A stretch of DNA of 64,000 nt from Blastococcus saxobsidens. Lineage in GTDB: Bacteria > Actinomycetota > Actinomycetes > Mycobacteriales > Geodermatophilaceae. Position numbers and translations under genes: made by a program. Below the pieces are notes generated by a model. That model searched no databases. It was given only the letters and a program-made list of their open reading frames with translations, and had not been told where the DNA came from. Positions 1 through 64,000 of the stretch are shown here, piece after piece (positions within the stretch are counted from its first letter, which is position 1; each line of letters starts with the position of its first letter). The stretch is from contig NZ_POQT01000002.1 of NCBI RefSeq assembly GCF_002938435.1, forward strand, positions 124,001-188,000. Direction: 5' to 3'.

Positions 1-218
1 TCTCCGGCGAGACGGTCCTCGAGATAGGGCGCCAGGAGCCGGGCCCAGGCGTCGAAGCCACCGCCCGCTCCGTACGGAACGACGAAGTCGATGTCCTCCG
101 ATGGGAAATCTGCGCATTCGTCCGCGGCTGCCGAGGTGTCCGACTCGCCTTGTCCACACGCGACCGTCAGCAGGAGGACGGATGCCAGAGCTGCGAGTCT
201 GGTACCAGGCAAGACCAC
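1..218 (-). CDS. TctC/Bug-family solute-binding lipoprotein, N-terminal part only (runs off the window)
   Basis: Only the first 72 codons are inside the window. The product opens with a short hydrophobic signal ending in a lipobox-like TVAC, so it is probably a lipoprotein. After a Ser/Ala-rich linker comes FVVPYGAGGGFDAWARLLAP, which matches the conserved N-terminus of the Bug/TctC periplasmic-binding family (usual form VVPFAAGGGTD.xAR). These proteins bind small carboxylates for tripartite tricarboxylate transporters. The GTG at 218 is preferred because GAGGGG lies five bases upstream and the only nearby ATG runs straight into a stop. The membrane components, if any, would lie to the left, outside the window. 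Confidence 0.7.
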   Translation of the reverse strand, partial: MVLPGTRLAALASVLLLTVACGQGESDTSAAADECADFPSEDIDFVVPYGAGGGFDAWARLLAPYLEDRLAG

Positions 219-442
219 GGGAACCCCTCAGGTCATCGTATGCAGCCGTATGGCGACCGAGTGAAACGCATCTCACCTGGGACGTCAACGGCGATACGAA
301 GACGCCGACTGCCGCACATGTGCGTCAGCCTCCGCAGCAATTCCAGCGACGAGAGACCGCGCCGGGATGCCGTCCGATCGACCCGCCGGTAGCTCCGGTG
401 ATCACACCAGGAGGGGTGCACGACCTGCTGCGGCGGCCACGT

Positions 443-2460
<2,018 letters not shown>

Positions 2461-2572
2461 GCGAGGCGATCCTGCGGCCGGCCAGGGACGTCGTGGACAC
2501 TGAGGGGCATCCGCTCGCCGAGGAGGCCCCGCTGCCGACGTCCCGCCGCCCCACCGGGGCGCCCCGCCGGTG

Positions 2573-3631
2573 ATGAGCGACCGCCTGCCCGCCTTCGGGA
2601 CCGTCCGCGCAGCCGGGTCCTCCGACCGCCGCTTCCTGACGCGGGCGCTGGCCCGCCCGAGCCTTCCCGCCGCGGTCGGGCTCGTGGTGGTCGTCGCCTT
2701 CTTCAGCCTGCAGGCGCCCGCGCTGCGCACCGTCGGCGGACTGGCCACCGTGCTGGACGTCGCCGCGAGCCTGGGCATCGGCGCGGTCGCGGTGGCCCTG
2801 CTCCTCATCGCCGGGCAGTTCGACCTCTCGGTCGGCGTGATGGCCCTGGCCAGCTCGTTGCTCTCCGCGCTGCTCATCGGCCCGGGCGGCTGGCCGGTGT
2901 GGCCCGCGCTGACCGCGTCGTTGCTCGCGGCACTGCTGGTCGGCGTCGTCAACGGCGTCCTGGTGGTCAACACCGGCCTGCCGAGCTTCCTGGTCACCGT
3001 CGCGACGTTCCTGGTGCTGCAGGGCACTGCGCTCGCCGGCTTCGAGGCGTTCGCCGGCTCGACGCAGGTGCGGGGACTGGACTCCGCGCAGGGCTGGTCG
3101 TCGGCCGCCGCGGTGTTCGGCTCGTTCGCCGAGATCGGCGCGGGCCGCTTCCACGTCGCGCTGCTGTGGTGGCTGGGCGCCACCGCGCTGGCCACCTGGG
3201 CGCTGTGGCGCACCCGGTTCGGCAACGCCGTGTTCGCCGCCGGCGGGGCACGGCAGGCCGCCCGCGAGCTGGGGGTCCCGGTGCGCCGCACGACCGTGGC
3301 GCTGTTCTGCCTCACCGCCACGGCCGGCTGGCTCATCGGCACGCTCGGCCTGTTCCGGCTGGAGAGCGTCCAGCTCAGCAACGCAGGCCTGGGCACCGGC
3401 CTGGACTTCGTGATCGTCGCGGTCATCGGCGGCTGCCTGCTCACCGGGGGCTACGGCTCCGCCGTGGGCGCCGCCGTGGGCGCGCTGCTGTACGCCGTCG
3501 CGCGGCAGGGGATCACGCTGGCCGGGTGGGACCCCCGGTGGTTCCAGGTCTTCCTGGGTGCGGTGCTGCTGGTGGCCCTGCTGACCAACGGCGTCGTCCG
3601 CCGCCGGCTCAAGGCCAGGCCGCGGTCGTGA
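2573..3631 (+). CDS. sugar-type ABC transporter permease (RbsC/BPD_transp_2 family)
   Basis: The 352-aa protein consists of hydrophobic helices for most of its length (roughly eight to ten), with the family-typical GQFDLSVGVMALASS segment near residue 82 (RbsC/XylH-like GxIDLSVG). The family forms the membrane channel of ribose-, xylose- or galactose-type importers. A GTG directly before the ATG (2570) is an alternative start. The stop overlaps the GTG of the ATPase gene (GTGA), so the two are translationally coupled. No periplasmic binding protein gene lies next to the pair, so the substrate cannot be guessed. Confidence 0.88.
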   Translation: MSDRLPAFGTVRAAGSSDRRFLTRALARPSLPAAVGLVVVVAFFSLQAPALRTVGGLATVLDVAASLGIGAVAVALLLIAGQFDLSVGVMALASSLLSALLIGPGGWPVWPALTASLLAALLVGVVNGVLVVNTGLPSFLVTVATFLVLQGTALAGFEAFAGSTQVRGLDSAQGWSSAAAVFGSFAEIGAGRFHVALLWWLGATALATWALWRTRFGNAVFAAGGARQAARELGVPVRRTTVALFCLTATAGWLIGTLGLFRLESVQLSNAGLGTGLDFVIVAVIGGCLLTGGYGSAVGAAVGALLYAVARQGITLAGWDPRWFQVFLGAVLLVALLTNGVVRRRLKARPRS

Positions 3632-4467
3632 GCGGCGTGCCGGCCTCCGAGGACGCCACCCCGACGGCTGCGGCCCACCCGGTCCTGGAGCTGCGCGGGA
3701 TCACGGTGCGCCACGGGAACGTGCCGGCGCTCAACCGGGTCAGCGCCGCCCTGCCGGGGGGCCGGATCACCTGCGTGCTGGGCGAGAACGGGTCGGGCAA
3801 GTCGACGCTGGTCTCGGTGCTCTCGGGCCTGCAGCGGTACGACGAGGGCGAGCTGCGGGTGGACGGCGTCCCGGTGCGGTTCCGGTCGGCCCGGCAGGCC
3901 CGCGACCTGGGCATCGCCACCGTCTGGCAGGACCTCGCCGTCGCGCCGCTGCTGTCGGTGTGGCGGAACTTCTTCCTCGGCGTGGAACCCACGCGCGGGG
4001 TGTGGCCGCTGCGCCGGCTCGACATCGCAGGGGCCCGGCAGACGACGGTGCGCGCCCTGGCGCGGGTCGGGATCTCCGGGCTGGACCCGGACCAGCCGGC
4101 CAGCTCCCTGCAGGCCGGTGAGCGGCAGAGCCTCGCCGTCGCCCGCGCGCTGCACTTCGGGGCCCGGGCGCTGGTCATCGACGAGCCGGTCACGCCGATG
4201 ACGGTCGCCCGCCAGACGCTGTTCGGGCAGGCGGTGCTGGCCGCACGGGCACAGGGGCTGGCGGTCGTCGTCGTCACCAACAACCCGCGCTACGCCCACC
4301 TCATCGGCGACCGCTTCCTCCTCCTCGCACACGGCCAGGTGGCCGGCAGCCTGACCCGGGACGACGTCGACGCCGACGACCTCACCGCGCTCATGGCGGG
4401 CGGCGAGCAGCTGACCACGCTCACCGACGCACTCACCGAGCTCCACCCGGAGCTGGGGGACCGCTGA
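3628..4467 (+). CDS. ABC transporter ATPase, sugar-type, with degenerate signature and switch motifs
   Basis: Partner of the upstream permease, starting at GTG 3628 within its stop codon; 279 aa. Walker A is intact (GENGSGKST) and Walker B ends VIDEP. Three usual motifs deviate: the signature LSGGE/Q is LQAGE, the D-loop after DEP is VTPM, and the switch histidine (VTH/ITH in relatives) is Asn in VVVVTNNP. It is a single nucleotide-binding domain, like FrcA, rather than the double RbsA type. Reduced or unusual ATPase cycling is possible; the reading frame is otherwise intact. Confidence 0.85.
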   Translation: MSGVPASEDATPTAAAHPVLELRGITVRHGNVPALNRVSAALPGGRITCVLGENGSGKSTLVSVLSGLQRYDEGELRVDGVPVRFRSARQARDLGIATVWQDLAVAPLLSVWRNFFLGVEPTRGVWPLRRLDIAGARQTTVRALARVGISGLDPDQPASSLQAGERQSLAVARALHFGARALVIDEPVTPMTVARQTLFGQAVLAARAQGLAVVVVTNNPRYAHLIGDRFLLLAHGQVAGSLTRDDVDADDLTALMAGGEQLTTLTDALTELHPELGDR

Positions 4468-4504
4468 GCCCCGGGTGCCGCCGCAACGGGGACCCGGGGC
4501 GCGG

Positions 4505-4648
4505 TCAGGCGAAGACGCTCACCCCGCCCGGGCCGACGAGCAGCCCGACCACGATGAGCACGATCCCCCACAGCAGCTGGCCGCGGACGATCGCGACGAT
4601 CCCTGCGATCACCAGGACCACGGCCAGGATCCACAACAAGGTCACCAT
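4505..4648 (-). CDS. 47-aa GPGG-motif small membrane protein
   Basis: A very short gene with good support: AAGGGG stands seven bases upstream of the ATG at 4648. The product has two hydrophobic helices separated by a short polar turn (VRGQ) and ends in GPGGVSVFA. Small actinobacterial membrane proteins with this GPGG-V-S-x-F ending are common and are annotated for the motif; no function is known. It faces the end of the ABC ATPase gene (stops 37 bp apart). Confidence 0.75.
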   Translation of the reverse strand: MVTLLWILAVVLVIAGIVAIVRGQLLWGIVLIVVGLLVGPGGVSVFA

Positions 4649-4764
4649 GAGTACGTCCCCTTCAGCGGGGCGCCCGACCGGCGCCGTGCACGCTGTGTGA
4701 TGACCGTCACGTCATGATCTCAAACCATGATCGCGCACGTCGGCGAAAGGGCTGGTGAGGCACG

Positions 4765-4796
4765 AACGGGCGGCCCGCCGGAGCGGACCGCCCGTT
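4765..4796 (-). terminator. stem-loop terminator downstream of the DUF3151 gene
   Basis: Perfect 9-bp arms AACGGGCGG / CCGCCCGTT around a 14-nt loop, 14 bp beyond the stop of the leftward DUF3151 gene. There is no T-tract, which is usual for actinobacterial terminators. Confidence 0.6.
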
Positions 4797-4810
4797 ACCG
4801 ATGGTGAACG

Positions 4811-5233
4811 TCAGGGAGCGAGCGTCGGGTCGCAGTCGCGCAGCAGCTGGATGCAGCGCTCGTGCTCGCCGGTCTCCCCGATGGCCTCGGCGGCCGCCGC
4901 GAGCACCGTGACGCAGCGGAGGAACCCGCGGTTGGGCTCGTGCGACCACGGCACCGGGCCGTAGCCCTTCCACCCGTTGCGGCGCAGCGCGTCCAGCCCG
5001 CGGTGGTACCCGGTGCGGGCGTAGGCGTAGGCCTGGATCGTGTCGCCGAGCGCGCGCTCGGTGCGGTGCAGCGCCTCCTCGGCGAGCCCCGCCCAGACCG
5101 CGCTCACCGTCGGGTGGTGCGCCGCGACCTCGGCCAGCGTGGCACCCTCGGCGAGCTCGGCGTCGGCCTCGGGGGTGGCCGGCAGGAGGGTGGGCGGCGG
5201 CTCGCCGAGGAGGTTGTGGTGGGAGTGCGACAT
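4811..5233 (-). CDS. DUF3151 family protein
   Basis: A 140-aa soluble helical protein. The N-terminus MSHSHHNLLGEPPPTLLP and the later GYHRGLDALRRNGWKGYGPVPW segment are typical of DUF3151, whose M. tuberculosis member is Rv0360c, also near fba. The gene follows fba with only 2 bp between them, so they share a transcript. No function is known for the family. The open frame extends far upstream into fba, but homology and the fba stop place the start at ATG 5233. Confidence 0.85.
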   Translation of the reverse strand: MSHSHHNLLGEPPPTLLPATPEADAELAEGATLAEVAAHHPTVSAVWAGLAEEALHRTERALGDTIQAYAYARTGYHRGLDALRRNGWKGYGPVPWSHEPNRGFLRCVTVLAAAAEAIGETGEHERCIQLLRDCDPTLAP

Positions 5234-5235
5234 GG

Positions 5236-6270
5236 TCAGCCGCCCGTCGACTGACCGGCCGACAGCAGGTCCTCGCACGCCTGGACGATGCGGGCGGCCA
5301 TGCCCGTCTCGGCGGCCTTGAGGTAGCTGCGCGGGTCGTAGGTCTTCTTGTTGCCGACCTCGCCGTCGATCTTCAGCACGCCGTCGTAGTTGCTGAACAT
5401 GTGGCCGGCGATGGGCCGGGTGAAGGCGTACTGGGTGTCGGTGTCGACGTTCATCTTCACCACGCCGTAGGACAGCGCCTCGCGGATCTCCTCGGGCGCC
5501 GAGCCGGAGCCCCCGTGGAAGACCAGGTTGAACGGCTTGGCCCCCTCGCCGAGACCGAACTCCTCGGCAACCAGCGCCTGACCGCGCTGCAGCACGTCGG
5601 GCCGGAGCTTGACGTTGCCGGGCTTGTAGACGCCGTGCACGTTGCCGAAGGTGGCGGCCAGCAGGTATACCCCGCGCTCGCCCAGACCCAGCTGCTGCGC
5701 GGTGCGCAGGAAGTCGCCGTCGGCGGTGTACAGCTTCTCGTTGATCTCGGCGACGACGCCGTCCTCCTCGCCGCCGACGATGCCTATCTCCAGCTCGAGG
5801 ACGATCTTGGCCGCCGCCGACTTCTCCATCAGCTCCTCGGCGATGTCGAGGTTCTCGCCGAGCTCGATGGCCGAGCCGTCCCACATGTGCGACTGGAACA
5901 GCGGCTCCTGGCCGGCGTCGACGCGGTCCTTCGACAGCGCGATCAGCGGGCGGACGTACCCGTCCAGCTTGTCCTTGGGGCAGTGGTCGGTGTGCAGCGC
6001 GACGTTGACCGGGTACTTCTCGGCGACGACGTGCGCGAACTCGGCCAGCGCGACCGCGCCGGTGACCATGTCCTTGACCCGGGTGCCCGAGCCGAACTCC
6101 GCACCCCCGGTCGAGAACTGGATGATCCCGTCGCTGCCGGCGTCGGCGAAGCCGCGCAAGGCCGCGTTGATCGTCTCCGAGGAGGTGCAGTTGATCGCCG
6201 GGTAGGCGAAGCCGCCCTCCTTGGCCCGGCGGATCATGTCGGCGTAGACCTCAGGGGTCGCGATGGGCAT
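5236..6270 (-). CDS. fba: class II fructose-bisphosphate aldolase
   Basis: Zinc-dependent aldolase of glycolysis and gluconeogenesis (fructose 1,6-bisphosphate to DHAP and glyceraldehyde 3-phosphate). Length is 344 aa, as in M. tuberculosis Fba. HTDHC (residues 93-97) carries a zinc-ligand histidine and the catalytic aspartate region; LELEIGIVGGEEDG, FGNVHGVY and FHGGSGS supply further metal and phosphate contacts. The ATG at 6270 begins exactly at the conserved MPIATPEVYADM. DUF3151 follows in the same operon. Confidence 0.97.
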   Translation of the reverse strand: MPIATPEVYADMIRRAKEGGFAYPAINCTSSETINAALRGFADAGSDGIIQFSTGGAEFGSGTRVKDMVTGAVALAEFAHVVAEKYPVNVALHTDHCPKDKLDGYVRPLIALSKDRVDAGQEPLFQSHMWDGSAIELGENLDIAEELMEKSAAAKIVLELEIGIVGGEEDGVVAEINEKLYTADGDFLRTAQQLGLGERGVYLLAATFGNVHGVYKPGNVKLRPDVLQRGQALVAEEFGLGEGAKPFNLVFHGGSGSAPEEIREALSYGVVKMNVDTDTQYAFTRPIAGHMFSNYDGVLKIDGEVGNKKTYDPRSYLKAAETGMAARIVQACEDLLSAGQSTGG

Positions 6271-6327
6271 GCGGGCACTCCTCGCATCGGTTGCGGCTGT
6301 ACGGCGCTGTACGGCTGACGTCGGTGA

Positions 6328-7026
6328 TCAGTATCCCGCCGGGCCGTGACGCCGCGACACCACCTGCCGCGGCGCACCCCGTCCGGGCGACAGCCGCCCC
6401 TCCCCCGGCTGCTCACTCGCGTCGTCCCCGACGCGCAGGCCGAGCGCGGTCACCAGCACCACCGCCTGCGCGAGGTCGATCCGGGCGCCGGAGAGCCGGG
6501 CCTCCCGGGGATCGAGCGCGGACAGGTCGCTGCCGCGCAGGTCCGCGCCGGTGAGGTCGGCCTCGTGGAGTTCCGCTCCGGAGAGGTCGACGTCGCGCAG
6601 GGCTGCCCCGGCGGCGTGCACCCTGGTGAGATCCGCCTCGCGCAGCCGCACGCCCGTGAAGGTCGCCCGGCGGAGATCGGCGCCGGGGAGGGTGGCGAAC
6701 GACCAGTCCCCGCCGGTGACGGTCAGCTGGTCGAAGGAGCACCGGTCGAACACCGCGCCCACGAGCTTGCAGTCGGCGAGGGTGGCGGCGAAGAACGAGC
6801 AGCCGGTGAAGGTGCAGTTCACGAAAGCGGCGTCGGTGAATCCGGCGAGGTTGAACCGGCAGTCGTGGAACGTGCAGTCGGTGAAGACGACGCCGGCGCC
6901 GGTCGCCTCCGTGAGGTCGACGCCGCTGAGGGCCACGCCCGTGTGGTCCTGGCCGGAGAGGTCCGCGCCGTACCAGTCGGCGCCGCGGAGGTCGGTCGCG
7001 GTGGCCGGGAGCGCGCGCGGGGTCAC
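6328..7026 (-). CDS. pentapeptide-repeat protein
   Basis: A 232-aa protein built of A(D/N)LxX-type pentapeptides (for example GADLSGQDHTGVALSGVDL and GADLRRATFTGVRLREADL), which fold into a right-handed quadrilateral helix. The repeats cover roughly residues 10-195; the Arg/Gly-rich C-terminus is non-repetitive. Relatives include MfpA/Qnr gyrase-protection proteins, but most pentapeptide proteins have no known role, so fluoroquinolone protection should not be assumed. It ends just upstream of fba in the same direction and begins 3 bp after the flavoprotein gene, so it probably shares that transcript. Confidence 0.88.
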   Translation of the reverse strand: MTPRALPATATDLRGADWYGADLSGQDHTGVALSGVDLTEATGAGVVFTDCTFHDCRFNLAGFTDAAFVNCTFTGCSFFAATLADCKLVGAVFDRCSFDQLTVTGGDWSFATLPGADLRRATFTGVRLREADLTRVHAAGAALRDVDLSGAELHEADLTGADLRGSDLSALDPREARLSGARIDLAQAVVLVTALGLRVGDDASEQPGEGRLSPGRGAPRQVVSRRHGPAGY

Positions 7027-7029
7027 GCG

Positions 7030-8382
7030 TCAGCCCTGCTCGATGCGGCTGACCACCCGCGCCGCCACCACCACCGGGTCGTAGGTCGGCGAGAACGGCG
7101 GCGCGTAGGAGAGGTCGGAGCCGGCGAGGTCCTCGGCGGTCATGCCCGCCCAGATGGCGGCGGCGAGCACGTCGATCCGCTTGCCCGACCCGGGGCCGCC
7201 GACGATCTGGGCGCCGAGCAGCCGCCCCGACCCGGCCTCGCTGAGGAGTTTGATCGCGACCTCCTCCGCGCCGGGGTAGTAGCCGGCTCTCGTCGTCGCC
7301 TCGATGGTGTCGGTGCAGTAGTCGAATCCCGCCTGCTCGGCCTCGGTGGTGCACAGCCCGGTACGGCCGATCTCCAGCTCCCCCACCTTGGTCAGCGCGG
7401 TCCCCAGCACCCCGGCGAAGCGCGCCGCCCGCCCGCCGACGACCGAGCCGGCCACCCGGCCCTGCTTGTTCGCATGGGTGCCCAGCGCGACGTGGGTGAC
7501 CTCGCCGGTGACCCGGTGGAACGTCTGCGAGCAGTCGCCGGCGGCGTAGACCTCGGGGTGCGACCGGGTGCGCTGGGTGCGGTCGACGTCGATGGCCCCG
7601 GTGGTGCCGAGGCCGATGCCGGCCCGCTCGGCCAGCGCCACCTCCGGCCCCATGCCCAGCCCGAGGACGATCAGGTCGGCGTCGTAGCTGCCGGCATCGG
7701 TGCGCACCCCGCGCGCCCGGCCGGACTCGTCCACCAGGACCTCGCGGACCGCCTGGTCGGGGTGCATCTCCATGCCCATGGCGCCCATGCCGGCGCAGAC
7801 CCGCGCGGCCATGTCCGCGTCGAGCAGCTGCATCGGCAGCGGGTCGGCGAGGACGACGGTGACCTCGAGCCCGCGCCGCTGCAGCGCCTCCGCCATCTCC
7901 AGCCCGATGTAGCCGCCACCGAGGACCAGGGCGCGGCGGGGGCCGGCGTCCAGGGCGGCCCGGATGGCGGCGCCGTCGTCGAGCCGGTGCACGCCGAACA
8001 CCCCCGGGGCGTCCAGTCCCGGGATCGGCGGGCGGCTAGGACGGCCCCCGGTGGCCACGAGCAGGCGGTCGTAGCCGAGCCGCTCGCCGGTGTCCGTGAC
8101 GACCTTCCCGGCGCCTGCGTCGATCTCGACCGCGCGGGTGCGGGTGTGCACGGTGATGTCCCGGGCGGCGAACTGCGCCGGCGTCCGGGCGATGAGCGCG
8201 TCCCGTTCCTCCACCTGCCCGCCGACCCAGTACGGGATGCCGCACGCCGAGTAGGAGACGACGTCACCCTGCTCCAGCACGACGATCTCCAGGTCGTCGG
8301 CCGCCCTGAGCCGCCGGGCCTGGGCGGCCGCGGACATCCCCGCGGCGTCCCCTCCGATGACGAGGAACCGTTCCCTGCTCAT
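7030..8382 (-). CDS. CoA-disulfide-reductase / NADH-oxidase-like FAD oxidoreductase
   Basis: A 450-aa pyridine-nucleotide-disulfide oxidoreductase. The FAD dinucleotide motif is VIGGDAAGMSAA (residues 8-19), the NAD(P)H motif VLGGGYIGLEMAEAL lies mid-protein, and VYAAGDCSQ is the second FAD contact. SYSACGIPY (Cys47) is the single active-site cysteine of the CoADR/Nox family, and the C-terminal dimerisation domain is present. Substrate (CoA disulfide, oxygen, persulfide) cannot be decided from sequence. The ATG at 8382 overlaps the stop of the truncated FAD-oxidase gene (ATGA), so the two are coupled. Confidence 0.85.
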   Translation of the reverse strand: MSRERFLVIGGDAAGMSAAAQARRLRAADDLEIVVLEQGDVVSYSACGIPYWVGGQVEERDALIARTPAQFAARDITVHTRTRAVEIDAGAGKVVTDTGERLGYDRLLVATGGRPSRPPIPGLDAPGVFGVHRLDDGAAIRAALDAGPRRALVLGGGYIGLEMAEALQRRGLEVTVVLADPLPMQLLDADMAARVCAGMGAMGMEMHPDQAVREVLVDESGRARGVRTDAGSYDADLIVLGLGMGPEVALAERAGIGLGTTGAIDVDRTQRTRSHPEVYAAGDCSQTFHRVTGEVTHVALGTHANKQGRVAGSVVGGRAARFAGVLGTALTKVGELEIGRTGLCTTEAEQAGFDYCTDTIEATTRAGYYPGAEEVAIKLLSEAGSGRLLGAQIVGGPGSGKRIDVLAAAIWAGMTAEDLAGSDLSYAPPFSPTYDPVVVAARVVSRIEQG

Positions 8383-8939
8383 GGCGCCGGCGGCGCAGTC
8401 CGCGGTCCGGCGCGGAACACCGTGCCGGGGTTGAGCAGCCCGGCGGGGTCGAGCGCGGCCTTGATCGAGCGGTGCACGTCCAGTGCGACCGGCCCGATCT
8501 CCCGCTCCAGCCAGTCGACCTTGAGCACCCCCACGCCGTGCTCGCCGGTGGTCGTGCCGCCCGGGGCCAACCCCAGCTCCAGGATGTCGTCGAACGCGCC
8601 GAACGCGCGCGTGCGCTGGTCGTCGTCGGCCGGGTCGAACACGACCGTGGGGTGCATGTTGCCGTCGCCGGCGTGGCCGACGACGCCCACCACGAGCCCG
8701 CGGTCCTCCGCGATGCGGTCGCAGCCGTCGAGGAACTGCCCGATGCGCGAGCGCGGCACCGCGACGACGTCGTCGGTGCGGCGCGGGAACACCACGGCCG
8801 CGGGCGTGCCGGCCGGCGCGAGCATCGCCTGGTCGCGGTCGTAGGAGGCGGTGACGTCGACGTCGGTGAGGACGCCGTCGGCACCCACCGCGTCGGTCAG
8901 CTCGGCCACCCACGTCGCCGTCGTCGTGGTCACCGTCAC
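8379..8939 (-). pseudogene. FAD-linked (glycolate/lactate) oxidase GlcD-like, internally deleted
   Basis: The 186-codon frame joins two non-adjacent parts of a GlcD-type oxidase. Residues 1-60 are the family N-terminus (ASYDRDQAML, VVFPRRTDDVVAV); residues 61-186 are the C-terminal domain (PRSRIGQFL, VGHAGDGNMHP, GEHGVGVLK, LDPAGLLNPGTVF). Full-length relatives have about 450 residues, so some 270 codons, including most of the FAD-binding PCMH domain, are missing. The frame is preserved across the junction and overlaps the next gene's start (ATGA). The product could hardly bind FAD, so I treat it as a remnant kept in frame; a small stable protein cannot be excluded. Confidence 0.8.
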
Positions 8940-8959
8940 ACCGTACGGCCTCCCGGGCG

Positions 8960-9045
8960 GATGATCAGGTGACCTGGTCGTCCGCGGTCCTGGCTCACCA
9001 CCGGTCCTGAGCCAGGACCCTCGATGACCAGGTCACCTGATCATC
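8960..9045. repeat. 86-bp near-perfect inverted repeat between pyrE and the glcD remnant
   Basis: Two 38-nt arms (8960-8997 and 9008-9045) flank a 10-nt loop. The outer 20 bp (GATGATCAGGTGACCTGGTC) and inner 12 bp (GGTCCTGGCTCA) pair perfectly, with a 6-nt bulge (8980-8985 against 9020-9025) between them. It sits 7 bp past the pyrE stop and can serve as a terminator, but it is much longer than the other terminators here. The length and GGTGACC core suggest a dispersed palindromic repeat unit. Confidence 0.7.
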
Positions 9046-9052
9046 GAGCAGT

Positions 9053-9607
9053 TCACTCGAGGCCGAGGTCGGCGAGGGTGAAGGCGGCGCGGTACTCGAG
9101 GCCCGACTCCTCGACCGCCGCGCGGCCGCCGCGGTCGACGATCACCGCGACACCGATCACCTCGGCGCCGGCCTCCTGGAGGGCCTGCGCCGCGGTGAGC
9201 GGGCTGCCGCCGGTGGTGGAGACGTCCTCGACCACCAGGACGGCGCGGCCGTCGACGTCCGGGCCCTCGATCCGGCGCTGCAGGCCGTGGGCCTTGCCGG
9301 CCTTGCGCACCACGCAGGCGTCGAGGAACCCCTCGCCGGCGGCTGCCGCGTGCAGCATCGCGGCGGCCACCGGATCGGCCCCCAGGGTGAGGCCGCCGAC
9401 GACGTCGTAGCGCAGATCGCCGGTCAGCTGGCGCATCACCCGGCCGACCAGCGGGGCGCCCTCGTGGTGCAGCGTCAGGCGGCGCATGTCGATGTACCAG
9501 TCCGCCTCGCGCCCCGAGGACAGCGTCACCTTCCCGTGCACCACGGCCAGGTCGAGGATCAGCTGGAGGAGCCGGTCGCGGTCGGGCAGGGCAGGCGAAG
9601 CCGTCAT
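9053..9607 (-). CDS. pyrE: orotate phosphoribosyltransferase
   Basis: Adds PRPP-derived ribose phosphate to orotate to give OMP in de novo pyrimidine synthesis. At 184 aa it has normal length for the actinobacterial enzyme. SSGREADWYIDMR and the PRPP loop VLVVEDVSTTGGS are intact. ATG 9607 fits the family N-terminus; the frame is open further upstream, but that stretch is a terminator hairpin and cannot be coding. M. tuberculosis pyrE also lies near clpB. Confidence 0.95.
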   Translation of the reverse strand: MTASPALPDRDRLLQLILDLAVVHGKVTLSSGREADWYIDMRRLTLHHEGAPLVGRVMRQLTGDLRYDVVGGLTLGADPVAAAMLHAAAAGEGFLDACVVRKAGKAHGLQRRIEGPDVDGRAVLVVEDVSTTGGSPLTAAQALQEAGAEVIGVAVIVDRGGRAAVEESGLEYRAAFTLADLGLE

Positions 9608-9640
9608 GGCCGGAACCCTAGACACGACCCTGGACACGCC

Positions 9641-9680
9641 GCAGGGCCCCCGCCGGACGGGTGTCCGACGGGGGCCCTGC
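9641..9680 (-). terminator. stem-loop terminator after the fasciclin gene
   Basis: 17-bp arms (9641-9657 and 9664-9680) built on GCAGGGCCCCCG / CGGGGGCCCTGC with one mismatch and a 6-nt loop, 34 bp beyond the fasciclin stop and 33 bp before pyrE. Confidence 0.75.
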
Positions 9681-9714
9681 GGCCGCCCCCTCCCGCGTGC
9701 AGGAGGGGCGGGGA

Positions 9715-10377
9715 TCACATACCGGCAGGCTTGAGGACCTGGTCGATGATGTAGACGGTGGCGTTGGCGGTCTGGACGTTGCCGCAGATCACCGAGGCCT
9801 CCATGCCGACGACGGTGCCGTCCATGGCGATGGTGAACTCCTCACCGGAGCCCTCGATCGTCACCTCGTCGTTGTTCAGCGTGGTGTGCGTGCCGGCCAG
9901 CTCGTCGGGGGCCAGGCGACCCGGGATGACGTGGTGGGTCAGCACGGTGGTCAGCGCCGGGGTGTCGGCCAGCAGACCCTGCAGCGCGTCGGCCGGGACC
10001 GCCTCGAACGCCGGGTTGGCCGGGGCCAGAACGGTGATGTCCTCGGTGCTGTTGAGGGTGTCACCCAGGTCGGCGGCGGTCACGGCCTGCACCAGGGTGG
10101 ACAGCAGCGGGTTGTTGCTGGCGGCGGTGGCGACCGGGTCGTCGGCCATGCCGTCGACGCTGCCTTCGCCCTCGGTGGGCACCTGAGAGCAGGCCGGGCC
10201 GAAGGGCCCGTCCGCCACCGGCGCCGCGGTGGACTCCTCGGCCGTGGAGCTGCTGCCGCTGCTCGGGCTCGAGGAGGCGGCGCTGTCGGACGGCTCGTCC
10301 GCACCACAGGCGCTGAGCGTGATGGCGAGGCTCGAGGCAGCGGTGATCAGCAGGCTGCGGCTCAGGGTGCGCTTCAT
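9715..10377 (-). CDS. fasciclin-domain lipoprotein (MPT70/MPT83-like)
   Basis: A 220-aa secreted protein. Residues 1-24 are a lipoprotein signal ending LSAC, followed by a Ser/Glu-rich linker and one FAS1 domain (about 80-218) with the usual NPLLSTLVQAV, ITVLAPANPAF and LTHHVIPGRL segments and a final VYIIDQVLKP. FAS1 domains mediate adhesion or protein contacts at the cell surface. The gene lies downstream of, and collinear with, the membrane molybdopterin oxidoreductase, a pairing that suggests the two act together outside the membrane. Confidence 0.9.
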   Translation of the reverse strand: MKRTLSRSLLITAASSLAITLSACGADEPSDSAASSSPSSGSSSTAEESTAAPVADGPFGPACSQVPTEGEGSVDGMADDPVATAASNNPLLSTLVQAVTAADLGDTLNSTEDITVLAPANPAFEAVPADALQGLLADTPALTTVLTHHVIPGRLAPDELAGTHTTLNNDEVTIEGSGEEFTIAMDGTVVGMEASVICGNVQTANATVYIIDQVLKPAGM

Positions 10378-10519
10378 GGGATGGTGCTCCTCTTCTAGGT
10401 CCGTGCGACGGCGGTGTCGCGTTCGGGGTGGCGCTCCGGCCGCGGGAGCGGCCGGTTGGTTCGTCGCCGGCGGTGGCCGGGACGGGTCTCGGGTGTCCGG
10501 CAGGCGGCCGGACGAGTGA

Positions 10520-12211
10520 TCAGCGGCTGATCACCTGGATCGAGTGCCAGCCGCTGGCGCCGTCGGGCTTCGGTCTGGCCCGCTCCTCGGTCTGGGTCTC
10601 GCCGTCGGCGCTGGTGGCCCGGACGGTCACCTCGTGCCGGCCGGGAGCGAAGTCGTAGGGCAGCACCCACTGACGCCACAGGTCGGCGTCGACCTGGGGC
10701 GAGAGGTCGGCCTCGGTCCAGTCCTGGTCGTCGACCCGCACCTCGACGCGCGAGATGCCGCGGGTCTGCGCCCACGCGACGCCGGCGATGGGCCGCCGGC
10801 CGGCCGGGAAGGCCCGCAGCGGCGCAGGGGTGTCGATCCGGGAGAACACCTTGATCGGCGCCTGGGCGGCCCAGTCGCGCTCCACCCAATACGGGTCGAA
10901 GGCGGCGAACGTCGTCGCCTCGATGCGGGTGAGCCACTTGCAGGCCGAGACGTAGCCGTAGAGGCCGGGGATCAGCATGCGGACCGGGAAGCCGTGCTCG
11001 ACCGGCAGCGGCTCCCCGTTCATCCCGAAGGCCAGCATCGCGTCGTCGACCTCGAGGGCGGAGCGCGTGGGGGCACCGATGGTCATGCCGTCGGAGGAGG
11101 TGCACACCAGCTGGTCGCTGCCGTCGCGGACACCGTTCTCGCGGAGGAAGGCGCCCAGGGGCACACCCAGCCAGCGCGCCGTGCCCGCGAGCCGGCCGCC
11201 GACCTCGTTGGAGACGCAGGTGAGCGTGACGTCGCGCTCGATCAGGTCGTCGCGGCCGAACAGGTCGTCGAGCGTGTAGGACCGGGGCGAGTCGAACATG
11301 CCGGTCAGCGTCAGCCGGTAGTCCGACGGGCTGATCTGGGGCACCGTGATCGCGGTGTCGACGCGGTAGAACTCGCGGTTGGGCGTGAACAGCGGGGTGA
11401 GCCCGTCCACGTCGGCTGCGAGGTCGGCACCGGCCGGCAGGGCCGGCGCCGGGGACGCCGGACGCGGCAGGACCAGGTCGCTGCGCTCACCGGCGACGTC
11501 GAAGCGCTGCTGCAGGAGGCGGCCTCCCCCACCGGCGACGGCGGCCACGCCGACGGCGACCCCGCTGCTGAGGAAGAAGCGCCGCCGGTCCATGCCGGCG
11601 CCCTTGCGGTCCCCGGCGCCGAGCGCGTCGCGCAGCCGGCCGGCGAGGCCGTCGCGGTCCACCGCGACGGGCGCGGCGTCCGCGTCGCGGGCTGTCGCAG
11701 GACCGCTGGTGGCCCCGGCGGGAGCTGGGAGCTGCAGCGGTGCGAGCAGCGCGAGCAGCGCGAACGCACCGGCGACGGCGCCGACGAGCGAGGGCAGGCC
11801 GTCCAGGACGCCACCGGCCGGGCGGGTGAGGGCGGCGACGACGCCGACCAGACCGAACAGCGCGATGCCGACGACGCCCAGCCGCCGGTTGCGCAGCCCG
11901 ACCAGCCCGATGACGAGCGCGTACAGGGCGATGACGACCAGCGTGCCGAGGATCAGCACGATCTTGTCGTTCTCGCCGAAGGTGCGGATGGCGAAGCTCT
12001 TGACCGGTTCCGGGGTGAGGGTGATCGCGGCGTCGCCGACGGCCACGACCGGGGAGGATGCCGGTCCCACGAGCGCCGCGACCAGCTCGGCGATCCCGAG
12101 CGCGACCGCCGCGGCCAGCAGGCCCGCCAGCGCGGCGAGCAGCCGGCGGCCGCCGCGGCTCGCGGTGCTGCGCCCGTCCCCGGAGGGGGTCGGTCGCGCC
12201 TGCTCGGTCAT
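10520..12211 (-). CDS. membrane-anchored molybdopterin oxidoreductase (sulfite-oxidase fold)
   Basis: A 563-aa protein. The N-terminal ~165 residues hold about four membrane helices; a twin-Arg-like stretch with a hydrophobic run follows (DRRRFFLSSG, near residue 210); the rest is a sulfite-oxidase/YedY-type Moco domain. TCVSN contains the cysteine expected to bind molybdenum, and the W-GVPLGAFL and PVEHGFPVRMLIPGLYGYVSACKW segments are family hallmarks. A C-terminal Mo-co dimerisation domain completes it. The substrate is not evident. ATG 12211 is chosen; an in-frame ATG at 12226 with AGGGCG before it is an alternative. Probably co-transcribed with the fasciclin gene. Confidence 0.88.
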   Translation of the reverse strand: MTEQARPTPSGDGRSTASRGGRRLLAALAGLLAAAVALGIAELVAALVGPASSPVVAVGDAAITLTPEPVKSFAIRTFGENDKIVLILGTLVVIALYALVIGLVGLRNRRLGVVGIALFGLVGVVAALTRPAGGVLDGLPSLVGAVAGAFALLALLAPLQLPAPAGATSGPATARDADAAPVAVDRDGLAGRLRDALGAGDRKGAGMDRRRFFLSSGVAVGVAAVAGGGGRLLQQRFDVAGERSDLVLPRPASPAPALPAGADLAADVDGLTPLFTPNREFYRVDTAITVPQISPSDYRLTLTGMFDSPRSYTLDDLFGRDDLIERDVTLTCVSNEVGGRLAGTARWLGVPLGAFLRENGVRDGSDQLVCTSSDGMTIGAPTRSALEVDDAMLAFGMNGEPLPVEHGFPVRMLIPGLYGYVSACKWLTRIEATTFAAFDPYWVERDWAAQAPIKVFSRIDTPAPLRAFPAGRRPIAGVAWAQTRGISRVEVRVDDQDWTEADLSPQVDADLWRQWVLPYDFAPGRHEVTVRATSADGETQTEERARPKPDGASGWHSIQVISR

Positions 12212-12327
12212 GGTCACGACTGGCATTCGCGCCCTGGGCGGCATCCGGATTCACCCGGGCGCATTTTCTTCCACCGGGCTCCGCGGCCCGCCTGCCCGGC
12301 GGCGCCCCGGTCTGCCAGGCTGGGCGG

Positions 12328-12783
12328 GTGCCGGCCTCCTCCGCTCCCCGTCCCGTGGGCCCCGGGGCGCTGCCCCAGTCGCCCCCGTCGGTCCGGGTCG
12401 CCATCGCCCTGCTGTCGACGCTCGCCGTCCTGCTGCTGCTCTACGTGACGGTCACCTGGCTGGGGCGCGACGGGCTGATCGAGGCGCTCACCGACTCGGG
12501 GCTCACCCGGGACGAGGCCGAGCGATTCCTGGTCATCAACACCTCCGCCCCGCTGGTCATGGGCCTGCTCTTCGGGGTGTCGGCCTGGGGCGTGGCGAAG
12601 CGGCACTCGTGGGGGCGCTGGGTCGGGGTGGTCGCCGCCGTCGTCCTGGCCGGGCTGGTGAGCACCACGATGCTGACCGCCGGCGGGATCACCGTCGTGT
12701 CGTTGCTGCTGTTCGTGCTCGCCGTGGCGACGGCCGCCAGCCTGCTGTCCCGGACGACGCGGGAGTGGCTGGCGGCCGGCTGA
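12328..12783 (+). CDS. small integral membrane protein, unknown function
   Basis: A 151-aa protein from GTG 12328 with four predicted membrane helices (about 22-44, 74-92, 100-120, 123-142) and a conserved-looking soluble loop EALTDSGLTRDEAERFLVINT between the first two. No family assigned. It ends 9 bp before the stop of the convergent Pro/Gln-rich membrane protein, which has a related four-helix layout, so the two may be distant relatives. Confidence 0.65.
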   Translation: MPASSAPRPVGPGALPQSPPSVRVAIALLSTLAVLLLLYVTVTWLGRDGLIEALTDSGLTRDEAERFLVINTSAPLVMGLLFGVSAWGVAKRHSWGRWVGVVAAVVLAGLVSTTMLTAGGITVVSLLLFVLAVATAASLLSRTTREWLAAG

Positions 12784-12792
12784 GCCCGGACC

Positions 12793-13590
12793 TCAGCCCT
12801 GACCGGTGGCGTACTGCCACTTGCGGTAGCGGTACCAGTCGTTGGAGGGCTTGAGCGCCAGCAGCACGACCCCGGCCAGGGTAAGCAGCACCTGGAACCA
12901 GGTCAGTGCCGTCACGAACGGCAGCGGTCCGCTGGAGACGGCGTTGAGCGGCGCGCTGAGCAGCACCAGCCCGCCGAGCACCCAGAGCACGATCCGGGCC
13001 CAGTTCCGGCCGCGCCAGGCGAACCAGACGAACAACGCCTCGAGCAGCAGCATGAGCACGCCGAAGGCGATGCCGAACTGCAGGGTGAGCTCGGCGAACT
13101 GCTCCACCTCTGCCTGGGTGACGCCGATGCCGCCCTCGGTGGTGGCCTCGGCCAGCGTCCAGTCGAGCATCTCCTCCCAGTTGAGGAGCGTCACGACGGC
13201 GCCCACGGCACTGAGGACCAGCGAAGCCAGGAACGCGCCCACCCCGGCGCGGACGGTCACCGGGCGCTCCATCGGCTTCGGGGCCTCGGCTCCCCAGCCG
13301 GGCGCGCCCGAGGGCGCGCTGGGGAACGCGTAGGGGTTCTGGCCGTGGGGCTGCTGGCCGTAGGGGTTCTGGCCGTGGGGCTGCTGGCCGTAGGGGTTCT
13401 GCGCGGGCGGCTGCTGCCCGGGGGGCGCCCAGCCGTACGGCGGCTGCCCCGGCTGCTGGGGACCGGGCTGCTGCTGGCCGGGCTGCTGACCCTGCGGAGC
13501 CGGGGGCCAGGCCGGCGGCTGACCGCCCGGCTGCCCGCCGTGCGGCTGCCCCTGCTGCTGCCCGTGCTGGTCGTCCTGACCCGCCGTCAT
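12793..13590 (-). CDS. membrane protein with Pro/Gln/Gly-rich cytosolic N-terminus
   Basis: A 265-aa protein. Residues 1-100 are low complexity (GQQPGQQQPG, NPYGQQPHGQ repeats) and probably disordered; four membrane helices follow (around 108-130, 165-185, 195-215, 228-248), and the C-terminus is basic/aromatic (NDWYRYRKWQYATGQG). GGAGG precedes the ATG at 13590; an in-frame ATG at 13605 is possible. Such Pro-rich N-termini before a few helices are common in actinobacterial membrane proteins of unknown role. Confidence 0.75.
   Translation of the reverse strand: MTAGQDDQHGQQQGQPHGGQPGGQPPAWPPAPQGQQPGQQQPGPQQPGQPPYGWAPPGQQPPAQNPYGQQPHGQNPYGQQPHGQNPYAFPSAPSGAPGWGAEAPKPMERPVTVRAGVGAFLASLVLSAVGAVVTLLNWEEMLDWTLAEATTEGGIGVTQAEVEQFAELTLQFGIAFGVLMLLLEALFVWFAWRGRNWARIVLWVLGGLVLLSAPLNAVSSGPLPFVTALTWFQVLLTLAGVVLLALKPSNDWYRYRKWQYATGQG
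13329..13404. repeat. 30-bp tandem repeat inside the Pro/Gln-rich gene
   Basis: A unit beginning TAGGGGTTCTGGCCGTGGGG occurs twice in full at a 30-bp period and once partially. It encodes the NPYGQQPHGQ decapeptide, so copy number can change in frame. Confidence 0.75.
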
Positions 13591-13678
13591 CCCGCCTCCG
13601 CTCATCGGTCCGTCGCCGCGATCATGGCGGACCGGACCGACGCGAGCGAGCAGGGCGCGCAACGCCACCTCATCGGGC

Positions 13679-13719
13679 GGCGCGCCCTGCCGGTCCGTCG
13701 CGCGCCGGCAGGGCGCGCC
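13679..13719 (-). terminator. strong stem-loop terminator after clpB
   Basis: Perfect 15-bp arms GGCGCGCCCTGCCGG / CCGGCAGGGCGCGCC with an 11-nt loop, 6 bp beyond the clpB stop. Confidence 0.85.
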
Positions 13720-13725
13720 TCCGGC

Positions 13726-16308
<2,583 letters not shown>

Positions 16309-16390
16309 GCTCGGACGCACGTCCTTTCGTCTGTTCCGGTGCGCCGTCCGGCCGTGGTCGGCGCGGTTCGGACGGTCCAACGACGGTCGG

Positions 16391-16411
16391 GTTGAGTCTG
16401 TTCCGCTCAAC
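16391..16411. promoter_or_regulatory. HAIR operator (HspR site) upstream of clpB
   Basis: GTTGAGT-N7-GCTCAAC, differing from the HAIR consensus CTTGAGT-N7-ACTCAAG only at the outermost base of the left half and at the first and last bases of the right half. It lies between clpB (leftward) and ohrR (rightward). Confidence 0.8.
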
Positions 16412-16530
16412 CCTGCCGGCCCCGCCCGGATCCGCCCAGGGGCGCACCACCCTGCCGCATCCGACCCCACCGGGCGAGAAAGAGGCCCACCTGTCCCGGC
16501 GTGGGGCGCAACTCCCCCTAGACTGCGGGT

Positions 16531-16983
16531 ATGACCGCACTGCCGGCGCCGAGCGTGGCGCTCGACGACCAGCTGTGCTTCGCCCTGTACGCCGCCTCCC
16601 GCGCCGTGACGGCGCGATACCGGCCGATGCTCGACGCCATCGGGCTCACCTACCCGCAGTACCTGGTCATGCTGCTGCTCTGGGAGTCCGACAACCAGAC
16701 CGTCGGGCAGCTCGGCAACCGGCTGGCGCTCGACAGCGGCACGCTGTCCCCGCTGCTCAAGCGGCTGACGGCGGCCGGCCTGGTCACGCGTCACCGGCGG
16801 GTCGAGGACGAGCGCTCGGTCTCCATCGCCCTCACCGACGCCGGCCGCGCGCTCCAGCGGAAGGCGATCGCCGTCAACGAAGAGATGATCGGCGCCATCG
16901 GCTTCGACGCCCGGGAGTTCGACGACCTCAAGAGCCGGCTGCGACTGCTCACCGAGCGCGTGAACGGCACCGCGCAGGCCTGA
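16531..16983 (+). CDS. ohrR: organic-hydroperoxide-sensing MarR regulator OhrR
   Basis: A 150-aa winged-helix repressor. The N-terminal [11 protein letters not shown] carries the reactive cysteine (Cys16) that defines OhrR, followed by the recognition helix [15 protein letters not shown] and wing [14 protein letters not shown]. Oxidation of the cysteine by organic peroxide releases DNA. The gene is divergent from clpB and 107 bp upstream of the OsmC-family gene, its likely target. It could be co-affected by HspR because the HAIR site lies in the shared intergenic region. Confidence 0.9.
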
Positions 16984-17090
16984 TCGGCGACATCCGCCGA
17001 TCCGGACGGTAGTGCGCAACCCTTCCGGGTAGGAGCTGCCCACAGGCCCCGCCCGAACAGGGGGGCGGGCCACGGTCCGGAAGAGGCAAC

Positions 17091-17528
17091 ATGCCCACTC
17101 GCAGCGCCCGCACGGCTTGGAACGGCACCCTCCAGGAGGGTTCCGGACAGGTCGAGCTCTCCAGCTCCAAGGTCGGCACCTACGAGGTGTCCTTCCCCAA
17201 GCGCGCCGCCGACGAGGCCGGGGGCACGACCAGCCCCGAGGAACTGATCGCGGCGGCCCACTCGGCCTGCTTCGCGATGGCGCTGTCCAGCGAGATCGGC
17301 AAGGCCGGCGGCACCCCGCAGACGCTGGAGGTCTCCGCCGACGTCACGCTCGGCCAGCAGGACGGGGCACCGACGATCACGGGGATCAAGCTGACCGTCC
17401 GCGGCGAGGTCGAGGGCCTGGACGCCGACGGCTTCCAGGAGGCGGCCCAGAAGGCGAAGACCGGCTGCCCGGTGAGCAAGGCGCTGACCGGTACCGAGAT
17501 CACCCTGGACGCGTCGCTGGAACAGTGA
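17091..17528 (+). CDS. osmC: OsmC/Ohr-family peroxiredoxin
   Basis: A 145-aa thiol peroxidase that reduces organic hydroperoxides. The two redox cysteines are Cys60 in HSACFAMAL and Cys126 in [10 protein letters not shown]. The N-terminus ([15 protein letters not shown]) and [12 protein letters not shown] match the OsmC subfamily better than Ohr. Homology starts at the ATG. It follows ohrR and ends at a strong hairpin, so it is a single-gene unit likely controlled by OhrR. Confidence 0.9.
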
Positions 17529-17550
17529 CACCCGGCCGGTGACACGACGG

Positions 17551-17582
17551 TGCGGCCCGTCCCCAGGCGGGGACGGGCCGCA
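17551..17582 (+). terminator. stem-loop terminator after osmC
   Basis: Perfect 14-bp arms TGCGGCCCGTCCCC / GGGGACGGGCCGCA with a 4-nt loop, 22 bp past the stop. Confidence 0.85.
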
Positions 17583-17687
17583 ACCGGTCCAGAGGTGCCG
17601 GATCAGCGGACGCCGCCCCGCCGCCCGCCCCATCACGTCGCCGTCCCGGACGTCGTCACCCACGGCTCCCGGCGCACGTGTGCGCGG

Positions 17688-18197
17688 TCACGCCTGCTCG
17701 GGAACCCCGGCCTCCTTGCCCTCGGTCTCCCTGCGCTCGGTCTCACGGGCCTCGCCGAGCCGGTTGAGCCGGTCCAGCAACCCGGCCAGCGTCGCGACGT
17801 CGTCCGTCGGCCAGCCGGAGAGGTCGGACTCCCACCGGGCCCGCCGGGCGTCCCGGATCCGGTTCAGCCGGGCCGCGCCCTCGTGCGACGGCGTCAGCAC
17901 CTGCGCCCGGCCGTCCTCGGGATCGGCCGCGCGGTCGACCAGCCCGAGCTCCACGAGGCTGGAGACCTGCCTGCTGACCGTGCTCTTGTCCAGGCCGAGC
18001 CGGACCACCAGGTCGCTGGCCCGCAACGGACCGGCGTCCTGGAGGAGGGCCAGCAGCCCGTACGCCGCCCCGTCGAGGTCGGGGTGCAGCTCGCGCGCCA
18101 GCCGGGTGGAGATGGCGCGGGAGCGACGCAGGAGCAGGCCGATCTCCCGCTCCAGGGCGACGTATGCCTCGTGCGCGTCCATCGGGGGAGCATTCAC
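17688..18197 (-). CDS. MarR-family transcriptional regulator
   Basis: A 169-aa winged-helix protein. The DNA-binding domain runs LDGAAYGLLALLQDAGPLRASDLVVRLGLDKSTVSRQVSSLVELGLVDR, and the C-terminus is charged (ETERRETEGKEAG). GTG 18197 overlaps the stop of hspR (GTGA), which favours it over the in-frame ATG at 18182. It is the last gene of the dnaK operon, an unusual place for a MarR protein; ligand and targets are unknown. Confidence 0.82.
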   Translation of the reverse strand: MNAPPMDAHEAYVALEREIGLLLRRSRAISTRLARELHPDLDGAAYGLLALLQDAGPLRASDLVVRLGLDKSTVSRQVSSLVELGLVDRAADPEDGRAQVLTPSHEGAARLNRIRDARRARWESDLSGWPTDDVATLAGLLDRLNRLGEARETERRETEGKEAGVPEQA

Positions 18198-18646
18198 CGC
18201 CCGGCGCCCGGACGCCAGACCACGAGCGCGGAGCTCGGCCGCCGCTGCGGCACCAGGTCGGCGCGGTACGTGGCCGACACCGCGGCCTCCGCGGCGATCC
18301 GGCGGCTCTCGGAGTGCTGCAGTTCCTCGAGCAGCTCGTGCACCCGCGCCTGGAGCGCCGCCACCTGCGACTCCAGCTCGATGATCCGCTTGATCCCGGC
18401 CAGGTTGACGCCGTCCTCCTGGGAGAGGCGCTGGACCTCCCGCAGCAGCGCGACGTCCCGCGGGCTGTACCGGCGGCCCCCGCCGGCCGTGCGGCCGGGG
18501 CTGACCAGCCCGAGCCGGTCGTACTGGCGCAGCGTCTGCGCGTGCATGCCGGCCAGCTCGGCCGCCACCGAGATCACGAACACCGGGGCGTCCTCGGCGA
18601 CGGCGCGGCCCGCGTCGGCGGCGGGACCCCCGGGGAACGCGGTCAT
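18194..18646 (-). CDS. hspR: heat-shock repressor HspR (MerR family)
   Basis: A 150-aa autoregulatory repressor that binds HAIR sites with DnaK as co-repressor. The MerR helix-turn-helix [31 protein letters not shown] (from residue 23) and the wing [20 protein letters not shown] are followed by a coiled coil. The ATG overlaps the dnaJ stop (ATGA), completing the dnaK-grpE-dnaJ-hspR operon; HAIR-like sites precede dnaK and clpB. Confidence 0.95.
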
Positions 18647-19857
18647 GCCTCACCCCCGGGGCGCACCGCCGCGGTGATCTGCGGACGCGGGTCCTCGTCC
18701 ATCTCCTCGGCCAGCGTCTCGATGACCTTGCGCTGAGCCGGCGTCAGCCGCACCGGTACGGCGATCTCGACGGTGACGAGGAGGTCACCGGCGCGCCCCT
18801 TGCCGGGTACACCCCGCCCGCGCACCCGCAGGGTGCGGCCGCTGGCGGTCCCGGCCGGGACCTTGAGCGACACCGTCCCGTCGAGCGTCGGCACGGTGAG
18901 CGTGGTGCCCAGCGCAGCCTCGGCGAAGGTGATGGGCACCGTCAGCGTCAGGTCGTCGCCCTTGCGCCCGAGCAGCGGGTGTTCGGCGACGTGGACGACG
19001 ACGAACAGGTCGCCCGCCGGCCCGCCGCGCCGTCCGGGAGCCCCCTTGCCGGACAGCCGGATCCGTTGCCCGTCCTTCACCCCGGCGGGGATGCGGACGG
19101 TGATCGTGCGGGTCTGGCTGGTGATGCCGCTGCCCGAGCACGTCGGGCACGGGTCGTCCACGACCTGACCGCTGCCGCGGCAGTTGCGGCACGGCTCGGA
19201 GAACGCGAACGCCCCCTGGCTGCGGCTGGTGACCCCGGCGCCGGAGCACACCGGGCAGGTGTGCGGGCTGGTGCCGGGCCTCGCACCGCTGCCCGAGCAC
19301 GTCGGGCAGCTGCCCGGGCTCTGCATGCGCAGCGGCACGGTCACGCCGAGGACGGCCTCCTCGAAGGAGAGCGTCGCCTCGGTCTCGACGTCCTGACCGC
19401 GCGCCGGTCCGGACGCCGCCTGGCTGCGGGCCCGCGCACCGCCGGCCGCGCCACCGAACAGCCCGCCGAGGATGTCGCCGAGCCCCCCGGCGCCCGGACC
19501 GGCACCTCCCGCACGGGCTCCCCCGGCTCCGCCGAACAGGTCGCCGAAGTCGAAGGTCTGCCCGCCGCCGGGGAACCCTCCCCCGCCCGGGAACCCGGCG
19601 CGGGCTCCCGCGCCGCCGGCCCCGAACAACCGCCGCGCCTCGTCGTACTCACCGCGCCGCCTGGGATCGGAGAGCACGTCGTAGGCCTCGGAGACCTCCT
19701 TGAAGCGGGCTTCCGCCTCGGCGTTGTTCGGGTTCTTGTCCGGGTGCAGGTCCCGGGCGAGCTGCCGGTAGGCCTTCTTGATGGCGGCCGCGTCGGCGTC
19801 CTGAGGGACGCCGAGCGCGCCGTAGTAGTCCTTCTCGATGAAGTCACGGGTGCTCAT
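18643..19857 (-). CDS. dnaJ: co-chaperone DnaJ
   Basis: A 404-aa type I Hsp40. The J domain (residues 10-75) has HPD (LHPDKNP), then a Gly/Phe-rich linker ([14 protein letters not shown]), four CxxCxGxG zinc repeats ([32 protein letters not shown]) and the substrate-binding C-terminal domains. It delivers unfolded proteins to DnaK and stimulates ATP hydrolysis. Third gene of the dnaK operon. Confidence 0.96.
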
Positions 19858-19916
19858 CGACCCACCTCCAGTGTGGAACCGGAAGCCTCCGGCAGGTTCA
19901 TCCGGCCCTCTCGCGC

Positions 19917-20605
19917 TCAGTCGGTGGCCGGGGCGCCGGCCTCGTCGCCGGTCGCCGGTGCGGCCGCGGGATCGACTGCCGGCGGAACCGGGTTCTCCGG
20001 CTCGGTCACCGCGACCATCGCCGTCCGAAGCACGCGGTCACCGCGGCGGAAACCCTGCCGCAGCACCGTCGTGGCGGTCGGCACCTGCACCTCGGCCGAC
20101 GTGTCGTGCATGACGGCCTCGTGCAGCGCCGGGTCGAACTCGTCGCCGGCCTTGCCGAACGCCTCCACCCCGAGGCCGTCGAGCAGCCCGAGGATGCGGT
20201 CGGCGACGACCTTGAAGGCGCCGGTGAGGTCGCCGTGGTCCCGGGCCCGCTCCACGTCGTCGACGATCGGGAACAGCTGGGCGGCGAACCGCTCGGCCGC
20301 CTGGTCCACGACCAGCGACCGGTCGCGGTCGACCCGCCTCCGGTAGTTGGCGTACTCGGCCGTGACCCGCTGCAGGTCCTCGGTGCGCTCGGCCAGCTGC
20401 TGGGTCAGGTCGCCGCCGTCCCCGGCCGCGGCCTGCGGCTGCTCGGCGACCGGCGTCTCGTGCTCGCTCATGTGCTCCCCTGGGAGATCGGTACCGGGCC
20501 GGACGCCGGCCGGCTGCTCGCCGGCCGGCGTCCGTACTGCACCAGTGGTGGGGTCGATCCGCCGCTTGTCACGGATGACGACCCGCGGCTGCTCGTCCCC
20601 GGGAC

Positions 20606-20609
<4 letters not shown>
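19917..20609 (-). CDS. grpE: nucleotide exchange factor GrpE
   Basis: A 230-aa dimeric exchange factor for DnaK. The actinobacterial N-terminus [17 protein letters not shown] is present, so the start at 20609, overlapping the dnaK stop (ATGA), is right rather than the later ATG. A long coiled coil ([23 protein letters not shown]) leads into the beta domain ([30 protein letters not shown]). The C-terminus is an Ala/Pro/Glu tail. Confidence 0.95.
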
Positions 20610-22468
<1,859 letters not shown>

Positions 22469-22531
22469 GGAGATGGCCTCTCTTCCGTGTGCCATGGTGG
22501 TTCTGGTCCGTGTGGGGAGCCGGTGTCCGCC

Positions 22532-22552
22532 CTTGCGCGGGGGCCACTCAAC
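22532..22552. promoter_or_regulatory. HAIR-like operator upstream of dnaK
   Basis: CTTGCGC-N7-ACTCAAC: the right half matches the HAIR consensus (ACTCAAG) in six of seven bases, the left half keeps CTTG, and the 7-base spacing is exact. Location directly upstream of dnaK supports HspR binding. Confidence 0.65.
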
Positions 22553-22770
22553 TTTCCTGCCCACCCTAACGGCAGGGGTGCGCGCCGTGTTCCGGGCCCC
22601 GGACATTTCCCCACGGTCCCCCGAGACGTCGTCCCCGAAGCCGCCCGATCGTCGCGAGAGCCACCGCACGGCGCGGCTCCGGCGACCGCCGGGCGGCTCC
22701 CGGACCCGCTCGGTCCACAGCCGCCCGGCGGGAGGCGGCCCGTCTCCCGGGAGCGCCCCAGAATGTCGCG

Positions 22771-23771
22771 GTACACCCTGTCCTACGCGCCGTTGCCGAG
22801 CGCCGGTACGGCGTCTTCACCGCGACCGAGGCCCTCGCGGCCGGCTACGGGCACCCGGAGATCCGCCACCTGTGCAATTCGGGCCGATGGGTGCGGCTGC
22901 GCCAGGGCGTCTACATCGCCGCGGAGGACCTCCACCGCGCGGACGCCGGTGGTCGCCGGCACGACGTGGACTGCCTGGCCGTCCTCCTGTTCCTCGGTCG
23001 GCCGAGGACGACGGTCAGCCACGGCTCGGCCGCACGACTGTGGGACCTGCCCATCCCATCCGGCCCGACCAGCCCGCACCGGTTGACCGATCCCGACCGC
23101 TGGCGGCGCGGCAAGGACTTCCTCATGTCCCGTGCCCCCCTGGCGGTCGGCGACGTCTGGAAGGCGGGCCCGGTTCGTGTCACCTCCGCAGTGCGCACCC
23201 TGGTCGACTGCGCCCGCGGGAGTGGCCGCTGGAGGACGCCGTCGTGGCGATGGACGCCGCCTTGCTGGCGGGGCGGCTGACGGCGGACGAGCTGACCGCC
23301 GCCGCGGCCGCGGTCCAGCGCTGGCCCGGGGCGCCGCGGGCCGTCCGCGCCGCCGGCCTCGCGGACGGTCGGGCGGAGTCCCCGCTCGAGACCCGGGGGC
23401 GTCTGCGCATGGTCGGGTCCGGGTTCGCGCCGACCGACCTGCAGGTGGAGATCCGGGCCGGCGGGCGGCTGGTCGCCGTCGTGGACGCCTGGTTCGACGA
23501 CTCGGCCGTCGCGGTGGAGTTCGACGGGCGGGTGAAGTACAGCCAGCCGTGGCGGGACCGCACGCCCGAGCGGGTGCTCTGGGAGGAGAAGCGGCGCGAG
23601 GACGAACTGCGCTCCCTCGACATCCGTGTGGTCCGGGTCGCCGACGCGGACCTGGGGGCGCGCTGGCCGGCTCTCGAGCGCCGACTGGACGGCCTGCTGG
23701 CCACGCCCGGCCCGTCCCGGCCGCGGTTCACCGCGACGCGGCGAGCAGCCGGCGTCCAGCGCACGGGCTGA
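22771..23771 (+). pseudogene. decayed DUF559-type protein gene (AbiEi-like winged helix plus Vsr-like domain)
   Basis: Reading frame +1 encodes the N-terminal part ([59 protein letters not shown]). The C-terminal part (EWPLEDAVVAMDAALLAG, VAVEFDGRVKY, LWEEKRREDELRSLDIRVVRV) lies in another frame from about 23215 on. Deleting two bases at GCCCGCGGGAG (about 23211-23221) would restore VDCAREWPLEDAV. No ATG, GTG or TTG precedes the N-terminal homology in frame; the first is GTG 22891, which would cut off about 40 residues. Both defects together point to a pseudogene. Intact relatives are common in actinobacteria, with a Vsr-like domain of unproven activity. Confidence 0.75.
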
Positions 23772-23958
23772 CCGGAGCCATCGCATCGCCGCGAGAGCCG
23801 GCGCCGGCGCCGGCTTCGGCGACGACCGGGTGGCTCTCGTGCCGGATGTCGACGGCGGAAGGGCGACTCGGGTTACCCGGCAGTAGCACCAGGCCGGGGC
23901 AGCTATCGTGCGACGCAGTGCGGGCAGCGGTACGCGCCTGCGGGGAAGAGGGAGATCC

Positions 23959-26262
23959 ATGACCGGCCCGCTGCAGATCGTCCTGGGGACGATCAGCGTC
24001 CTGTTCCTGATCGTGTCGTCCGTGATGGCCTATCGGGCCGTCCGGGCGATGGTGCGGATCATCCGCACCGGCCAGCCCGACGGCACCCGTTTCGGTCCGG
24101 TCAAGACGCGCCTGAAGACGCTCGCCATCGAGTCGCTCGGCCACACGCGGATGCTCAAGTGGTCCTCGATCGGCATCGCGCACTGGTTCGTCTTCGTCGG
24201 CTTCTACGGTCTGTTCCTGACGCTGGTCGAGGCCTTCGGCGAGGTGTGGGACCCCGCGTTCCACCTGCCGCTCATCGGCAACTGGGGCCTGTGGAACCTG
24301 TTCGCCGACATCATCGGCACCGGCACGATCCTCGGGATCCTCTACCTGATCTACCGGCGGCAGAAGGACCACCCGCGCCGCCAGGGCCGCAAGAGCCGCT
24401 TCGCCGGCACCAACGAGGGGCGCGGCTACTTCGTCGAGGCCATCGTGCTCACGGTCGGCATCGCGATCCTGCTGATCCGCGCCCTCAAGGTCTCCTCCGA
24501 CCTGACCGACGCCCCCGCCTGGTCGCACCCGGTCTCCGGCGCGCTGGCCACGATCCTGCCGGACAGCCCCGACCTGCTGACGGTCGTCGCGTTCATCAAG
24601 ATCGTGGTGAGCCTGACCTGGCTGGTCGTCATCAGCCGGATCCTGAACATGGGTGTCGCCTGGCACCGGTTCAGCGCCTTCTTCAACATCTACTTCAAGC
24701 GCAATGCCGACGGCGCCCCCTCGCTCGGCCCCCTGCTGCCCATGACCTCCGGGGGCAAGCCGATCGACTTCGAGGACCCGGGCGAGGACGACGTCTTCGG
24801 TCGCAGCAAGATCGAGGACTTCACCTGGAAGGGGATGCTGGACTTCACCACCTGCACCGAGTGCGGGCGGTGCCAGAGCCAGTGCCCGGCGTGGAACACG
24901 GGCAAGCCGCTCAGCCCGAAGATGGTGATCATGGATCTTCGCGATCACCTCTACGCGAAGGCCCCCTACCTGCTCGGCGAGAAGACCGCGAGCGAGACGG
25001 CGCCGGACTACGACGTCCTCAAGCCCAGCGACGAGCAGGTCTGGGCCAGCGGCTACGCCCGCATCGAGGGCACCAACGACGCCCAGGCCCATCGCCCGCT
25101 GGTCGGCACGCTGGAGGAGGGCGGGGTCATCGACCCCGACGTCCTGTGGAGCTGCACGAGCTGCGGCGCCTGCGTCGAGCAGTGCCCGGTCGACATCGAG
25201 CACGTCGACCACATCATGGACATGCGCCGCTACCAGGTCTTGATCGAGTCCAATTTCCCCTCCGAGGCCGGCGTGATGCTGCGCAACCTCGAGAACCGCG
25301 GCAACCCGTGGGGCATGGGCGGCAACGTCCGCGAGGACTGGATCAAGGAGCTCGACTTCGACGTCCGCATGGCCGACGGCCCGCTGCCGGCCGAGGTCGA
25401 GTACTTGTTCTGGGTCGGCTGCGCCGGTGCCATCGACGACCGCGCCAAGAAGGTGACCAAGGCCGTCGCCGAGCTGCTGCACACCGCGGGCGTCGAGTTC
25501 GCCGTCCTGGGCAACGGCGAGACCTGCTCGGGCGACCCGGCCCGCCGCATGGGCAACGAGTTCGTCTTCCAGCAGCTGGCCATGGAGAACGTCGAGACAC
25601 TCAACGGCGTCTTCGAGGGCCGCGTCCCGGGCACCCGCAAGATCGTGGCCACCTGCCCGCACTGCTTCAACTCGCTCGGCAGGGAGTACCCGCAGGTCGG
25701 CGGAGAGTACGAGGTGGTGCACCACACCCAGCTGCTCGGCAAGCTGGTGGAGGAGGGCCGGCTGACCCCGGTCACGCCGGTCGACCGCAAGGTCACCTAC
25801 CACGACCCGTGCTTCCTCGGCCGGCACAACAAGGTCTACACGCCCCCGCGGGAGATCCTCGACTCCGTCCAGGGTCTGTCCACGCAGGAGATGCACCGCT
25901 GCAAGGACCGCGGCTTCTGCTGCGGCGCCGGCGGTGCCCGCATGTGGATGGAGGAGAAGATCGGCAAGCGGATCAACATGGAGCGCACCGAAGAGGCGCT
26001 CGAGCTCGATCCCGACGTCATCTCCACCGCGTGCCCGTTCTGCATCACGATGCTCAGCGACGCGCTGACCAGCAAGAAGCAGAACGGCGAAGCCGCCGAG
26101 CACGTCGAGGTCCTCGACGTCAGCCAGATCCTGCTGCGCTCGATGCAGCCGGTGGCGGTCTCCGCCCAGGGCGCCGCCTCCGGTCCCGACGTCGGCACCT
26201 CCGCCGAGGCCGACCCGGCCGGTGAGGGGTCCGCGGCCACGGAGCACGGCCCGCAGGCCTGA
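23959..26262 (+). CDS. membrane Fe-S oxidoreductase with CCG domains (HdrB/GlpC-like, Rv0338c type)
   Basis: A 767-aa protein. About six membrane helices fill residues 1-245, resembling a respiratory gamma subunit. Two 4Fe-4S motifs follow (CTECGRCQSQCP near 298, CTSCGACVEQCP near 398), then two cysteine-rich CCG domains (GNGETCSGDPARR, CPHCFNSLG; CCGAGG, CPFCITML) as in heterodisulfide reductase HdrB and GlpC. M. tuberculosis Rv0338c has this architecture and lies near dnaK. It probably passes electrons between the quinone pool and a soluble partner that is not encoded nearby. GAGGGAG stands just upstream of the ATG. The Ala/Glu-rich tail is probably disordered. Confidence 0.9.
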   Translation: MTGPLQIVLGTISVLFLIVSSVMAYRAVRAMVRIIRTGQPDGTRFGPVKTRLKTLAIESLGHTRMLKWSSIGIAHWFVFVGFYGLFLTLVEAFGEVWDPAFHLPLIGNWGLWNLFADIIGTGTILGILYLIYRRQKDHPRRQGRKSRFAGTNEGRGYFVEAIVLTVGIAILLIRALKVSSDLTDAPAWSHPVSGALATILPDSPDLLTVVAFIKIVVSLTWLVVISRILNMGVAWHRFSAFFNIYFKRNADGAPSLGPLLPMTSGGKPIDFEDPGEDDVFGRSKIEDFTWKGMLDFTTCTECGRCQSQCPAWNTGKPLSPKMVIMDLRDHLYAKAPYLLGEKTASETAPDYDVLKPSDEQVWASGYARIEGTNDAQAHRPLVGTLEEGGVIDPDVLWSCTSCGACVEQCPVDIEHVDHIMDMRRYQVLIESNFPSEAGVMLRNLENRGNPWGMGGNVREDWIKELDFDVRMADGPLPAEVEYLFWVGCAGAIDDRAKKVTKAVAELLHTAGVEFAVLGNGETCSGDPARRMGNEFVFQQLAMENVETLNGVFEGRVPGTRKIVATCPHCFNSLGREYPQVGGEYEVVHHTQLLGKLVEEGRLTPVTPVDRKVTYHDPCFLGRHNKVYTPPREILDSVQGLSTQEMHRCKDRGFCCGAGGARMWMEEKIGKRINMERTEEALELDPDVISTACPFCITMLSDALTSKKQNGEAAEHVEVLDVSQILLRSMQPVAVSAQGAASGPDVGTSAEADPAGEGSAATEHGPQA

Positions 26263-26280
26263 CCCACCCGCACCGCACCA

Positions 26281-26318
26281 CGACGGCGCGCGTTCCCGCG
26301 AGGGGGCGCGCGCCGTCG
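26281..26318 (+). terminator. stem-loop terminator after the Fe-S oxidoreductase
   Basis: Perfect 12-bp arms CGACGGCGCGCG / CGCGCGCCGTCG with a 14-nt loop, 18 bp past the stop. Confidence 0.75.
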
Positions 26319-26378
26319 TCCCGGGGGACGGCGGATCGTTGCGCAGGCAAACGACCCGGCCGGGGCGGCGCACCCGTG

Positions 26379-27728
26379 ATGGAGGACGATCCTCCGGTGA
26401 CCAGCACCGCCCCCTCGCGCCGGCGCGGCCTCGCGCTCATCGCGGTCGCGATCGTCCTGACGGCACTGAACCTGCGGACCGCGGTCACCAGCGTGGGCCC
26501 GGTCCTGGAGGAGATCGAGCGGGGCCTGGGCATCTCCAGCGGGCTGGCCGGCGTCATCACCACGATGCCGGTCCTGTGCTTCGCGCTCATCGGCTTCACG
26601 GGGCCTGCGCTGTCGGCCCGCTACCGCGACGCGCACGTGCTGGCCGGAGCACTGGTGGCGATGGGCGGCGGCCTCGCGCTGCGCAGCGCGGCCGGCGGCT
26701 TCCCGCTCTTCCTGACCGGCACCGCGCTGGCGATGGTCGGCGGCGCGCTGGGGAACGTGCTGCTGCCGGGCCTGGTGAAGCGCTACTTCCCCACGCGCAC
26801 CGGCACACTCGTCGGCGCCTACAGCACCGCGATGGGGCTCGGCGCGACCCTCGCCGCCGTCGCCGCGCAGCCGGTCGCGGACGCCTCGGGGCCGGCCGGG
26901 TGGCGCTGGGCGCTCGTCGTCTGGGCCCTCCCCGCGCTCGTGGCCGCCGGCGTCTGGCTGGCCCTCCCCGCCTCCCCCGGCGTCTCGCGCGACAGCCACA
27001 CCGCCGTCCGCATGGGGGCGCTCGTGCACAGCCCGACGGCGCTGGCGCTCACCGCCTTCTTCGGGGTCCAGGCGCTGCAGGCCTACGTCGTCATCGGCTG
27101 GTCGGCCCAGTACCTGCGCGACTCCGGCATGTCGGCCGCCACGGCGGGGCTCCTGCTCGGGCTCAACTCGCTGGTGGGGCTGCCGCTGAGCGCGGTCATC
27201 CCCTCCCTCACCGTGCGACCGCGGCTGCAGCGGCCGCTGCTGCTCGTCTTCGTCGCCTGCTACGTCGCCGGCTGGGTGGGCCTCTGGACCACGCCGACGA
27301 CGGCGCCCTGGCTCTGGATGACCCTCATCGCCGTCGGCATGGGCTCCTTCTCGATGGTGCTGACGCTCATCGGCCTCCGGGCCCGGACCCCGGAGACGGT
27401 CGCCGCGCTGTCCACGGTCACCCAGGGGTGGGGTTACGTGGTCGCGGGGTCGGGCCCGCTCCTCGTCGGCGTGCTGCGCGGCGTGACCGGCAGCTACACC
27501 GGCATGTTCGTGATCGCCCTGGCCGGCGTCGCGGTGCTCGCCGTCGCCGGCTGGGTGTCCACCCGCCAGGTGTTCGTCGACGACGAGGTCGAGCGGTCGG
27601 TGCCGGGCTGGTCACGGGCCGGGCGATGCACCGACGTGCTGGAGACCGCGGGGGCCGAGCCCCCGGCCACCGCGTCCGTCACGGAGGCCGCTCCCGGCGG
27701 CCGGGCGGCCGGTCCGCGCGGCGGCTAG
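26379..27728 (+). CDS. MFS transporter, CynX/NimT family
   Basis: A 449-aa, 12-helix transporter. The first helix has [15 protein letters not shown], the signature of the CynX/NimT/YycB group (cyanate, nitroimidazole and related anions or drugs). A cytosolic loop of basic residues follows helix 6, and the C-terminus is a 50-residue hydrophilic tail. A GTG directly before the ATG is an alternative start. It overlaps the convergent dcd gene by 4 bp at the stops. Substrate unknown. Confidence 0.85.
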
Positions 27729-28309
27729 GGGCGCCGCGTCTCCGCGCGGGTGAAGTTGCGGAAGGACCGCGACGGCGTGGGACCGCGCTGGTCCTGGTAG
27801 CGGGACCCGTAGACCGCCGAGCCGTAGGGGTGCTCGGCCGCGCTGGTGAGCCGGAACATGCACAGCTGGCCGATCTTCATCCCCGGCCAGAGCGTGATCG
27901 GCAGGTTCGCCACGTTGGAGAGCTCCAGCGTGATGTGCCCGGAGAAGCCGGGGTCGACGAACCCGGCCGTCGAGTGGGTGAGCAGACCGAGCCGGCCGAG
28001 GGAGGACTTGCCCTCCAGTCGCGCCGCCAGGTCGTCGGGCAGGCTGATGACCTCGAGCGTGGAGCCCAGCACGAACTCGCCGGGGTGCAGCACGAAGGGC
28101 TCGTCACCCTCCGGCTCGACCAGCGTCGTCAGGTCGTCCTGCTGCTCGGCCGGGTCGATGTGGGTGTACCGCGAGTTGTTGAAGACGCGGAAGAACCGGT
28201 CCAGCCGGACGTCGATGCTCGAGGGCTGCACCAGGCCCTTGTCGTAGGGATCGATGCCGAGGCGACCCTCGGCGATCGCGGCCGTGATGTCGCGGTCGCT
28301 CAGCAGCAT
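27725..28309 (-). CDS. dcd: dCTP deaminase (dUMP-forming type)
   Basis: A 194-aa trimeric enzyme. [17 protein letters not shown] and [10 protein letters not shown] give the nucleotide-binding site, and [19 protein letters not shown] the catalytic glutamate region. Actinobacterial Dcd of this type, such as M. tuberculosis Rv0321, both deaminates dCTP and hydrolyses the product to dUMP; whether this one does is inferred. The ATG at 28309 begins the conserved MLLSDRDI. Confidence 0.95.
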
Positions 28310-28486
28310 GGCGCGGAGTCTAGGGAACGGCTCTCCCCTCCCACCGGGTGAATCCCGGCTGCGGGCTCTCAACCTCCGGACGCCGCAGGCCGAAGCGAGC
28401 CTGAAGAGCGCCTGCCGGCATCCGGTCCGCCCGGACGTCGGCCCTCCCGGACCGACCGGGCTGGCCGCGCCGGAGGACTGGAGCGC

Positions 28487-31168
28487 ATGACGAGCAAGAA
28501 GGTGCTGGGCGTCGTAATGACCTCGGCGGTCGTCGCCGGTTATGCCGGTGCCGCGGTCTGGTCGGCCTGGGCCACGCCGCCCGTCGAGGTCGCCACCGAC
28601 TTCGGCGCGGGCGACGGGCTCTCCCGGTACGTGCTGACCGCCGACACCGCCTCCGGCGAGCTGCTCACCGCGCTCGAGGACGTCCCCGGCGTGGCCAGCG
28701 CACAGTGGGTGGACGGCGCCCGCGCCCTGGTGGCGACGGAGGGCGTGACCGAGGAGCGGCTGGCCGCCGTGCCGGGCGTCACCGGGGTCGAGCCGTCGAC
28801 GTCCGCGCCGCTGCTCGGCACCGTCACCGACCCCCTCTTCCCCCAGTACGGCTGGAACCTGGAGAACACCGGGAGCAACGCCTACGGGCAGGCCGCCGTG
28901 GCCGACGCCGACATCGACGCCACCACCGGCTGGGACACCGGCACCGGCATCGGCCGCGTCGTCGCCGTCGTGGACTCCGGCTTCGACACCGACCACCCGG
29001 ACCTGGCCGGCTCGCTGTGGACCAACCCCGACGAGGACTGCGGCTCGGTCGACACCGACGGCAACGGCCTGGCCGGCGACTGCCACGGCTGGAACTTCTA
29101 CGCCGACAACGCCGACATCGACAACGGGAGCCTCGGCAGCCACGGCACCAGCGTCTCGGGCGTCGTCGGCGCCCGTGCGGGCAACGGGCAGGGCCTGGCC
29201 GGCGTCGCTCCCGGTGTGTCGATCATGCCGCTGGTCGCGGGCGGCGGCAGCACCGTCGACATCTACCTGTGCGCCCTGGCCATCCGGTACGCCGTCGACC
29301 ACGGGGCCGACGTCATCAACGCCTCCTGGGGTGGCGCGTTCGGCGGTCCCGCCCTGGACGCGCTCCGCTCGGCCATCGCCTACGCCGACGCCCACGGCGT
29401 CCTGGTCGTCGCGGCCGCCGGCAACGACGGCGGCAACCGGGACACCAGCATCGTCTACCCGGCCAGCCTGACCGACCCGAACGTCGTGACCGTCGGCAGC
29501 TCGACCGCCGCCGACACCGTCGCCGGTCACTCCGGCTACGGCGCGGCATCGGTGGACCTCTTCGCCCCGGGCGTCCGCGTGGCTGCGCCGTGGAACGACG
29601 GTGGCATGCGGCTGGTCGACGGCACGTCGTTCGCCGCGCCGCACGTCGCGGCGGCGATCGCCCTGTACCGCGCCGTCCGGCCGACGGCGACGGCTGCCGA
29701 GCTCAAGGCCGCCCTGCTGGCCGACGTGGACCCCGCCCCCGCCTTCGACGGCAAGTCGGTCACCGGCGGCCGGCTCACGCTGAGCCGCCTGGCCGACGAG
29801 GGCCGCGACGCGGTGCAGTACGCCTTCACGTCGATGACCGCGCGCCCCGGCACGGTGAGCCCGGGCATCGGGATCAGCGCGCCGGCCAGCAGCGGGCAGT
29901 TCTCGGTCGACGTCGGCCTGGGCATGGAGTCCGGCGGCGAGATCTGGGCGCTGGCGGACGAGGCCGTGACCCTGGACGGCGTCACCGTGCCGACCGACGA
30001 CGAGGGTGACGCCCGCTTCGAGCTCGGCTCCCTGAGCGACTTCCAGGGCATCGGCCTGGCCCCGTCCATGGACCTGGGCGACGGCCGGTACGTGCTCACC
30101 GTGCAGCTGTACCGCGACGGCCAGCCCATGGGCCGCATGCACGCGGCTCCGCTGCTGGTCACCTCGGCACCTCCGGCCACCACCAGCCCGTCGCCGGCCG
30201 CGCCCACGCCCGGCGCGCCCGGCGGCCCCACCCCGACCGCTCCCACGCCACGCCCCGGGACGAGCACGCCCACCGTCCCCGGTGGCACCACGCCCGACGG
30301 CACCGGCCCCGGGGGCAGCACGCCGGCCCCGACCAGCCCGGCACCGGGCGGGACGACGCCCGGCGGCGGGTCCGCGCCGAGCACCCCGGCGCCCACGACG
30401 CCGGGCACCCCGGGCACGCCGGCGCCCACCGGCCCGACGCCGAGCACGCCGGCGCCAGGCACCCCGACGCCGACCACCCCGGCGCCAGCCACTCCGGCAC
30501 CGAGCACCCCGGCACCGAGCATCCCGGCACCGGGGACCCCGGCGCCCGACGGCTCCGCATCCGCGAGCCCGGCTCCGGGCACCGGCCCGGGCACGACCGA
30601 TCCCGGCACGACCGCACCCGCCACCCCGCCGGCCAGCACCACCTACCCCGAGGTCGGGCCCTTCCGCATCACGTCGCTGAGCCCCAACCGGGTCGACACC
30701 GCCGGCGGGACGCTGGTGACCATCACCGGCCGCGCCCTCCCCTCCGTCCCGACCGTGCGCATCGGCGCCAGCGCCACGGCCACCGTGGTGCGCAGCACCG
30801 TGGACACGCTCGTCGTCCGGGTCCCGGCGCGCACGGCGGGCAGCTACGACGTCACCATCACGGCACGGGACGGCCGGGCCTCGGTGCTGAGCAACGCGCT
30901 CACGTACGCCGACGCCGTCGGCTCCGGCCCGGAGCCGACCACGCCCCCCGGCGGCTCCACCCCCGGTGGCAGCTCACCCGACGGGTCGCCCCCCGGTGGG
31001 ACCTCCCCCGGTGGGACCTCTCCCGGGGGGAGCACGCCGCCGGCCGCCGCGCCCGTGGTGCGCACCGGGCCCGGTGGCGAGCGTCTGGTCCGGTCCGACC
31101 GGTTCTCCCGGCTCGGTTCCATCTGGTCCTTGAACTGCTCGGCCAGCTGCACCGGCGTCGCGATCTGA
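28487..31168 (+). CDS. secreted S8 (subtilase) serine protease with Pro/Thr-rich stalk and IPT/TIG domain
   Basis: An 893-aa exported protein. A signal peptide (about 1-29) precedes a short pro-region (to ~110). The subtilisin domain (~115-430) has Asp163 (AVVDSG), His219 (SHGTSVSG), Asn313 (AAGND) and Ser381 ([12 protein letters not shown]), so it should be active. After a beta-rich region come about 150 residues of Thr/Pro/Gly repeats (30180-30640), an IPT/TIG domain (~725-805), another Pro/Gly/Ser stretch and a C-terminus with two cysteines (NCSASC). There is no sortase signal or C-terminal helix. The long stalk suggests reach across the wall or binding to surface polymers. Confidence 0.9.
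30180..30640. repeat. Pro/Thr/Gly-rich coding repeat in the subtilase stalk
   Basis: Degenerate units such as CCGGCACCGAGCACC and CCGGCGCCCACC encode TPAP, TPTP and GTPAP motifs for about 150 codons. A shorter GGTGGGACCTCCCCC-type array lies near the 3' end (30950-31040). Confidence 0.7.
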
Positions 31169-31206
31169 CGCCGCACCGCGCGCCCGCCCGGCGCGTCCCC
31201 TGAACC

Positions 31207-31247
31207 ACCGCGCCCCGTCCGGCTTCCCCGTACGGACGGGGCGCGGT
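31207..31247 (+). terminator. strong stem-loop terminator after the subtilase gene
   Basis: Perfect 15-bp arms ACCGCGCCCCGTCCG / CGGACGGGGCGCGGT with an 11-nt loop, 38 bp beyond the stop. Confidence 0.85.
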
Positions 31248-31326
31248 GTCGTCCGTCCCGGGGGTTCCGGCACGGCACGGGACTGCCGATGTATCGGGCG
31301 CGACCTTTCACCCCAGGGTTACCTTC

Positions 31327-31905
31327 GTGCTCGACACCCGGCCGGCCCCGCCGGCGCCTCGCGGCACCCGCGCCGCCCCACGTCCGACCGGGCGGGAGCG
31401 GAGCTTCTCCGCCGACGAGCTCATCGTCTCCAAGACCGACGTCCGCGGGATCATCACGTACGCCAACGACGTCTTCCTGCGGGTCAGCGGCTACGACCTG
31501 GACGAGGTGCTCGGCCAGCCGCACAACATGATCCGCCACCCGGAGATGCCGCGGGCGGTGTTCAAGCTGCTCTGGGACACCCTGGGCGCCGGGCAGGAGC
31601 TCTTCGCCTACATCAACAACCTGGCCAGCGACGGCGGGCACTACTGGGTGCTGGCCCACGTGACACCGTCCCAGGGGCCGGACGGCCGGGTCGTCGGCTA
31701 CCACTCCAACCGCCGCAAGCCGTCGGCCGCCGCCGTCCGGCGGGTCCAGCCGCTCTACACCCGGCTGCTCGCCGAGGAGCGCCGGCACCCCAGCGCCCGG
31801 GCCGCCGTCGAGGCGTCGTCCCGCCTGCTCGCCGACGTCCTGGCCGAGCAGCAGCAGGGCTACGACGAGTTCATCTGGTCGATCATCAACCGCGAGGAGA
31901 GCTGA
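31327..31905 (+). CDS. PAS-domain signalling protein, Aer-like
   Basis: A 192-aa cytosolic protein from GTG 31327, with AGGG eight bases upstream; the frame is open further upstream, but that stretch overlaps the previous terminator. The PAS domain (about 30-135) has IVSKTDVRGIITYANDVFLRVSGY and IRHPEMPRAVFKLLWDTL...GHYWVLAHVTP, the pattern of the Aer redox-sensing PAS, which binds FAD. A helical tail follows. It ends 1 bp before the transducer gene, so the two look like a split Aer: sensor and soluble signalling domain as separate polypeptides. Confidence 0.82.
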   Translation: MLDTRPAPPAPRGTRAAPRPTGRERSFSADELIVSKTDVRGIITYANDVFLRVSGYDLDEVLGQPHNMIRHPEMPRAVFKLLWDTLGAGQELFAYINNLASDGGHYWVLAHVTPSQGPDGRVVGYHSNRRKPSAAAVRRVQPLYTRLLAEERRHPSARAAVEASSRLLADVLAEQQQGYDEFIWSIINREES

Positions 31906-31906
31906 G

Positions 31907-32883
31907 ATGGGCAGGCGGTCCGTGCGCGGTGACGCCGGGCGGCACACCGACGCCGAGGAGCTGGCGGTCTACCGCGAGTTCGTCGGCCAGCTGACCTCGG
32001 CCTGCGACGCGGTCTCCCGGGGCGACCTCGAGGTGCGCAGCCGGCTGGCGCCGGCGGCCGAGGGCGTCCCCGAGCTCACCGCGCTGCACCACGCCCTCAA
32101 CCGGGTCCTGGACGTCTCCGACGCATTCGTCCGCGAGTCCTCGGCCGCCCTGTCCTCGGCCGCCGTGGGCCGGTTCCACCGGAAGCTGCTCACCACGGAA
32201 CTGCTCGGCGCCTTCCGGCGCAGCGCCGTCGACATCAACGGCGCCCGCCGGGCCATGCAGGAGACCGACGGGCGGGTGACCGAGGCCCAGACCAGCCGGC
32301 TGCGGCTGGCCGACGAGTTCGAGTCCGTCGTGCTCTCCATGTCCGAGCAGGTGGCGACGGCGGCCACCGAGCTCAGCGCGTCCGCTTCCGGTCTCACCGC
32401 CGCCGCGTCCGCCGCCAGCACCGAGGTGGGCACCGCGCGGGAGACGATCACCTCGCTCACCCGGTCCTCGACCGAGATCAAGGAGATCAAGGAGATCATC
32501 GCGCTGATCGACTCGGTCGCGGCCCAGACGCGGCTGCTGGCGCTCAACGCGACCATCGAGGCGGCGCGCGCCGGGAGGCGGGCAAGGGCTTCGCCGTCGT
32601 CGCCTCCGAGGTCAAGGACCTGGCCGACCAGACGGGCCGGGCGACCGAGCGGGTCACCGCCCAGGTGGAGCAGATCCGGCAGGCGTCGGAAGACGTCGCG
32701 GAGGTCATGAGCAGCGTCGGGGGCACGGTCGGCGAGATGAACGGGTTGGTCGACGGGATCGCCGCGGCCGTCGACGGCTCGGCCTCGCTCAACACCGGGT
32801 ACGACGACGTCATGGGGCTGTCGCAGATGGCGGAGAAGCTGCGGTCGGAGGCCACCGGCTTCCTCGCCGAGATGCGCCGCTGA
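31907..32883 (+). pseudogene. soluble methyl-accepting chemotaxis transducer, frameshifted
   Basis: No membrane helix or signal. Helical linker, then an MCP signalling domain (EFESVVLSMSEQVATAATELSASASGL, IIALIDSVAAQTRLLALNATIEAARAG). At about 32573-32575 the frame breaks: GCCGGGAGGCGG needs one more G to give ARAGEAGKGFAVVASEVKDLADQ. The other frame then continues cleanly to 32883 (VEQIRQASEDVAEVMSS, ending AEMRR). With one added base the gene would encode 325 aa. The break lies in the hairpin tip that contacts CheA/CheW, so the present product should not signal. It is either a real one-base deletion or a sequencing error in a G run. Confidence 0.85.
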
Positions 32884-32935
32884 ACAGGGGCGGCTGCCGC
32901 GGGGGCGGGACCACGAGGTAGTCTCGTCGCCGTTC

Positions 32936-33009
32936 GCGGGTGTAGTTCAATGGTAGAACATCAGCTTCCCAAGCTGACAGTGCGAGTTCGATTCTCGTCA
33001 CCCGCTCCA
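32936..33009 (+). tRNA. tRNA-Gly (anticodon CCC)
   Basis: The cloverleaf folds completely: acceptor GCGGGTG/CACCCGC, D stem GTTC/GAAC, anticodon stem TCAGC/GCTGA around loop TTCCCAA (anticodon CCC, reading GGG), T arm GCGAG-TTCGATT-CTCGT. CCA is encoded at 33007-33009. Accessory DNA begins directly downstream. Confidence 0.96.
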
Positions 33010-33977
33010 CGGAAAAGCGCAGGTCAAAGTGCCTGGTACCATCTGTCGGCGTGGCTGGAAAGTCGTCTGAACGACCCCCCTCGGCCCTCTATGACCCCCT
33101 GTTTTCCGCTCCGCAGGTCATGGATAGGTCACGCCAGGATTGGTACGGGCAGGTGAAGCCCTCTCCGCAGGCGCATGACGAGCGCGTGACCAAAATCGGT
33201 CACGCCGCCCCTGTCGGCAGATCTTGATGGGCGTCAACCTTCCTCGGCCGGTCGAGGCGATAGCGACGGAGCATGGCGACGGTCCAACGGCTGACCTCGA
33301 TCGGCAGCTGCAGTGGCAGCGCGATGGAGAACCACGGCTCGCGCCCTCCGAGAGGTTGAGCGTTCGTGGCGGGCGGCAAGGTCTACGTCGTCGACAACGC
33401 CACTGACAAGGCTAATCTCGGTCCAGATGGGCAATCAGGCGTGAAGTAGCCCCGGCGGCGACGTCGAACCGTCCTACCGATCCGCCCAGGGGTGCGTCCA
33501 TATGTCGGGGGCCACCAGCAGCCTTGACAGCTGTGACCAACCACGCCGACCGCTCGACAGGCCCGCGTCGTTTCACGTGCGCCTAATGATCGCGACACGC
33601 CGGGGCGCGACACGCCGAGCCGCGCCGGATATGAACTACACCGACGAGATTTTCTTCCGTCCACACGCTATTCGCGCTCGCCCACAGGTGGCATCCACAC
33701 CGAAGTCCGCGCCACTCCACATGTCGACACGCCTCCATCCACGGACTTGTCCACAAGTTGTGCAGAGCGACGTGCACACCGGTGTTGGACGGCTGACACA
33801 CATCGGTGCAGCGTCATCGGTGCAGGCGGAGGACCGGACCAGGCGCCAACCAACCCCGGTCCTCCGCAGCCCCGAGCCGCCAACGACGAGCACCACGGAG
33901 CCACGAGTCATGCTGCCAGCACCGCCATGCCCGGAAGACGCCAACCGCCCATCCCCTGTCCGACGGCGGGCAGCGTG
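33010..33977. other. 968-bp stretch without a convincing gene, after tRNA-Gly
   Basis: Short frames exist in all six frames, but none has codon bias, a ribosome-binding site and recognisable homology together. A possible protein remnant on the minus strand (about 33230-33400, reading PWFSIALPLQLPIEVSRWTV) has no good start. Composition is less GC-rich than the core genes. A single TTGTCCACA (33747-33755) resembles a DnaA box but has no companions. I see no integrase and no copy of the tRNA 3' end. Confidence 0.5.
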
Positions 33978-34196
33978 ATGTCCACCGAGCGGGAGATCCG
34001 TGTCGCCGCCCAGAATCAGGTCGCCGTTGCGTCGGTCTCCTATGCCTTGGACCCGAGCGAGCGAGAGCGCCTCGCCCTGCGCACCGTCCTCGCCTGCGCC
34101 CGTCTCCACGGCCTGACGGTCGCGGAGCTCCGCGACGCATCGGGTCTGGACGAGCCGTTCATCACCTGCTTGCTCGAGGCGGCGGGCGCTGCCTGA
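33978..34196 (+). CDS. small helix-turn-helix-like hypothetical protein
   Basis: A 72-aa frame from ATG 33978 (MSTEREIRVAAQNQVAVASV). Its second half, LRTVLACARLHGLTVAELRDASGLDEPFITCLLEAAG, has the spacing of a helix-turn-helix and resembles the N-terminal part of small excisionase- or repressor-like proteins. No confident family match. It lies in accessory DNA between the tRNA and the IS element. The frame is open upstream without other evidence, so the start is uncertain. Confidence 0.4.
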   Translation: MSTEREIRVAAQNQVAVASVSYALDPSERERLALRTVLACARLHGLTVAELRDASGLDEPFITCLLEAAGAA

Positions 34197-34634
34197 CGAG
34201 CTGACGTGTGCGAGCCCCGATCAGTCGCTCGCCCGGGAGAGGGGTTCTCCTTGCTCCAGCCGTGTGAGCTGCGGTAGATGACCCAGAACTGACCCGGGAT
34301 GCACGGCTGCGTGTGGCAACTGATGGAACCTCGTGTTCACCTCGGGCTTCATGGTCGAGCGTTGTTAGTCGACGACGACCGATACTGGGTGAGTTTCGGA
34401 CTTTCTGCGGACTCTGCGGACTGTGTGCGGACTGAGACGGCGTGATGGGCTGGCTCACCGAGCCGCCTGAGGAGCCGGGCGACCGCTCCACAGCCCGGCC
34501 GAGGGTTCTGGCTGCAGCGGGGTCGCCGGATAGGGCGCTGCGCGTCCCTTCGGGATGGGCCTACGGCCCACCCTTCCCCCGGCCCGCCGCAGCCAGATCG
34601 AAGCCGGTTGTGGGAAGCGGTCAGGAGTGTGTGG
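34197..34634. other. 438-bp non-coding stretch left of the IS element
   Basis: No frame here looks coding. It contains three copies of TGCGGACT (34406-34413, 34415-34422, 34426-34433) in the same orientation. I see no other structure. Confidence 0.45.
34406..34433. repeat. three direct copies of TGCGGACT
   Basis: Copies start at 34406, 34415 and 34426 (spacing 9 and 11 bp). They are too short and few to call iterons; they may be binding sites or chance. Confidence 0.35.
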
Positions 34635-34662
34635 ATGTGCGGTTCAGTCACCAGAATCAAGC

Positions 34663-34714
34663 TGTCGACGGCGCTCGAATCTGAGGCCGATGCGACGGCC
34701 GAAGATGAGGCCAC
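34663..34714. repeat. left end of the IS21 element: terminal repeat plus inner copy
   Basis: The outer repeat is 34663-34688; the inner copy (GCGACGGCCGAAGATGAGGCCA) is at about 34691-34712. Both are inverted relative to the pair at the right end and presumably bind IstA. Confidence 0.85.
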
Positions 34715-34726
34715 CGGTTGGTGTGC

Positions 34727-35521
34727 TTAGTCTGCCTGGTTCTGCGTTCTGATGCTGGGGAGACTGTCGATGCCGCGGCCGCGGAGCCGATAGCTGGCGC
34801 CCTTGAGGGTGAGCACGTCGGCGTGGTGGACGATGCGGTCGATCATGGCGGCGGCGACGACTTGGTCGCCGAACACGCCGGCCCAGCCGGAGAACGGCAG
34901 GTTGCTGGTCAGCACGAGCGAGGCGTGCTCGTAGCGGGATGAGACGAGTTGGAAGAACAGGTTCGCGGCGTCTTGTTCGAAGGGCAGGTATCCGACCTCG
35001 TCGACGATGATCAGCCCGTAGCGGCGCAGCTTGGTCAGCTCTTGCGCGAGCCGGCCGGCGCGGTGGGCGTCGGTCAGCCGGGTGACCCAGTCGGTCGCGG
35101 TGGCGAACAGAACGCGATGTCCGTGCCGTGCGGCGGTGACGCCGAGCGCGATCGCCAGGTGGGTCTTTCCGGTGCCCGGCGGACCCAGCAGCACGATGTT
35201 GCGGGCCTCGGTCAGAAACGCCCCGGAGGCCAGCGAGCCGACCTGGGTCCGGACGGCGGGCTGGGCATCCCAGTCGAAGTCCTCGAGGGTCTTGCGGGCC
35301 GGGAACCCGGCCGCGCGGATGCGCAGCTCCGCGCCGGAGGCGTTGCGCGCCGAGACCTCACGATCGAGCACGGCGGCGAGGTAGTCCTCGTGAGTCCACC
35401 CGGCATCACGCGCCTGCTCGGCAAGCCGCTGTGCGGTCTCGGTGATCCGCGGAGCCTTCAGCGCGGCCGCCAGGTAGTGGATCTGCTTGATCGACTCCGT
35501 CGTGGTCGTGGTGGCCATCAC
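34727..35521 (-). CDS. istB: IS21 helper ATPase IstB
   Basis: A 264-aa AAA+ ATPase that remodels target DNA for IstA. N-terminal helical domain (HYLAAALKAPRITETAQRLAEQAR), then Walker A GPPGTGKTH, Walker B LIIVDEVGYLPFE and sensor LVLTSNLPFSGW. Full length, with the ATG overlapping the istA stop (ATGA). Confidence 0.95.
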   Translation of the reverse strand: MMATTTTTESIKQIHYLAAALKAPRITETAQRLAEQARDAGWTHEDYLAAVLDREVSARNASGAELRIRAAGFPARKTLEDFDWDAQPAVRTQVGSLASGAFLTEARNIVLLGPPGTGKTHLAIALGVTAARHGHRVLFATATDWVTRLTDAHRAGRLAQELTKLRRYGLIIVDEVGYLPFEQDAANLFFQLVSSRYEHASLVLTSNLPFSGWAGVFGDQVVAAAMIDRIVHHADVLTLKGASYRLRGRGIDSLPSIRTQNQAD

Positions 35522-36726
35522 GCGACCTCGCCGTCGATCAGGCCGAACGCCCGGTCGTAGTCGGCCAGGTCCCGCATCAGTTCGTCGCCGGCAGCTTCGC
35601 GTGGCTGCCGTGCCTGATGGCGCAGGACGGCTGCGGTCTGGACGTGAGCCGGATCGGTGACAGTGGTCCCGCGGGCCCAGGCCCGGGCATGGTCGCCGAC
35701 CATGCGGCCGTCGAGGCGGACCCGGACGCGGTCCAGGTCGGCGCTGACGTCGACCATCCTGCCGATCGCGATCGGGTCGACGGAGTAGTCACTGGCGGCC
35801 AGGCGGACGTAGTAGTCACGGCCGAGCCGCACCCGTTCCCGCCAGCCCAGCAGCAGCGGAACCGGTGGCAGCGGCAGCATCTTTGCGCGATCGGCCTCGA
35901 TCAGGTCGACCGGGCGGGCCTTGATCGTGCGGACCGGCCGCTGGTTGGCTCGTTGCAGCCAGTCGCCGAACTGGGCGTTGAAGTCCGCCGGTGAGGCGAA
36001 CGTGCGGCCGGGCATGAACGAGGTCTCGAAGAACCCGTTGCGCCGCTCGACCACGCCCTTCGATTCCGGGTCATTGGGCCGCAGCTGCACCAGCTTCACC
36101 GCCAGGGCCCCGACGAACGAGGCAACCCCGGCCGCGAGGCGACCGCCGCGACCGATGCCCGACTCGTTGTCCCAGATCAACCGGCGCGGCACCCGCCCCA
36201 ACTCCTGGATCAGCTCCCAGGACCCGAGCAGCAGATCCTCCGTCCGCCGGGTCGGCAGCATCCGCCCGGTGATGAACCGCGAGTGCGCGGCCACCATCAC
36301 CAGCACCGGCAGCAGCGCGGTCGAGCCGTTCTCCAACGGGATCCGCTTGGGCGGGAACCACAGGTCGCACTGCGCCGCGTCACCGGGCTCCCAGACCAGC
36401 CGGTCAGCGGGGTCAGGCCGGCGATAGTCAGGCCGCAGCAACCGGACGTTGTCCCGGAACCAGGTGATCGATCCGGTCCAGTCGACCCGCTCGGCGATCA
36501 CCGTCGCCGGCATCTCCGGATGCTCGGACAAGATCGCCCGCACCCTCGCCTCGAACGGCGTGAAGGCCGTCCGCGCAGCCTTGCGCTCGTACTTGGGCGG
36601 CCGGTCCGACGCCAGAGCCCGGTCGACCGTCGCTCGCCCGATGCCCAACTGCCGCGCGACCTGCCGCCGCGGAACCCCGTCGGCGACAAGCCGCCGGATC
36701 AACGCCCAGTCCTCCACCGAGATCAC
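35518..36726 (-). CDS. istA: IS21 transposase IstA
   Basis: A 402-aa DDE transposase. N-terminal helix-turn-helix (GVPRRQVARQLGIGRATVDRAL), then the RNase-H-like core with Asp121 (QCDLWFPP), Asp186 (IWDNESG) and Glu227 (SKGVVER), and a C-terminal beta-rich domain. Uninterrupted frame; expected to be functional together with IstB. Confidence 0.95.
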   Translation of the reverse strand: MISVEDWALIRRLVADGVPRRQVARQLGIGRATVDRALASDRPPKYERKAARTAFTPFEARVRAILSEHPEMPATVIAERVDWTGSITWFRDNVRLLRPDYRRPDPADRLVWEPGDAAQCDLWFPPKRIPLENGSTALLPVLVMVAAHSRFITGRMLPTRRTEDLLLGSWELIQELGRVPRRLIWDNESGIGRGGRLAAGVASFVGALAVKLVQLRPNDPESKGVVERRNGFFETSFMPGRTFASPADFNAQFGDWLQRANQRPVRTIKARPVDLIEADRAKMLPLPPVPLLLGWRERVRLGRDYYVRLAASDYSVDPIAIGRMVDVSADLDRVRVRLDGRMVGDHARAWARGTTVTDPAHVQTAAVLRHQARQPREAAGDELMRDLADYDRAFGLIDGEVA

Positions 36727-36743
36727 CCATCCAATCTGTCTGG

Positions 36744-36795
36744 GTGGCCTCGTTTTCGACCGTCGCTATGGCCTCGTTTTCAAGCGTCGCCGACA
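36744..36795. repeat. right end of the IS21 element: two tandem terminal repeats
   Basis: Two direct copies, TGGCCTCGTTTTCGACCGTC... and TGGCCTCGTTTTCAAGCGTC..., adjoin at a 24-25 bp period. The outer one ends CGACA at 36795 next to the CAAGC duplication. Confidence 0.88.
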
Positions 36796-36925
36796 CAAGC
36801 GGTTCTTTGTGCTGCGAGCACCTACCCTGCGATTTGATCTTGAGGCGCTAACTGCGGCGGCCCGCGACGGCTGGTCGCGGGAGTATTGGGTGCTTAAAGA
36901 GTCCCTGTCGCCGGCCCGGCGGTAA

Positions 36926-37519
36926 CGACGATCTCCGCCACCTGCTTCCGAGCGGAGGTTTCACGCCCGCCCGGAAGCCCCGGCTGATCCGCTGGTCGGA
37001 GGTCGCGTGGGATGCCAGGAGCGACCGCGACCACCCGGAGGCCGCGCTCCGGCCGCCGTCCAGGGTGGAAGTGCGGCGCCAACTCCAGCGAGACGCCTGG
37101 TCGGCGGCGGACCGCCTGCGGCGAACTCGGCTCGGTGCTGATCTGCTGAGGGCGCCGGCGGGCCGCACCCGCGTGGTCAAACCAGATCTTCGACGCCGTC
37201 GTGTGGTGGTGCATGCGGGGACCGGCGCGATGCCTGTGAAGACCCGGTGGGCGCCGCGACTCCACGGTGCTGGAGGACGCGGCACGTCGGATACGGCACG
37301 GTTCATGGCCTGCCGCACAATCGCGTCGCCTGCGGACGGCGTGCTGGCGCCACGTCACGACCAGCGCTCAATCCCGGGCTTGGGGCACGAAACAGTGACC
37401 ACCTTAGTGCAGCGCCGCCCTCATGTCGGCGACCACGGCCCCTCGATTGAGAGTGGACGAAGTTTGACTGTTAGACAGGGTTGGCTGTATTCAGCTTCCA
37501 CTGTACCGTCCTCGCCGTG
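36926..37519. other. 594-bp stretch without a convincing gene right of the IS element
   Basis: Several open frames of 60-150 codons overlap here on both strands, but they are Arg/Pro-rich shadow-type sequences without a ribosome-binding site or recognisable motif. The last ~100 bp, with lower GC (GTTAGACAGGGTTGGCTGTATTCAG region), is probably the cmtR promoter. Confidence 0.5.
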
Positions 37520-37846
37520 ATGCCGGCCCTGCACGCTGATGTCCTCGCCCGCTTCGGCCACGCCCTGTCGGACCCCACTCGGACGCGGTTGCTGCTGTCG
37601 CTCCGCGAGGGGCCGGGTTACCCGTCCGAGCTGGCGGAGATGCTGGGCGTGACTCGGCAGAACCTTTCCAACCATCTGACGTGCCTACGCGGCTGCGGTC
37701 TGGTCGTCGCGGTCCCGGAGGGCCGACGGGCCCGCTACGAGTTGTCCGATCCCCGTCTCGCGCACGCGCTGGGCGACCTGCTGGGCGTCGTACTGGCCGT
37801 CGATCCGGATGCCTGTCCGACCGCAGTGACGGAGGAGTGCTGCTGA
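37520..37846 (+). CDS. cmtR: CmtR-like ArsR-family Cd/Pb-responsive repressor
   Basis: A 108-aa winged-helix repressor. NHLTCLRGCGLVVAVPEGRRARYEL closely matches M. tuberculosis CmtR, where the two cysteines of this CLRGC stretch bind Cd(II) or Pb(II) with a C-terminal cysteine; the C-terminus here (DPDACPTAVTEECC) has three. CmtR classically controls a cadmium-efflux operon, which fits the downstream cation transporter (TGATG overlap). GTG 37517 is an alternative start. Confidence 0.85.
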   Translation: MPALHADVLARFGHALSDPTRTRLLLSLREGPGYPSELAEMLGVTRQNLSNHLTCLRGCGLVVAVPEGRRARYELSDPRLAHALGDLLGVVLAVDPDACPTAVTEECC

Positions 37847-38595
37847 TGAGCGCCCAGTTCGTGCCATTGCAGTCGGCTACGGCGCGCCCGCGCCCATCGG
37901 CGGCCCGCCGCGCGCTCCTGGCCCGGCGCGTCCAGCTATTCGTGGCCGCGACGATCACGTACAACGTCATCGAAGCGGCTGTCGCGCTCACCGCCGGAGT
38001 CCGGGCGTCGTCCTCGGCGCTGATCGGGTTCGGTCTCGATTCGGTGATCGAGGTGTCCTCCGCGCTGGCGGTGGCCTGGCAGTTCGCCGGCCGCGATCCC
38101 GAGGCCCGGGAACGGGTAGCTCTGAAGGTCATCGCGGTGTCCTTCTTCGCTCTCGGCGCCTTCGTCACCGTCGACGCCGTGCGCTCGCTGGTCGGCACCC
38201 GCGAGGCGGAGCACTCGTCCGTCGGTCTGGTCCTGGCCGCGGCGAGTCTGGCGATCATGCCGGTGCTGTCCTACGCGCAGCGTCGTGCCGGCCGCGAACT
38301 CGGGTCCGCCTCCGCAGTGGCGGACTCGAAGCAGACGCTGCTGTGCACCTACCTCTCCGCAGTGCTGCTCGTGGGCCTGGCTCTGAACAGCCTCTTCGGG
38401 TGGGCCTGGGCCGACCCGATCGCAGCCATGGTCATCGCTGCCGTGGCGGTCAAAGAGGGTCGAGAGGCCTGGCGAGGCGACGCCTGCTGCTCCCCCGCCG
38501 CAATCCTCCCGCCCGGCCTCGCCGCTGGCGGCGGGGACGACTGCTGTTGCTCACCCGGACGCGACTGCTCCAGCCCTGGTAAGCCGGCGCACTGA
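37846..38595 (+). CDS. cation transporter (CDF-like) with cysteine-rich C-terminal tail
   Basis: A 249-aa membrane protein with about six helices. VFVAATITYNVIEA...SSALIGFGLDSVIEVSSALAVAWQF corresponds to the first half of a cation diffusion facilitator, with Asp in the second helix pair, and ADSKQTLLCTYLS / GWAWADPIAAMVIAAVAVKEGREAW to the second half with its DPIAAM aspartate. The tail has unusual metal-ligand clusters (DACCSP, DDCCCSPGRDC). Coupled to cmtR, it probably exports Cd, Pb or Zn. Convergent with the Zur-type operon. Confidence 0.82.
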   Translation: MSAQFVPLQSATARPRPSAARRALLARRVQLFVAATITYNVIEAAVALTAGVRASSSALIGFGLDSVIEVSSALAVAWQFAGRDPEARERVALKVIAVSFFALGAFVTVDAVRSLVGTREAEHSSVGLVLAAASLAIMPVLSYAQRRAGRELGSASAVADSKQTLLCTYLSAVLLVGLALNSLFGWAWADPIAAMVIAAVAVKEGREAWRGDACCSPAAILPPGLAAGGGDDCCCSPGRDCSSPGKPAH

Positions 38596-38631
38596 GCACA
38601 GTCGCCCTCGCCCTCTACCTCCTGGGGCTCG

Positions 38632-39807
38632 TCATGACGGTCCGGGTGAAGGGAAAGGTACCGATGGCTCCGGCGCAGGGTACTGGCGCCGCGTCAGCGC
38701 GACGCCAGTGATTGCCGCGGTGTAGCGCTCGGCCGCCATGCGCGCCCCGGCCAGCCCTCGGGCGGCGGGACCGAGCTCCAGCGCGGCGAGTCCCCCGCTC
38801 AGGTGCACTGAGGTCCCAGCCCAGGAGAGATCGGGACCGAGCACGGGTAGTCCGTCGACCACCTCCACTGGCGCCTCAGCGGCCAGCCCGGCGGTGAGCG
38901 GCTCGGTACCTACGTCGTAGGCGTATCCGGTGCCGAGCCAGATGTGGTCGGCGGCGATCTCGCGGCCACCGTCGAGCTGGACGCAGCAAGGTGACGTCCC
39001 GGCGACCGTTCCTACGTGCACCCGGATCCGCGGATGGTCGACCAGTGCGTCCCGGACCGCAGCAGGTACGGTCCCCGGCCGAGCCCCACGCACCTCCTCC
39101 GCGCGGGCCGCCGGAGGAAGAGCGGCGAAGCGCGGCAGCTCTGCGCCCAGCCAGCCGGCGTCGACGTCCATCAGCCGGGCGCGGAGCGGGGCGCGGACGA
39201 CGAGCAGCACCCGGGCGCCGCGCTCGGCGGCGCACAGGGCCAGCTGCGCGGCGGTGAGTCCTCCACCCAGCACGACGACGACCTGGCCGGCGCGGACGGC
39301 GGACAGGTCGACGTCCGCGCTGTGCACGGCGGCGGCCACCGGTGCGTGCCGGCGCGCGAACCCGCCGGCGAGCACGACCGAGCGGACGCGCAGGCGGTCG
39401 CCGGACAGCTCGACGTCCACACCACCGTCGGTACGCGGATGCAGCCCGGTCACGGCGTGCGGTATCCGGGCGGGCCCCAGCTCGTACCGGCCCACGAGGG
39501 AGCGGCAGAAGTCGGCGAACAGCGAGGCAGTCGGCGCACCCGCCGGCCCGCTGAACTCGGCTGTCCGACCGGCCGTCTCCGCCCAGTCCAGCAGGGCGTA
39601 GGGCTCGGGGTGCGGGTGGTGCACGCAGGCCGAGCGCAGGGCGAGCAGCTCGAGCGCCGCGGATCGTGCATCCCAGGCGGCTAGCCACGGCCGGGGATCG
39701 GCCACGGCCAGCCGGCCGGTCAAGGTGGGGTCGGCCGCCAGCAGGTAGCAAGCGGCGGTGAGCCCGTGCGGCCCGGCGCCGACGACGAGTACCTCCGGCG
39801 GGGTCAC
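38632..39807 (-). CDS. FAD/NAD(P)-binding protein, SidA/PvdA-like fold, last gene of a Zur-type operon
   Basis: A 391-aa flavoprotein from GTG 39807. VLVVGAGPHGLTAA (residues 6-19) is the FAD motif and VVVLGGGLTAAQLAL the second nucleotide motif. The layout (single chain, two dinucleotide folds, HIWLGTGY near the C-terminus) is that of ornithine/lysine N-hydroxylases and related monooxygenases. Substrate unknown; metallophore-related hydroxylation is possible in this context but unproven. It follows the WD40 gene by 31 bp. Confidence 0.78.
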   Translation of the reverse strand: MTPPEVLVVGAGPHGLTAACYLLAADPTLTGRLAVADPRPWLAAWDARSAALELLALRSACVHHPHPEPYALLDWAETAGRTAEFSGPAGAPTASLFADFCRSLVGRYELGPARIPHAVTGLHPRTDGGVDVELSGDRLRVRSVVLAGGFARRHAPVAAAVHSADVDLSAVRAGQVVVVLGGGLTAAQLALCAAERGARVLLVVRAPLRARLMDVDAGWLGAELPRFAALPPAARAEEVRGARPGTVPAAVRDALVDHPRIRVHVGTVAGTSPCCVQLDGGREIAADHIWLGTGYAYDVGTEPLTAGLAAEAPVEVVDGLPVLGPDLSWAGTSVHLSGGLAALELGPAARGLAGARMAAERYTAAITGVALTRRQYPAPEPSVPFPSPGPS

Positions 39808-39838
39808 CGACGTATACCCGTTGTCGGCGGCGGCCGGG

Positions 39839-40858
39839 TCATGCGGCTACCGCCAGCACAGAGCCGTCCACCGTGCCCGTGAGGATCCGCGTGCCGTCCG
39901 GGTTCCAGGCCAGGGTGGTCGCGCGCGCACCGGCATCGATCCGCAGGCGGGGCCCGGCCTGGCGTCGGGCGGCGTTCGGGGACCACAGCGCCATGCCGCC
40001 GTCACGCCCGGCGGAGGCCAGCAGGTTCCCGGTCGGCTGCCAGGCCAGCGCGCTGACCTGGGCGTCGTGTCCGGCCAGCGTGCGGGGGCTGCGCCCCATG
40101 GGGCCCTTCCCCGAGAAGTCCCACAGGTGCACCTCGGTGGTGCCTCCGTTGGCCATCCAGCGGCTGGTCCGGTCGAAGGCCAGCGCGTCGACCTTCTCGG
40201 GATACCCGGTCATCTCGGCGTCCTCGCCGGACCAGAGGCGCCAGATGTGGACGCTGGCGTCCTGGTTGCCCGAGGCGACCCAGCGGCCGTCGGGGCTGAC
40301 CCGGGCCAGCAGCAGGGAGCCGCGCCAGTCGAAGGTCCGCACGGGGTCGGGTGACGGCGAGGCGACAGAGAACCAGCGCAGGCCGCCGTAGGCCGCCGCA
40401 CCCACCCGGCTGCCATCGCGGCTCCAGACCACGTCGGTGACCGTGCTCGGCTGGCCGTCCCAGCGGGCGAGGACCGCACCGGCCGGGTCGAGCAGCACCA
40501 GGCTGCGGCCGGTGGCCACCGCCAGGTGGCTGCCCGAGCGGGACCACGCCAGAGCGTGCACCCAGCCGCCGACCTCGACGTAGGCCGGTTGTGAGGAGTC
40601 GGTGCCGAGCAGTCCCACCCGCCCGTCGGCGCCACCGGTGGCGAGGACCGATCCGCCCGGCTGCCAGGCCAGGGCCAGCGCACCGCCGTCGTGCCGCGGG
40701 CCGGGGCCCAGTGCGACGCCGTCCCGGCCGTCGAGCAGCGTGACCCCACCGGCGAGGTCGGCGACCGCGATCCGGTCGTCGGCCGACCAGCGGGCGACCG
40801 CCACCGACTCGGGCACCGCCGTGCGCCAGGCGGTGGCTTCCTGCGTTGCGGCTGTCAT
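39839..40858 (-). CDS. WD40-repeat beta-propeller protein
   Basis: A 339-aa cytosolic propeller with about seven blades, each ending in a W-D/W-like strand (VATGGADGRVGLLG, ASGNQDASVHIWRLW, GGTTEVHLWDF, ASAGRDGGMALWSP). There is no signal peptide or enzymatic domain, so it is probably a scaffold. The ATG at 40858 overlaps the stop of the COG0523 gene (ATGA), so it is made together with that GTPase. This context suggests a partner role in metal delivery. Confidence 0.85.
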   Translation of the reverse strand: MTAATQEATAWRTAVPESVAVARWSADDRIAVADLAGGVTLLDGRDGVALGPGPRHDGGALALAWQPGGSVLATGGADGRVGLLGTDSSQPAYVEVGGWVHALAWSRSGSHLAVATGRSLVLLDPAGAVLARWDGQPSTVTDVVWSRDGSRVGAAAYGGLRWFSVASPSPDPVRTFDWRGSLLLARVSPDGRWVASGNQDASVHIWRLWSGEDAEMTGYPEKVDALAFDRTSRWMANGGTTEVHLWDFSGKGPMGRSPRTLAGHDAQVSALAWQPTGNLLASAGRDGGMALWSPNAARRQAGPRLRIDAGARATTLAWNPDGTRILTGTVDGSVLAVAA

Positions 40859-41859
40859 GCCGCCGGCACCGGTGCGGCCAGGCAGCCGCGCAGGCCGGCC
40901 TCCAGGGCGGCGCGATCCAGATGGCGCCCGATGAACACCACGCGGTTGACGCGCTCCGCTTCGCCCCAGGGCTCGCCCTGGGTGCCGTCGAAGAGCATGT
41001 GCACGCCCTGGAAGACGTAGCGCTCGGGCATGCCGCGGACGGCGAGGATGCCCTTGCTGCGGAAGATGTCCACGCCCTTGGCCGAGAGCAGCTCGCCGAG
41101 CCACTCGTTGAGCCGCTCTATGTCCAGCTCCCCGGCGAACTCGATGCCCACGCTGGTGACTGTGAGGTCGTGCTGGTGCTCGGTGTCCTCCAGGAAGGCT
41201 GGATCCAGGTCGAGGGCACGGGAGAGGTCGAACCCGCCGACGTCGAGGACGGCGCCGAGGTCGACCTTCGCCTGGACGGTCTCGTGCACGTCGGCCAGCC
41301 GGTTGATCTCGCTGATCCGGCGGCGCACCTCGGCCAGCTGCTCGGTGTCGACGAGGTCGGTCTTGTTGAGCACGATGCGGTCAGCGAAGGCGATCTGCTC
41401 GAGCGCCTCGTTCTCCACGCCCTCGGACTTCTCCTCGTCCAGGTGCTGCAGCAGATGCGCGGCGTCGACGAGGGTGATGATGCCGTCCAGCCGCAACTGG
41501 CTGCCGATCTCGTCGTCCATGAAGAAGGTCTGCGCGACCGGTGCCGGGTCGGCCAGGCCGGTGGTCTCGATGAGGATGTGGTCGAACTTGTCCTTGCGTC
41601 GCATCAGGGTGCCGAGGATGCGGATGAGGTCGCCGCGAACGGTGCAGCAGATGCAGCCGTTGTTCATCTCGAACACCTCCTCCTCGGCGTCGATGACCAG
41701 CGCATCGTCGATGCCGATCTCGCCGAACTCGTTCTCGATGACGGCGATGCGCAGGCCGTGCTGCTCGGTGAGGATGCGGTTGAGCAGGGTGGTCTTGCCC
41801 GATCCGAGGAAGCCGGTCAGGACGGTGACGGGGACCTTTTCGGCAATGGAAGTGGTCAC
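40855..41859 (-). CDS. COG0523/CobW-family metal-chaperone GTPase
   Basis: A 334-aa GTPase from GTG 41859. P-loop GFLGSGKTT (16-24), metal motif GCICC (Cys69-x-Cys71-Cys72), LIETTGLADP, LNKTDLVD for guanine recognition and a C-terminal CobW domain. Zur-controlled members of this family (YciC/ZagA, ZNG1-like) deliver zinc to client enzymes in deficiency; the operator upstream supports that role here. Coupled by overlaps to its upstream small Cys protein (GTGA) and to the WD40 gene (ATGA). Confidence 0.92.
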   Translation of the reverse strand: MTTSIAEKVPVTVLTGFLGSGKTTLLNRILTEQHGLRIAVIENEFGEIGIDDALVIDAEEEVFEMNNGCICCTVRGDLIRILGTLMRRKDKFDHILIETTGLADPAPVAQTFFMDDEIGSQLRLDGIITLVDAAHLLQHLDEEKSEGVENEALEQIAFADRIVLNKTDLVDTEQLAEVRRRISEINRLADVHETVQAKVDLGAVLDVGGFDLSRALDLDPAFLEDTEHQHDLTVTSVGIEFAGELDIERLNEWLGELLSAKGVDIFRSKGILAVRGMPERYVFQGVHMLFDGTQGEPWGEAERVNRVVFIGRHLDRAALEAGLRGCLAAPVPAA

Positions 41860-42155
41860 GGAGCGCTCCTCAGTGCCTCGACGGGCGTGGCGGTGGCGAA
41901 GGCGCTGCGGACGTCGGCCAGGGACACCTCGTCGGCCGGACGGTGGATCGTGCGATGCACCGGCGCACCGGGTGTCAACACAGCGAGCACCGTCTCGACC
42001 GGGGCGCAGCCGGCCTCCCGGCAGGTCAGCTGGGTGACGGTCACGGTGTCCTCCTCGCCGAGTCCGAGGCAGGTGCGCACCCATCGGCGAAGGCGGTCGA
42101 CGAGGTCGGGGGGCAGGGGTTCGGGACGCTGCCCGATCAGGGGTCCGAGAGCCAT
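41856..42155 (-). CDS. 99-aa hypothetical protein, first gene of the COG0523 operon
   Basis: Starts at ATG 42155, 14 bp from a perfect Zur-type palindrome. The N-terminal half (PLPPDLVDRLRRWVRTCLGLGEEDTVTV) is helical; the middle has TQLTCREAGCAPVETVL with two cysteines five residues apart, a possible metal or redox site. No family recognised. The GTGA overlap with the GTPase gene indicates stoichiometric expression. An upstream in-frame TTG (42221) would place the operator inside the gene and is rejected. Confidence 0.72.
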   Translation of the reverse strand: MALGPLIGQRPEPLPPDLVDRLRRWVRTCLGLGEEDTVTVTQLTCREAGCAPVETVLAVLTPGAPVHRTIHRPADEVSLADVRSAFATATPVEALRSAP

Positions 42156-42168
42156 GTCACCCACCATA

Positions 42169-42185
42169 ATGGGAATCGTTCCCAT
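42169..42185. promoter_or_regulatory. Zur-box-like palindrome 1 (COG0523 operon)
   Basis: ATGGGAATCGTTCCCAT: perfect 7-bp arms around three central bases, just upstream of the leftward operon. Confidence 0.85.
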
Positions 42186-42280
42186 AACGCACGGTGGGTG
42201 GACAGCCGCACGCCCGCGCAATGCTCACGGGGGGTCTGCGATGCATCCACGGTGCGGATGTCAGCGCCGGAGGCCAATGT

Positions 42281-42297
42281 GCGAGAATGATTCCCAT
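42281..42297. promoter_or_regulatory. Zur-box-like palindrome 2 (znuA operon)
   Basis: GCGAGAATGATTCCCAT: GAGAA-N3-TTCCC core, overlapping the first bases of the znuA start codon at 42296. Occupancy would block initiation; the transcript may have a very short leader. Confidence 0.7.
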
Positions 42298-43285
42298 GAC
42301 CTTTCGCACCACACGCTGGACCACGCTCGCTGCCGGGTCCGCCACCACGTTGCTGATTGCCGGTTGCGGCGCTGGGAGCGCCGACGAGACCGACACCGCC
42401 GCTGAGGGCAATGGCTTGACCGTCCTCGCCGGCTTCTACCCGCTGGAGTGGGCCGCCAGCCGCGTGGGCGGTGACCTGGCCTCGGTCTCCTCGTTGACCC
42501 CGCCCGGCGCCGAGGCACACGATCTCGAACTGACCCCGCAAGACGTCGCGGCCGTGTCCGAGGCGGATCTGCTCGTCTACATCGAGGGCTTCCAACCGGC
42601 GATCGACCAGGCCGCGGAATCGGAGGCCGGCGACTCGGCCTGGGAGGCCGGCCAGGCTGCGAACCTGACGCTGACGGCCGAGGATGAGGGACATAGCGAG
42701 GAAGAGGAAGGACACTCCGACGACGAGGCCGACTCCGGGGAGGAAGCCCACGCCGACGAGGAGATTGTCGACCCGCACTTCTGGCTCGACCCCACGCGAC
42801 TGGCCGACGTCGGCGATGCCCTGGCCGAGCGGATGGCCGAACTGGACCCGGACAACGCGGCCACCTTCGAGGAGAACGCGGCAGCCATGCGCGCCGACCT
42901 CGAGGAGCTCGACGGCGAGATGCAGGAGGCGCTGGCCGACTGCTCGGTGGACACCCTGGTTACCTCGCACGATGCCTTCGGGTACCTCGGCGACCGCTAC
43001 GGGTTCGAGGTCGTCGGCATCAGCGGGCTGGAGCCGTCAGAGGAGCCCAGCCCCGCAGGTCTCGCCGAGATCGCCGAACTGGTCGGGGAGCGAGGCGTGA
43101 CGACGGTCTACACCGAGACGCTCGTGGACCCGGCCGTGGCGGAGACGGTGGCCAGCGAGGCCGGGGTCGAGACCGCGGTGCTCGACCCGATCGAGGGAAT
43201 CACGGACGAGTCAGCTGGTGACGACTACCTCCAGGTGATGCGCGCCAACCTCGAGACGCTGCAGCAGGGCCAGTCCTGCGCATGA
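42296..43285 (+). CDS. znuA: zinc ABC transporter substrate-binding lipoprotein (ZnuA type)
   Basis: A 329-aa cluster A-I metal-binding protein. Lipoprotein signal ends LIAGC. The zinc ligands are expected in GAEAHDLELTPQDV (first His), an acidic His-rich loop (DEGHSEEEEGHSDDEADSGEEAHADEE), VDPHFWLDP (second His) and SHDAFGYLGDRYG (third His); YTETLVDPAVAETVA supplies the last acidic ligand. It captures Zn(II) outside the membrane for ZnuBC. Start at ATG 42296; an in-frame ATG at 42287 is possible. Overlaps znuC (ATGA). Confidence 0.93.
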   Translation: MTFRTTRWTTLAAGSATTLLIAGCGAGSADETDTAAEGNGLTVLAGFYPLEWAASRVGGDLASVSSLTPPGAEAHDLELTPQDVAAVSEADLLVYIEGFQPAIDQAAESEAGDSAWEAGQAANLTLTAEDEGHSEEEEGHSDDEADSGEEAHADEEIVDPHFWLDPTRLADVGDALAERMAELDPDNAATFEENAAAMRADLEELDGEMQEALADCSVDTLVTSHDAFGYLGDRYGFEVVGISGLEPSEEPSPAGLAEIAELVGERGVTTVYTETLVDPAVAETVASEAGVETAVLDPIEGITDESAGDDYLQVMRANLETLQQGQSCA

Positions 43286-44112
43286 GTCCAGGCGTTGCCC
43301 CGGAGCCGGATCGCCAGATGGCGATCCGGCTCCGGGGCGCGAGCATCGGCTACGGCGACGTGCCGATCTTGCGGGATGCCGATCTGACGGTGCAGCGCGG
43401 CGAGGCGGTCGCCGTGCTGGGCTCCAACGGATCAGGCAAGACGACCCTGGTCCGGGGTGTGCTGGGACTGGCGAGCGTGCTGAGCGGCGTCGTCGAGGTG
43501 CTCGGTCACCCGGTCGGACACCGCGGGGAGCGGGGGCGGGTCGGCTACGTGCCGCAACGGCACACCGTGAGCGGCGCGGTCCCGGCGACCGTGCGCGAGG
43601 TCGTCGGCGTGGGCCGACTCGCGCGGCTGGGACTGTTCGGCAGACCCCGGGCCGCCGACCGCGCCGCAGTGATTGACGCCGTGGCCGCCGTCGGCTTGAC
43701 CGACCGGCTCAAGGATCCGGTGGCTGCCCTCTCCGGGGGCCAGCAGCGCAGGGTGCTGGTGGCACGGGCCCTGGCTGCCGAGCCCGATCTGCTGATCATG
43801 GACGAGCCCATGGCCGGCGTCGACACCGCGAGCCAGGAGACCCTCGCCCGCGTGCTCGCCGCCGTCTCCGCCGGAGGCACGACACTGGTTGTCGTGACCC
43901 ACGAGATCGGCGCACTATCCGGCGTCCTAACACGGGCAGTCGTGGCAGACCACGGCAGCATCGCCTACGACGGCCCCCTCGCCGGAGCCCTGCCCTTCTC
44001 CACCGACGGCCACCACCACCGTGACGATCAGCCGATGCCCGGCGGACCCGGTCCCGGACTCGACCAGGTCCACCTGGCCCGCTCGCCCCATCGCGCGGCG
44101 GGAGGTCGCTGA
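43282..44112 (+). CDS. znuC: zinc ABC transporter ATPase (ZnuC type)
   Basis: A 276-aa ATPase: Walker A GSNGSGKTT, signature ALSGGQQRRVLVARAL, Walker B LLIMDEP, switch VVVTHE. The C-terminus is His-rich (TDGHHHRDDQ), a possible zinc-sensing tail. Start overlaps znuA; znuB follows after 1 bp. Confidence 0.93.
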   Translation: MSPGVAPEPDRQMAIRLRGASIGYGDVPILRDADLTVQRGEAVAVLGSNGSGKTTLVRGVLGLASVLSGVVEVLGHPVGHRGERGRVGYVPQRHTVSGAVPATVREVVGVGRLARLGLFGRPRAADRAAVIDAVAAVGLTDRLKDPVAALSGGQQRRVLVARALAAEPDLLIMDEPMAGVDTASQETLARVLAAVSAGGTTLVVVTHEIGALSGVLTRAVVADHGSIAYDGPLAGALPFSTDGHHHRDDQPMPGGPGPGLDQVHLARSPHRAAGGR

Positions 44113-44113
44113 C

Positions 44114-45139
44114 GTGGAGATCCTGGACTACGGCTTCATGCAGCGGGCGCTGCTCGCCTCCCTGATGGTCGGCCTGGTCGCCCCGGCGGTGGGGATCTTC
44201 CTGGTGCAGCGACGGCTGTCCCTCTTGGGTGACGGCCTGGGCCACGTGGCGCTAACCGGTGTGGCGGTCGGTGTCCTGACCTCGACCGCGCCGGTCGGCA
44301 CGGCGCTCATCGCGGCCGTACTCGGTGCAGTGCTGATCGAGCTGGTCCGGGCGCGCGGCCGGACCAGCGGGGACGTCGCTCTTGCCGTCCTCTTCTACGG
44401 GGGCATCGCGGGCGGCGTCGTCCTGCTCAGCCTCGCACCGCGCGGGCAGGCGACCAACCTCGACGCCTACCTGTTCGGCGCCATCACGACCACGAGCACG
44501 GACGACGTCGCAACCTTCGCCGTGATCACGGCGATCGTCGTGACGGTCGTCTGGCTGCTCGGTCAGCGGCTCTACGCGGTCAGCGACGATGAGGAGTACG
44601 CGCGCGCGGTGGGCCTGCCCGTGCTCGCTCTCAACACGGTGCTCGCTGCGCTCGTCGCGGCCACCGTGGTGCTGTCCATGCGCGTGGTCGGCCTGCTGCT
44701 CATCAGCGCGCTCATGATCGTCCCGAGCGCGATCGCGCAGCTGCTGGCGCGGAGCTTCCGCCAGGCGCTCGTGCTGGCCTGCGGTCTCGGCCTGGTGGTG
44801 AGCGTCTCGGGCACGGCGGTGTCCTACTACACCAGCACCCCGTCAGGGGGCACCATCGTGCTGCTGGCCATCGCACTGTTCCTGCTGGTGACGGCAGCGG
44901 TGACCCTGCGGGACGTGACGGGTCACCGCCGGCATCGCCGGCGGGCCGTCATCCATGCCGCCCACCCGCACGACCACGGAGACGACTGCGGCCATCCGGC
45001 CGTCCTCCACGGCGACCACGTCGACTACGACCACGACGGCCACCTGCACGCGCCACACCCCACCGACGCGGGCGTGCACTATGACGAGCACGGCCGGCAC
45101 GACATCACGGAGTCCCCGGCAGGAAGGAGCGGCACATGA
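44114..45139 (+). CDS. znuB: zinc ABC transporter permease (ZnuB type) with His-rich C-terminus
   Basis: A 341-aa ABC-3 family permease from GTG 44114, 1 bp after znuC, with eight or nine helices (MQRALLASLMVGLVAPAVGIFLVQRRLSLLGDGLGH is the conserved start). The ~70-residue tail is unusually His/Asp-rich (HAAHPHDHGDDCGH, HGDHVDYDHDGHLHAPH), probably a cytosolic zinc buffer or handover site. Its ending overlaps zur (ATGA). Confidence 0.92.
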   Translation: MEILDYGFMQRALLASLMVGLVAPAVGIFLVQRRLSLLGDGLGHVALTGVAVGVLTSTAPVGTALIAAVLGAVLIELVRARGRTSGDVALAVLFYGGIAGGVVLLSLAPRGQATNLDAYLFGAITTTSTDDVATFAVITAIVVTVVWLLGQRLYAVSDDEEYARAVGLPVLALNTVLAALVAATVVLSMRVVGLLLISALMIVPSAIAQLLARSFRQALVLACGLGLVVSVSGTAVSYYTSTPSGGTIVLLAIALFLLVTAAVTLRDVTGHRRHRRRAVIHAAHPHDHGDDCGHPAVLHGDHVDYDHDGHLHAPHPTDAGVHYDEHGRHDITESPAGRSGT

Positions 45140-45543
45140 CGCAGACCCGGCCGGAGAACCCGCCCCGTCGGATCACCCGGCAGCGGAGCGCTCTGGAGGC
45201 ACTGCTGGCCGAACTCGAAGACTTCCGCAGCGCCCAGGACCTGCACGCACTGCTGCGCGACCGAGGAGACGGCGTGGGGCTGGCGACGGTGTACCGCACC
45301 CTGCAGGCCCTCGTCGAGGAGGGGCAGGTCGACGTGCTCCGCGGCGACGACGGGGAGGCCTCCTACCGGAGCTGCTCCCCCGTGCACCACCATCACCTGG
45401 TGTGCCGGTCCTGCCGCCGCACGGTCGAGGTGGCCGATCCACCGCTGGAGCGCTGGGCCCAGCGCATCGCGGCCGAACACGGCTTCGCCGACGTCCATCA
45501 CCAGCTCGAGGTGTACGGCACCTGCGGCGCCTGCGCGCCGTAG
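45136..45543 (+). CDS. zur: zinc uptake regulator Zur (Fur family)
   Basis: A 135-aa Fur-family repressor. Winged helix (RITRQRSALEALLAELEDFRSAQDLHALL, GVGLATVYRTLQALVEEG), then HHHHLVCRSC and GTCGAC, the two CxxC pairs of the structural zinc site, and regulatory histidines in between. Being the last gene of znuACB, it is very likely Zur rather than Fur. It presumably binds the palindromes recorded between 42 and 64 kb, giving autoregulation. Confidence 0.9.
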   Translation: MTQTRPENPPRRITRQRSALEALLAELEDFRSAQDLHALLRDRGDGVGLATVYRTLQALVEEGQVDVLRGDDGEASYRSCSPVHHHHLVCRSCRRTVEVADPPLERWAQRIAAEHGFADVHHQLEVYGTCGACAP

Positions 45544-45549
45544 CGTCCC

Positions 45550-45996
45550 TCACGCTCCGCGGCGCGCGACCCTCGGTGGCCGGCCCAGGCCGGCGACCGC
45601 CTCCACGAGCGCCACAGGCAGGCCGACGTCCGGCTCGGCGGCCGGTTCCGGGCCTCCGGATCTGATCCAGTCGGCCAGCGCGTCGGCGCGGCCCTCCTCG
45701 TGCACGCCGGTGAGCCAGACGGTCAGGCCCGCCTGTCCGGTGGCGCCGTCCCGGTGGGCCACCCCGGCAACGGCTGCCAGGGCGCAGCTGCCGAGGCAGT
45801 CAGCGGTGACGAGGACGGCTCCTCGGGTGCTGCCGACGGCGCGTTGCAATTCCGCGACCCGGCCCTGCGTCCCGGCCAGGGCACGCAACGCCGAGCAACG
45901 CCGACCGAGGCAGACCATGACGAGCGGCCCGCCCGGATCGGCCCCGCCGGCCCTCGCACCTTCTTCTGCGCCCTTGCGGCCGCGGCGAGGATTCAT
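45550..45996 (-). CDS. thioredoxin-like [2Fe-2S] ferredoxin-like protein in the C-minus ribosomal operon
   Basis: A 148-aa cytosolic protein. [15 protein letters not shown] and [14 protein letters not shown] give four cysteines in the C-x4-C ... C-x3-C pattern of COG3411 thioredoxin-fold [2Fe-2S] proteins. The Ala/Glu-rich C-terminus is not recognised. The ATG overlaps the L32 stop (ATGA), so it is made with the zinc-free ribosomal proteins. Why a ferredoxin-like protein should be induced in zinc shortage is unknown. Convergent with zur (stops 6 bp apart). Confidence 0.7.
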
Positions 45997-46154
45997 CGGA
46001 GCATGCCCCGCTCGGCCGCCTTCTTCAGCCGCAGCGGGACGAGCACCGGCTTCCCGTCGATGATGACGCGGGTCAGCGGCACCGGCTTCGCCTTCCACTG
46101 CGCCCGGCGCGACCGGGTGTTGGCGCGGGAGGTCTTCCGCTTGGGGACGGCCAT
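45993..46154 (-). CDS. rpmF: ribosomal protein bL32, zinc-free paralogue
   Basis: A 53-aa protein starting [20 protein letters not shown], clearly bL32. The usual four zinc-binding cysteines are absent (no Cys at all), marking the C-minus type that replaces the zinc form during zinc limitation. Starts 3 bp after rpmE and overlaps the ferredoxin-like gene. Confidence 0.93.
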
Positions 46155-46157
46155 GGG

Positions 46158-46421
46158 TCAGCCCTTCCTCGGTCGCGGGGTCCGGGTGCCGTACCGCTGG
46201 TTGAACCGCTCGACCCGGCCGGCCGTGTCGAGGACCCGCTGGTTGCCGGTCCAGAACGGGTGCGAGGCGGCGGAGATGTCGACCACGACCAGCGGCAGCA
46301 TCTCGCCGTCGAGCTCGATGGTCTGGTTCGTGACGACGGTGGAGCGGGTGCGGTACAGGGCGCCGCTGGCCGCGTCGCGGAAGACGACGGTGCGGTACTC
46401 GGGGTGGATGCCTTTGCGCAT
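46158..46421 (-). CDS. rpmE2: ribosomal protein bL31 type B, zinc-free
   Basis: An 87-aa protein, MRKGIHPEYRTVVFRD...SHPFWTGNQRVLDTAGRVERFNQRYG, the YkgM-like L31B family. No cysteine, so no zinc ribbon. The ATG shares a base with the stop of the upstream COG0523-like gene (TGATG). Confidence 0.95.
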   Translation of the reverse strand: MRKGIHPEYRTVVFRDAASGALYRTRSTVVTNQTIELDGEMLPLVVVDISAASHPFWTGNQRVLDTAGRVERFNQRYGTRTPRPRKG

Positions 46422-47719
46422 CAGCTGCGGTCCTCTCGAATGGTGGCGTGCGTGCTGTCCTCGTCGGCCGGGGAGCCCGCCTCGCACGGCTCCTCGTGCC
46501 AGGAGCCGAAGGGGTCGGGCAGCTCGGCCCAGGCGCTGGGTCCGAGGGCGTACTCCTCGTCGGTGAGCAACGCTGCGTCGAGCGCCGCAATGACCGCGCC
46601 GGGGGGCTGCCGGTGGACCAGGACGACGATCTCGACGTCCCGGTCGCCGTGCTCGGCGTCCCACCGGAGCGACGCGGCGACCTGCCGCTCGGGGTCCACG
46701 TCCGCCCAGCGCTGCGGATCGTCGCCGAAAGTGGCCAACCACGGGCCGGCATCGCCGAGGCGCAACCCGCCACCGGCCGATTCCAGCCAGAGGGCGGAGT
46801 CGTGCCGGCTGGCGAGCCAGAACCGCCCCCGGCTGCACACGACGCCCTCGAGCAGGACGTCGAGGGCGTCGTGCAGCCGCTCCGGGTGGAACGGCCGACG
46901 CGCACCGAAGCGGACCAGGCAGACCCCCGCGTCCTGACCCAGGGGCGGGGCACCGCGCAGCAGCGGCTCGTGGGCGGTGAAGCACCGGCTCCAGCCCGGC
47001 GCGGAACCGAGTCCCGCCAGCACCTCGGCCGGGCGCCAGGTGCCGAGGTCGGCACGCACGGCGTCGGGCACGAGGCGGTCCAGGACGGCGTCGAGACGAG
47101 CGGCCGACCACGCGTCGTCGGGGCGCCCGACGAGGAGCACGACGTCGGCCATCGCAACCTGACCGATGGCGACCTGGGCCAGGGTGCGTTCGTCGTCGGC
47201 GGTCGCCGCGAGCCTCCGGTCGGCCAGGACCGCGGCCCCGGTGGCGTCGTCCAGCCAGGCACGCGCGTCGACGGTCGCGATCACCGCCTCGACCTCGACG
47301 GAGGCGCCGACCGGCTCCTCCTGACCCGAGGCGCGCGCCCGCGGGGTGTCGTCGAGGAGGAGGTTGTCGATGGCCCAGCACAGGTGCTCGGGCTCCAGGG
47401 TCGGATCCAGCTGGAGCACGATCCGCGGGACGTCGTCGCGCTCGGCCAGGTCGGTCAGGAGCGGTAGCAGGTCGAGGCGCAGGGTGCAGCTGAGGCAGCC
47501 GTGCGCCAGCTCGACGGCGGCGCGTTCGGTCCGGACGCCGTCGTCGCCATGGAAGCGAACGGTTCGGACCGCGACGCCCTGGCTGAGCTCGCTGACGTCG
47601 TGATGCACCAGCACCGCACCGGGGAAGTCGCCGAGGACCGCGGTGGCGGCCCGCGCCACTGCCGCGCGGTCGACTCCGGCCACGAGGACGAGCGGTGTGC
47701 GGGGGAAGGAGTCGGTCAT
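46421..47719 (-). CDS. degenerate COG0523 protein, Mrf-like (ribosome hibernation recruitment factor candidate)
   Basis: A 432-aa CobW-like protein with altered nucleotide and metal motifs. The P-loop position reads GVDRAAVARAA instead of GxxGSGKTT, and the metal motif is GCLSC (Cys75, Cys78) instead of GCxCC. It heads a zinc-free ribosomal operon. Mycobacterial Mrf, which recruits the hibernation factor Mpy to zinc-free ribosomes, is a Zur-controlled protein of this kind in the corresponding operon. Assignment as Mrf is by context and motif loss. ATG 47719 preferred; GTG 47728 possible. Confidence 0.8.
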   Translation of the reverse strand: MTDSFPRTPLVLVAGVDRAAVARAATAVLGDFPGAVLVHHDVSELSQGVAVRTVRFHGDDGVRTERAAVELAHGCLSCTLRLDLLPLLTDLAERDDVPRIVLQLDPTLEPEHLCWAIDNLLLDDTPRARASGQEEPVGASVEVEAVIATVDARAWLDDATGAAVLADRRLAATADDERTLAQVAIGQVAMADVVLLVGRPDDAWSAARLDAVLDRLVPDAVRADLGTWRPAEVLAGLGSAPGWSRCFTAHEPLLRGAPPLGQDAGVCLVRFGARRPFHPERLHDALDVLLEGVVCSRGRFWLASRHDSALWLESAGGGLRLGDAGPWLATFGDDPQRWADVDPERQVAASLRWDAEHGDRDVEIVVLVHRQPPGAVIAALDAALLTDEEYALGPSAWAELPDPFGSWHEEPCEAGSPADEDSTHATIREDRS

Positions 47720-47739
47720 GACTGCCACCGTAACTCATA

Positions 47740-47756
47740 GTGGGAACCGTTCCCAT
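47740..47756. promoter_or_regulatory. Zur-box-like palindrome 3, between divergent ribosomal operons
   Basis: GTGGGAACCGTTCCCAT: GGGAA-N3-TTCCC core with extended arms, placed between the leftward Mrf-like/L31/L32 operon and the rightward L28/L33/S14/S18 operon, so it can control both. Confidence 0.85.
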
Positions 47757-47797
47757 GTAAGGTCGTCGGCGATACGACCCCGAGGAGGCAGACAGCG

Positions 47798-48067
47798 ATG
47801 GCGACCTACTGCGAGGTCACCGGCCGCAGGTGGCCGGGCTTCGGCAAGGCGGTGAGCCATTCCCATCGGCGCACCAACCGGCGCTTCGATCCGAACCTGC
47901 AGCGCAAGAGGTACTTCCTGCCCGGGGAGAACCGCTGGATCCGGCTCACGGTCTCGGCCAAGGGCATCAAGACCATCGACGCCCGGGGCATCGAGGCCGT
48001 CGTCGCCCGGCTGCGCGCCACGGATCCCGACGTCCGTCGGCGGCTCAGCCCGGGAAGGAAGAACTGA
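47798..48067 (+). CDS. rpmB: ribosomal protein bL28, zinc-free paralogue
   Basis: An 89-aa protein. [38 protein letters not shown] is bL28; one cysteine remains, so the zinc site is lost. First gene of the rightward C-minus operon; overlaps rpmG (TGATG). Confidence 0.95.
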
Positions 48068-48234
48068 TGGCCCGCGGTACCGACATCCGGCCCATCGTGC
48101 GACTGAAGTCCACGGCCGGGACCGGCTACACCTACGTCACCCGCAAGAACCGGCGCAACGACCCCGACAGGCTCGTGCTGAAGAAGTACGACCCGGTGAT
48201 CCGCCGACACGTCGAGTTCCGGGAGGAGCGCTGA
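48067..48234 (+). CDS. rpmG: ribosomal protein bL33, zinc-free paralogue
   Basis: A 55-aa protein, [36 protein letters not shown]; bL33 without cysteines. Overlaps the L28 stop and lies 1 bp before rpsN. Confidence 0.95.
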
Positions 48235-48235
48235 A

Positions 48236-48538
48236 ATGGCCAAGACCTCGAAGATCGTCCGTGACCAGCAGCGCCGCGAGGTGGTCGCGCGCTATGCCGA
48301 CCGCCGTGCACAGCTGAAAGAGGCCGTGCGCACCGCGGCTACTCCGGAGGAGAGAACCGCGGCGCAGGCCGCGCTGCAGAGGCTGCCGCGCGACGCCAGC
48401 CCGACCCGGCTGCGCAACCGCGACGTTGCCGACGGCCGCCCGCGCGGCCACTTGCGGAAGCTCGGCCTCTCCCGCGTGCGATTCCGGCAGATGGCGCACA
48501 ACGGCGAGCTGCCCGGCATCCGGAAGTCCAGCTGGTGA
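48236..48538 (+). CDS. rpsN: ribosomal protein uS14, zinc-free long form
   Basis: A 100-aa protein, longer than the zinc-ribbon S14 (about 61 aa) and without CxxC pairs. [33 protein letters not shown] is the uS14 C-terminus. Overlaps rpsR (GTGA). Confidence 0.95.
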
Positions 48539-48756
48539 GCGCTCCCCGTCCGCCTCGCCCGCGGCGGAAACGCCGGCTGGACGGGCCGTTCAGCTACCAC
48601 GACCTGGCGACGCTGCGGAGCTTCGTCTCCGACCGCGGCAAGATCCGGTCGCGTCGGGTCACCGGCCTCGACCCGAAACAGCACCGCCAGGTGGCGCGGG
48701 CCATCAAGAACGCCCGCGAGATGGCGCTGCTCCCCTACCCCACCGCGGGCCGCTGA
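48535..48756 (+). CDS. rpsR: ribosomal protein uS18, zinc-free paralogue
   Basis: A 73-aa protein from GTG 48535. [26 protein letters not shown] and the [13 protein letters not shown] ending identify uS18; no cysteines. Last gene of the operon, ending before a convergent terminator. Confidence 0.94.
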
Positions 48757-48780
48757 CGGCGCGGGACGATGCCGCGACCG

Positions 48781-48822
48781 CGCTGATGCCCCGGCTCCCG
48801 ATCGGGGCCTGGGGCATCAGCG
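48781..48822. terminator. bidirectional stem-loop terminator
   Basis: Perfect 12-bp arms CGCTGATGCCCC / GGGGCATCAGCG between convergent rpsR and the fused permease gene. Confidence 0.8.
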
Positions 48823-48836
48823 CCCTTCCTCGTGAC

Positions 48837-50660
48837 TCAGCGCTCCGTGCGGACCAGACTGGCGATCACGCCCAGCAGGATCAGCCCGAGCGCGGGTGCG
48901 GCGACCACCCACGGAGCCCGTTCCAGGTACACAGCCGTGTCGGCGAGCGTGCGACCCCACTCCGGCGACTCGGGTCCGGCACCGATACCGAGGAAGCTCA
49001 GCCCGGCCAGCGCCAGCGCGACCGCGGGGAGGCGGGTCAGCGCGTGCCGGAGCACCGGCGGGCCGACCACCGGCAGCAGGTGCGCGCGCACCAGGTACCA
49101 GCGCCCGGCACCGGAGGTCTGTGCCGCGGCGTAGAAGCCGGAGGCGCGGGCCTCGGCGGCCAGGGACCGGGCATGCACCGCCAGCGGGATCCAGGCGACC
49201 AGGCAGACCGCCACGAGGGCGCTCCCCAGTCCCGGTCCGGCCACCGCCGCCACCACGATTCCCACGACCACGGCAGGCAGCGCGTTGAGGACGTCCGCCA
49301 GACCGGCTCGCGCACTGTGGGCGCGCAATCCCACCAGCAATCCGACCGCCAGCACCACGGCGCTCACCGCCAGGGCCGGTCCCACCGACAGCAGCGCGCC
49401 GTGCCCGAAGCGGGCGAGCACGTCGCGCCCCAGCGGATCGGCGCCCAGCGGATGGGCCCAGGAGGGCGGGGCCAGCCGCTTTCCTGGATCCTGCGCCGTC
49501 GGGTCGCGCAGCAGGCCGGCCAGGATGACGGCTCCCAGCACGGCGGCCACCCCCGCGGCCCAGCGGCCCGCCTGGGGCGCGGGCGGGGACGCCTCCGGTG
49601 TCAGGCCGGCGCCGGCCAGGGCGGGACCGACCAGCAGGCGGTGCAGTCCGATGCCGCCGCCGCCGATCAGCAGGCCGAGCCCCACCAGGAGCGCCACGGC
49701 CGCCTGTACGACCGGGACGTCCTGCGCCAGCGCCGCCTTCAGCGAGATGCCGCCGAGCCCGGGGATGTCGAAGACCGCCTCGATGACGACCGCCGCGCCC
49801 AGGTTGCCGACGAGCAACAGCAGGAGCAGCGGCACCATGGCGGTCACCGCACGCCGCCCGACCTCGGCCATGACCACGCCTCGGCGCACCCCCGCCGCTC
49901 GCCAGGTGCGTACCCAGGCCTCGGCAGCGGTCGATTGCACCGCATCGCCCAGCACCCGGCCGAGCAGCCCGGCCGCCGGCAGTGCGAGGGCCAGCACCGG
50001 CAGCACCAGGTGCTCCGGACCAGCGAAGCCCGAGGTGGGCGCCAGCCGCAGGCCGATCGCGATGACCACGACGAGCAGCACGGCGAGCACGAACTCCGGC
50101 AGCGCGGCGAGGGCACCGGCTGCGACGCTGGCCAACCGACCACCATCAGTACGGCCGTCGGCCGCCCGCCGGAGCGCGGGCACGGCCAGCAGCACCGCCA
50201 TGACGAGCGCGGCCAGAGCCGCCGTGCCCGCGAGTGTCAGCGAGATGCCGAAGGCGGGCAGCAGGGTCTCGGCCACGGGCCGGCCGCTGACCCAGGAGCG
50301 CCCCAGGTCGCCCCGGGCCAGCCCGCCGACCCACTGCAGCGTTCCGGTCACCGGGTCGGCGGGCAGGTCCAGCTGCGCACGGATCGCCGCCAGGGTGGCG
50401 GGGTCGGGGTTGCGATCGGTCTCCCGGGCGCGCAGCACCGAGAGGGCTATGTCCCGCCCGGACAGCCACGGCAGCGCCCCGACCAGCAGGGCCGTTCCGG
50501 TCACCGCTGCCACACCGGTCAGCAGCCCGCGCACCCCGGGCAGGCGCCCGATCCGCCGAGGTCGGCGCCGCGAGCGGCGCGGGCCGGGCTCGACGGGCAC
50601 GGCCGAAGCGTGCCCGTCGAGCTCGGTACCCAGCAGAGCCGGTGAGCTCCACGCCCTCAT
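48837..50660 (-). CDS. fused DppB-DppC-type ABC permease (two permease domains in one chain)
   Basis: A 607-aa protein combining both permeases of a peptide/nickel-type importer. The N-terminal half (about 45-330) is DppB-like (GRSWVSGRPVAETLLPAFGISL, AWVRTWRAAGVRRG); the C-terminal half (about 365-605) is DppC-like, with HPLGADPLGRDVLARFGHGALLSV and the coupling loop ARASGFYAAAQTSGAGRWYLVRAHLLP. In most bacteria these are two genes. Last gene of the operon that starts at 55201. Metallophore or peptide substrate inferred from context. Confidence 0.9.
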   Translation of the reverse strand: MRAWSSPALLGTELDGHASAVPVEPGPRRSRRRPRRIGRLPGVRGLLTGVAAVTGTALLVGALPWLSGRDIALSVLRARETDRNPDPATLAAIRAQLDLPADPVTGTLQWVGGLARGDLGRSWVSGRPVAETLLPAFGISLTLAGTAALAALVMAVLLAVPALRRAADGRTDGGRLASVAAGALAALPEFVLAVLLVVVIAIGLRLAPTSGFAGPEHLVLPVLALALPAAGLLGRVLGDAVQSTAAEAWVRTWRAAGVRRGVVMAEVGRRAVTAMVPLLLLLLVGNLGAAVVIEAVFDIPGLGGISLKAALAQDVPVVQAAVALLVGLGLLIGGGGIGLHRLLVGPALAGAGLTPEASPPAPQAGRWAAGVAAVLGAVILAGLLRDPTAQDPGKRLAPPSWAHPLGADPLGRDVLARFGHGALLSVGPALAVSAVVLAVGLLVGLRAHSARAGLADVLNALPAVVVGIVVAAVAGPGLGSALVAVCLVAWIPLAVHARSLAAEARASGFYAAAQTSGAGRWYLVRAHLLPVVGPPVLRHALTRLPAVALALAGLSFLGIGAGPESPEWGRTLADTAVYLERAPWVVAAPALGLILLGVIASLVRTER

Positions 50661-50709
50661 GGCGAGCGGTGCACCGCCGACCGCGCGACCACGCGACCCG
50701 AACGGGCGC

Positions 50710-52218
50710 TCACCGCTGCACCGCGGTCTCGATCGTGACCAGCTGCCGTTCGAACGGGTCGCTGCCCAGACCGCTCACGCCGGGGAGCACGCCGATCCGG
50801 CTGCGCTCGTGCAGCAGCGGAACGAACGCGCCGGTGCCCAGCACCTGGGCCTCGATCTCGACGGCGGCGACGCGCCGCTCCACGGGGTCGACGAGCTGGG
50901 CGGCCGCCGCGACGGCCGCGTCGATCGCCGGGTCGCAGAGCCGGGCCAGGTTGTAGCTTCCCTCGCAGGTGAGGTCGGACTCGAAGTACCCGACCGGGTC
51001 ACCGGTGTCGCCCAGGTAGAGCCGGCTGGCCAGCACCGCGTCGAAGGCGCCGGCCAGCAGGTCCGGCTCCAGGGTGGCGTACTCCTGGACGACGAGCTCC
51101 ACGGTGAACCCGGCCGAGCGCAGCTGGTCCACGACCACCGCCGCCGCCTCCGGCAGCTCGGGCCGGTCGTTCCAGGTGGCCAGCCGGATGGTCGCGCCGG
51201 CCGGGTCGCCAACGGGGGCCCGCGTCACCTCGGGCCGCTCGTCGCCACCGAGCACCCCCTCGGACAGGAAGCCCTCGGCGAGGTCGACCTGCCCCTCGTA
51301 GATCTGCTCGACGACCGGACGCGGGTCCACGGCCTCGATGGCGGCAGACCGGAGCGCGGCGTCGACGAACGGACCCTCGGCGGTGTTGAGGAACAAGCCG
51401 GTCAGCCGCGGCAGCGGCACCGAGATCACCTGGTCCTCATCGAGCGCGGAGAGCTGGGCGATCGGGATGTTCTGCGCGACGTCGACCTCCTCGGCCCGCA
51501 GTGCGTTGGTCCGGGTCTCGGCGTCGGAGACGAAGCGGACGTCGACGCCGGACAGGGCCGGCTTCCCGGCCCAGTGCTCGGCGAACGCGTCGAGCGTGGC
51601 GCCGGACTCGCCGTTGACCTCGGTGATCTCGAACGGCCCTGTGCCGGTGCCGACGGGGTCGGGAGCGGCCGGGTCCGCGTAGGCCGCCGGGGAGAGGATG
51701 ACGAGCGCGGACGAGCCCAGCCGCTGCACCAGGAGCGGATCGGGCTCGGCGGCCTGCAGCTCCACGGTGTCCTCGTCGACAGCGCGCGCGGTCAGCCCGA
51801 TGCCGCTGACCGACCGGGGCGCGGGGTCGATGTCGGCCGCGGCGGTGAGCGCGCCGGCCACGGCCTCGGCGTCCATCGGGCTGCCGTCGTGGAAGGTGAC
51901 GCCCTCGCGCAGCTCGAGGGCGACGGTGCGGTCGTCGGTGAACTCCCACGACTCGGCCAGGTTCGGCTGCGCCGCCCCCGACTCGTCGAAGACCACCAGG
52001 GTCTCGGCGACCCCCATCCGGCTGATCAGCACGCTGTCGTCGGAGAACGGGGAGAGCGCTGCGACGGGCGGGAAGGCCAGGGCCAACCGCAGCCGGTCGC
52101 CGTCGGCCGCACCTGTGGGTCCGCCGGAGGAGCCTCCGGAGAAGCAGCCGGTCAGCAGGACCGTGGCGGAGGCCAACCCGAGGGCAGCGGTGCTGCGGCG
52201 GGTGGGGAGCGGGGACAT
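50710..52218 (-). CDS. peptide/nickel-type (SBP_bac_5) substrate-binding lipoprotein
   Basis: A 502-aa lipoprotein; the signal ends LLTGC and a Gly/Ser linker follows. LAESWEFTDDRTVALELREGVTFHDGSPMDAEAV is the family signature. Relatives bind peptides, nickel-chelates or opine metallophores (CntA). No substrate-determining residues can be read. It lies between the MFS and permease genes of one operon. Confidence 0.9.
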   Translation of the reverse strand: MSPLPTRRSTAALGLASATVLLTGCFSGGSSGGPTGAADGDRLRLALAFPPVAALSPFSDDSVLISRMGVAETLVVFDESGAAQPNLAESWEFTDDRTVALELREGVTFHDGSPMDAEAVAGALTAAADIDPAPRSVSGIGLTARAVDEDTVELQAAEPDPLLVQRLGSSALVILSPAAYADPAAPDPVGTGTGPFEITEVNGESGATLDAFAEHWAGKPALSGVDVRFVSDAETRTNALRAEEVDVAQNIPIAQLSALDEDQVISVPLPRLTGLFLNTAEGPFVDAALRSAAIEAVDPRPVVEQIYEGQVDLAEGFLSEGVLGGDERPEVTRAPVGDPAGATIRLATWNDRPELPEAAAVVVDQLRSAGFTVELVVQEYATLEPDLLAGAFDAVLASRLYLGDTGDPVGYFESDLTCEGSYNLARLCDPAIDAAVAAAAQLVDPVERRVAAVEIEAQVLGTGAFVPLLHERSRIGVLPGVSGLGSDPFERQLVTIETAVQR

Positions 52219-52269
52219 CGGAAGTACCTCGTTTCCATTCGAACCGGCCCGCGGACAGCGGGCCGGAGG

Positions 52270-53613
52270 TCATCGGTCGGGCGACGTGCCGTCGACGTCG
52301 GCGGTCACGGCCGCCGGCACCGGGTCGGCCGGCCGAGTGGGGGCGGACCCGTCGGCGCGGGGCAGCCGCCGGGTGAGCAGCCACAGCGCCCCGGCTGACA
52401 GCGCGGGGAGCGCACCGAGTGCGAGCCATGGCACGGCCGCTCCCGGCGACGGAACGTAGGCGGCGTCGAGCAGCGCCCCGGCCGCGGTGCTGCCGACCAG
52501 CACGGCCAGTCCTCCGACTGAGGCGAGGACGCCGAAGTGCGCGCCGAGCCGCCGTTCGCCGGCCAACCGGGGCACCAGGTCCTGCGCTACCGGAACGGCA
52601 AGCATCTGCCCGGTGTAGAGCAGCACGACCATGCCGACCGCCGGGGCCAGCGCCCACGGCCCCGGCAGCGGCGGCAGGGGCGCGACGGCGGCGACCAGCA
52701 GGAAGGCGGCAGACATGAGGGCGAAGCCGGCCGGCAGTGCGCGGCGGGGGCCGGCTCGCCGGGCGAGGGCGGTGACCGGCAGCTGACAGACCAGCACCAG
52801 GACGGCGGCGAGCACGAACAGCCACCCCAGCGCGCCCTGACCGCCGGTGGCACGGGTCAGCTCGACCGGTAGTGCCAGGTAGAGCTGGTTGTAGCTGACC
52901 AGGTAGGTGCAGTAGCAGGCGGCGAAGGCCAGGAAGACCCGATTGCGCAGTACCTGGCGCCAGCCGGCCAGCACCGACTCCTCCCCGCTGCCCTCGGTGC
53001 GCAACCCCGACGGTAGCCAGCGCAGGTGGGCCAGCAGAACGGCGAGGAAGACCGCCGCCCCGATGGCGCACGTGACGGCGAACGGAGCGGGAAGCAGCAG
53101 CGCGCCTAGGGCCGGGCCGGCAAGGGCACCAATCATGCTCGCCACCGCGTCGAGGCCGAAGACCTCGACCCGTGAGGCGATGCCGTCCCGCTCCAGGCCC
53201 CGGCCGACGTCGGCGATCGCCGACTCGACCGCCGGAGAGAACAGCGCGGCCGCGAAGCCGGTCATGACGGCGCCCGCGAGGACCCCGGCCACCGACGTGG
53301 CCAGGCCGAGGACCAGGAAGCCCGCGATCCGGATGACGCAGCCGAGCACGATCATCGGCTTGATGCCGAAGCGGTCCGCCAGCCCGCCGCCGAGGACGAA
53401 CAGTCCCTGCTGGCTGAACGTCCGGGCGCCGAGGACGAGCCCCACCAGGGCCCCGGTGAAGGCGAGGTCCTCCGTCAGCCGCACCACGAGGAACGGCACG
53501 ACGAGGTAGAACCCGAGGTGGAAGGCCAGCTGCGAGAGCAGCAGCAGCCGCGGGACCACGGGCAGCCGCAGGAACAGAGCCAGGGGCGGCCACCGCCGGA
53601 GGAGTGCGCTCAC
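52270..53613 (-). CDS. MFS exporter embedded in the ABC operon (CntE-like position)
   Basis: A 447-aa, 12-helix MFS protein from GTG 53613, which overlaps the stop of the preceding ATPase gene (GTGA). Helix 1 region LLLSQLAFHLGFYLVVPFLVVRLTEDLAF and the DRFGIKP loop after helix 2 are those of drug/proton antiporters. Embedded between ABC importer genes, it resembles CntE, which exports staphylopine while CntABCDF re-imports the metal complex. The exported compound is unknown; no opine synthase is seen in the window. Confidence 0.85.
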   Translation of the reverse strand: MSALLRRWPPLALFLRLPVVPRLLLLSQLAFHLGFYLVVPFLVVRLTEDLAFTGALVGLVLGARTFSQQGLFVLGGGLADRFGIKPMIVLGCVIRIAGFLVLGLATSVAGVLAGAVMTGFAAALFSPAVESAIADVGRGLERDGIASRVEVFGLDAVASMIGALAGPALGALLLPAPFAVTCAIGAAVFLAVLLAHLRWLPSGLRTEGSGEESVLAGWRQVLRNRVFLAFAACYCTYLVSYNQLYLALPVELTRATGGQGALGWLFVLAAVLVLVCQLPVTALARRAGPRRALPAGFALMSAAFLLVAAVAPLPPLPGPWALAPAVGMVVLLYTGQMLAVPVAQDLVPRLAGERRLGAHFGVLASVGGLAVLVGSTAAGALLDAAYVPSPGAAVPWLALGALPALSAGALWLLTRRLPRADGSAPTRPADPVPAAVTADVDGTSPDR

Positions 53614-54392
53614 GGCAGCGCCAGCCGAGGCACGGCGCCGACCAGCGTGGCGGCGGCCGGGCTCGCCGGTGCAGTGAGCACCTGCTCGACGCTGCCCTGC
53701 TCGACGCAGGCGCCACCGGCGAGTACCAGAACTCGCTGGCACAGGTGCGCGACGACGCCCAGGTCGTGGGTGACGAACACCATCGCCAGGCCCTCGTCGG
53801 CCGACAGCCGCTGCAGCAGCCGCAGCACCTGCAGCCGAACGACGACGTCCAGGGCACTGACCGGCTCGTCGGCGATGACCACCTCGGGACGCGCGGCGAG
53901 GGCGCGGGCGATCGCGATCCGCTGCCGCTGTCCGCCGGAGAACTGGTGCGGGAGGCGGTCGGCCGCGTCGGGCTCGAGTCCGACGGCGACCAGCAGGTGC
54001 GCCACCCGTTCGGCGTGGTTTTCGGTGATCCCCAGACAGCGCAGCGGCTCTGCGACAGCGCGCCCCACGCGCATGCGCGGGTTGAGGGATCGAGACGGGT
54101 CCTGCGGGATCATCTGCACGCGTCGGCGGAACCAGTGCAGGCTTTGGGCCGGCCCGGGCGTCACCGTGCGCCCCCGGTAGCTGACCCGGCCGCCGTCGGC
54201 GCGCTCGAGCCCGAGCAGCAGCCGGGTGAGCGTCGTCTTGCCGGAGCCAGACTCCCCGACCACGCCCAGGCACTCCCCCGCCGCCAGCGTGAGGTCGACG
54301 CCCGTGAGGGCCGGGGGGCGGTGACGTCCGTACGAACGGCTGAGGCCGTGCGCGGCCAGGAGCGTCGTCTCTCCGGACGGATCGGGGCTCAC
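53610..54392 (-). CDS. ABC ATPase, DppF/OppF type
   Basis: A 260-aa ATPase: Walker A GESGSGKTT, Q-loop MIPQDPSRSLNPRMRVG, signature QFSGGQRQRIAIARAL, Walker B VVIADEPVSALD, switch FVTHD. Overlaps both neighbours (ATGA with the first ATPase, GTGA with the MFS gene). Pairs with the other ATPase to power the fused permease. Confidence 0.92.
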   Translation of the reverse strand: MSPDPSGETTLLAAHGLSRSYGRHRPPALTGVDLTLAAGECLGVVGESGSGKTTLTRLLLGLERADGGRVSYRGRTVTPGPAQSLHWFRRRVQMIPQDPSRSLNPRMRVGRAVAEPLRCLGITENHAERVAHLLVAVGLEPDAADRLPHQFSGGQRQRIAIARALAARPEVVIADEPVSALDVVVRLQVLRLLQRLSADEGLAMVFVTHDLGVVAHLCQRVLVLAGGACVEQGSVEQVLTAPASPAAATLVGAVPRLALP

Positions 54393-55201
54393 GCGGCCAC
54401 CAGCGAGGTCGCCCGGGCCGCCTCCACCAGGGCCCGCACGTAGGGCTCGGCCGCGGCGGTGAACACCTCGGCCGGCCGGCCGTCGGCCAGCAGCCGCCCG
54501 GCGCGCAGCACCAGGACGCGATCGCAGATCTGGGTCGCGACCGCCAGGTCGTGGGTGACCAGCAGCAGCGCGGTCCGGCGCTCGACGGTCGACCGGCTCA
54601 GGACATCGAGGACACCGGCCTGCACGGTGACGTCGAGGGCGGACGTCGGCTCGTCGGCAACCAGCAATCGCGGTCCGGCGCCCAGGGCCATCGCAATCGC
54701 CACCCGCTGCCGCTGACCGCCGGACAGCCGTGCGGGGTGACGGCGGGCGAGCTCCGCCGGATCGGGTAGGCGCACCTCCGCGAGCAGTTCGAGCGCACGG
54801 GCGCGGGCCGCCCGGCGGGAGAGTCCCTGGGCGCGGAGCGGCTCAGCGACCTGGCGGCCGACGCGGGACAGCGGGCTCAGTGAGGTGCCCGGGTCCTGCG
54901 CCACCAGAGCCATGCCCCGGCCGCGCAGCCGGTGCAGCCGGGACTCCGGGGTTCCCACCACCTCCGTCCCGTCGAACACGGCGCTGCCGGTGACCTGCAC
55001 ACCGCTGGGGGCCAGGCCCAGCAGCGCCGAGACGGTCAGCGTCTTGCCGGAGCCGGACTCACCGACGACCGCCACCCGCTCGCCGGGGCAAAGGCCGAAG
55101 GAGATCCCCTGCACGAGCGGACGCCCCGAGGCCGACACGGAGAGATCTCGGACCTCCAGCAGTCGATGGCCAATCGGGGCAGCCAGGGGGTCGAGAAGCA
55201 C
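54389..55201 (-). CDS. ABC ATPase, DppD/OppD type, first gene of the operon
   Basis: A 270-aa ATPase: Walker A GESGSGKTL, Q-loop ALVAQDPGTSLSPLSRVG, signature RLSGGQRQRVAIAMAL, Walker B LLVADEPTSALD, switch LVTHDLAV. Starts 13 bp from a Zur-type palindrome. Together with the following four genes it forms a complete importer plus exporter unit. Confidence 0.92.
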   Translation of the reverse strand: MLLDPLAAPIGHRLLEVRDLSVSASGRPLVQGISFGLCPGERVAVVGESGSGKTLTVSALLGLAPSGVQVTGSAVFDGTEVVGTPESRLHRLRGRGMALVAQDPGTSLSPLSRVGRQVAEPLRAQGLSRRAARARALELLAEVRLPDPAELARRHPARLSGGQRQRVAIAMALGAGPRLLVADEPTSALDVTVQAGVLDVLSRSTVERRTALLLVTHDLAVATQICDRVLVLRAGRLLADGRPAEVFTAAAEPYVRALVEAARATSLVAA

Positions 55202-55210
55202 ATCCTCACT

Positions 55211-57271
55211 CTAGTCGGAATGATTCTCGTTCTCCTCGGCGGGGCGGCCGGGCGCCCGCCACGCCGACTCGCGCAGCAGGCGCAGGCCGTTGAGGGCGAC
55301 GAGGATCGTCGATCCCTCGTGTCCGGCCACACCCAGCGGCAGGGGCAGCGTGCCGACCAGGCCCCAGAGGACCAGTACGCCGATCAGCGTTCCGGCGATC
55401 GCGAGGTTCTGCACCACCACCCGACGTGCGCGGCGGGACAGCGCGACGACCGCCGGCACGGCGGACAGGTCGTCGCGGACGACGATCACGTCGGCACTGT
55501 CGAGGGCCAGGTCCGACCCGATGCCGCCCATCGCCACCCCGACGTCGGCGCCGGCGAGGGCGGGGGCGTCGTTCACGCCGTCACCGACCAGCAGCACTCG
55601 GTGGCCGTCGGCCTGCAGCCGACGGACCGCGTCGACCTTGTCCTGGGGCAGCAGGCCGGCGCGGACCTTCCGCACGCCCACCTGCTCGGCCAGCGCCCAC
55701 GCTGCCTGGCGGTTGTCACCGGTCAGCAGTACCGGCTCGCCCGGCAGAAGCCGACGCAGGGCATCGACGGCGTCGCGGGCCTCCGGCCGGACCCGGTCGG
55801 CCAGACCCAGCACTCCGGCGGGTTCGCCGGCGACGGTCACCACCACCGCTGTCCGACCCTGCGCACGCACCGCATCGACCAGGGCGTCGGACTCGGCGCC
55901 GCCTGTCGGCGCGCCCACGCGGACCGCCCGCCCGCCGACCGTGGCGACGACGCCGGAGCCGATCTCGGCCCGGAACGCTGTCGCCGTCGACAGTGACAGG
56001 CCCCGCTCACCGGCCGCGCGGACGATCGCCCGGCCGATCGGGTGCTCGCTGGCCGCCTCGGCGGACGCGGCCAGCCGCAGCACCTCCTCGACTGACGTGC
56101 CGCCGAGGGATCGCACCTCGACCACCGCAGGGTCGCCGTCGGTCAAGGTGCCGGTCTTGTCGAAGGCGGCGAGGTCGGCGCTGCCCAGCTGTTCCATGGC
56201 CACTGCTGAGCGGACCAGCACACCGTGCCGGCCGGCGTTGGCGATCGCCGACAGCAGCGGCGGCATGGTGGCGAGGACGATGGCGCACGGAGAGGCGACG
56301 ATCATGAAGGTCATCGCCCGCAGCAGCGCGTCGTCGACCGCGGACCCGAACAGCAGTGGCACGGTGAAGACGAGGAGCGTGGCGACGACCACGCCCACGG
56401 AGTACCGCTGCTCGACGCGCTCGATGAAGAGCTGGGTCTTGGCCTTGGTCGCGCTCGCCTCCTCCACCAGGACACCGATGCGGGCGACCACCGACTCCCT
56501 CGGATCGCGCCCGACGCGCACCACCAGCACGCCGGTGCCGTTGGCCGTACTGGCGAAGACCTCGTCCCCATGCCTCTTGTCCACCGGCAGCGGCTCGCCG
56601 GTGATCGAGGCCTGGTCGACGTCGGAGGCCCCGTCCACCACGACGCCGTCGGCCGGAAGCCGCTCCCCTGGGCGGACGATCACCAGATCACCCACCGAGA
56701 GACCGGTCACCGGCACCAGGCGCTCGTCGCCGGCCGGTCCCACCAGCGTCGCCTGCTCGGGCGCGAGCCGGCTCAGGACGCGGACTGCGTCGGCCGTGCG
56801 CCGGGTCGCGAACGCCTCGAGGGCACCGGAGCTGGCGAAGATGACGATCAGCAGTGCGCCGTCGAAGATCTGGCCGATCGCTGCTGCACCGATGGCGGCC
56901 ACCACCATCAGCAGGTCGACGTCGAGGGTCCTCTCCCGCAGCGCCTGCAGGCCGGCCAGCGCCGGTCCCCATCCGCCGGCGGCGTAGCAGGCCAGGTACA
57001 GCGCCCAGTACAGCGGCGCCGGCGCCCCGACGAGGTGCGCGAGGCCGCCCGCGGCGAACAGCGCCGACGCCAGCGCCGCCCAGCGCACCTCCGGCAGCGA
57101 CCCCGCCGCCGCCAGCGCTGCCCAGCGCCGTTCCGTGCGCCCGGACCACCGCGGCTGCACGATCCCTGGCCGCCCCGGCCCGGTCTCCTGCCGTGACAAC
57201 GGGGAGGGTGGGGAGACGAGGTGAACGGGCGGGACGGGAGCGGACCGTGATGAAGACACGGCGAGGACCAT
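55211..57271 (-). CDS. P1B-4-type heavy-metal-translocating ATPase (CtpD/CoaT-like)
   Basis: A 686-aa P-type ATPase. TGEP (224-227), SPC (327-329) in a membrane helix, DKTGT with the phosphorylated aspartate (371-375), HP motif (SEHPIG), GDGVNDAP (563-570) and HEGST (651-655) in the penultimate helix. SPC plus HEGST define the P1B-4 class, which moves Co, Fe or Zn ions, usually outward; there is no N-terminal metal-binding domain. ATG 57271 fits the divergent promoter. Its 3' end contains the operator of the ABC operon. Confidence 0.93.
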   Translation of the reverse strand: MVLAVSSSRSAPVPPVHLVSPPSPLSRQETGPGRPGIVQPRWSGRTERRWAALAAAGSLPEVRWAALASALFAAGGLAHLVGAPAPLYWALYLACYAAGGWGPALAGLQALRERTLDVDLLMVVAAIGAAAIGQIFDGALLIVIFASSGALEAFATRRTADAVRVLSRLAPEQATLVGPAGDERLVPVTGLSVGDLVIVRPGERLPADGVVVDGASDVDQASITGEPLPVDKRHGDEVFASTANGTGVLVVRVGRDPRESVVARIGVLVEEASATKAKTQLFIERVEQRYSVGVVVATLLVFTVPLLFGSAVDDALLRAMTFMIVASPCAIVLATMPPLLSAIANAGRHGVLVRSAVAMEQLGSADLAAFDKTGTLTDGDPAVVEVRSLGGTSVEEVLRLAASAEAASEHPIGRAIVRAAGERGLSLSTATAFRAEIGSGVVATVGGRAVRVGAPTGGAESDALVDAVRAQGRTAVVVTVAGEPAGVLGLADRVRPEARDAVDALRRLLPGEPVLLTGDNRQAAWALAEQVGVRKVRAGLLPQDKVDAVRRLQADGHRVLLVGDGVNDAPALAGADVGVAMGGIGSDLALDSADVIVVRDDLSAVPAVVALSRRARRVVVQNLAIAGTLIGVLVLWGLVGTLPLPLGVAGHEGSTILVALNGLRLLRESAWRAPGRPAEENENHSD
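55214..55230. promoter_or_regulatory. Zur-box-like palindrome 4 (MFS/ABC operon), inside the ATPase 3' end
   Basis: GTCGGAATGATTCTCGT: GGAA-N3-TTCT core, 13 bp upstream of the first ABC ATPase start and overlapping the last codons of the P-type ATPase gene. Confidence 0.7.
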
Positions 57272-57273
57272 AC

Positions 57274-57289
57274 CTGCGCAGATGCGCAG
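57274..57289. promoter_or_regulatory. candidate ArsR-type operator between the metal ATPase and its regulator
   Basis: CTGCGCA-GA-TGCGCAG, perfect 7-bp arms, in the 55-bp divergent region directly before the ATPase start. The likely ligand is the neighbouring ArsR protein. Confidence 0.65.
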
Positions 57290-57326
57290 ATGTTCAGTTG
57301 ACGTCAGCCGGTACGATTCGGCCGTG

Positions 57327-57689
57327 GTGCACCGCGGAATCGAGCACTTCGACATGCCGGAACCGGCCGCCGTCCGGCGGGCTGCCGAGGCGCTGCGCAT
57401 GCTCGGCGACCCCACCCGCGTGAACATCCTCTGGGCCCTGATGCAGGGCGAGACGTCGGTCGCCTGCCTGGCCGAGCTCGCCGGCACCTCCGCCACGGCG
57501 GTCAGTCAGCACCTGTCCAAGCTGCGGCTCGCCGGCCTAGTCACCAACCGCCGCGAGGGCGCCTTCGTGATCTACGCCCTCGCCGACGAGCACGTGCGGA
57601 CCCTGCTCCGCCAGGCCCTGACGCACGCGGACTGCCCGGGCGGGCACCGGACCCCCGCCGCCGCGGAAGCGGCGCCCGCCACCGGCTGA
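57327..57689 (+). CDS. ArsR/SmtB-family metal-sensing repressor
   Basis: A 120-aa winged-helix repressor divergent from the P1B-4 ATPase. DNA-binding region AEALRMLGDPTRVNILWALMQGETSVACLAELAGTSATAVSQHLSKLRLAGLV. The C-terminal helix DEHVRTLLRQALTHADCPGGH has the Asp/His spacing of the alpha-5 zinc, nickel or cobalt site of SmtB/NmtR/KmtR, and an N-terminal HRGIEHFD adds histidines. GTG 57327 gives the usual V-H-R start; ATG 57354 is an alternative. Confidence 0.85.
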   Translation: MHRGIEHFDMPEPAAVRRAAEALRMLGDPTRVNILWALMQGETSVACLAELAGTSATAVSQHLSKLRLAGLVTNRREGAFVIYALADEHVRTLLRQALTHADCPGGHRTPAAAEAAPATG

Positions 57690-57728
57690 CCGCGCACTGG
57701 ACTAATAATTTTCGTTCGACCGTAACTT

Positions 57729-57745
57729 TCGAGAACGGTTCTCGT
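57729..57745. promoter_or_regulatory. Zur-box-like palindrome 5 (exported-peptide unit)
   Basis: TCGAGAACGGTTCTCGT: CGAGAAC and GTTCTCG arms in perfect inversion, 81 bp upstream of the small exported protein. A further TTCTC overlaps it immediately downstream. Confidence 0.78.
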
Positions 57746-57825
57746 TCTCTCGGTTGATGCCGCCTTCCCGCGTCATCGACATCGGCCCGGACCGTTGAGC
57801 CCGGGCCACGACCGAGAGGAATGCC

Positions 57826-58020
57826 ATGAAGCACACCCTTGCCCGCACCGCTGTGCTCGTCGCGAGCGCCGCCACCGCGCTGACCGTCTCCGCCGGCACC
57901 GCTGCGGCCTCCGCCTGCGAAGACCAGGTCGCCGAGACGCTGCACACGTTGCACGAGACCACCGGCGACCCGGCTGGTGTGCTGCACGAGGTCGAGGAGA
58001 CCTACTGCTCGGTCGGCTGA
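57826..58020 (+). CDS. 64-aa exported peptide with two cysteines
   Basis: A signal peptide (about 1-29, ending AAASA) precedes a mature chain of about 35 residues. That chain, CEDQVAETLHTLHETTGDPA then GVLHEVEETYCSVG, has one cysteine near each end (a likely disulfide), three histidines and seven acidic residues, a composition able to bind metal. GAGAGG precedes the ATG. A Zur-type box upstream and a hairpin after the stop make it a separately abundant transcript. No known family; similar small exported proteins may be widespread in actinobacteria. Confidence 0.8.
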   Translation: MKHTLARTAVLVASAATALTVSAGTAAASACEDQVAETLHTLHETTGDPAGVLHEVEETYCSVG

Positions 58021-58029
58021 CGAGACGGG

Positions 58030-58060
58030 ACCGAGGGCCACCGGAGGGGTCGCCCTCGGT
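58030..58060 (+). terminator. stem-loop between the exported-peptide gene and the propeller/VWA gene
   Basis: 9-bp arms ACCGAGGGC / GCCCTCGGT with a 13-nt loop, 9 bp after the stop. It may be a partial terminator that lets some transcription reach the next two genes. Confidence 0.6.
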
Positions 58061-58104
58061 CTTGTCCCCAGTGATCATCGCCCGCACCGCAGCAGAGGAG
58101 CTCC

Positions 58105-61035
58105 GTGAGCATGTCCGCCGTCCGTTCCGCCGCCTTGCTCGGCATCGTGGCGCTGTTGTCGGCGGCGACCGTGACGCTCGCCGGTCCCCTCGGCGCCGCG
58201 CCCGGCTGCGCCCAGGTGATCCAGGGGACGGCGGGCACATGGACCGTCCGGTCGGCGCCGGCCTTCCCCGCCGGTGACCCGGTGTTGGTCGGGCACGCTG
58301 TCGACTCCCGCCAGCCGCTGCGGCAGTACGCGACCAACGGCGTCTCGGTCCTGGCCACCGACGACGGCTGCGCCTGGGCGGAGACGTTCCGCCTGCCCGA
58401 GGCCCCGTCCCCCGAGCTGCCGGCCTCATCGGTGACCGACCGCATCCTCGAGGTCGTGGTGCACCCGCGGGCACAGGGCCGCATCTGGCTCGTCGTCGCC
58501 GTCGGCCAGACCGTCGCCGAGCGGCTCCGGTTCAACCGGATCGGCCCCAGCTTCCCGCTGAGCCCGGCGGCCGACGAGAACCGGGACGGCACCCAGACGC
58601 TAGTGCTCTCCAGCACCGACGCCGGAGCCTCCTGGACGGCGATGAGCGGTCCGCCGCTGCCCGGGGCGCCCGGTCGGCTGGCTCCCGCGCCTACCTCCCC
58701 GGGGGTGCTCTACCTGCCCACGTTCTCCGGGCTGTGGGGCAGCTTCGACGGCGGCCGCACCTGGACACCTCGCCCGCCGGCGGCGACCGCACCCGGGCAG
58801 GGGCAGCGGCCGTTGGACGCCGTCACCGCGCCGACCACCAACCGGGTGACCGTGGACCCGACGGCGGCGTCCACCCTCTACGGGCACAACAACACCAGTG
58901 TCCGCACCTCCGACGACGGCGGGGTGACCTGGTCGGCCTATCCGACACCGCCCGGCGGGTTCACCAGCGGGCCGTTCGTCGACCGCGGCCTCTCGGCCGA
59001 GCGCCGCATGGTGTTCGCGCGGCACCCGGACTCCACCTCACCCATCGAGTCGCTCTGGTTCTTCCGGTCGGCCACCGGCGCCTTCGAGGCCGTCCCGGTG
59101 GAGCCCGACACCATCGCCGGCGTGCCGTGGCGGGCCGTCTGGCACCCGGCCCGCGACGAGCTGGTCATGGCCACCTGGGACCGCAACTCCGCCGCGGGCT
59201 TCCCGGAGGTGTCGCTCTACCGGCTGGACTCCCGCGGCACGGTGGAGGAGATCAACGAGCTCGATCTGCCCCCGGTGTGGGGCCTCGACGTCGATGACTA
59301 CGGCACCTACCACCTGCACACCAGCAGCGAGATCGTCTCCCTTCAGACATCCGCGGTGGCGGGTGCGGCCGGGCTGGACCAGGGCCAGCCGCAGATCGAG
59401 ATGGACCCGTTCTCCTACCAGCCACCGCCCCCGCCCCTTCCGGCCACGCTCTCCGGTCCGGCGGCCGTCGAGCTGGACCCCGGAGAGACCACCACGCTGA
59501 CCTGGACCCTCGACCTGCCCCGGCGACCCACGCCGCTGGACACCTACTTCCTCATCGACACCTCCAACAGCTTCGAGCCCGACATCCAGGCGCTGGCCGA
59601 CGGCATGGCCGACGTCGTGCGCAGCCTGACCGACGCCGGCATCGACGCCCACGTCGGCATCGGCGAGCTGGGCACCCGCGAGGCCCGCCGCTACACCCGG
59701 TTCGCCGACATCGCCCCGCCCGGCACCGAGCTGCAACGCGGCTTCGAACGGCTGCGCACCGGCGGCGGCTACGAGTCCCACCTCATCGCGCTGCACCAGA
59801 CCGCCACCGGCTCGGGCGTCGAGGGCACCAGCGGCCCCGCCGTGGCTCCGGGCCAGGACCCCACCTGGCGCACCGATTCGCTGCGCACCCTCGTCGTCAT
59901 CACCGATGTCCAGTACATCGACGAGGACGACCCCGAGGCACCGTCCCGCCGGGAGGTCTACGACGCCCTTGCCGCCCGCGACGTCCGGGCCATCGGGCTC
60001 GAGGTCGTCCGGGAGGGCGGCGACGACGGCGTGCCCGGCAGCTACGCGGCGGTCGAGGCCGCCGACGCCGCCTCGACGACCGCACCTACCCCGGCACGCG
60101 CCGATCTGGAGGAGCTCGCCGGGGCCACCGGTTCCTTCGCCCCGCCCGGCGGCGTCGACTGCCGGAACAACGGGACCACCGAGATCGGCGCCGGCGACCC
60201 CATGGTCTGCACCACCACAGCAGTGCAGGCCGCCCGCATCTCCACCCTCGCCGACGTCCTCACCCGCGTCCTGCTCGCCCAGGTCGACGAGCGACCGGTC
60301 GCCCTCAGCGCCCGAGGCGACGTCACGGTCACGCCGGTCTCCCCCGACGGGTGGCGGCACCAGTCCGTGGACGTGAAACGGAACCAGACCCTCACGTTCA
60401 CTGCCGAGGTCAGCTGCGACGACAGCCAAGCCGGACGGGCACTCCCCCTCGGGGTCGACGCCCTCGTCGGGGAGGAGGGGATCGCCTCGGCCACCACGCA
60501 GGTCCAGTGCGGCCCGGCGGTGCCCGCATCCGCTGTCGCCGCCGGCGGCGAACCCGCGGCGGCCGAACCGGCACCCGCTCCGGTCGCCGCCGACCCCGCC
60601 ACCGCCCCGCCTCCCACGGGCCCCCAGGCTGCCCTCGCCCCACCGGTCGTCCCGCCCGTCGTCCCGGTTCCGGTCGGCGGAACCGCGACAGCACCCGGAT
60701 CCGCGCCAGGGACGGCGCCCGGCAACGCTCCCGGGACGGCCCCGGGGACTACCCCCGGCACTGCGGGGGCACCGGCGGCCGGTGCCGCCACCGCGCTGTC
60801 CCCGGGGGGCGCCGCGCAAGCGGCCCCGGCCGGGGCCGTCGCGGGACAGCACCAGGAGGACAGCCCCGCCCTCGCGCACGCGTCCCTGCAGATGACCGGC
60901 CGGCACCGCGAACCGGCCACGACGCCGCCCTGGACGCTGCTCGCCGCCGGGGTGCTGAGCGCTGCCGCCGCGGGCCGGCTCCGGGCCCTGCGCACACGAC
61001 CCATCCCCCGCACGGCGAGGAGCCGGAACAGATGA
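58105..61035 (+). CDS. secreted propeller/VWA protein with C-terminal membrane anchor
   Basis: A 976-aa exported protein. Signal peptide to about residue 32; a beta-propeller-like region (~40-420) with three Asp-box motifs (SSTDAGASW, SFDGGRTW, SDDGGVTW); a Pro-rich hinge; a VWA/integrin-type domain (~478-720) with the metal motif DTSNS (485-489); a beta domain; ~120 residues rich in Ala/Pro/Gly; one membrane helix (~943-958) and a basic tail inside. It looks like a surface binding protein. The stop overlaps the FtsH-like gene (ATGA). GAGGAG precedes GTG 58105; ATG 58111 is the alternative start. Confidence 0.85.
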   Translation: MSMSAVRSAALLGIVALLSAATVTLAGPLGAAPGCAQVIQGTAGTWTVRSAPAFPAGDPVLVGHAVDSRQPLRQYATNGVSVLATDDGCAWAETFRLPEAPSPELPASSVTDRILEVVVHPRAQGRIWLVVAVGQTVAERLRFNRIGPSFPLSPAADENRDGTQTLVLSSTDAGASWTAMSGPPLPGAPGRLAPAPTSPGVLYLPTFSGLWGSFDGGRTWTPRPPAATAPGQGQRPLDAVTAPTTNRVTVDPTAASTLYGHNNTSVRTSDDGGVTWSAYPTPPGGFTSGPFVDRGLSAERRMVFARHPDSTSPIESLWFFRSATGAFEAVPVEPDTIAGVPWRAVWHPARDELVMATWDRNSAAGFPEVSLYRLDSRGTVEEINELDLPPVWGLDVDDYGTYHLHTSSEIVSLQTSAVAGAAGLDQGQPQIEMDPFSYQPPPPPLPATLSGPAAVELDPGETTTLTWTLDLPRRPTPLDTYFLIDTSNSFEPDIQALADGMADVVRSLTDAGIDAHVGIGELGTREARRYTRFADIAPPGTELQRGFERLRTGGGYESHLIALHQTATGSGVEGTSGPAVAPGQDPTWRTDSLRTLVVITDVQYIDEDDPEAPSRREVYDALAARDVRAIGLEVVREGGDDGVPGSYAAVEAADAASTTAPTPARADLEELAGATGSFAPPGGVDCRNNGTTEIGAGDPMVCTTTAVQAARISTLADVLTRVLLAQVDERPVALSARGDVTVTPVSPDGWRHQSVDVKRNQTLTFTAEVSCDDSQAGRALPLGVDALVGEEGIASATTQVQCGPAVPASAVAAGGEPAAAEPAPAPVAADPATAPPPTGPQAALAPPVVPPVVPVPVGGTATAPGSAPGTAPGNAPGTAPGTTPGTAGAPAAGAATALSPGGAAQAAPAGAVAGQHQEDSPALAHASLQMTGRHREPATTPPWTLLAAGVLSAAAAGRLRALRTRPIPRTARSRNR

Positions 61036-62978
61036 CCGACACCCTGACCCAGACCGCCCCGGACACGGACGGCCGGGCGGCGGCACACCGATCCGGACGG
61101 CGTGCCGCCCGCGGCGGACGTCGGACAGCACGGCAGTCCCCGGCCCGCCCCCGCGCGAGCCTGCCGCGTCCCTCACCCCGCGGCTGGCTGGTGGCGGCCG
61201 TGGCGCTCCTGTTGCTGGCCTTCGCGGGAGCTCTCGCCCATCTGAGCGCCGACACCCCCGGCCGGGAGGTGACGCTGGACGGGCTCGCTGAACTCACCGC
61301 CGACGACGACGTCGCCCGCGCGACGTTCCTCGACGAGGACGCCCGCATCGTCGGGACGACGTCCGGCGGCGAGCGCTTCTGGGTGGCCTACCCCGCCAGC
61401 GACTCGGCCACCTCGATGCTGCTGCAGGAGCTGACCGGGTCGGGCGCCGAGGTGTCCGTCGACGGGCAGTCGAGCAAGGCCGTGGTCCGCATCGTCGCCA
61501 CCGGGTTGCTGCCACTGATGATCCTGGCGGCGCTCTTCGGGCTGTTCTTCGTCGGCGGCCGGGACGGCGCCTCTGACATCCGCGGCTTCGGCACGATGGG
61601 CCGGCGCGGCGGCGGGCGGGCGACACCTCCCCAGGTGACCTTCGCCGACGTCGCCGGTGCCGACGAGGCGGTGACCGAGCTGCGCGAAGTCGTGGAGTAC
61701 CTCAACCACCCGGAGCGCTACGCCGCACTCGGCGCCAGCCCGCCCAAGGGTGTACTGCTGTTCGGCCCGCCGGGCACCGGGAAGACGCTGATTGCCCGCG
61801 CGACGGCGGGCGAGGCGGGGGTGCCCTTCTTCTCGGTCGCCGGGGCCGAGTTCGTGGAATCGCTGGTCGGGGTGGGGGCCGCTCGCATCCGCGACCTGTT
61901 CGCCACGGTGCGGGCCGTGGCACCGGCCATCGTGTTCATCGACGAACTCGACGCCGCGGGGCGGCGACGCGGTGGGGCGGAGACCGGCGGTTCGGAGGAG
62001 CGGGAGCAGACGCTCAACCAGCTGCTGGTGGAGCTGGACGGCTTCGCCGCCTCGTCGGGCATCGTGGTCATGGGGGCCACCAACCGGCCCGACATCCTCG
62101 ACCCCGCCCTGCTGCGGCCGGGCCGGTTCGACCGACACGTGACCGTGGACCACCCCGACCGGGCCAGCCGGGAGAAGATCCTCCAGGTGCACAGCCGGGG
62201 CAAGCCCCTGGGCCCCGACGTCGACCTGCCGACCCTCGCCCGCCGCACGCCCGGCTTCACCGGCGCCGACCTGGCCAACGTGGTCAACGAGGCGGCACTG
62301 CTGACCATCCGCGCGGGCCGGACGCTGATCGGCATGCCGGAGCTGGTAGAGGCCATCGAGCGGGTGCTCGGCGGCCCGCAGCGGCGAGGCCGCATCCTCG
62401 GCGAGGAGGTGCGCCGCCGGATAGCCGTGCACGAGGCCGGGCACGCCGTCGTGGCCACCGCGATGGGCGAGGAGGTGCACCGGGTGTCGGTGGTCGCCCG
62501 CGGCAGCGGGCTGGGCGCCGTTAGCCTCACCGGCGGTGACGAGGCCGTGCTGCTGACCGCGCCGGAGATCGCCGACCGCCTCACCGTGGCCATGTCGGGC
62601 CGTGCCGCCGAGGAGCTGGTCCTCGGCTCGGCTTCGACCGGCAGCGAGGGCGACCTCGAGCGGGCCACTGGCGTGGCCCGCGACATGGTGACCCGCTACG
62701 GCATGAGCCCCACCGTCGGGCGGGTGCGGCTCACCGGCACCGCCGCCGACGTATTCCTCGGCGGCGGTGCCGCCACCACGGAGATGTCCGAGGCGCTGCG
62801 CCGGCGGGTCGAGGAAGAGACCGCCCGGCTGGTCGACCTCGGGTTCGAACGGGCCGGCGACGTGCTGGCCACCCACCGCGCCGCGGTCGACGCACTGGTC
62901 GGGGCGCTGCTGGCCGACGAGTCCCTGGAGGGGCCCGCCCTGGAGCGTCATCTGCACGCGGTCGCGACTCCGCGCTGA
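61032..62978 (+). CDS. ftsH: FtsH-like membrane AAA+ zinc metalloprotease
   Basis: A 648-aa protein with two membrane helices (51-71, 153-174) around an external ~80-residue domain, an AAA domain (GPPGTGKT 245-252, VFIDELDA 301-308, SRH region GATNRPDILDPALLRPGRFD) and an M41 protease domain (HEAGH 467-471; third ligand Asp541 in EGDLERAT). It lacks the long C-terminal tail of housekeeping FtsH, and its N-terminus is Arg/Ala-rich. It is probably a second, specialised FtsH coupled (ATGA) to the surface VWA protein; it may degrade membrane proteins in zinc stress. Confidence 0.88.
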   Translation: MTDTLTQTAPDTDGRAAAHRSGRRAARGGRRTARQSPARPRASLPRPSPRGWLVAAVALLLLAFAGALAHLSADTPGREVTLDGLAELTADDDVARATFLDEDARIVGTTSGGERFWVAYPASDSATSMLLQELTGSGAEVSVDGQSSKAVVRIVATGLLPLMILAALFGLFFVGGRDGASDIRGFGTMGRRGGGRATPPQVTFADVAGADEAVTELREVVEYLNHPERYAALGASPPKGVLLFGPPGTGKTLIARATAGEAGVPFFSVAGAEFVESLVGVGAARIRDLFATVRAVAPAIVFIDELDAAGRRRGGAETGGSEEREQTLNQLLVELDGFAASSGIVVMGATNRPDILDPALLRPGRFDRHVTVDHPDRASREKILQVHSRGKPLGPDVDLPTLARRTPGFTGADLANVVNEAALLTIRAGRTLIGMPELVEAIERVLGGPQRRGRILGEEVRRRIAVHEAGHAVVATAMGEEVHRVSVVARGSGLGAVSLTGGDEAVLLTAPEIADRLTVAMSGRAAEELVLGSASTGSEGDLERATGVARDMVTRYGMSPTVGRVRLTGTAADVFLGGGAATTEMSEALRRRVEEETARLVDLGFERAGDVLATHRAAVDALVGALLADESLEGPALERHLHAVATPR

Positions 62979-62994
62979 CGGCGACCGGTCGCGC

Positions 62995-63891
62995 TCAGGG
63001 CAGCAGCCCCACCCGGGAGTGGACGACGGGCCGGGGCCTGTCGGCGCGCCGCGCCGCTGCCCGGCAGCCGGCGGAAGCCAGGACGCGTCGCGCGGCGCGC
63101 CGAACGCCGGGCCCTGCGGCGGACACCGTGAAGACGGCGACGGCCAGTAGCACGATCGTGCCGCCCGCCGGCACGCCGAGGTAGTAGGCCGCGGTGGTCC
63201 CGGCGCTCGCGACGACAGCGCCGATGCCGACGGCTACGAGCAGCGTGCCGCGGAAACTCCGGGCCAACAGCATCGCGGCGGCTGCCGGGAGCACCATCAG
63301 CGCGCCGATCAGGAGCAGGCCCACGATGCGCATGGACGCCACCACGGTGGCCGCCGTGGTGGCGGCCAGCAGCATGTTCAGCACGGTGACTGGTAGACCG
63401 GCGGCGCAGGCGCACTCCTCGTCGATGGAGACCGCGAAGAGCGCACGACACAGCCCGACCGTGAATGCGAGGACGACGGCTGCCGTTCCGGCGAGGACGA
63501 CGAGATCGGATCGGGTGGTCGTGATGATCGCGCCGAAGAGGTAGGCGTCCAGATTTGCCGGCCTGCCGGGCGGCATCGCCGAGATCAGCACCACGCCTCC
63601 GGCAATGCCGCCGGCGAAGAGTATGGCCATGAGGACGTCGACCTCATTGCGACGCAGCCCGCGGAGAGCCTCCACCGCGATGGCCCCCACCACGGCGGTG
63701 GCCATCGCGGTACCCAGTGGCGCCCAGCCGGTCACGAGACCGAGGGCAACGCCGAACAGCGCGACGTGGCCGACTCCGTCGCCGATGATCGACAGGCGGC
63801 GCTGCACCAGGTGCACGCCGACCGTCGGGGCCGTGGCGCCAACCAGCAGCGCCGCGATAAGGGCTGACTGCATGAACCCATGACTCAGCAC
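62995..63891 (-). CDS. second ZnuB-type (ABC-3) metal transporter permease
   Basis: A 298-aa permease from GTG 63891 with about eight helices (FMQSALIAALLVGATAPTVGVHLVQRRLSIIGDGVGH). It is clearly related to znuB (44114-45139) but without the His-rich tail; the C-terminus is Arg/Ala-rich. No ATPase or binding protein lies beside it within the window. They may be divergent genes to the right, beyond 64000, across the palindrome at 63934-63960, or the permease may use ZnuC. Convergent with the FtsH-like gene. Confidence 0.88.
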   Translation of the reverse strand: MLSHGFMQSALIAALLVGATAPTVGVHLVQRRLSIIGDGVGHVALFGVALGLVTGWAPLGTAMATAVVGAIAVEALRGLRRNEVDVLMAILFAGGIAGGVVLISAMPPGRPANLDAYLFGAIITTTRSDLVVLAGTAAVVLAFTVGLCRALFAVSIDEECACAAGLPVTVLNMLLAATTAATVVASMRIVGLLLIGALMVLPAAAAMLLARSFRGTLLVAVGIGAVVASAGTTAAYYLGVPAGGTIVLLAVAVFTVSAAGPGVRRAARRVLASAGCRAAARRADRPRPVVHSRVGLLP

Positions 63892-63933
63892 GTCAACACG
63901 CCGGGTCGCCGTCTACGCCAGGGTGCCCGCCCG

Positions 63934-63960
63934 GCTTATCGAGAGTCATTCTCGATAAGC
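63934..63960. promoter_or_regulatory. Zur-box-like palindrome 6, long and perfect (second permease)
   Basis: 11-bp arms GCTTATCGAGA / TCTCGATAAGC with a 5-bp centre; the inner 17 bp (63939-63955) read TCGAGAGTCATTCTCGA, like boxes 2 and 5. It lies 43 bp upstream of the permease and may also serve a gene to the right of the window. Confidence 0.78.
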
Positions 63961-64000
63961 TAGCAGGAACGCCACCCCGACTGCCGACGCGGACTCTCCA

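Follow-up and report, generated by a model that had tools for sequence, protein, structure and literature searches.

The main finding of this analysis is a group of three adjacent genes which, with a probability of about 0.42 in our own estimate, is a zinc-starvation (Zur) operon displaying an integrin-headpiece-like receptor together with a dedicated FtsH and a small secreted peptide. The genes lie in a stretch of 64,000 nucleotides, called the window below. Sequence gives the reading frames, the regulon with its six boxes, the clade of the FtsH and the repeated occurrence of exported neighbours, which together suggest this assignment, and the fold of the receptor head comes from a structural model.

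A predicted Zur operon within a zinc island

As shown in Table 1, the peptide, receptor and FtsH frames all lie on the + strand, 3' of the palindrome at 57730-57744, and the receptor stop and FtsH start overlap as ATGA, with the FtsH ATG at 61032. An 875-aa FtsH frame from 60351 was rejected, as it starts too early. The sequence-only reading had described a Zur-type box before the gene of a secreted 64-aa Cys/His peptide, then a 976-aa anchored propeller/VWA protein overlapping the gene of an FtsH-like protease, with the three products outside, in the membrane and inside. All of this was borne out; the peptide has a signal-type N-terminus (by eye).

Table 1 Features of the operon and of the neighbouring metal genes in the window
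Feature	Position	Strand	Remark
Fur-family regulator gene	45136		within window
Cd/Zn-type P-ATPase	55211 to ~57271	-	starts by eye
ArsR/SmtB-type metalloregulator	57282-57689	+	upstream of operon, divergent from P-ATPase
Zur-type box CGAGAACGGTTCTCG	57730-57744	.	15-bp palindrome, 81 bp 5' of peptide start codon
Exported peptide ORF, 64 aa	57826-58020	+	frame list and translation
Hairpin, peptide-receptor gap	58024-58066	+	folding against shuffles
Propeller/VWA receptor ORF, 976 aa, GTG start	58105-61035	+	exported, C-anchored
BNR/Asp-box propeller, ~residues 45-440	58237-59424	+	limits by eye
Hybrid + betaI (VWA) head, residues 441-813	59425-60543	+	
MIDAS DTSNS, residues 485-489	59557-59571	+	
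C-terminal hydrophobic segment, ~residues 943-958, then Arg-rich tail	60931-60978	+	by eye
FtsH, 648 aa, SLVG pore-loop clade	61032-62978	+	ATG start
AztB/ZnuB-like permease	62995-63891	-	own Zur-type box at 63940-63954

Six Zur-type boxes (42170, 42282, 47741, 55215, 57730 and 63940), each at a gene start, were located in a zinc island at 40855-63954. The first box matrix was built from the palindromes at 42170, 42282 and 47741, with the operon's own box excluded, and with it 57730 ranked fifth in 64 kb; the next best sites after the three sources were 55215, 57730 and 63940, and 0.13 such sites per 64 kb were expected in first-order Markov sequences (n = 60). In leave-one-out scoring the six boxes reached 16.9-22.9, far above the best non-box site in 64 kb (12.4), and all six lay no more than 85 bases from a listed gene start or overlapped one. 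Behind the boxes lie genes for CobW/ZigA-type GTPases, a Nik/Cnt-like ABC transporter together with an MFS exporter, ribosomal protein paralogues (identified by eye, bL28 among them), an AztC/AztA/AztB-like zinc ABC transporter with the Fur-family regulator after it, the AztB/ZnuB-like permease and this operon. The 5' palindrome of the operon is thus one that zinc-uptake genes in this genome also carry. The NCBIfam scores of the Fur-family regulator were below the curated cut-offs, with iron-type Fur models scoring highest, and its genomic context points to a Zur. At the level of sequence, zinc (Zur-type) control of the operon is well supported, and the earlier claim of such control stood, within what appears to be a genuine zinc regulon.

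The surroundings of the operon were also surveyed. The Cd/Zn-type P-ATPase and its ArsR/SmtB regulator (55211-57689) form a metal efflux pair inside the zinc-uptake island. On the - strand, 48837-55201, with a box at 55215-55229, encodes a fused NikB/NikC-type permease, a NikA/CntA-like binding protein, two ATPases and an MFS exporter, and is a candidate zinc-metallophore import/export system; no metallophore biosynthesis genes were recognised among the products scanned. An FAD/NAD-type oxidoreductase, a WD40 propeller protein and a CobW/ZigA GTPase stand in a row at 38632-42084, adjoining the zinc transporter. At 32936-36726 an IS21-type transposase and helper pair, recognised by eye, comes after a tRNA-Gly(ccc), and third-position GC of coding sequence changes from ~0.95 to ~0.89 past this point, a possible island edge; the total GC of 40.8-64 kb showed no drop. 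The only match in an Rfam search was a tRNA.

The exported peptide and the hairpin behind its gene

The mature peptide contains 2 Cys, 3 His (His40, His43 and His54) and many acidic residues, and may fold, judging by eye, as a helix, a GDP loop and a second helix, perhaps closed by Cys31-Cys61. It had no Pfam match, its best NCBIfam match (E 0.097) was far under the cut-off, and its best PDB match (E 2.5) was not significant. No relative was found at E 1e-3 in 80 FtsH loci, which are the best 80 of at least 457 confirmed matches, and no match was found on plasmids. The peptide might serve as a ligand or bind metal, or do neither; as a matter of speculation, its TGDP loop, placed between two Cys and beside an integrin-type head, is suggestive.

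The hairpin in the peptide-receptor gap was more stable than expected (z -3.4, with 0 of 200 shuffles equally stable). It has no U tract, and a terminator scan that required a T run found no terminator; it was therefore considered as an attenuator or a stabiliser of the peptide message, and it may be either.

A receptor with a predicted integrin-beta-like head

Fold comparison gave much stronger support for the receptor than Pfam, whose propeller and VWA matches were below the curated cut-offs. The propeller was supported by a xyloglucanase match (E 9e-8) and by GH74 matches in the Foldseek comparison. In the predicted structure a betaI domain is inserted in a hybrid domain, as in the integrin-beta headpiece; the full-length model was of low confidence (mean pLDDT 45.6, pTM 0.34), and the Foldseek TM-scores were modest, the best TMt being 0.47 among the matches listed. 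The integrin-beta family PF00362 scored 17.0 bits on the receptor and 17.4 on its counterpart in the related locus L009, against a cut-off of 24.8. Four Pfam families matched the receptor at E up to 0.1, with no FG-GAP or EGF family among them. The receptor is one chain with a BNR-type propeller, which sets it apart from a full integrin with FG-GAP repeats, EGF legs and separate alpha and beta chains. It ends in a single TM segment and a short, basic, Arg-rich cytosolic stretch without a recognisable domain.

The metal in a MIDAS is normally Mg or Mn, and precedent does not make it a site for zinc. No support was obtained for capture of metal by the VWA head, and no zinc-binding family occurs among the Pfam matches of the receptor. 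The receptor had no match on plasmids, and no relative turned up when genome contigs were first scanned with its complete sequence. Viral contigs gave one weak propeller match (L081).

The FtsH belongs to a separate SLVG clade

The third product scored 622 bits with TIGR01241 (cut-off 600). It has two N-terminal TM segments, one AAA domain and an M41 domain, the composition of an ATP-dependent zinc metalloprotease, and its Walker A, FIDELD and HEAGH motifs are all intact. A zinc-sparing replacement FtsH, of the kind seen with ribosomal paralogues, was ruled out because the HEAGH zinc site is kept. Its pore loop reads SLVG, whereas most fetched FtsHs have MFVG; a pore loop without an aromatic residue was also seen in L011, L012 and L052.

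For the FtsH tree, 59 of 82 FtsH frames passed the Walker A and length filter. Twelve of these 59 rows had SLVG, and all twelve fell in one clade with SH-aLRT 99, in a tree made by a quick method with a midpoint root and with the pore columns included. The window FtsH thus lacks the aromatic MFVG-type loop of housekeeping FtsHs and groups apart from the ordinary ones. The SLVG rows came from the window, from MAGs of Frankiales and of Solirubrobacteraceae, from Conexibacter and from one record with the label Chlamydiae (L007). The FtsH of L007 groups with the Conexibacter and Solirubrobacteraceae rows, and its label may be wrong. On plasmids, 171 records had FtsH matches, all below 60% identity.

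FtsH and large exported proteins recur together

The related loci were the best 80 of at least 457 confirmed matches to this FtsH, and one of the search patterns, AEFVESLV, is the pore-loop stretch itself, which enriched the SLVG clade; the set is therefore not an unbiased census. By hand reading, done for the SLVG loci only, a large exported protein lies close to 11 of the 12 SLVG FtsHs, and the record of the twelfth (L005) ends 632 bases past FtsH. The exported protein is adjacent to FtsH in the window, L002, L003, L007, L009 and L019, and at least one gene lies between them in L001, L004, L006 (both FtsHs) and L008. An automatic test for a neighbour of 600 aa or more, exported and C-anchored and no further than 6 kb away, was positive for 7/12 SLVG frames and 5/70 others (p 1.2e-4, only a guide because the rows are related and not independent); it missed L003, L005, L007, L008 and L019, partly through contig ends.

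The SLVG partner proteins are mostly propeller-like with weak Pfam matches, and two tested neighbours of FtsH in L007 had no Pfam match at all. Propeller-VWA orthologues with 31 and 33% identity to the window receptor lie directly behind FtsH in L009 and L019. These keep DxSxS, which is lost in the propeller-VWA relative of L008, and many SLVG partners are propellers without a VWA head, so ligand binding by MIDAS is not general. FtsH comes first in L002, L009 and L019; the order is reversed in the window. In ten related loci (L001-L009 and L019) no Zur-like box scored above 11.0 with the six-box matrix, a search that a divergent box would escape, and zinc control therefore rests on one genome.

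Joint conservation of the three genes, as the sequence-only reading would have it, thus held in part: the pairing of FtsH with a large exported protein close by recurs, and the peptide is without a relative in the 80 loci and on plasmids. A propeller-VWA protein near FtsH likewise recurs in L008, L009 and L019, with the loss of MIDAS in L008. As far as the data show, the module would consist of the receptor-FtsH pair, with the peptide and the zinc control as local additions; with neither a Zur-like box in ten related loci nor a relative of the peptide, the pair is probably not intrinsically a zinc system.

Several further observations were made in these loci. AAA proteins directly follow SLVG FtsHs in L008 (11215-13488) and L006 (3006-5288 and 11224-13500), and L001 shows a similar frame. 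In L002 a gene for a subtilase (9746-10945) comes after those for FtsH and the propeller protein. PstS-type and permease genes lie beside the FtsH/exported-protein cluster of L007; a phosphate link of the module was dropped as too weak, as the PstS family (PF12849) and permease were found only there and a candidate in L004 had no Pfam match. To the eye the partner tails resemble one another, with a Q-rich part, a TM segment and Arg, and a common C-terminal sorting motif read by FtsH was considered. A tail profile built without the window did not place the window tail in the best 15 rows listed (E up to 2.1), and one built without the window and L009 recovered L009 only at E 5e-4. The window tail was not recovered, so a shared FtsH recognition tag is not demonstrated, and the candidate was dropped.

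Proposed function and alternatives

When zinc is scarce, the Zur operon would be switched on, and the surface receptor, its dedicated FtsH and the secreted peptide would be made. A working link between receptor and FtsH is likely, since the ATGA overlap and the association of the clade with exported proteins point to one. FtsH pulls on membrane proteins from within the cytosol, and the receptor has a single TM segment and a basic tail, so that control of receptor level or assembly is the simplest reading. FtsH would handle its own partner, pulling the receptor by its TM helix and Arg-rich tail, and would thereby set the amount displayed or its assembly and clear it once zinc returns. The head would bind a ligand via MIDAS; the peptide, a partner cell or a surface may be that ligand, and such binding might help the cell keep hold of a zinc source. 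Zinc would act via transcription, and not necessarily via binding to the head.

The main rival is signalling from the head to FtsH, which we consider unlikely. The head would sense a ligand or the peptide and, via the receptor tail, switch FtsH proteolysis of a membrane or regulatory protein. The outside/membrane/inside layout and the gene overlap are consistent with this, the ligand site of integrins is formed by propeller and betaI head (PMC3192720), and one protein near the module in L006 has NACHT/STAND-like matches under the cut-off. However, no substrate or signalling partner was recognised among the neighbours scanned, and the tail is short, basic and without a recognisable domain.

FtsH is a general quality-control protease, and the window FtsH shares two TM segments, AAA and the M41 HExxH with housekeeping FtsH (TIGR01241), its catalytic motifs being intact. 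It could be an extra membrane quality-control enzyme induced by zinc starvation, with the receptor nearby only incidentally. This seems rather improbable: with its SLVG loop, in place of the usual MFVG, it belongs to a distinct clade whose fetched members lie near large exported proteins, and a zinc-requiring enzyme would be an odd addition under zinc scarcity.

A poor prospect is the scheme first proposed, with a zinc-binding peptide, a VWA protein that captures either this peptide in its loaded form or a partner, and an FtsH that clears the membrane of competing or zinc-rich proteins. Zur-type control and the three His and many acidic residues of the mature peptide agree with it, as do the nearest functional parallels, ZnuE (membrane), ZnuF and ZnuG (wall) of Corynebacterium diphtheriae, which are actinobacterial, zinc-controlled and encoded with a zinc ABC transporter, as in the window (PMC12445094). 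Those surface proteins bind zinc via a motif of their own, unlike the window protein, and the words "protease" and "von Willebrand" are absent from the main text of that source. The peptide without relatives, the ten related loci without Zur-like boxes, the lack of a zinc-binding family among the Pfam matches of the receptor and the usual metals of a MIDAS all argue against it.

The nearest described systems are the vWA-MoxR subsystem 3 FtsH ternary systems (Kaur et al. 2020, PMC7159879), which occur in actinobacteria among others and likewise pair an FtsH-type AAA protein with a protein that joins a beta-propeller to a divergent vWA domain. Their own features in that account are a MoxR chaperone core, caspase effectors, Ubl conjugation and an FtsH in which the first of two AAA domains is dead, and export is unmentioned in its section 21, whereas the window receptor is exported. 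That the operon is a variant of these conflict systems is highly improbable despite the shared pairing and the L008 protein after FtsH, whose two AAA domains recall their FtsH, since the products scanned at 48.8-63.9 kb are otherwise assigned with no MoxR among them, the receptor is exported, the FtsH (one AAA, TM, M41) fails the two-AAA test and no effector gene was seen.

The receptor shares with the animal integrin headpiece (alpha propeller plus beta hybrid/betaI) a predicted hybrid and betaI fold with MIDAS, and propeller and head on one receptor. It differs in being a single chain with a BNR/GH74-type propeller in place of FG-GAP and no EGF family match, and its gene overlaps an FtsH gene, probably under Zur-type control. 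A bacterial integrin-beta-like sequence, of Trichodesmium, is cited in PMC3192720. Among the matches listed, no open-licence title or abstract opening described a Zur-controlled FtsH or an integrin-like protein with FtsH, and the words FtsH, von Willebrand and propeller are absent from the main text of the review PMC6103462.

It is a long shot that the operon represents a new receptor class, with a single-chain bacterial integrin-like receptor, a dedicated FtsH and a co-secreted ligand, in which a disulfide-closed TGDP hairpin is offered to MIDAS and such modules are plugged into different nutrient regulons, in this case that of zinc. The acidic TGDP loop would then meet MIDAS by analogy with RGD or KGD loops and integrins.

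If the main reading of a zinc-starvation operon with receptor, dedicated FtsH and peptide is true, some bacteria starved of zinc would show an integrin-type head with a private FtsH. The Zur response would gain a surface-receptor branch, FtsH would gain a dedicated exported partner, and there would be a bacterial integrin-like protein with head, propeller and anchor in one chain. The recurrence in Frankiales of a propeller-VWA protein beside such FtsHs makes this reading testable by simple deletions.
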